Source: a virus
IMG/VR virus record: IMGVR_UViG_3300027797_000124
Coordinates: 1 to 25,446 of that record
DNA length: 25,446 nucleotides
Strand: one strand, 5' to 3'
Shown here: positions 1-25,446 of the stretch, in pieces
Numbering within the stretch: position 1 is the first letter of the stretch
Layout of the letters: the number at the start of each line of letters is the position of its first letter
Notes under the pieces: model-generated
The model's input: only the letters and a program-made list of their open reading frames with translations
Told to the model about the DNA's origin: nothing
The model's database searches: none
Made by a program: the position numbers and the translations under genes

Positions 1-249
1 TGAAGATATATGTGGGTTTTCTGCTGTGCCACCATTAATGTAACTAAAACTATTAGCCTGACTTCGTATAACCCCAGTAGAGTTCATACTTGTTTTATTC
101 AAAGACTCAATTCCACCAAAGGCTACTTTTTGTTGCAAGATGGTATAAAGAGTTCTTTCTTGCTCTGAGCTATTTATAGATGGATTATAGTTTTTATAAA
201 AACTATATTCATTACCTGAAATAAAATCTTGACCCGTTAATGGAGGCAT
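1..249 (-). CDS. Minor tail protein, N-terminal fragment (cut by left edge)
   Basis: The first 83 codons of a gene that continues past the left edge; no stop is seen. It starts with ATG at 249-247, overlapping the stop of the large Tal-like gene by one base (TAATG), so translation is probably coupled. The visible protein begins MPPLTGQDFISGNEYSFYK and is rich in Asn, Ser and Tyr, with no domain I recognise. Its place directly after the Dit-like and Tal-like genes suggests a further baseplate, tail-tip or fibre protein. That role comes from gene order only. Confidence 0.6.
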   Translation of the reverse strand, partial: MPPLTGQDFISGNEYSFYKNYNPSINSSEQERTLYTILQQKVAFGGIESLNKTSMNSTGVIRSQANSFSYINGGTAENPHISS

Positions 250-3200
250 TAGACACACTCCCTAATTTCAAGACTCATCGATGGTCCACCATTTGAAATG
301 CTATGGGATATAGAAACAATAGAATAGGTTTTTGTTTGACTAGTATACTTTTTGTCAGCATAGAGCAAGCCTACCTTGTCTCCAAGTTCAAACAAGGGGT
401 TTGGAAATACTCCAACATTAATAGACTTTCTTTCTTCTGAAAGATTGCCAATAACCCAATCGGCTAGGCTCTTTGCTTGATCTAGTCTATTTATAAACTT
501 TCCAGACAAAAGGATTTCTTGTTTTCCATAAAGATTTCTGTTTATTGTATATTTATCGTTTATATCTTTGTCAAACTCCTGCTTTTCTATTGCCTGGCTA
601 GACTGAACAACTCCTGGGCTAATCTCTTTAAGGGCAAAACCAGATATCCATAAAGGTGTTTGAGATGACTCATCAATCTGTATTGCATTATTTGCAGTAT
701 TATATAGCCAAAACTCCGAACCAAAAGCTGTTGGGGAATACTCGGAAACATAATAGTTTGGATTTCCATCTGAAAGACTAATCATTTTAGGAGCAAGTGT
801 TGGGTTGTTAAACCTTACATTAAACTTCTTAACTTCTCTAACATATCTTCCAAAGTCTTCAAAGTGAACAAACACCTTGCTATTGTTAATAGTAGCCATC
901 AATGTTTCTGGAAGCATTCCACGACTTGCTAAACTTGAAATCTTAGAGTCTTTTGTTTTTGTAATAACAGAGCTTGATTTTTCAACAACAAAGTCATCTG
1001 GGGTAGATAGGACATATAGGTATTCAAATATTGCAGAGGACTTTCCTCTTGTTATTAGACCAGCAACATTTGTTTCTGGAGCAATAGAAGATATAGGTTC
1101 TGATGCTTGAAGAACCATTTGATTCTCCCACCAAACTTCGTAATATCTAGTACCCCCATTGTCTCTAATTACTGCCTCTAGTTCAAAGATTTGAGCGTAT
1201 GACTTGTCATTACCCTTTGCGTCTACAAGGGAGGTTCCCATATCTGCAGCATAAGAAGGAGTTGAAGAAACATTAACCCAAGAATTTTTCAATACCTTAA
1301 CCTTGTGCTTTCCTGACTCAAGGTACACCTTATATAGCCTTAAGTTTCTATAAGTTTGATTGAGCAGGGAGTGGTCATCAATAGTGCCAGTATCCTCTAC
1401 TTCAAGGAAGTACCCAGTTAATCCGCTGTTGCTACTTACTGATGTTTTTTTCACAGACCAAGCAATGCCACCAATTACACTGTTCTCAATAGTCTTTTCT
1501 CCTGGAGAAACATTTTTTGGAACATCTGAAACTAATCTCATTCTTGTTCCAATTCTCTTAATTGGAATGGGATCTCCGTTTACATTTTTAATTGGTTTAA
1601 AAATTCCAGATAATATTTGCTCTGGTACAGTATTCATGGGAAGAAAATCTTTAATTGAGTCAGCTTCGGTTCTTGTGCTTGTTAACTGATCACCAGACTT
1701 TGCAGCACTTAACTTAAGATATCCTGGAATAGACTTTGATGTAATGATACCACTTGTCTTGGTTGTCATAAACGTGTCAATTCTATTTGTTACTGTCAGA
1801 CCATTAATAATTGTTTGTGGAAGTTCTCGCTTAGAGCCCCAGAGATGGACACCTGCTTTAAACCAATCTCTATTTGCAGCTTGATTTAAAAACTCTCTAC
1901 TAGTGTCAACGGAGAAATGTTTAACAATTTCTGTTTTGTTTTGACCTCTTCCGTCTCCAACTAAAGTGTAAACACTCTTTGTTGTATCAACTGTGCTTAT
2001 TTCTTTTTCAAGGTCTAGGTATACAATTAAAGACTGGGGCTCTATGGAACCGCCCTGCCTTATTTTTGACTTCTCAAAATTATACTCGTCCTGATTAAAA
2101 ATTATCTCTCTTTTATATATTCCCTCTTTTGGATTGCTAATAAAAAATGAAATACCGTCATATCTAATTACTTCGGCATCAATCATTACATAACCAGAAT
2201 AACTATTAGTAAAGGTATTAATCATCTCTCTGTCTAAATAAATAGACATAACATTCTTTCTGTCAGTTGAATCAAAGAAAGATCTTACTGCATCATTTCT
2301 GTTTGCTGCGGTTCTTGTCTTTGTACTAAAGTATGTAGAAGTAAAAGGTCCTTCTTCCCAAACATCTTTAATAAGTGCTGCTGCTGCAAGGTAATTGTCG
2401 TTTGATCCCTTTTCATTTCCTGTTTGCCACACAATGTCTGGGGTATATCTTAAGTCCTTGTTAATAAATGATGCTCCAAAGCTAGGAGACTCTAGGTGCT
2501 GTTGCTTCTTGTCCATATTTTGCAGAAGAGACATTGATTTTCTTTCTAAGCCCAAACCATTATACTGAACATTGATATCGGTAATTGGTGGCTCAGAAGA
2601 TTCACTAAAGGATGCAATATTTGAAAGATAGTTAATGTCTACCAATGCGGTTTCTGCTACGCTATCTTGGCTTGTTTTTAAAGTAGTAAGCCCATCATTG
2701 CCAATAATCCAAAAGGCTTTATTTTCTGGAGAGATAGTCTTTTCTTTTGTCATTGCAACTAAGTCGTTGTCCACGTCCATATAGATAGCGGTCTGAGTTG
2801 AAACAGCAAGTGATTCTAGGACCTCCATAATTGTCTGTTCTTTTTGACTATAAAAGAAATCTAAAACAACATCTTCATAGTCATTGTTGGGACTAGTCTT
2901 ATCCATTCTAAAGCCAGTAAATCCTATATTGTCCATAAGCATAAGCATTGCTACGGATGTAGGAACACCACTGTTATTGGCAATAATTAAGTCTGGTGCT
3001 GCTGATTCTTTAAAAAACTTAAAGTAGTCTTCTAGCTCAACAGATACGTTGAACCCATCTTGTTCTTGCCAAATACCAGTGTACATTGTTTTGACTGGAA
3101 AACGGTAATCATTTGCACCAATAGTAAGTTTTTGATATATTCTTATTTCAACATTTGGCTTCATGTAGTTTCTAATAATTGATTCGGAATTGTTTTTGCT

Positions 3201-4217
3201 AAAATATTGTTCTGTATCAGAAAGTGTTAGTGAGCCATTTGCAGAAACTATCGATCCAATTGGTAGACCATAGCTTGAATTTCCAATACTAGAATTAACA
3301 CTTAGGTCTATTACAGAGTTTGTAATATCTGCAATGAGTCTTGGGCTAATCTCAATAACCTCAAGTGGTATGTTTGCTACCGACATTTTTGTTACATTAA
3401 ATCTTATTCCGCTTAAAAGCTTTGTGCTTGAACTAGCTAAACCAAAGTCTGTTAAAACTTTCTCGTTTGGGGCATCAATCGCTGGTACATAGTCTTCCCA
3501 AGTATCTGTATCTTTGTTGTAGTATATCTTTAAAATTCCGTCAGAAAGAGCGGAGGATGAAACATAAGACTTTAATGTTACCCAAGAGCCTGAAATAAAT
3601 GCATCAATAGTGAAGTCCGTTGGATACCCTAAATGCTTTTGAGTTTTAATAACAATTTTATTTACGTTAATGTTTGTTTTATATTTGATGAATGGTTTTG
3701 CTGCATCTATAGTAAGGTTTGCTGCAGAAAATCCTATCTTTTTAATAGAAGATGTTGCAGAGTCATATACCCACCTAAAACTATTCCAGTACTTAAAAGG
3801 AGACTCATTTGAAATAGGATACACTCTTGTGTCCTCACTAATAAGATTAAATATTCTAGTAATTGCTAAGGAGTCACCGTCACCGTTAATTGGAATATTT
3901 CCACCAATATCGTTTCCAACAACATGAATAATTCCTGGGTCTGGTCGGTTTATCTTAAAAACATCTTGAAGAGGAGTATATTTAATTCTATCTGTGTCTG
4001 TTTTAACCACAACTGGATCTGAGCCTACGGTATAACTATATTGCTGATACCCATCATCATATGTTCCATTGCTGTAGTAGCATCCTATTTCTTCGTGCAA
4101 AGTGTAGGCATTATAGTTCCATTCTGCAGTAACTTGGTGAGTAGATTTTAAGGAGGAGCTGTTTGCAAGTTCGGTCTTAATCTCTACATTTAATGATTGA
4201 TTTCCTGTACTAAGCAT
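249..4217 (-). CDS. Tal-like baseplate hub / minor tail protein with lectin-like domains
   Basis: A 1322-residue protein, probably the tail-tip hub. About residues 145-295 look like an F5/8-type (discoidin/galactose-binding) beta sandwich, with 'INVNKIVIK' and a final 'LEVIEISPRL'. About 390-490 resemble the gp27/Tal-type hub core, including the helix around 'VLESLAVSTQTAIYMDVDND'. About 885-1075 look like a concanavalin A-like jelly roll ('KHKVKVLKNSWVNV', 'TRYYEVWWENQMVL'). The last 90 residues return to hub-like sequence, with 'LGDKVGLLYADKKY' and 'SIVSISHSISNGGP'. Its ATG overlaps the stop of the upstream Dit-like gene by one base. The hub role fits its place after the tape measure and Dit-like genes. 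The beta-sandwich domains probably bind host surface sugars (inference). I see no peptidase or lysozyme motif. Confidence 0.7.
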   Translation of the reverse strand: MLSTGNQSLNVEIKTELANSSSLKSTHQVTAEWNYNAYTLHEEIGCYYSNGTYDDGYQQYSYTVGSDPVVVKTDTDRIKYTPLQDVFKINRPDPGIIHVVGNDIGGNIPINGDGDSLAITRIFNLISEDTRVYPISNESPFKYWNSFRWVYDSATSSIKKIGFSAANLTIDAAKPFIKYKTNINVNKIVIKTQKHLGYPTDFTIDAFISGSWVTLKSYVSSSALSDGILKIYYNKDTDTWEDYVPAIDAPNEKVLTDFGLASSSTKLLSGIRFNVTKMSVANIPLEVIEISPRLIADITNSVIDLSVNSSIGNSSYGLPIGSIVSANGSLTLSDTEQYFSKNNSESIIRNYMKPNVEIRIYQKLTIGANDYRFPVKTMYTGIWQEQDGFNVSVELEDYFKFFKESAAPDLIIANNSGVPTSVAMLMLMDNIGFTGFRMDKTSPNNDYEDVVLDFFYSQKEQTIMEVLESLAVSTQTAIYMDVDNDLVAMTKEKTISPENKAFWIIGNDGLTTLKTSQDSVAETALVDINYLSNIASFSESSEPPITDINVQYNGLGLERKSMSLLQNMDKKQQHLESPSFGASFINKDLRYTPDIVWQTGNEKGSNDNYLAAAALIKDVWEEGPFTSTYFSTKTRTAANRNDAVRSFFDSTDRKNVMSIYLDREMINTFTNSYSGYVMIDAEVIRYDGISFFISNPKEGIYKREIIFNQDEYNFEKSKIRQGGSIEPQSLIVYLDLEKEISTVDTTKSVYTLVGDGRGQNKTEIVKHFSVDTSREFLNQAANRDWFKAGVHLWGSKRELPQTIINGLTVTNRIDTFMTTKTSGIITSKSIPGYLKLSAAKSGDQLTSTRTEADSIKDFLPMNTVPEQILSGIFKPIKNVNGDPIPIKRIGTRMRLVSDVPKNVSPGEKTIENSVIGGIAWSVKKTSVSSNSGLTGYFLEVEDTGTIDDHSLLNQTYRNLRLYKVYLESGKHKVKVLKNSWVNVSSTPSYAADMGTSLVDAKGNDKSYAQIFELEAVIRDNGGTRYYEVWWENQMVLQASEPISSIAPETNVAGLITRGKSSAIFEYLYVLSTPDDFVVEKSSSVITKTKDSKISSLASRGMLPETLMATINNSKVFVHFEDFGRYVREVKKFNVRFNNPTLAPKMISLSDGNPNYYVSEYSPTAFGSEFWLYNTANNAIQIDESSQTPLWISGFALKEISPGVVQSSQAIEKQEFDKDINDKYTINRNLYGKQEILLSGKFINRLDQAKSLADWVIGNLSEERKSINVGVFPNPLFELGDKVGLLYADKKYTSQTKTYSIVSISHSISNGGPSMSLEIRECV

Positions 4218-4750
4218 TACACTTCCACCAAGCTAAGATCAATATTCCAAAGATCTAAATCAAAACCTCTTTCAACAACATTATATGAGAAGTTTTCAAA
4301 AAACACATTTACCTTTTCAACATTCTTCTTTATATCCCCTGTTGCCACTGTGCTATCTACGTCATATACTAATAGCATCCAAAAGTCTCCAGTATGATCT
4401 TCATACCATTTTAGCATTTCTTGACCACCTGCAAACTTATTTCTTGTGGTAGCATCATATTCTGTTACCTGTGTTTTTCTTGAAGGCATTTTATCCCAAG
4501 ATGTTGAAAAATTCTTTTTATCAGCAACGTGGTACGATCTCATGGTTCCGTTAATCATTCTTTGCTTATACTCAATGCGTTCAAAGGATACTGCGAGCTC
4601 TGCTCTATTGTTATCCGAGATGTATAGGTAGTTTGTTCCTAAATCCCACTTACCAACATTTGGAGATGCTGTACCAAGAACTGGCTCATCCTCTGACCAA
4701 ATAATTAAAGAAGGACGTAAATATTTTTGTGCAAGTGTGTCAAAAGCCAT
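4217..4750 (-). CDS. Dit-like distal tail protein
   Basis: A 177-residue protein starting MAFDTLAQKYLRPS. It lies between the tape measure and the large hub gene, the usual place of the distal tail (Dit) protein, whose ring joins tube to baseplate. It has mixed beta strands typical of tube/Dit folds ('AELAVSFERIEYKQR', 'VNVFFENFSYNVVERGFDLDLWNIDLSLVEV'), with no signal peptide or membrane segment. The sequence 'GGQEMLKWYEDHTGDFWMLLVYD' may form the helix-strand unit of the tube-like domain. It is shorter than Dit proteins that carry an extra C-terminal galectin-like domain. The start lies two bases after the tape measure stop; an AGGAG sits about 14 bases upstream inside the tape measure gene. 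The assignment rests mainly on gene order. Confidence 0.55.
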   Translation of the reverse strand: MAFDTLAQKYLRPSLIIWSEDEPVLGTASPNVGKWDLGTNYLYISDNNRAELAVSFERIEYKQRMINGTMRSYHVADKKNFSTSWDKMPSRKTQVTEYDATTRNKFAGGQEMLKWYEDHTGDFWMLLVYDVDSTVATGDIKKNVEKVNVFFENFSYNVVERGFDLDLWNIDLSLVEV

Positions 4751-4752
4751 TA

Positions 4753-7700
4753 TTAACCGATTCTCCTAGAATTACTATTAATTCTACCACCCATTTGCTT
4801 ATTGACATGATGCATAACCATATCCATACCTGCTCCATTAAAGTTAAAGTTATAGGAAGAACTATTATCACTAGCCGATCCACTCATCATTCCACCACGA
4901 GCCATTTGAGCGATAGGTGATGGAGACATTCCGCCACCTGCTGAAGGAATATTATATTTTGGAAAAGACGGTGCAGAATTTCCAATAAAGCCACCTGCAG
5001 CCATTCCTGGTGCAGATGAAGCCGAAGGCATTGAGCCAACAAAACCACCATTAGCCATACCTGGAGCAGATGACATGCCTGGCATTGACCCAATCATTCC
5101 ACCATAAGCAAGCCTCTTGGTATTAATTCTATCCATAAGTTGTGGTCCATAAGCTTTTACTGCAGAAGCACTAATAACATATTCGCCATTTGAAAGCATG
5201 GCTGGTATTGAGTCAGAAGTAGCTGATCCTGGACCAGAAATATATCCACCAGATGCTTGTCTTAAAGTTGGATTATTTGAAAGAGTAATAACTCTATTTC
5301 CGTTTGCAGTAACTTGGGTTCCAGAGTTGATTGCAGTTGCTAAGAAGTTTGCAGCACTAATAAACTGCTTAGAATTAGAATCAATGTTTAGTGACTTTGC
5401 AACATCGTTAAATATCTTTTTAGATGCATCAGACATTCCCTTAAGAACAACTTCCCAGCCACCTTTTCCTCCGTTTGCAATATATTGCATAGCTGTATCG
5501 GTATCAACATAGAATGAGTCAAGTGCCTTCTTTGTTTTTTGTTGAGCAGTATCCATTTCTACCTGAAGTTCTTTTGAAAGTATATTCTTGTCAACAAAAC
5601 CTGCTGCTGCCTTTGCCTGATCTATTGCTCCACCAGCAAGCTGGTATGCCTGTGCAACCTTTTCATTGTAAATCTTGTTATCTGCTGGACTTGCTGATGG
5701 CTGTAAGGCTTTTGCTTCTTCAAGTAGCTTTACTGCTTCTTGAAGCTGTAATGCTGCAGCAGACTTCTTTTTATTTAAATCTTCAATCTCAGCATTAATG
5801 TTTTTAATTTCAGCTTCGTGTCTTGCGTCTTCTGCTGCTTTTCTATCCTCAATGCCCTTTAGCTCTTGGTCTATTTTTGCCTGTGCAGCATCGGATGTTT
5901 CTTGAATGGTCTGCATAGACCTTTCTCTACCAAACTGATCTGCGGTAGTTGCTGCTTCCATTTGAGCACCAATAAATCCAAACACATCTCCTTGGGATAG
6001 AGCCTTTAGTCCGCCTAAACCAGTTTGTCTTTGTCTAGCATAATAATCTTCTGCTTCTTTTTCTTTTTGAAGCTCTTTAATATAGTATTCGGTATTTTTT
6101 GAAAGCGTTTCTTTTTTAAGTTGTAGACGCTGTGATTCTAGTTCGAGATTCTTTAATGTTTTTTCGTGGCGAAGACCTTCAGCTACTATTTCTTCTTCTT
6201 TTCCTTTTAGGGCAATTTCATAAACTTTGTTTAATTCTTCTTGAACAGACTGTAACTGCTTAACTGTTTGATCGATTTGCAGGTCTACCTCTACATCTAT
6301 TTTCATTAGTGCCTGTGCCTCTAATGCTTTTTGCTCTAGTGCCGATCTTTCTTCATCGCTCAAACTGCCATCTGCTAACATTTTATCTAATTCTGAACCA
6401 AGACCAGATTGAAGTGCGGTTAAGAAAAGTTTCTGACTTTCTGCACCCATTTTAGTAAATGCTCCAGTATCTATAAACATTCCAACATTACTAAAATCTC
6501 CAAATCCAATTTCTTCGGCAAGTTTTCCTATTTCAGTACTAACCTTTGACATATCGGCTTTTTCAAAATTAGCTACAATAGCGTCTATAGCTTCGTTAGA
6601 GGCAATAGGATCTTGTGCTGCTATGGAGAAAGCTGCTTTTAAAGTTGCTCCTATTTGTGATGCCACTTGTTCTTTTGACTTTCCACTAGCAATCATTTTT
6701 CCAAAAACACTCTCAAGACCAGCAAGGTCACCAACGGTTGAAATAAATCCCCTACCAAACTTATCTACAATACCACTTCCAGTTGCACCTAAAGCCTCAT
6801 ATATTGCTGCTTGTGAGGCAGCACCAGTTTTTGAATACTCAGTTATAATTGATATTTGGCTTTCAAGGGAGTCTGTTTGCATTTTCATAGCTTCACCAAC
6901 AGTATCATTTAGACTAAAGTTTCCTTGTGCTTCGTTGAATGCTGAAATAGCTTGTCCCTGTCTTGCAATTTCTGCTGTAATATCTAAAGCGTCTTTTCCA
7001 GACACACCTCTTTGTATTAAACTTGCATAAACGGTAGTAAGTTGATTAACCTGCTCTTGTTTTGTTTTTATTTTAGATAAAATATCTAGGTAATCTCCAT
7101 AATCTTTTTTAATTGTCTCTGCAAATGTTTTGTCATAGGCTCCACGACCCTGGGCACCAAAAGTTGCTGCTGCAAACTTTGCATATCTTTCTGTATCCGC
7201 AGTTAAAGACTTTAGCTCAATACCCAGTAGCTTTGCTGTTTCTGTGGGTTCCTTAAATGCACCGTTACCAGCAAGCCTTGCTCTTTCCATAGCTTTTTGA
7301 TATATTTCAATTCCCTTTGTAAGAGCCACAATTGCAACCTGCAAACCTATTTGAACTGGCATACTTCCAAGAAGAGACATTCCCTTTCCTGCAACTCCTG
7401 CAAGCTTTCCTATGCCAGAAGACAGTCTAGTCATTTCTTTTCCACGATTATCTATCTTTACGCTTGGACCCTCTACATCAAGACCTGAAATAATATTTAA
7501 ATTTTGTTTTCTGGCATTAGCCATTCCTCTTAGAACATCTCCCACTCCAGAACCCATCATCTGTGTGCTTGTAAGTACTAAGTTCATTGCAGCAACAAAC
7601 TTTCCACCACCATTTTGTGCATCCGAAGTAAACTGATTAATTGCAAAACTCATTTGTTGCATTACGCTCATTAGCATAAAGGCATTTCCACCGAATTGAC

Positions 7701-10700
7701 CCATAGAGCCACCAGATATTGGTCTATCATATACAGGTTCTGTCATTGACTTACTAGCAAAACCATTAATTCTTTTTTGTTGGAAATCTCTGCCACGCAT
7801 AAGTGCGGTTCCCATAGGATGAACAATCTTGCCTCTAGCTTCATCTCCTGGAGATGTTACACCTGCAATTAAGCCACCACCAGATACAGCAAGAAGTTCC
7901 TTGCTAGATACCGCAATAGGCTGACCAGTTACAGTATTAGCAACCATATCATCAATACCATTTGACAATACATTACCCATTCCATCAACCTTAACAGTTG
8001 CACTTGTTCCCATACCACCTGCTGCAGATGAGATACTTTGAATATTTGGCATTACAATTCCTGGTCTTATAGCTCCAGAAGGCATGATTAAACCTGTTGA
8101 GCGTACTCTAGAGCCTTGTCCACTAGATGTTGGTGCTCCAGTACCCTTTGGATCGTAAGACCTTACAGTTACGTTTGGAAGGTTTGATGGCAATGCACGT
8201 TGACCAAGAGTGTCATAGAAGTCACCCTTTAGTCTTGCTTCCATACCTGCTGCAACAGCTATTGGCATTCCTGGAGAAGTTCTTGATGGGAATAGTCTTG
8301 CTAGTGTCATCATTACCCTTGCACCATTTGCAGTATTTGGATGAACACCATCTGCCATCTTTGTTAGTTCAGCTTGAACTACTGGTACTGGTAATCCAGA
8401 TGCAGCAGCAACTCTTGAGACGGTAGAAGGATTTAATAACCCACCAATATCTTTTCTGCTATTTAAAGTCTCAAGGAATACGTTGTAAACCTCAGAGTCT
8501 TTCATTAAGTTGGCTGCAGCCCACACCTTTTCATATACCCCGTTAGCATTTGTGGTAGATGGGTTAATGTGTGCAAGTACGTCTCGAATATAGTAAGATG
8601 CAAGCCTATCTGATTCAGGGATACCTGCTGCTCGGAGTGCAGAAACAATAGCCTCATATTCAGCTGGCTTTGTAGCCCAATTAGGAATACCTTGCAATAC
8701 ACCTGCATATGCTTTAGGTGATGCTGCTTTCTTTGCCCAAGAAGTTGTTTCAGTGGCATACCCATTTATACGACCACCTGATTGCATTCCAAGATATTCT
8801 TGTTCTAGCCAAGACATTTTATCTTGAGTAAATGGATCTTTTGAGTTTATTGTATCCGTTCCAGTACTATAACCAAGAGACTTCTTTGTCTTTGGATCTT
8901 TATATGCAACGTAACTTGATCTTTTTTCTGTAATAATCTTTCTACCGTCTTTTGAGTAACCAATAACTTTTCCTGTTTTATCTGTTATTGGAGCCCAACC
9001 AAGTTCCATCAATCCCTTGTCAGACATTCTTGCTCTAGTATCATAAAACTTTCCAGACTCTAGATACTTCTTAAACCTACTTTTAATCTGAGGCATATTT
9101 TTTGCTTGACTATAAACATCTTGATCTCCAATTTTTCCTTTAAGTCGCTCAACTCTAGAAGCAATGCCAGATTGAATGCTTTGAGCAATACCACTTGGAT
9201 CCTTTTCACCATAAATCCCAAGAACCTGAGCCATTCTATCTTCTGCAATATCTGCTCTAAAAGCCTTTGCAAGTGACTTTGGATCTACGTCTCTATTTTG
9301 TGCAAGCCTGGTATTAATCTGTGAAGGAATAGATAAACCAAATGGAAGAGTAACAAGACCCTGACCACTTCTAACTGGATTAACAATATGTGCAAATGCA
9401 TATCCACTTGGTACGGTTCCTCCAAACCTAGCAGACTTTGCTGCATATCCATTAATTCTTCCACCAGACTGACGACCCTGCACATGAATTATTGGTTGAC
9501 GTGTTGCTAAATCAGAGGATACTCCAGTAATTGTTCCTTGTGGTCTATATGTGAGGATTTCATTAATTTCATCTGGTACTTCCTTTACCCAGCTATCACG
9601 ATATTTTGGATATGGTGCACCTGTTGATGGATCTCCCATCGAAATATCTCTACCTTGAGTATTTGGTCCTGCTGTAAAATCATACATAACTGGCGATGAA
9701 CCATATTTTGATTCTTTTCCAGTAGCCCTACTTCTTTCTATGTCATCAAAGAACCTACCCTTTTCGGTGTCTCTATTATGTACTCCTCTATACAACTTTC
9801 TGTATGCAGAAGCCGAAAATCTACTTACCCCACCCTTCATTCCTCTAGGACCATATGCAGCTCCCATGTTATCGGAGGCAAATGAGGCAAAGTCATTAAA
9901 TGATATTTCCATTCCATAAAGACTTCCATAATCACCAGTCTGAATGGCTGTAAGCATTGCAAGTTGAGCTTCCTTAGACATTTCTCCAGACATTCCTGGA
10001 TTAAGAAGAGATCCTCTCATCATCTTTGTTCCTTCTGGAACAGAACGCATTATGCTAAGTAACTCAGCATATCTTTCTGCGTCAAACTTTTCAGAATCAG
10101 TCCAACGACCTTTTACATTCTTTCTTCTTCTAAAGTAGTCAAGTTCTCCACCAATCCACTTGTAAATAGTTTCATATTCTTTATCTGTTTTTTGGAATGG
10201 TTCACGATACGATTGTTCTGCATTGCTTTGAAGTCTCATTCTCTTAGTATCAGAACCTACTAGTGACATATCATCTTCGTCAAGGTAGAACTCTTGCATT
10301 AGTTTTTGTGTTCTCATAGAGATCATTGAGGTTAAAAGTTCTTGATAGCTCTTTGAAGCACCACCAGATTTTTTAATAGCATAATTATTAAGATTTTTAA
10401 GAAGTTCTGGTGAACCTTGAGTTGCTAGATTAATTGACTGAGCAATATAGTTTCCAGAGTTAAGATTACCCAATACGTTATTTAAATATCCAATAGCATG
10501 AGAATATGCCTTTTCAGATCCCATTTTTCCATAAGCCTGTGTTCCTGCACGATCCAAACCTGCAGTATCTGGATTATAGGAGAAATCATTTAGTGCCTTG
10601 GATGTTCTTCTTTGGTTTCCAGTAGCATCAGTAAATAGGTTTGCAGTATTATCAAGCATAACAATTTTTCCACTGGATATCCCAAAATTACCACTATGAG

Positions 10701-13326
10701 TGTCTGCATTTCCAAGTATCTGTGAAGCAAGCATTCCTTCTATTGCCTTTTTATTAACAACACCCTTAGCAAAAGGAGTAGGTCTGTTAGGTTGAGCAGA
10801 CTTGCTGTCAAATAGTTTCTCTCCAGTTTTTAACCCTTGAACAAAACTTGAGCCAAGAACAGGCATAGTTTTATTTCCTGTGTTTGCGTTGTATACTCTT
10901 TGATCTATACCAGTAACATTGCTACCAAACAATCCACTTCTATATAATTGGCTAAATACTGCTTCTGCAACCATAGCATTTGTATTTATGCCCCTGTTAT
11001 TTGATATCTGCTTATAGAACATTCCCGATTGTCTATCTAATCCAGCAATAGGGTTGTCTTCATTTACACCACCCATTCCCACAAGTTTAAATGGGTTAAC
11101 ATCAACAGTAGGGACACCTGGAAAAGATCGTGAAGCGTATCCTGGCATTCTGCCACCCTTTTGGAATCGTGGTGCAGATTGAAAGTTCATCTGATCTAAT
11201 GTTCCAGAATACTTAGCTGCTGCTTTTTTGTTTACAACATATTCTCCTGGCTCAAGCATTGCTGGAACCTTATCTCCATTTCCAGAACCTGGAACAAAAG
11301 CACTACCACCACTTTGTAATTTTTTTGGTGGACCAGCAACATCAAGTCCACTTATTGCTGAGGGGAGTTTGGCAGATGCAACCTGTCTATTTAAAAATGC
11401 TGGATTTAAATTAATTGCTTCTACAAGATTTTGTCTATATAGTGCAAGTGCTTGATTAAGTCTTTCAACACTTGATCTTTCTATATCAAAAGAGTTTGTT
11501 AATTGTTCGGTAGCCTTAGAAGCCATAATCTGAGTGTCTGAAAGCATTTCAAACTTTTGTGTTGGAAGACCAGCCATCCTTCTTCCAAGATTAACCATTC
11601 CCATAGCACCTTTGCCAACATATCCAAGGAAGTTAGAAAAAATACCAACCATCATAATGATTGGACCAGCAACTGCAGTTAAGCCAACAGCTACCTTAAT
11701 AAATGATTTAATGGGTTTTGGAAGATTTTGAAAAAACTCAATAGCTTTTCCAATCTTTCCAGTAATGTTTTCAAGAATAGGTATAATCGAGGTTGTAATG
11801 GATTCACCAACACTAAGGAACTGTGCTTTAATTCCTTCAACTGCACGTTGGAAACGCTTTGAAGAGCTATTCATCAATGTTTCCATTTCCTGATAAGCGG
11901 TGGCTGCAAGCTCCTTACTTGATTGACCCATCAATCCAAGTACAGCATTTGTCTGGGAGGCACTTGCATTTAAGTTATCAAAAAGTGCTGAGATACGAGC
12001 AAACTGATATTTACCAAAAACATTTTCAATTACCTGTGCTTTTCCAAAATCGTCAAGGAGTTGTAGCTGCTGCTGGAAAGCAATAATTGTTGGCATAAGC
12101 TGTCCACGATTTGCTTGAACAATTCCATTAATATCAATTCCATACTGTTTTGCGGTTGCTGTTGCCTGTTTTGTTGGATTAATAAGAGATGCCATACCAG
12201 ACTTTAAAGCATTTGCACCTTCTGCTGCAGAAATACCACCTTCTTTAAGGGCTACCATCAACAAGGATAAATCTTTTACGTCACCACCTAGTGATTTTAC
12301 AACTGGTCCAGCTTTAGGAATTGCTGTTGTCAAGTCCTGCAAAGAAAGTGAAGTTTGGTTTTCTACTGCGTTAAGAAAGTTAACAGACTCAGCAAGGTCA
12401 TCGGTGCTGATCTTAAATGCATTCTGTAAAGATAGAGTTGTTTTCATTGCGTCTTGATTTGAAACATCACCAAGAACAGCAAGGCGAGTTGTTTCCCTTA
12501 GTGAGGCAAGAAGCTTTTGTCCCTCAAGACCTGTGGCTGCGAGGTCTGCAGCTAAAGATGCTGTTTCTTTTGCTGCAATACCAAATGACTTTGAAAATTC
12601 TATAGCAAGATTACGAACATCACTAACCATTTGATCAGTGGCATCAGATGTGGTGTTCATTAAGTCGCTTCCGTAAACCTTTTGGAAACGTGTAAGTTCT
12701 GCATCTACTTCACGGAATATTTTAGATACAGCATTTCCATAAATAGTTAAAGGAACTGTAAGACCAACGGTAATTTGGCGACCAGCCCACTGGGTGTTCT
12801 TACCAAAGTTAATTAAATGTGTTGTACCGTCTTGCACAAGGCTATTAAATATTGACCACTGTTTTTGAGATACAGCCATTTGAGTATTAAAGTCTTTAAG
12901 GTTAATGGTTGCAGGGGTAATCATCATACCCATCTGCTTTCCATCCATGCCCTTGCCAAGAGTCACAAGCTGTGACATTTCTCTGGCTACTTCACGAACA
13001 GCAAGTTTGTGAGCATTTGATGATTTTGTAAAAGCCCCAATAGCTTCTTGGGCATATTGCCTTAATGTAAGTTTTTGCTTTAAAAGAGACTGCCCAAACT
13101 GGTCAACAGAGTCAGTAAGTTCAACCATCTTGGCATTCCATCCACCAATTTTTCCAAGGTCGGATGCAAACGAAGAAGCTAAACTTGATTTTAATCCTAC
13201 AGACTGTTTGTCAAGATTTTGTAATGTATTATTTAATATGTTTGCTTCAGCGGTAAGCTTTTGCATTTGTCCAATAACTGGACCAAAATTAGCTGAATAA
13301 TTAAATTGGGCATTAATATTAGCCAT
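4753..13326 (-). CDS. Tail tape measure protein with embedded enzyme-like domains
   Basis: A 2857-residue protein that should set tail length and be ejected ahead of the DNA. The N-terminal ~600 residues match the TP901-type tape measure pattern: a helical start, then 'ETASLAADLAATGLEGQKLL' and 'GISAAEGANALKSGMASLINP'. A hydrophobic segment lies near 542-568 ('GLTAVAGPIIMMVGIFSNFL') and another near 1975-2000. Between about 720 and 1850 there are non-helical blocks not expected in a tape measure: a kinase-like domain (~735-1020), an ADP-ribosyltransferase-like domain (~1040-1285) and two unassigned regions (~1290-1515, ~1520-1850), each announced by a GGRINGYA-like motif. Long charged coiled coils fill ~2350-2545. 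The C-terminus has Gly/Met-rich repeats. A 'PAML..GEYV' motif occurs near 690 and near 2710, as in many tape measures. ATG at 13326 overlaps the end of the chaperone frame by eight bases. Confidence 0.93.
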   Translation of the reverse strand: MANINAQFNYSANFGPVIGQMQKLTAEANILNNTLQNLDKQSVGLKSSLASSFASDLGKIGGWNAKMVELTDSVDQFGQSLLKQKLTLRQYAQEAIGAFTKSSNAHKLAVREVAREMSQLVTLGKGMDGKQMGMMITPATINLKDFNTQMAVSQKQWSIFNSLVQDGTTHLINFGKNTQWAGRQITVGLTVPLTIYGNAVSKIFREVDAELTRFQKVYGSDLMNTTSDATDQMVSDVRNLAIEFSKSFGIAAKETASLAADLAATGLEGQKLLASLRETTRLAVLGDVSNQDAMKTTLSLQNAFKISTDDLAESVNFLNAVENQTSLSLQDLTTAIPKAGPVVKSLGGDVKDLSLLMVALKEGGISAAEGANALKSGMASLINPTKQATATAKQYGIDINGIVQANRGQLMPTIIAFQQQLQLLDDFGKAQVIENVFGKYQFARISALFDNLNASASQTNAVLGLMGQSSKELAATAYQEMETLMNSSSKRFQRAVEGIKAQFLSVGESITTSIIPILENITGKIGKAIEFFQNLPKPIKSFIKVAVGLTAVAGPIIMMVGIFSNFLGYVGKGAMGMVNLGRRMAGLPTQKFEMLSDTQIMASKATEQLTNSFDIERSSVERLNQALALYRQNLVEAINLNPAFLNRQVASAKLPSAISGLDVAGPPKKLQSGGSAFVPGSGNGDKVPAMLEPGEYVVNKKAAAKYSGTLDQMNFQSAPRFQKGGRMPGYASRSFPGVPTVDVNPFKLVGMGGVNEDNPIAGLDRQSGMFYKQISNNRGINTNAMVAEAVFSQLYRSGLFGSNVTGIDQRVYNANTGNKTMPVLGSSFVQGLKTGEKLFDSKSAQPNRPTPFAKGVVNKKAIEGMLASQILGNADTHSGNFGISSGKIVMLDNTANLFTDATGNQRRTSKALNDFSYNPDTAGLDRAGTQAYGKMGSEKAYSHAIGYLNNVLGNLNSGNYIAQSINLATQGSPELLKNLNNYAIKKSGGASKSYQELLTSMISMRTQKLMQEFYLDEDDMSLVGSDTKRMRLQSNAEQSYREPFQKTDKEYETIYKWIGGELDYFRRRKNVKGRWTDSEKFDAERYAELLSIMRSVPEGTKMMRGSLLNPGMSGEMSKEAQLAMLTAIQTGDYGSLYGMEISFNDFASFASDNMGAAYGPRGMKGGVSRFSASAYRKLYRGVHNRDTEKGRFFDDIERSRATGKESKYGSSPVMYDFTAGPNTQGRDISMGDPSTGAPYPKYRDSWVKEVPDEINEILTYRPQGTITGVSSDLATRQPIIHVQGRQSGGRINGYAAKSARFGGTVPSGYAFAHIVNPVRSGQGLVTLPFGLSIPSQINTRLAQNRDVDPKSLAKAFRADIAEDRMAQVLGIYGEKDPSGIAQSIQSGIASRVERLKGKIGDQDVYSQAKNMPQIKSRFKKYLESGKFYDTRARMSDKGLMELGWAPITDKTGKVIGYSKDGRKIITEKRSSYVAYKDPKTKKSLGYSTGTDTINSKDPFTQDKMSWLEQEYLGMQSGGRINGYATETTSWAKKAASPKAYAGVLQGIPNWATKPAEYEAIVSALRAAGIPESDRLASYYIRDVLAHINPSTTNANGVYEKVWAAANLMKDSEVYNVFLETLNSRKDIGGLLNPSTVSRVAAASGLPVPVVQAELTKMADGVHPNTANGARVMMTLARLFPSRTSPGMPIAVAAGMEARLKGDFYDTLGQRALPSNLPNVTVRSYDPKGTGAPTSSGQGSRVRSTGLIMPSGAIRPGIVMPNIQSISSAAGGMGTSATVKVDGMGNVLSNGIDDMVANTVTGQPIAVSSKELLAVSGGGLIAGVTSPGDEARGKIVHPMGTALMRGRDFQQKRINGFASKSMTEPVYDRPISGGSMGQFGGNAFMLMSVMQQMSFAINQFTSDAQNGGGKFVAAMNLVLTSTQMMGSGVGDVLRGMANARKQNLNIISGLDVEGPSVKIDNRGKEMTRLSSGIGKLAGVAGKGMSLLGSMPVQIGLQVAIVALTKGIEIYQKAMERARLAGNGAFKEPTETAKLLGIELKSLTADTERYAKFAAATFGAQGRGAYDKTFAETIKKDYGDYLDILSKIKTKQEQVNQLTTVYASLIQRGVSGKDALDITAEIARQGQAISAFNEAQGNFSLNDTVGEAMKMQTDSLESQISIITEYSKTGAASQAAIYEALGATGSGIVDKFGRGFISTVGDLAGLESVFGKMIASGKSKEQVASQIGATLKAAFSIAAQDPIASNEAIDAIVANFEKADMSKVSTEIGKLAEEIGFGDFSNVGMFIDTGAFTKMGAESQKLFLTALQSGLGSELDKMLADGSLSDEERSALEQKALEAQALMKIDVEVDLQIDQTVKQLQSVQEELNKVYEIALKGKEEEIVAEGLRHEKTLKNLELESQRLQLKKETLSKNTEYYIKELQKEKEAEDYYARQRQTGLGGLKALSQGDVFGFIGAQMEAATTADQFGRERSMQTIQETSDAAQAKIDQELKGIEDRKAAEDARHEAEIKNINAEIEDLNKKKSAAALQLQEAVKLLEEAKALQPSASPADNKIYNEKVAQAYQLAGGAIDQAKAAAGFVDKNILSKELQVEMDTAQQKTKKALDSFYVDTDTAMQYIANGGKGGWEVVLKGMSDASKKIFNDVAKSLNIDSNSKQFISAANFLATAINSGTQVTANGNRVITLSNNPTLRQASGGYISGPGSATSDSIPAMLSNGEYVISASAVKAYGPQLMDRINTKRLAYGGMIGSMPGMSSAPGMANGGFVGSMPSASSAPGMAAGGFIGNSAPSFPKYNIPSAGGGMSPSPIAQMARGGMMSGSASDNSSSYNFNFNGAGMDMVMHHVNKQMGGRINSNSRRIG
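4996..5103 (-). repeat. Two tandem 18-residue Gly/Met/Ser/Pro repeats at tape measure C-terminus
   Basis: Two 54-base units (5103-5050 and 5049-4996) encode GGMIGSMPGMSSAPGMAN and GGFVGSMPSASSAPGMAA. A third, degenerate unit starts at 4995 with GGFIGNSAP. They begin near residue 2742, after the last 'PAML..GEYV' segment. Such low-complexity Gly/Met repeats probably form a flexible or hydrophobic tip (inference). Confidence 0.8.
7747..7782 (-). repeat. Linker motif copy 4 (QQKRINGFASKS)
   Basis: Residues 1849-1860 of the tape measure. It is the most diverged copy of the linker: the two glycines are replaced, but R-I-N-G-(F/Y)-A-S-K-S is kept. It marks the return to ordinary helical tape measure sequence. 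Confidence 0.65.
8746..8784 (-). repeat. Linker motif copy 3 (QSGGRINGYATET)
   Basis: Residues 1515-1527 of the tape measure. The first ten residues are identical to copy 2. It separates the unassigned block ~1290-1515 from the next helical block. Confidence 0.75.
9433..9471 (-). repeat. Linker motif copy 2 (QSGGRINGYAAKS)
   Basis: Residues 1286-1298 of the tape measure, directly after the ADP-ribosyltransferase-like domain. The codons differ from copy 3 at several third positions, so the protein motif is better conserved than the DNA. Confidence 0.75.
9472..10209 (-). other. ADP-ribosyltransferase-like domain inside the tape measure (about residues 1040-1285)
   Basis: The order of elements matches mono-ADP-ribosyltransferase toxins of the R-S-E class. 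Leading helices ('EYETIYKWIGGELDYF', 'ERYAELLSIMRSVPEG') are followed by a strand with arginine ('TKMMRGSLL', R1104). Next comes an 'ISFNDFASFAS' segment (S1142 and following) at the place of the S-T-S motif. Near the end, 'DEINEILTYRPQGTITGV' (E1253, E1256) sits at the place of the catalytic E-x-E strand and 'PRGT' turn. The first glutamate of the classic ExE is replaced by Ile1254, but E1256 keeps the catalytic position. A real or degenerate transferase is likely; the target is unknown. Confidence 0.55.
10267..11124 (-). other. Kinase-like domain inside the tape measure (about residues 735-1020)
   Basis: The residues line up with the protein/lipid kinase core. There is a strand with lysine ('GMFYKQ', K772, codon 11011-11013). 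Sixteen residues on, a helix carries glutamate ('MVAEAVFSQLYR', E788). The catalytic loop is 'GNADTHSGNFG' (D875, H877, N880). Twelve residues after N880, the metal-binding aspartate sits in 'GKIVMLDNTA' (D892). The D-x-H-x-x-N spacing is that of PI3/4-kinase and HipA-like families; the short loop before D892 is closer to PI3/4-kinases. Substrate and activity are unknown. It could be a degenerate fold with a purely structural role, although the key residues are intact. Confidence 0.6.
11125..11163 (-). repeat. Linker motif copy 1 (QKGGRMPGYASRS)
   Basis: Residues 722-734 of the tape measure, just before the kinase-like domain and just after a 'PAML.PGEYVV' segment. It shares Q-x-G-G-R-x-x-G-Y-A-x-x-S with copies 2 and 3. 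Confidence 0.7.
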
Positions 13327-13705
13327 TTACATCTGCCAATCCCAAAACTTCATATCCAAGACCATCGCTTGCACTTATGCCAAACTCTAAAGCATAGGCA
13401 GAGTTGTTGTCTCCACCCAATCTTCTTTCCGCTCTTGCATTTACTTCTGAAAGACTTGAGGGGGCATCCGAAGCAGTTTTACTAGAACTGTTTTCAGACA
13501 GGTCAATTCCCTGTATGGCAGCTAAAAACTTATTTTGACGATTTTCTTTGTCATGCATCGCACCTAATGTAGCTATCAATTCTTGCATAGAAAGACTTGA
13601 TTCAAGTTCATCATAGTCTTTCCAGTGACCCAGAAGGAATACTTCCGATTCTAGGGCAGCTAGGTCTAGTTCATTCCAGCTAGTTCCTGAGCTGCCGTTA
13701 GCAGG
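13319..13705 (-). CDS. Tail assembly chaperone, frameshift extension (gpGT-type T part)
   Basis: This is the second half of a -1 frameshift fusion, not an independent gene. The frame is open from the slip site to the stop at 13319, adding 128 residues that begin P-A-N-G-S-S-G. It contains 'WNELDLAALESEVFLLGHW', 'DYDELESSLSMQELIATLG' and 'KFLAAIQGIDL', a pattern I recall from actinobacteriophage tail chaperones. The only internal ATG near the start (13588) has no Shine-Dalgarno sequence and would cut this conserved segment in two, so it is not a convincing start. The fusion (98 residues of the first frame plus this part, 226 in total) would coat and fold the tape measure before tube growth. 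The end overlaps the tape measure start by eight bases. Confidence 0.85.
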   Translation of the reverse strand, partial: PANGSSGTSWNELDLAALESEVFLLGHWKDYDELESSLSMQELIATLGAMHDKENRQNKFLAAIQGIDLSENSSSKTASDAPSSLSEVNARAERRLGGDNNSAYALEFGISASDGLGYEVLGLADVNG

Positions 13706-13998
13706 TTTGGGTCGTTAAGCTTGATATCTGCAGCAACCTCCAATATTTTATACATAGATTGAAGATCTAAAGCCTCTTCTAGCTTTTCCTTATCAGAAAT
13801 CTCTGGTGCGAATTGTTTCATTGCAATAGACGTGCATTCAAGTAGGAGGTCTAGAAACTCATCTTCTGTAGTCTTTGTTTCCACTTCTCTCCACTTCGTC
13901 ATAACTTGACGTAGGTTCTTTAAGTTTAATGGTTTTACAGTGATGATTGTTCCATCCTGTAGTTCCATTTCGATCGATTCGTAAATCTTGGTAGCCAT
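13666..13998 (-). CDS. Tail assembly chaperone (gpG-type)
   Basis: A 110-residue protein beginning MATKIYESIEMELQDGTIITVKPLNLKN, lying between the tail tube and tape measure genes. It is acidic and helical, as usual for lambda gpG-type chaperones: a beta start with the target-like 'MELQDGTIITVKPL', then helices ('NLRQVMTKWREVE', 'DKEKLEEALDLQSMYKIL'). The -1 slip heptamer CCCAAAC lies twelve codons before its stop, so a fraction of ribosomes make the longer fusion. The ATG at 13998 has AGGAG four bases upstream. It follows the terminator and a possible promoter after the tail tube gene. Confidence 0.88.
   Translation of the reverse strand: MATKIYESIEMELQDGTIITVKPLNLKNLRQVMTKWREVETKTTEDEFLDLLLECTSIAMKQFAPEISDKEKLEEALDLQSMYKILEVAADIKLNDPNLLTAAQELAGMN
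13677..13694 (-). other. Possible frameshift-stimulating hairpin
   Basis: A short inverted repeat (CAGCT ... AGCTG, five base pairs, eight-base loop) starts ten bases after the slip heptamer. The spacing fits a stimulator but the stem is weak. An alternative CTGC/GCAG stem begins directly after the slip site. Confidence 0.3.
13705..13711 (-). other. -1 ribosomal frameshift slip site CCCAAAC
   Basis: The minus strand reads GAC-CCA-AAC in the first chaperone frame, giving C-CCA-AAC, an exact X-XXY-YYZ heptamer. A slip back by one base enters the second frame at 'CCT GCT AAC GGC', which is open for 128 residues. The position, direction and the conserved sequence in the entered frame all agree. 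Confidence 0.85.
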
Positions 13999-14024
13999 TT
14001 TTCTCCTATGTTGTTCCTTTGTCC

Positions 14025-14030
14025 ATTATA
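14025..14030 (-). promoter_or_regulatory. TATAAT box, possible promoter for the chaperone/tape measure operon
   Basis: An exact TATAAT lies 26 bases upstream of the chaperone ATG, just after the terminator hairpin. No good -35 hexamer is found at 16-18 bases, so this is weak. The terminator-then-TATAAT order is the same as after the capsid gene. Confidence 0.25.
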
Positions 14031-14054
14031 GCCTACTATTCTTTATATAAAAGC

Positions 14055-14084
14055 AATATGGTGGGTATTTCTACCCACCATATT
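14055..14084 (-). terminator. Hairpin terminator after the major tail protein gene
   Basis: A perfect 13-base-pair inverted repeat (arms AATATGGTGGGTA and TACCCACCATATT) with a four-base loop. On the minus strand it is followed by GCTTTTATAT. It sits about 20 bases after the tail tube stop codon. The T-run is short, so termination may be partial, which would suit stepping down expression of the downstream tail genes. Confidence 0.75.
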
Positions 14085-14104
14085 ACACGATATTTAGTTA
14101 TAAA

Positions 14105-14797
14105 TTATCCAACGTAGACACGATCGATAACTTTTCCGTAAATTGCGTTTCCATCAACTGCTGTTGAAGAGTTGGACGGAAGTAAGCGGAATGTTACTGG
14201 GAACACTGTGGCTTCGTTACGCTTGATACCTACAGAAACTGTTTCCATAGATAGAGCACGAGAACCTAAGTAAATACGTTCTACGACTGTTCCACCGTTA
14301 GGGCTTGAGGTTAGAAGTGATTCTGGACCAGGACCTACGATAAGAATAGAACGCTCTACTGGAGCATATCCTAGAGCACCACCATTAAGATCCAAGATTT
14401 GTGTCTTGCCCTTAGATGAAGCGTGAGTGCTTGTTGCTCTAAGGTCTGAATCTTTTCCACCAAGAACAACAAGGAAGTTTTCCAATGTTGCTTCTGTAAG
14501 AGTAGTCTTAACCATAACTTTCTGACCTTGCTTGTAAATCTTAGCAACGTCTAGAAGTTGGTCAACCTGCACTTCACCGTAATCTGGTTCGAATGAAAAG
14601 TCTACACCTTCCGATGTAAAACCAACGTGATCAAACGCTGTATCATTTACGTTAGATGGGTTCTGGTATGTACCTGCTGTGTTGTCAGCATATGTTGCTG
14701 GCGACTTAGGAATATCAGTGATTGTTTTTTCAGTACTGTCTGCACCGATGTAAAGAACACCAGCACCAACAATAATGTTTTTTGAATTATTAGCCAT
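14105..14797 (-). CDS. Major tail tube protein
   Basis: A 230-residue protein starting MANNSKNIIVGAGVLYIG. The gene order (after the tail terminator, before the chaperones) and beta-rich content identify it as the tube subunit. The N-terminal 'VGAGVLYIGADS' and the segment 'VGFTSEGVDFSFEPDYGEVQVDQLLD' are typical of tail tube proteins of this group, which form stacked hexamer rings. The C-terminal half keeps the pattern, with 'METVSVGIKRNEATVFPVTFRLLPS'. A strong AGGAGGTG lies about 12 bases upstream of the ATG, rather far, with an A-run between. A strong terminator follows, fitting a highly expressed gene. No extra Ig-like decoration domain is seen. Confidence 0.88.
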   Translation of the reverse strand: MANNSKNIIVGAGVLYIGADSTEKTITDIPKSPATYADNTAGTYQNPSNVNDTAFDHVGFTSEGVDFSFEPDYGEVQVDQLLDVAKIYKQGQKVMVKTTLTEATLENFLVVLGGKDSDLRATSTHASSKGKTQILDLNGGALGYAPVERSILIVGPGPESLLTSSPNGGTVVERIYLGSRALSMETVSVGIKRNEATVFPVTFRLLPSNSSTAVDGNAIYGKVIDRVYVG

Positions 14798-14872
14798 TTT
14801 TTTATTTGCACCTCCTGCTTTTATGATTTAGCTTTCGGGGGCTTCCTCAATATCTATTTTACCACAAATACC

Positions 14873-15364
14873 TTACGAGCGTGAATACTCATAGGTTACA
14901 TATAGGGTTGAAAGGTTAAGCCCAGACTCTAATCCAACTGGCTTTTTCTCATCTAGGGAGTACTGCTCTTGACGAACCTTGATGTATTTAAAGTTAATTC
15001 CAGTGTCTTTAATGTGATTATTTATCTCAAAAGCTGATATATCAAACTTACTTAAAGAATCATAAATGAAGTTCTTTAAGGGATATAGCTTATCCCAAGG
15101 TCCTACTATAGTAAGAGTTGCTTCTTCTCTAATTAAAGGGAATGTTTTGGCTTCCACCCCAGTATAAAGAAAGTCGTAAAGGATGTAGGGGTTTGGGTTA
15201 GTAATGGCATTTGAGTCATTAATAGCAAAAATCGGTTGAATCGTATAGGCATCTGTATTCCAAACGGTGCTAGAAAGCTTTGTGCTTCCAGCAACCTGAC
15301 CCTTAGCCAAAGCCCAAAGATAATTGCCAATTAACATAACTGGTAATTTTGTATAATCTGGCAT
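14873..15364 (-). CDS. Tail terminator protein
   Basis: A 163-residue protein starting MPDYTKLPVMLIGNYLWALA. It lies between the neck protein and the major tail tube, the standard place of the tail terminator that caps the finished tube and joins it to the head. It shows the alpha/beta pattern of that family: a first helix, strands around 'YTIQPIFAIN' and 'EATLTIVGPWDKLYPLKNFIYDSL', and a final strand pair ('LSTLYVTYEYSRS'). It starts two bases after the previous stop, so it belongs to the same operon. Its function is inferred mainly from order and fold pattern. Confidence 0.7.
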   Translation of the reverse strand: MPDYTKLPVMLIGNYLWALAKGQVAGSTKLSSTVWNTDAYTIQPIFAINDSNAITNPNPYILYDFLYTGVEAKTFPLIREEATLTIVGPWDKLYPLKNFIYDSLSKFDISAFEINNHIKDTGINFKYIKVRQEQYSLDEKKPVGLESGLNLSTLYVTYEYSRS

Positions 15365-15366
15365 TA

Positions 15367-16041
15367 CTACTTTGATCTCCTAGCGATTCTATTTGCTGAC
15401 TCTTTAGCCATAGCAGAGCCATTAAGGTTTCCAGAAGATATCCTTGATAAAGCTACTTCTGATTCTTTTAACATCTCTTTGTCAATTTTATCATAAAAAC
15501 CGACATCTTCTAACATCATAGCTGCTTGCTTATTCATATATGAATTAAATGTTCTTTCAAATGCTCCTGAAACTGCTGTGCCACCAGGATTTGGAACATA
15601 TGACTTTTTTGTAAATATCTTTTCTCCATCCAGGTCAAAGACTAGTACCTTTCCATTTCTTGGCTTTATTGTAACTGGATTGCCAGCCTCCATTACGAAG
15701 GCTCTTTTTCTAAACACTTGACCGCTACTCTCAGGCACTGTAGCGTCTCTAAAAGTATATTGTATACTTGAGCTACTAGCACCTCCAACTATTGTATAAT
15801 AAAATAATCTAGCATTGGGATTGCCTACTTTATCGTTTTCGTAAACGTGGTGAAAAGAGGCACTGTCTCTTCTTGCTAGGTTATCCATATAAAATCCAAA
15901 ATATTGACCAACAAGGTTTAATCCATTTTTGATTATTTGACTTTTATTCTGTGGATTGTTATGAAGCTCTGAAAGTGTCTCAGTATGGTATTTTGCTGTG
16001 GCTACAATCTTTTCAGCCATCTTGCCAGTATCTACTGCCAT
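15367..16041 (-). CDS. Neck / head-tail connection protein (HK97 gp10-like position)
   Basis: A 224-residue protein starting MAVDTGKMAEKIVATAKYHTETL. It follows the stopper and precedes the tail terminator, where HK97 gp10-like or minor neck proteins are encoded. It begins with a long helix, has a central beta region ('RNGKVLVFDLDGEKIFTKKSYVPNPGG') and ends in a charged helical tail rich in Lys, Arg and Ser. The central 'FVMEAGNPVTIKPRNGKVL' resembles the core of phage neck proteins of this type. The start is one base after the previous stop (TAA-T-ATG). The exact role is uncertain. Confidence 0.55.
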   Translation of the reverse strand: MAVDTGKMAEKIVATAKYHTETLSELHNNPQNKSQIIKNGLNLVGQYFGFYMDNLARRDSASFHHVYENDKVGNPNARLFYYTIVGGASSSSIQYTFRDATVPESSGQVFRKRAFVMEAGNPVTIKPRNGKVLVFDLDGEKIFTKKSYVPNPGGTAVSGAFERTFNSYMNKQAAMMLEDVGFYDKIDKEMLKESEVALSRISSGNLNGSAMAKESANRIARRSK

Positions 16042-16042
16042 A

Positions 16043-16507
16043 TTAAACAGCTACTAATGACTGTATTTCTTGACGTTTTAATACCGTTTCATATTCTAGG
16101 ACTTTTCCTAAGTAATCAAGAAGGGGGGTAGTTCCAGATGGTTCAAATATTGTTGATCCGTTTAAATCAGCTGTCGATCCACTTAAGCCACCTGCGGTAT
16201 TTTGAATATAATCTTCTGTCCAGATAACACCCTCAGAGTTTCTTATTGCAACAACACGAAACTCGGTGGAGATTGGCTCTGCTGTTCTAATTTTTATAAA
16301 GTCTTTTGTTATTGTGATATAGTCCTTTATACCAACGTCTGCTGAGTTTCCACCAAGTTGTGATCCAAGAATACCACGAGCATAGCATGGTACTGTTTTT
16401 TGAAGAGCCCAAGATTTTGTAATCATACCGTTTGTTGCATTACGGGTGGTGGTTGGCTCATAAATATCAGCCTTCATAGTATATGTTGAATGGGCTAAAC
16501 AAGACAT
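16043..16507 (-). CDS. Head-tail stopper protein
   Basis: A 154-residue protein starting MSCLAHSTYTMKADIYEPT. It is placed directly after the adaptor, and its ATG touches the adaptor stop. Its beta-barrel pattern fits the SPP1 gp16-like stopper that closes the head: 'MKADIYEPTTTRNATNGMI', 'KTVPCYARGILGS', 'FIKIRTAEPISTEFRVVAIRN'. An acidic segment 'EGVIWTEDYIQN' and a helical C-terminus with 'YETVLKRQEIQSLVAV' complete it. The 'A-DIY-P---R---G-I---W' signature near the N-terminus is common in phage stopper proteins. Confidence 0.65.
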   Translation of the reverse strand: MSCLAHSTYTMKADIYEPTTTRNATNGMITKSWALQKTVPCYARGILGSQLGGNSADVGIKDYITITKDFIKIRTAEPISTEFRVVAIRNSEGVIWTEDYIQNTAGGLSGSTADLNGSTIFEPSGTTPLLDYLGKVLEYETVLKRQEIQSLVAV

Positions 16508-17695
16508 TTAAATCGCCTTTAAATTCCAAACCTTATATTGAGAAAGTAATGAGTCTACATATAGGTTTCCAGTACCATTTAACATTCCATCTGCAAACTG
16601 GATGTTAAAGGAATCATTCTGAATTGACTTTAAACCCTTGTTTCTATAAATAGAATCATTACACATAAAGTCATTAATAAGTTCGTATACAGCAGTTTTA
16701 ACATCTTCAGGAACTGCCTTCCATCCATATTCTCCACGAACTAAATATGAAGAGTCTTTTCCAAAGTATGATGGGTTTATCAAAGGATTCTGGTCTACCC
16801 ATTCAGTAATGTTTACACCCTCTGAGACTACCTTAATTCCAAACTTGCTTGGTGCTATTGCTACAGTTGCCCCAAGTAAATCAACAGGGGTGTCTTCTGT
16901 AGAATCATATATTACAAGGTCATCAGAGGTTATCTTGTCAAATGATTCAATTCTTTGACCCAAATGCAAAAGGTCGGTATTTTGTCCATAAGCACCTACT
17001 GTCTTATATTCAAACTTAAACTCTGAGTTTGTATAAGCATTAATCAAATACCTTGCCTTTCTTTCAAGTTTTTCAACAAAGTCTTGAGTTTGTTGGTCTA
17101 ATACATTAGATCCATTAAGTGCAAAGTTTTCAAAATAATCAGATATTTCAGCAAATGTTGCATATGGTCTTCTAATTGTAACGTCAATATCGTCAGATGA
17201 ATATCCAGATAATTGGATTGACTGTATTTCAATTTGCAAAGATCTATCATATTTGGCAACATCTGAGTTTAGGCTAATATTAAAGCTGGTTCCTGCATGT
17301 CTTAAAACTTTATGAACCCCTGATTGAGTTCCACTAGTATTAATTTTTGTTCCAGCAATTGCATTTGCATAAGTGGTTGCAACATTAAAAGTATTTGCAC
17401 CTGCATATATAGCATAATAAACAGTATTTGCGGTTAAACCAGTTGGCAAGGCTCCAGTTGTAGAAAACTTAATTGCATCGCCATTAATATATGTGTGATT
17501 TTCCTGAGTAATTACTGCAGGGGTGGCAATACTAATGGTGCTTGTAATTCCAAGATCTACTGGGAAAACAACTTCTTCATATTGAAGATTGCTATCATTT
17601 ACATTATCATACACACTGTAAACTAGGCTTACTGTATTTTGTGGTGCTGTATAAGTAAACTCAACAGTCCCTAAATCATTTACTAATAATTCCAT
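16508..17695 (-). CDS. Head-tail adaptor with inserted beta module
   Basis: A 395-residue protein. The part from about residue 180 has the helical head-tail adaptor pattern: 'ATFAEISDYFENF', 'DFVEKLERKARYLINAYTNSEF' and 'VPEDVKTAVYELINDFMCNDS'. The first ~50 residues and ~133-175 look like one Ig-like beta domain split in two. The piece between (residues ~52-131, about 17303-17542) is the small module 'HTYINGDAIKFSTTGALPTG', 'TVYYAIYAGANTFNVA', which I recall from tail fibres and other virion proteins. It would be displayed on the neck. Typical adaptors are about half this length. The ATG directly follows the upstream stop. Confidence 0.65.
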   Translation of the reverse strand: MELLVNDLGTVEFTYTAPQNTVSLVYSVYDNVNDSNLQYEEVVFPVDLGITSTISIATPAVITQENHTYINGDAIKFSTTGALPTGLTANTVYYAIYAGANTFNVATTYANAIAGTKINTSGTQSGVHKVLRHAGTSFNISLNSDVAKYDRSLQIEIQSIQLSGYSSDDIDVTIRRPYATFAEISDYFENFALNGSNVLDQQTQDFVEKLERKARYLINAYTNSEFKFEYKTVGAYGQNTDLLHLGQRIESFDKITSDDLVIYDSTEDTPVDLLGATVAIAPSKFGIKVVSEGVNITEWVDQNPLINPSYFGKDSSYLVRGEYGWKAVPEDVKTAVYELINDFMCNDSIYRNKGLKSIQNDSFNIQFADGMLNGTGNLYVDSLLSQYKVWNLKAI

Positions 17696-18112
17696 TTAAA
17701 TACCATAGAAAGATTTTACTTCTTCCTTGGTAGCCTCCCTTACTTCATCTGCTTGGTTAGCTAATATTTGCTCTGCCAGCGATTTGTTAACAAGGACAAA
17801 GGGCTCTTCCATATCAAACTTAACACCGTTTCCAGCGTAATATCCACCACGTTTAATAGCCATAGTTAAAAGAACTTTTTCTTCTTTTTTAGATTCTACT
17901 TTTGCTTCTTGTATTTTTACTTTAATCTCTTCTTTTGTAGGACCGTCTTCATAGTCAAACAATGATTTTGATGATTCTTCATACATTTCCCAAGTAACTT
18001 TAGCCTCTTCAATAGCTTCAATAATATCTTGTTTTCTTGCATTCTTTGATATTTCAATATCAAATGATAGACATAAGCCCTTAAGGTCCCCGATTGTTTT
18101 ACTAGATAACAT
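17696..18112 (-). CDS. Small head-associated protein with SAP/HeH-like N-terminus
   Basis: A 138-residue protein starting MLSSKTIGDLKGLCLSFDIE. The first ~35 residues match the SAP/HeH (Rho-N-like) helix-extended-helix pattern ('TIGDLKGLCLSFDI', 'ARKQDIIEAIEE'), often used for nucleic acid contact. A charged linker rich in Glu and Lys follows. The C-terminal half ('AIKRGGYYAGNGVKFDMEEPFVLVNKSLAEQI') resembles small head-completion proteins found between capsid and adaptor genes. It has a strong AGGAGG six bases before the ATG and follows the capsid terminator and a likely promoter. The function is not known. Confidence 0.6.
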   Translation of the reverse strand: MLSSKTIGDLKGLCLSFDIEISKNARKQDIIEAIEEAKVTWEMYEESSKSLFDYEDGPTKEEIKVKIQEAKVESKKEEKVLLTMAIKRGGYYAGNGVKFDMEEPFVLVNKSLAEQILANQADEVREATKEEVKSFYGI

Positions 18113-18130
18113 AAATCCTCCTAATTATTA

Positions 18131-18159
18131 ATTATACACTAAAAAGAAGTAGAGGTCAG
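18131..18159 (-). promoter_or_regulatory. Possible promoter for the head-tail connector operon
   Basis: On the minus strand CTGACC (-35, 4 of 6 matches) at 18159-18154 is followed, after 17 bases, by an exact TATAAT at 18136-18131. That box is 19 bases before the ATG at 18112 and just ahead of AGGAGG. The -35 lies inside the downstream arm of the terminator, so promoter and terminator overlap. Confidence 0.4.
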
Positions 18160-18178
18160 GGAATACCTGACCTCTACT
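18141..18178 (-). terminator. Hairpin terminator after the major capsid gene
   Basis: A perfect 13-base-pair stem (arms AGTAGAGGTCAGG and CCTGACCTCTACT) with a five-base loop. On the minus strand it is followed by TTCTTTTTAG, a good T-tract. It lies about 14 bases after the capsid stop codon, the classic place to limit read-through from a highly transcribed capsid gene. Confidence 0.85.
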
Positions 18179-18191
18179 CAATAGCATAAGA

Positions 18192-19256
18192 CTAAGCAGT
18201 TGGTACTGCGTAGGCTACTGCCGACTTTTCTTCTAGTGCTACACCCATACGGACGTAGACTGTGTACTCTACAGAGTCCTTTCGTGGTTGGAACTCACGA
18301 TGTACTGTAACATCTCTCTGGAAACCCCAAATGCGGTTTGAAGGAAGAGTTAGGTCTACATAGTCTTCTGGATACAAAGGAACTTCTTGAACTGGAAGAC
18401 CAAAGATGGTGTATTGAGCACCAGCTGGACCGCCAATTCTAGGAGTAACTCCGTCAATTACACGAGTAGCAACATCGTAAGGAACTGAAGTTCCGTCAGT
18501 TGTATTAACTGTGCGAAGCTCTGTTAGCAATTCCTGAATATGCTTGCTGTTCATGTAGAACTTAAGATCCTGACGGCGAGCCTTGAACTTACGAGGCATT
18601 GCATTGTAGATTGCTTCGATTGCATCAAGAGTCAACTTTGCGGAAGATCCATCGCCTGAATCAGGAGTAGCTTCCCAGATGCTTGTCATGGTTGCAGCAG
18701 CTGCTGCAGCTTCGTGAGCACCTGCGTAGTTAGTATCCTTGATCTGACGGATAAATCCTGCAAGAGTATTGTCATATGTACCGTTACCAGAATCACCTGG
18801 ACGACCATTAATTGCAATATCTTCCAAGTCGTTTCCGAATTGAGTTGCCATCAAACGTACAACGTGATCCTCTAGAGACGCACCTTCAATAGAGTCCTCT
18901 AGGGATTCTGTTGATAGTTCGTACTGTAGACGGAACTTTGTTGTTGTAAGTTCGATCTTTGTGAATGCTGGAGCAGCGTTTGCACCTGTAACTTCGGCTT
19001 GTGTAGCTTTTGTTACAAGACGTGAACCAACACGGATCTTATCCAATTCCATAGTATTTCCACGCATCGTTACCTTGCGACCATCGTTAGCTAGAACCAT
19101 CTGATCAAAGATGTATTCGATAAACTGTGTAGATTGTGTTGGATTAAGAACACCACCTGCGTCATTTGAGTTTCCTTGTGCTGTCATAGCACCAGGAGCT
19201 GTTAGTGGAGAAAGAACTGTACCGCTTGCTGCGGCTTTTTCTAAAATATCACTCAT
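18192..19256 (-). CDS. Major capsid protein (HK97 fold)
   Basis: A 354-residue protein, the expected size for an HK97-fold capsid subunit without a long delta domain. Typical elements are present: a helical/E-loop region after 'QSTQFIEYIFDQMVLAND', an A-domain helix and strand ('QDLKFYMNSKHIQELLTELR'), 'IFGLPVQEVPLYPED' and the final strands 'HREFQPRKDSVEYTVYVRMG'. The first ~30 residues are a low-complexity stretch ('AAASGTVLSPLTAPGAMTAQ') that may be disordered. It follows the protease/scaffold gene and is followed by a terminator. A Shine-Dalgarno-like AAGGTAGG lies about 10 bases upstream. No chemical cross-linking lysine can be assigned from sequence alone. Confidence 0.92.
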   Translation of the reverse strand: MSDILEKAAASGTVLSPLTAPGAMTAQGNSNDAGGVLNPTQSTQFIEYIFDQMVLANDGRKVTMRGNTMELDKIRVGSRLVTKATQAEVTGANAAPAFTKIELTTTKFRLQYELSTESLEDSIEGASLEDHVVRLMATQFGNDLEDIAINGRPGDSGNGTYDNTLAGFIRQIKDTNYAGAHEAAAAAATMTSIWEATPDSGDGSSAKLTLDAIEAIYNAMPRKFKARRQDLKFYMNSKHIQELLTELRTVNTTDGTSVPYDVATRVIDGVTPRIGGPAGAQYTIFGLPVQEVPLYPEDYVDLTLPSNRIWGFQRDVTVHREFQPRKDSVEYTVYVRMGVALEEKSAVAYAVPTA

Positions 19257-19282
19257 TTTTATTTTTCACCTACCTTTATTTT

Positions 19283-19855
19283 CTAATTTAAGTATTGCGA
19301 GGAACTGAGGAAGCGTCCCCCCCATACAGAATCTGACTTCTGTATAGTTGTTTCTGTGGAACTCTCAAGTTCCCCAGATTTCTTTACAGCGGTATCGTTT
19401 TCTACAGATTCCAATCTTCCATTAATTGTTTGTACTGCATTTACGATATCCGCCAAACCTTTGTTGATCTCTTCTAAACGAGAATCATTTTCTACAAGCT
19501 TATCGGTTAAAGCTTTTGTTACTTCTGCAACAGTGTTTACAACACCATTAACAGCAGCAGCATTTGTTTCGCCACTCTTTGTAAGAGCTTCGCCAACAAA
19601 ATTTTTGATTTCACTAAGAGTCTTTTCAAGGTCAGTCGCCTCACCACTATCGGTGGAAGCGTCATCTGCAGATCCCTCTGTATCTACGGATGTTTCGACT
19701 GTATCTTCTGCTACTTCAACTTCATCAGACTTTGCAATTTCTTCTACCGCTGGAGCTTCTTCAGCTTCAACAATTTCATCAACTACAACTTCTTCTGCTA
19801 CTTCTACAATTTCTTCAACTGTAGCGTCTTCTGCAACTTCGTTATTTTCAGTCAT
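19283..19855 (-). CDS. Nested scaffold protein from an internal start in the protease gene
   Basis: Inside the protease gene and in the same frame, AAGGAGGTG (19869-19861) lies seven bases (counted from GGAGG) before ATG at 19855 (Met410 of the long protein). It is stronger than the site of the full-length gene. The product would be 190 residues: an acidic stretch (MTENNEVAEDATVEEIVEVA and on), a coiled coil ('ENDSRLEEINKGLADIVNAV') and a C-terminal basic/aromatic tail ('SDSVWGGRFLSSSQYLN') that could contact capsid subunits. This is the arrangement of the nested Nu3 scaffold within lambda gene C. Making both products would supply many scaffold copies per protease. The start is inferred from sequence only. 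Confidence 0.68.
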   Translation of the reverse strand: MTENNEVAEDATVEEIVEVAEEVVVDEIVEAEEAPAVEEIAKSDEVEVAEDTVETSVDTEGSADDASTDSGEATDLEKTLSEIKNFVGEALTKSGETNAAAVNGVVNTVAEVTKALTDKLVENDSRLEEINKGLADIVNAVQTINGRLESVENDTAVKKSGELESSTETTIQKSDSVWGGRFLSSSQYLN

Positions 19856-21082
19856 ATCAACACCTCCTTCATTTATTTGTGTGGCAACTAACTTTGCGTC
19901 ATTTGCCTCATTCACTACTGTGTTAGGTAGAGAAACTTCTTTTTGTACCCCAATAGATTTAAGGACTTTAACTGTCCAAGATCTAAGCGTACTCATTTTA
20001 TGTCCTACAACTGTTTTAGACGGCTTCCAAGAGTTTCCGTCTTTTTGATAAACTCTGATGGTTACCGCTGGGTCTTCTGGTGTCCCTGTAATTGTAACAC
20101 TAGAATTTGGTACTTTAATTTTACCATTAGTTACTACTCTTGTTACTTTACCTCTTGCGGTACCGCCTGAAGAGTTCCACTGAACAAAATCTCCAGAAGA
20201 AAATGATCCTTTGTACATCTCATTTTTTCTTTTATTTTTACGCTCATTTTCGTCATAAACAGACTTTTCTTCAGTCTGAATGTCTGAAAATATTCTATTT
20301 TGCTTTGGGTACTTTTTGGGGGTATCTTCACTTGTAATAGTTCCAGGATTATCTGCCTTATGTAATTCAACTATTTTTGACATTGCTTCTTCAACATTTG
20401 ATTTTGTGATTTCGTCAATCCAGCCAATAGATGGAAGATCGGAACTGCATGAAGAGCATGAATATTTTTCTTCATTTGAAAGGTAAGCCATTTCTTCTGC
20501 TTCACACCAGAATACATTTTGGATATTGGACTTGGAAAACATTCCATCAACAACATCACCATCGATTGTTTTCTGAATAGAAAAGATATTAGCAAACTGA
20601 TTAGCAGGTGAGTCAACAAGTGATAGTTCTACTAAATCATATTCTTTAATGATACGAACCGTGTTGTTTGTTTCTTCATCTAATTCAGTATCTGTTTCTT
20701 TAATTGCACCGCCGATTGAAAAACCAGTGAGTGTACCATCAAGAACCATCTCCCAGATGTCTTGAGCACCCTTAGAAACATAGGTATCTACAAATACTCC
20801 CGTATATTGCTTCTTTGTTTTTGGGTCGAAAAAAGTGTCTGATCTAAAAGAAACAACCTTTCCTGCTGGAATAGGTTGGTGCATCAATCTTACATTACCA
20901 CGGAAGTTTGCAAAAGCTTTTTCTGATGCTTCTGGAAGCACTCTATCACCTTGTTTGTCAATATTATCAAGTGTTGCAAAGCCAGAAACAATACGCTTTT
21001 CTTCATCAATCTTTGAGATTGGCATGGTCAAGTTGACGCTGTTACCATTCATAGAAAGGGAAGCCTTTTGTAAATTAATCAT
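19283..21082 (-). CDS. Capsid maturation protease fused to Tudor-like and scaffold regions
   Basis: A 599-residue protein. Residues ~15-170 are an XkdF/S78-type prohead protease: 'IVSGFATLDNIDKQGDRVLP', 'NVRLMHQPIPAGKVVSF' with likely catalytic H68, and 'DGTLTGFSIGGAI' with likely nucleophile S122. Residues ~190-222 hold C193, C209 and C212, a possible small metal-binding knuckle. Residues ~295-369 match the Hva1-type Tudor domain ('SGDFVQWNSSGGTARGKVTR' to 'VGHKMSTLRSW'). Residues ~411-480 are very acidic and ~485-562 form a coiled coil, both as in scaffolds. Met410 has a strong Shine-Dalgarno sequence, pointing to a separate scaffold product. ATG at 21082 has only a weak AAAGTG; Met11 is an alternative. 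Confidence 0.87.
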   Translation of the reverse strand: MINLQKASLSMNGNSVNLTMPISKIDEEKRIVSGFATLDNIDKQGDRVLPEASEKAFANFRGNVRLMHQPIPAGKVVSFRSDTFFDPKTKKQYTGVFVDTYVSKGAQDIWEMVLDGTLTGFSIGGAIKETDTELDEETNNTVRIIKEYDLVELSLVDSPANQFANIFSIQKTIDGDVVDGMFSKSNIQNVFWCEAEEMAYLSNEEKYSCSSCSSDLPSIGWIDEITKSNVEEAMSKIVELHKADNPGTITSEDTPKKYPKQNRIFSDIQTEEKSVYDENERKNKRKNEMYKGSFSSGDFVQWNSSGGTARGKVTRVVTNGKIKVPNSSVTITGTPEDPAVTIRVYQKDGNSWKPSKTVVGHKMSTLRSWTVKVLKSIGVQKEVSLPNTVVNEANDAKLVATQINEGGVDMTENNEVAEDATVEEIVEVAEEVVVDEIVEAEEAPAVEEIAKSDEVEVAEDTVETSVDTEGSADDASTDSGEATDLEKTLSEIKNFVGEALTKSGETNAAAVNGVVNTVAEVTKALTDKLVENDSRLEEINKGLADIVNAVQTINGRLESVENDTAVKKSGELESSTETTIQKSDSVWGGRFLSSSQYLN

Positions 21083-21111
21083 AACACTTTAATTATACAG
21101 CGTTTTTCTTG

Positions 21112-22746
21112 TTACGGTTGTTGTCTACCTTCGCCTTGGGCATTTCTTGCACCAGTTTGACCTTCGTCTGCCTGATTGTTTTGACGTTCTTGATCCCTCA
21201 ACCTATTTCCAGATGCCTGTGCTGTTTGTTCTGCAGCCTGTTGTCCTGTAAGTTGAACTGGCTCATCTCCCCCAGGAATGCCAGACATTCCCATTCTAGA
21301 CCTAACTTCATTAGGAAGAATTACCTGCATTCTTAGGTAACGCTCGTCAATCTTTGACTGAGTATCTTCATCTGTAAGGGTAAGCTCATTAAAGTTAAAC
21401 TTAAACATATCTGTCTTTTCAGAGATAATTGCAGTAATTCTTTTTTCTAGAGCGTCTTGTGCTGGACGAGTAACCTGTTCCTTAAAACTCTTGTCTGCTT
21501 CTTTAGCAGCAGCAAGTGAAAGACCTTCACCTGCACCAACTTTTGTCATTGGAACACGATGTGCCATAAGTATTTCTTGAAGATTAGACTTGCGGTACTT
21601 ATCAAATGATCCGTCTTGAATACCGTTTTCAACGGCTTCCATCTTAACTTCAACCTTAGAACCTGCTTCATCTCCAGGAAGAGGAACAATAAGTGTTCTA
21701 TGAGATTGACCACGAAGGTTATTCTGGAAGAACTCAAATAGCTTTGATTCGGCATCTCTGGAAAGTTTTGCTCCCTTAATCCAAAAAATATAACGTGGTG
21801 TTGCTTTGTTTTCAAAGTATTCTAAGTTAAACTTTGAAGCAAACTCATTACCTGCCATAGCGTTCTTTGCAGGAACAATAGCTGGAACACCATAATAATT
21901 GTTTGTTGGTGTGTAGTCAGCAAAGTGAATAATTTCATTTGGTCGTGGGTCTATGCCAATGGGAGCCGTTGTTTGATCCTCATCATGGAAGTTTTTAAAG
22001 AACGTAAACTTACCGCCAACAAGTTGAACAAAGCCATCACGAAGTCTACGAACACGCATTGTTGCAGCAGGAATATGACCAATGTATCCAATCTCACCAG
22101 TTGTTTTTCTACCAATTTCTAGATAACCATTTCCAGTTGTTGCATAATCAAGATAGACTTTTGTTAGAGTTTCTGTAAATGTTTCGTTATCATTTCTGGT
22201 GTCTAGCCATTCCAAAACATCTGCCTTTGCACGTTCCAGCTTTTTCCTAGACCTATTTAGCTTATCTGGATTATCTGACAGGTCTTCTAGCATCTGCTTA
22301 ACTTTAAGTGATGGTATTAAGTCATATCCTAGACCAACAATGTTTGTTACTTTTGCATTAATTGCAGCATAGTTAGCAGCAGAAACCTCATAGGTTTTGC
22401 CAAGGGCAATAAGATTATATGGTGGCTCTACTACATCAAAAAGACCATAGCCATATTGAAGGAAAACAAGTTGCTTTGACTCTGCATCATCACCGCTAAT
22501 TCCATTAACTGGTGTTGCATAAGTTGTAGATGAAACACCAATCTGTGCAGCTTTTTCAAGTTTTCTTTTAGTATTACGCTTAAAGTTTTGATTAATTCCA
22601 CGATACTTTAAAAGTTCTGGTGATGCTAGGCTAAACTCATCAACGGTTACAATCTCTGCACTCTTCTGCAAACTATCAATAGCAATGTCTCTTCCCCAAA
22701 TAGTATGACTTTGGGGTACTTCGTTATCTTCCACTCTTTCGCTCAT
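21112..22746 (-). CDS. Portal protein
   Basis: A 544-residue protein, taking ATG at 22746 (MSERVEDNEVPQSHT). The frame stays open to a TTG at 22848, but that would overlap the upstream gene by 125 bases and lacks support. The ATG has GGAAGGA about 11 bases upstream and leaves only a 23-base overlap. The protein matches PBSX/HK97-type portals: 'RGINQNFKRNTKRKLEKAAQ', the hub region ending 'VPAIVPAKNAMAGNEFASKFNLEYF', 'ATPRYIFWIKGAKLS', and the C-terminal crown with 'TDMFKFNFNELTLTDEDTQS'. The end is Gln/Gly/Arg-rich and probably flexible. It forms the dodecameric DNA entry ring of the head. The gene lies 29 bases before the protease. Confidence 0.9.
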   Translation of the reverse strand: MSERVEDNEVPQSHTIWGRDIAIDSLQKSAEIVTVDEFSLASPELLKYRGINQNFKRNTKRKLEKAAQIGVSSTTYATPVNGISGDDAESKQLVFLQYGYGLFDVVEPPYNLIALGKTYEVSAANYAAINAKVTNIVGLGYDLIPSLKVKQMLEDLSDNPDKLNRSRKKLERAKADVLEWLDTRNDNETFTETLTKVYLDYATTGNGYLEIGRKTTGEIGYIGHIPAATMRVRRLRDGFVQLVGGKFTFFKNFHDEDQTTAPIGIDPRPNEIIHFADYTPTNNYYGVPAIVPAKNAMAGNEFASKFNLEYFENKATPRYIFWIKGAKLSRDAESKLFEFFQNNLRGQSHRTLIVPLPGDEAGSKVEVKMEAVENGIQDGSFDKYRKSNLQEILMAHRVPMTKVGAGEGLSLAAAKEADKSFKEQVTRPAQDALEKRITAIISEKTDMFKFNFNELTLTDEDTQSKIDERYLRMQVILPNEVRSRMGMSGIPGGDEPVQLTGQQAAEQTAQASGNRLRDQERQNNQADEGQTGARNAQGEGRQQP

Positions 22747-23065
22747 TTGCAAAAATTTCCTTCCAGTTGTCGGTATCTCCGTAAGGGGTATAACCCTCAG
22801 CCATTCTGTCAATATCTTCTCTTGCCTGAGTATCACTAACTCTGCCAACTCCAGGCATAAACTTTGCTACACCATCTGGTTTACCCCAATATGCTGCTGC
22901 TTTTGCAAGAGAGTTCATCTTTCTAATATCATGTTTCATTGAAGGAACATTAAGTGTGTTGCCATCATCATCCTTAAATGGATCTCCATTTGGTAAGACC
23001 CAAACATAAATTCCGTATTCTGCGGTGGACTCAACCGCTTCTACACCTTTTTTAGTATTATTCAT
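22724..23065 (-). CDS. Conserved small portal-adjacent protein, function unknown
   Basis: A 113-residue protein whose gene overlaps the portal start by 23 bases. The segment 'YGIYVWVLPNGDPFKDDDGN' followed by 'IRKMNSLAKAAAYWGKPDG' and 'VSDTQAREDIDRMAEGYTP' is a pattern I recall beside the portal or terminase in many actinobacteriophages, where it has no assigned role. It is acidic and soluble, with no signal peptide or membrane segment. The ATG at 23065 has only a weak GTGG upstream. It might help portal or terminase assembly, judging by position only. Confidence 0.65.
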   Translation of the reverse strand: MNNTKKGVEAVESTAEYGIYVWVLPNGDPFKDDDGNTLNVPSMKHDIRKMNSLAKAAAYWGKPDGVAKFMPGVGRVSDTQAREDIDRMAEGYTPYGDTDNWKEIFANERKSGR

Positions 23066-23083
23066 ACCACTATGATACCATTT

Positions 23084-25446
23084 TTACTGTTCTGTTGGCA
23101 AGTACTGTGGCTGTATTTTACTGTTAATTTTATTTGGAAGAGATAGTACAGATATAGGTGATTGTGTTACGGTACCGCTTGAAATAGTGTAATATCGTGA
23201 ACCATAATTATATTTATATCCAGATGCTCCAGATACCCTAGTAAATGTAACAGTATAAGTTATGTTTGTAACATTATATAGAAATACTGCCTCTGGATCT
23301 AATGTAGTTACTTGATACAAATATCTTACTTCGTTACCCGTATCTATTAAGATTAGGTCTCCCTGCTCTATATATTTTGTACCAATCTTTAATCTTGAGT
23401 TATTTATTGAATTATTGCCGTAATTTAAGTCTTCAAAAATAAGGTCTTTATTGGCATTTACCTTGGCTGGCATATTAGAAGTTAGTGTAATTTTTGAATA
23501 ATCTGCAAAGTTTTGAACTGTGCTAACTGTGTAGTCTGAAGCAGCTCCATCAATAGATATTAACTTTGAACCTGCTAATATATACTGGCTGTTTGAAACA
23601 AATAGTGTATTTAAGGCATCTGACTGATCTACCGTGGTTTTTTCAAATGTGGGTCTTCCAGAACTTACTGCGTAAGTTACAGTATAGTTACTTACGGGAG
23701 ATGAGCCACCAGAAAGAGCGGTATATAATGGACCACCCATAGTATTGTCAATAAAGTAATCAATGTCCACAACATCAAAATTATCTAAGGTATCATCGCT
23801 TGTGTCTTTTAATTTAAACTTAGAGTTTGCAATTATTTTATATCCTGCCAAAGTTTCTCCAACTACCAAGTTGTAAAGATTTACTAATAAATCGTTAACA
23901 CTAAGCTTTTTGTCAAATATCATAAGTTGGTCAACATAGACCTCATTCTCAATTCCAGTTGTAGAACCCAAAATAATTTCTGTTGCATTTGACGAGTTAA
24001 TAACAATAGGGTCAGCAAATACCAAAGATATCATTTGCCATTGGTCTAGTTTTGCCAAAGACGATGTTGATCCATTTACATATCTAGTTGCACCAGTTAC
24101 GGTTGACATTTGACCAGTAGAAGAATTAATGCTTAACTGCAAGCTTCCAATCTTCAAAACATTATTTGACACGTTAGTTCCTGTTGGAATATAGCACATA
24201 AAGGAAACAGTACTTATGCCAGATGCTGACTGCATCATACCTGCGGTTCCATCTGTTATATCACTATCCGCTGTATATGTTCCAGTTGGTGCAAATCCAG
24301 TAAAAACAACATTATTTCCAGAAACAGAACTTATTGTTTTTTGCAAAAATGCAAACTGATTGGTACCATTTATTTCAGAAACCGAGACACTATCTCCTGC
24401 AACAAAGCGGTTGCCCGAAAGGGTATAGGTTGCGTTACCACCAGAAACTACAATATTTGTTATTGGAGAATAATTTTTAACTCCAGTAAAATCATGATTT
24501 ATTTTTGCATATGAGTCTTTTAGCTTTAAGCCAGAGCTAAATCCATTATAGAAAAATGGCATTTCAATAAGGTCTGGGATGTTACATTCATTTGACCTTA
24601 AGTATATTTTTGCTGGGTTACCGCCCTGAGAAGAGTTATTGTTTACATAATAGTTTGTTCCATCAAACTCCAGGTTATAGGAGAATAGTCTAAAGTAATT
24701 AAGATATGGTGGCTGATCCACTAGATCATCGGTGTTTAAGAAAAATTCAAAAGATAGGGTATCTACTGGATTTGTTGTTGCATTTTCTGCCTGAGTTACT
24801 TTTTTGTTTAACCAAGAACCAGATGTAATTACCCTATTTGTATAATCATTTGTATATCTTGTAGTTGATGATGTCTGTATACCGCCAGAAAGAGCTTTTT
24901 CTTTTAAGGTCATCTTTACTGTTTCAGAACCTAGAGGGGCACCAATTTCTACACGACAAGCACCTGTTGTTTCTGAAAGTGGAGGACATAGTGACTGTTG
25001 GTCAACGTCTATCTTTGAATAACCATATGATTTAATCTTAAACCTACGCTCTTCTTTATTTGGGGTTGCAGTGTAATAATGAATAAAACTACCACCCTCA
25101 ATCTCATCATATGTATCTAGAAGGGTAGAGTTATCTGCATGAATACCAACAATTTTTAGCAAGTTAGCATTTGAGACTATCTTTGAAGAATCTGACTCAC
25201 TAATATTATCTGAATCAAACCACAGGGCTTCAGATCCTATTCTTAAGTACGCTGCTGCAATATCTGGAAGAATTATTGTTGATGTTATGGCACTCCCAGC
25301 GGTAACTGGAAGGTAAAAAGCTTTTGATGTTCCGTTTAAAACCTTATAGTATCCTATGTAAAAATTTTCTGACGGAAGGTTTGTAAATAGTGTTTTTGGA
25401 GTTGCTTCTAAAGATGAAGATACTTTTAAATCTGAGTTGGCATCAA
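23084..25446 (-). CDS. Large beta-rich virion protein with LamG-like domain, C-terminal part (cut by right edge)
   Basis: The frame is open from the right edge to the stop at 23084 (786 complete codons) and no start is visible; a TTG at 25162 is merely internal. The 94 residues before that TTG are coherent protein ('LFTNLPSENFYIGYYKVLNG', 'AAAYLRIGSEALWFD'). A LamG/concanavalin A-like domain lies at about 23865-24215: 'VSFMCYIPTGTN', 'LDQWQMISLVFADPI', 'NEVYVDQLMIFDKKLSVNDLL'. A small beta module ('RFVAGDSVSVSEINGTNQFA') comes just before it. The rest is beta-rich with Ser/Thr/Asn linkers, like a tail fibre or minor tail protein. A host-binding or virion surface role is likely. Finding it directly upstream of the portal block is unusual. 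Confidence 0.7.
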   Translation of the reverse strand, partial: DANSDLKVSSSLEATPKTLFTNLPSENFYIGYYKVLNGTSKAFYLPVTAGSAITSTIILPDIAAAYLRIGSEALWFDSDNISESDSSKIVSNANLLKIVGIHADNSTLLDTYDEIEGGSFIHYYTATPNKEERRFKIKSYGYSKIDVDQQSLCPPLSETTGACRVEIGAPLGSETVKMTLKEKALSGGIQTSSTTRYTNDYTNRVITSGSWLNKKVTQAENATTNPVDTLSFEFFLNTDDLVDQPPYLNYFRLFSYNLEFDGTNYYVNNNSSQGGNPAKIYLRSNECNIPDLIEMPFFYNGFSSGLKLKDSYAKINHDFTGVKNYSPITNIVVSGGNATYTLSGNRFVAGDSVSVSEINGTNQFAFLQKTISSVSGNNVVFTGFAPTGTYTADSDITDGTAGMMQSASGISTVSFMCYIPTGTNVSNNVLKIGSLQLSINSSTGQMSTVTGATRYVNGSTSSLAKLDQWQMISLVFADPIVINSSNATEIILGSTTGIENEVYVDQLMIFDKKLSVNDLLVNLYNLVVGETLAGYKIIANSKFKLKDTSDDTLDNFDVVDIDYFIDNTMGGPLYTALSGGSSPVSNYTVTYAVSSGRPTFEKTTVDQSDALNTLFVSNSQYILAGSKLISIDGAASDYTVSTVQNFADYSKITLTSNMPAKVNANKDLIFEDLNYGNNSINNSRLKIGTKYIEQGDLILIDTGNEVRYLYQVTTLDPEAVFLYNVTNITYTVTFTRVSGASGYKYNYGSRYYTISSGTVTQSPISVLSLPNKINSKIQPQYLPTEQ

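Follow-up and report, generated by a model that had tools for sequence, protein, structure and literature searches.

Phage neck proteins are usually regarded as conserved plumbing. The locus described here raises the question of what a beta module of phage-fibre type does inside one of them. The first-pass annotation of the window, by which we mean the whole stretch of viral DNA analysed (25,446 nucleotides of IMG/VR record IMGVR_UViG_3300027797_000124), had placed such a module at 17303-17542 in a head-tail adaptor gene. On the minus strand these positions correspond to codons 52-131 of a 395-aa open reading frame (ORF; 16508-17695), and the TVYYAI motif quoted for the module is present.

The product of 16508-17695 is a head-tail adaptor, as judged from its position after the capsid gene, its predicted core fold and the annotated syntenic genes of Streptomyces phages. 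A PHROGs search matched residues 296-393 to the head-tail adaptor family phrog_442 (4.5e-9), and tblastn with the adaptor ORF matched Streptomyces phage genes, several of them annotated as head-to-tail adaptor. The head-tail cluster on the minus strand consists of portal (21112-22848), prohead protease (19283-21082), major capsid protein (18192-19256; Phage_capsid PF05065, 6.8e-11; phrog_1623, 1.6e-70), a small gene (17696-18112), the adaptor, three genes and the tail-tube protein (14105-14797), which places the adaptor in the neck cluster between the capsid and tail-tube genes. The small gene encodes a Rho_N-like protein (Rho_N, 1.1e-4, at 22.6 bits below the Pfam cut-off of 24.9; phrog_9487, 3.6e-15). 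The gene after the adaptor (16043-16507, minus strand) is a stopper candidate; it matched phrog_10465 of unknown function (2.7e-8) and head closure Hc1 at 0.0098 only, and the gene that follows the adaptor in phage Elmer is annotated as head-to-tail stopper. An NCBIfam search of six proteins gave no match. From the protease onward Wofford and Annadreamy have the same gene order as the window, and in Beuffert, Comrade and Muntaha additional genes precede the adaptor. In all five Streptomyces phages compared, which all belong to the Stanwilliamsviridae, the adaptor lies between the capsid and major tail protein genes.

Three other minus-strand genes of the window were also inspected. The prohead protease has its S78 protease domain at residues 29-171 and, further downstream, an Hva1_TUDOR domain (residues 297-343; 7.2e-8, which clears the Pfam cut-off). 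The 2857-aa tape measure protein (4753-13326) has PhageMin_Tail at residues 239-438 and otherwise no Pfam family at E<=0.01. A 692-aa protein encoded upstream of the portal gene (23084-25162) matched nothing in Pfam at E<=1 and in PHROGs nothing better than about 0.1.

The structure of the adaptor was predicted with AlphaFold2 from 100 aligned sequences (mean pLDDT 84.3, pTM 0.74); an earlier model from 16 sequences (A1; pLDDT 46.3) was set aside. The N-terminal half of an Ig-like domain comprises residues 1-49 (17549-17695; strands 2-4, 11-30 and 35-43) and its C-terminal half residues 132-176 (17168-17302; strands 135-142, 151-161 and 164-175). The inserted module, which we call type I, lies between them at residues 52-131 (17303-17542), and the core follows with residues 177-395 plus the stop codon (16508-17167). 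In the model, residues about 50-132 form a separate barrel in a loop of the N-terminal Ig-like domain, with pLDDT values of 84-95 in blocks of ten. The claim that the module splits this domain is thus borne out by the model, in which the segment is a domain of its own and not an integral part of a single one, and alignment with module-less relatives gives the same split, both Ig-like halves being collinear with them. The limits first proposed, 52-131, were roughly right, the true edges being about 50-132. We regard the nested insertion in the head-tail adaptor as genuine and well-bounded.

Searches of the model with Foldseek returned the neck chains of DT57C and T5 as top matches among solved structures (E 8e-4 and 1.1e-3). 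In the viral set the first match was a 305-residue protein, which judging by its length lacks the module, and the matches also included the Wofford adaptor and tail fibres. VIA-align matches spanned nearly all of each of the three parts. Superposition of core residues 176-390 on the T5 and DT57C neck chains gave Z 9.7-9.8 over 166 residues (rmsd 4.5 A), and the RcGTA adaptor aligned from residue 148 with Z 8.4-9.2; the R4C adaptor chain was absent among the VIA-align rows listed. The predicted core thus shares its fold with the adaptors of T5 (p144), DT57C and RcGTA (Rcc01688), and both core fold and sequence place the protein with the T5 p144/HK97 gp6-type adaptors. According to the model it also has the Ig-like N-terminal domain that marks the R4C type. 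The T5 adaptor has 170 residues; the window's differs from it by an additional Ig-like domain (about 95 residues) at the N-terminus and by the barrel.

For residues 46-134, superposition on the FCCH domains of ubiquitin E1 enzymes (UBA1, UBA6) reached Z 8.9 over 75 residues (2.3 A), and the T1 and FCWL1 tail-tube chains followed with Z 8.1-8.2, among them the outer domain of T1 gp41 (9l0f; 77 residues, 2.4 A, Z 8.2). The top VIA-align rows therefore describe the predicted module as an FCCH/T1-like barrel (Z 8.1-8.9, 74-77 residues). Ig and FN3 chains (CTLA-4, FN3, C3) matched 81-90 residues spread over positions 1 to about 177 with Z 7.6-8.4. Roughly 90 residues stay unaligned in these superpositions, in keeping with the size of the module; that the module is the part skipped follows from the counts of aligned residues, the output giving the first and last residue only. 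Values of Z 8-9 for the module and the Ig part are modest, and common arrangements also score in this range; the core, for its part, superposes on T5 and DT57C no closer than 4.5 A.

No solved structure was matched significantly by sequence, whether the query was the module, the entire protein or one of the profiles A6, A7 and A8; the best match of A6 was an endosialidase (E 0.98), and the T1 gp41 chain was absent from the matches with the module. The Pfam family End_beta_barrel of endosialidases (PF12195) scored 18.2 bits with the module and 15.2 with the protein, below its gathering score of 35 bits. Pfam E1_FCCH (PF16190, gathering score 29.5 bits) did not match the type I module at E<=1, and the E1 family was absent from the Pfam matches of the adaptor protein. 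We rejected the idea that the module is a piece of an E1-related enzyme, as the predicted barrel fold is all that the two have in common.

The 80-aa stretch alone matched tail fiber phrog_38233 (2.8e-9), baseplate wedge phrog_2885 (1.5e-6) and phrog_30390 of unknown function (8.4e-10) in PHROGs, and tblastn found it in 97 phage records at E<=0.01 (best 57% identity, E 1e-20). At the level of sequence these matches are confirmed to be far above chance. The type I motif GD..F.TTGALPTGL...YYV...TSGTQSG.H has 13 invariant positions in 44 modules, partly owing to the search patterns with which the modules were fetched. Searches of the window with profiles of the type I module and of a second type (see below) found a second copy of neither, and no step in G+C content marks the module, which has 0.33-0.36 compared with 0.31-0.40 in its surroundings.

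Among the matches listed, 67 non-adaptor ORFs of 233-2176 residues carry type I modules. A PHROGs scan covered 19 of them (L117 was scanned without module), and 14 of the 19 matched a PHROG named tail fiber, often via the module itself. Parts outside the module identified tail or collar proteins (L110, L113, L116, L125, L142), the major tail protein phrog_158 (L130, L145), the virion proteins phrog_3287 (L127) and phrog_3398 (L134) and, in L122, head closure Hc3 (phrog_578, 1.8e-81; type I module at residues 170-246). The module had been described as belonging mainly to fibres and decoration proteins; the family reaches further, to tail-tube proteins and the neck protein Hc3. The L122 ORF (2642-4441) belongs to another phage group; its product is a neck protein of the Hc3 (stabilisation) type with the module inside, and the 25 phage records listed, out of 60, match it from residue 216 on only. 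L126 resembles L122 by eye.

It had been suggested that related phages be searched for adaptors lacking residues 52-131, and alignment revealed several, e.g. L041. In a first IMG/VR scan, all 24 relatives (58-85% identity) had the type I module, and none of five Streptomyces phage adaptors analysed in full (290-302 residues) had it. A core-only IMG/VR scan then covered 80 of 88 relatives, and a further scan with L069 added adaptors; a genome contig search confirmed none of its 36 pattern matches as relatives. After removal of identical copies the window's adaptor and its relatives comprised 67 distinct sequences. Four rows had been dropped beforehand: L049 and L062 are cut off at the N-terminus, L002 is fused with the ORF that follows, and L045 is truncated. 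Alignment A5 replaced A4, in which the N-termini of Streptomyces-type rows were misplaced; in A5 such rows start at or just before the core. The Ig loop holds no module in 41 of the 67 adaptors, type I in 16 and a different module, type II, in ten. Type II occupies the same loop and starts ATVTAASGNGTTITYTASNTFAVGD in most cases; a later scan found three more distinct type II adaptors. Module-less adaptors, which have a short loop at the site and are otherwise collinear in the N-terminal domain by alignment, include L041 (62% identical outside the module), L055-L061, L063-L074 and L201-L209 as well as 31 Streptomyces-type adaptors (L025-L029 and L075-L100, some being the same phages). Among the 162 adaptor ORFs collected in total (70 without module, 66 type I, 26 type II) are overlapping contig copies and cut-off ORFs, so that these counts are not frequencies; the IMG/VR scans took at most 80 loci each by short patterns and therefore give no unbiased frequency.

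The profiles of the two module types align weakly (probability 8.6, E 0.0039), and we therefore do not claim common descent. A likeness of type II to FCCH is suggested by a Pfam E1_FCCH match of 16.1 bits (0.012), under the cut-off of 29.5 bits.

Some adaptors show other arrangements. L212 (1445-2686) and L213 encode a 414-aa adaptor with an empty Ig loop and, where the Ig-like domain passes into the core, a different insertion of ~100 residues. The Streptomyces-type adaptor of L091 (2341-3240) combines, by eye, an N-terminal domain of the Comrade/Annadreamy kind with a core of the Wofford kind. In L002 (629-2257) the adaptor and the next neck gene form a single 543-aa ORF, which may reflect either a fusion or an error in sequencing.

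A rooted tree was calculated for 51 adaptors with the modules cut out; L223, L228 and L230 were added, and L091, L096 and all but five of the other Streptomyces-type rows were left out. Adaptors with type I modules form one group in this tree (100/99) and in the 67-row tree (99/98). The module-less L041, a long branch in both trees, is sister to the type I clade in the 51-row tree (89/99), and its placement is not settled in the 67-row tree. The loop states require at least three changes on the 51-row tree, of which well-supported branches alone force two, both concerning type II; the three changes counted by parsimony on this sequence tree could include losses. A single clade for all type II adaptors was rejected on the 51-row tree (log-likelihood 103 lower, p-AU 8e-8) in a test run after the 67-row tree had been inspected. 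Two lineages have type II; their modules are 76-89% identical, their other parts only 48-53%. These values come from the comparison of L210 with eight other type II adaptors; outside its module L210 is 86% identical to the module-less L201, L202 and L209. DNA windows of L210 against L223 and L048 showed the same contrast between module and rest.

Exchange is also evident within type I. Within the window's clade, the adaptors of L031 and L033 show 95% identity outside the module, with dN values of 0.021 for the Ig part, 0.019 for the core and 0.249 for the module, and their DNA windows are 61-75% identical where they consist mostly of module and 87-100% elsewhere. Long and short forms of the type I module require three changes on the tree of the remaining adaptor, whereas in the module tree all long forms fall into one supported group (98/95). 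Module exchange through recombination would be the simplest reading of these sequence patterns; in the case of L031 the contig may alternatively be a chimeric assembly. We regard the Ig loop as a recurrent site of insertion and exchange because of the at least three changes on the tree, the presence of type II in two lineages and the type I swap. Taken as sequence comparisons, these data show insertion, absence in relatives, recurrent gain and swapping. Module dN/dS ranged from 0 to 0.52 over 11 pairs and was the highest of the three regions in six; in the other five (L034/L035, L040/L015, L040/L019, L015/L019 and L037/L038) it was not.

We favour, with a probability of roughly 0.6, the interpretation that the protein is an adaptor with a T5-type core whose Ig-like loop takes up and exchanges modules, and that the barrel serves as a weak surface-contact module at the neck rim. 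In this reading the adaptor combines the T5-type core with an extra N-terminal Ig-like domain, and modules enter and are exchanged in a loop of that domain, after the strand that ends near residue 43 and before the one that starts near 135. The lineage of the window has there gained its ~80-residue barrel of phage fibre/tail-tube type, the loop of other lineages being empty or holding the second module type. As far as the accessible parts of the reports go, the adaptors of R4C, RcGTA and T5 are dodecamers on the portal with an attachment domain, those of R4C, RcGTA and Milano bind the capsid through peripheral beta domains, and the attachment domain of the twelvefold roseophage R4C adaptor (vBDshSR4C_004) is N-terminal, Ig-like and peripheral. 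The window's Ig-like domain is predicted to be N-terminal too; the inserted barrel sets it apart from R4C, for which the available portion of the report describes none. By analogy with the twelvefold state and the peripheral domains of R4C, RcGTA, T5 and Milano, twelve barrel copies would ring the neck at its outer rim, where they would act as weak, exchangeable contacts, probably for glycans; we infer both their position on the ring and their ligand. From what is available of the respective sources, residues 16-94 of T1 gp41 form an outward Ig-like domain set into the tube fold, likewise a nested insertion but on the tail tube instead of a neck protein; glycan-binding Ig-like domains are reported for Douge; and the necks of 936 lactococcal phages carry host-binding modules, the carbohydrate-binding modules of their neck passage structure belonging to a separate collar protein with fibres and not to an adaptor insertion. 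Against such a role, the R4C authors considered it unlikely that a domain so close to the head serves adsorption.

The barrel could instead be structural, its copies bracing the adaptor through contact with the capsid vertex or with one another, like the attachment domains of R4C, RcGTA and Milano. The capsid contacts of solved adaptors through peripheral beta domains, as far as described in those reports, would fit this, as would a host domain that is Ig-like and N-terminal like that of R4C. However, the barrel is missing from related adaptors that share the core and the Ig-like domain, and it has been swapped while the remaining adaptor stayed nearly identical. The connection of head and tail thus probably does not depend on the barrel, and since the module is both kept, as its dN/dS values indicate, and swapped, we rank surface contact first and bracing, although unlikely, second.

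Abundant fibre-type barrels might also recombine into permissive surface loops as tolerated mobile passengers with no selected role in the neck. The scatter of the family over fibres, tail-tube proteins and Hc3 and the repeated insertions at one permissive loop are what such passengers would leave, but all 24 first-scan relatives keep the module, and its dN/dS values speak against a mere passenger, though upkeep of the fold alone would give the like; we consider this explanation improbable. The presence of the segment in these same 24 relatives, together with the fact that parsimony counts changes and not directions, could even suggest that the N-terminal domain contained it from ancient times and other lineages have lost it. 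Its absence from the outgroup, from most branches and from L041, the sister in the rooted tree, the collinear N-terminal domain of module-less relatives and the separate entry of type II make this very improbable indeed.

An exchangeable surface-contact module at the neck rim thus remains our preferred reading. The component parts are of known kinds, and their combination and the repeated use of one loop appear new within the open-licence literature searched, as no earlier description of an adaptor containing a nested FCCH-type barrel was found among the top-ranked papers. It is tempting, albeit doubtful, to go further and see in the Ig-like domain a dedicated socket for interchangeable binding modules; the neck would then join fibres and tail tube as a third adhesion surface that can be tuned. 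Two module types in one adaptor loop, at least three changes of state and a swap at 95% identity are the behaviour expected of adhesion parts. The adaptors of L210 and L202, of L031 and L033, and of the window's clade and L041 offer natural pairs, with and without a module or with swapped modules, in which the effect of neck decoration on infection could be studied.
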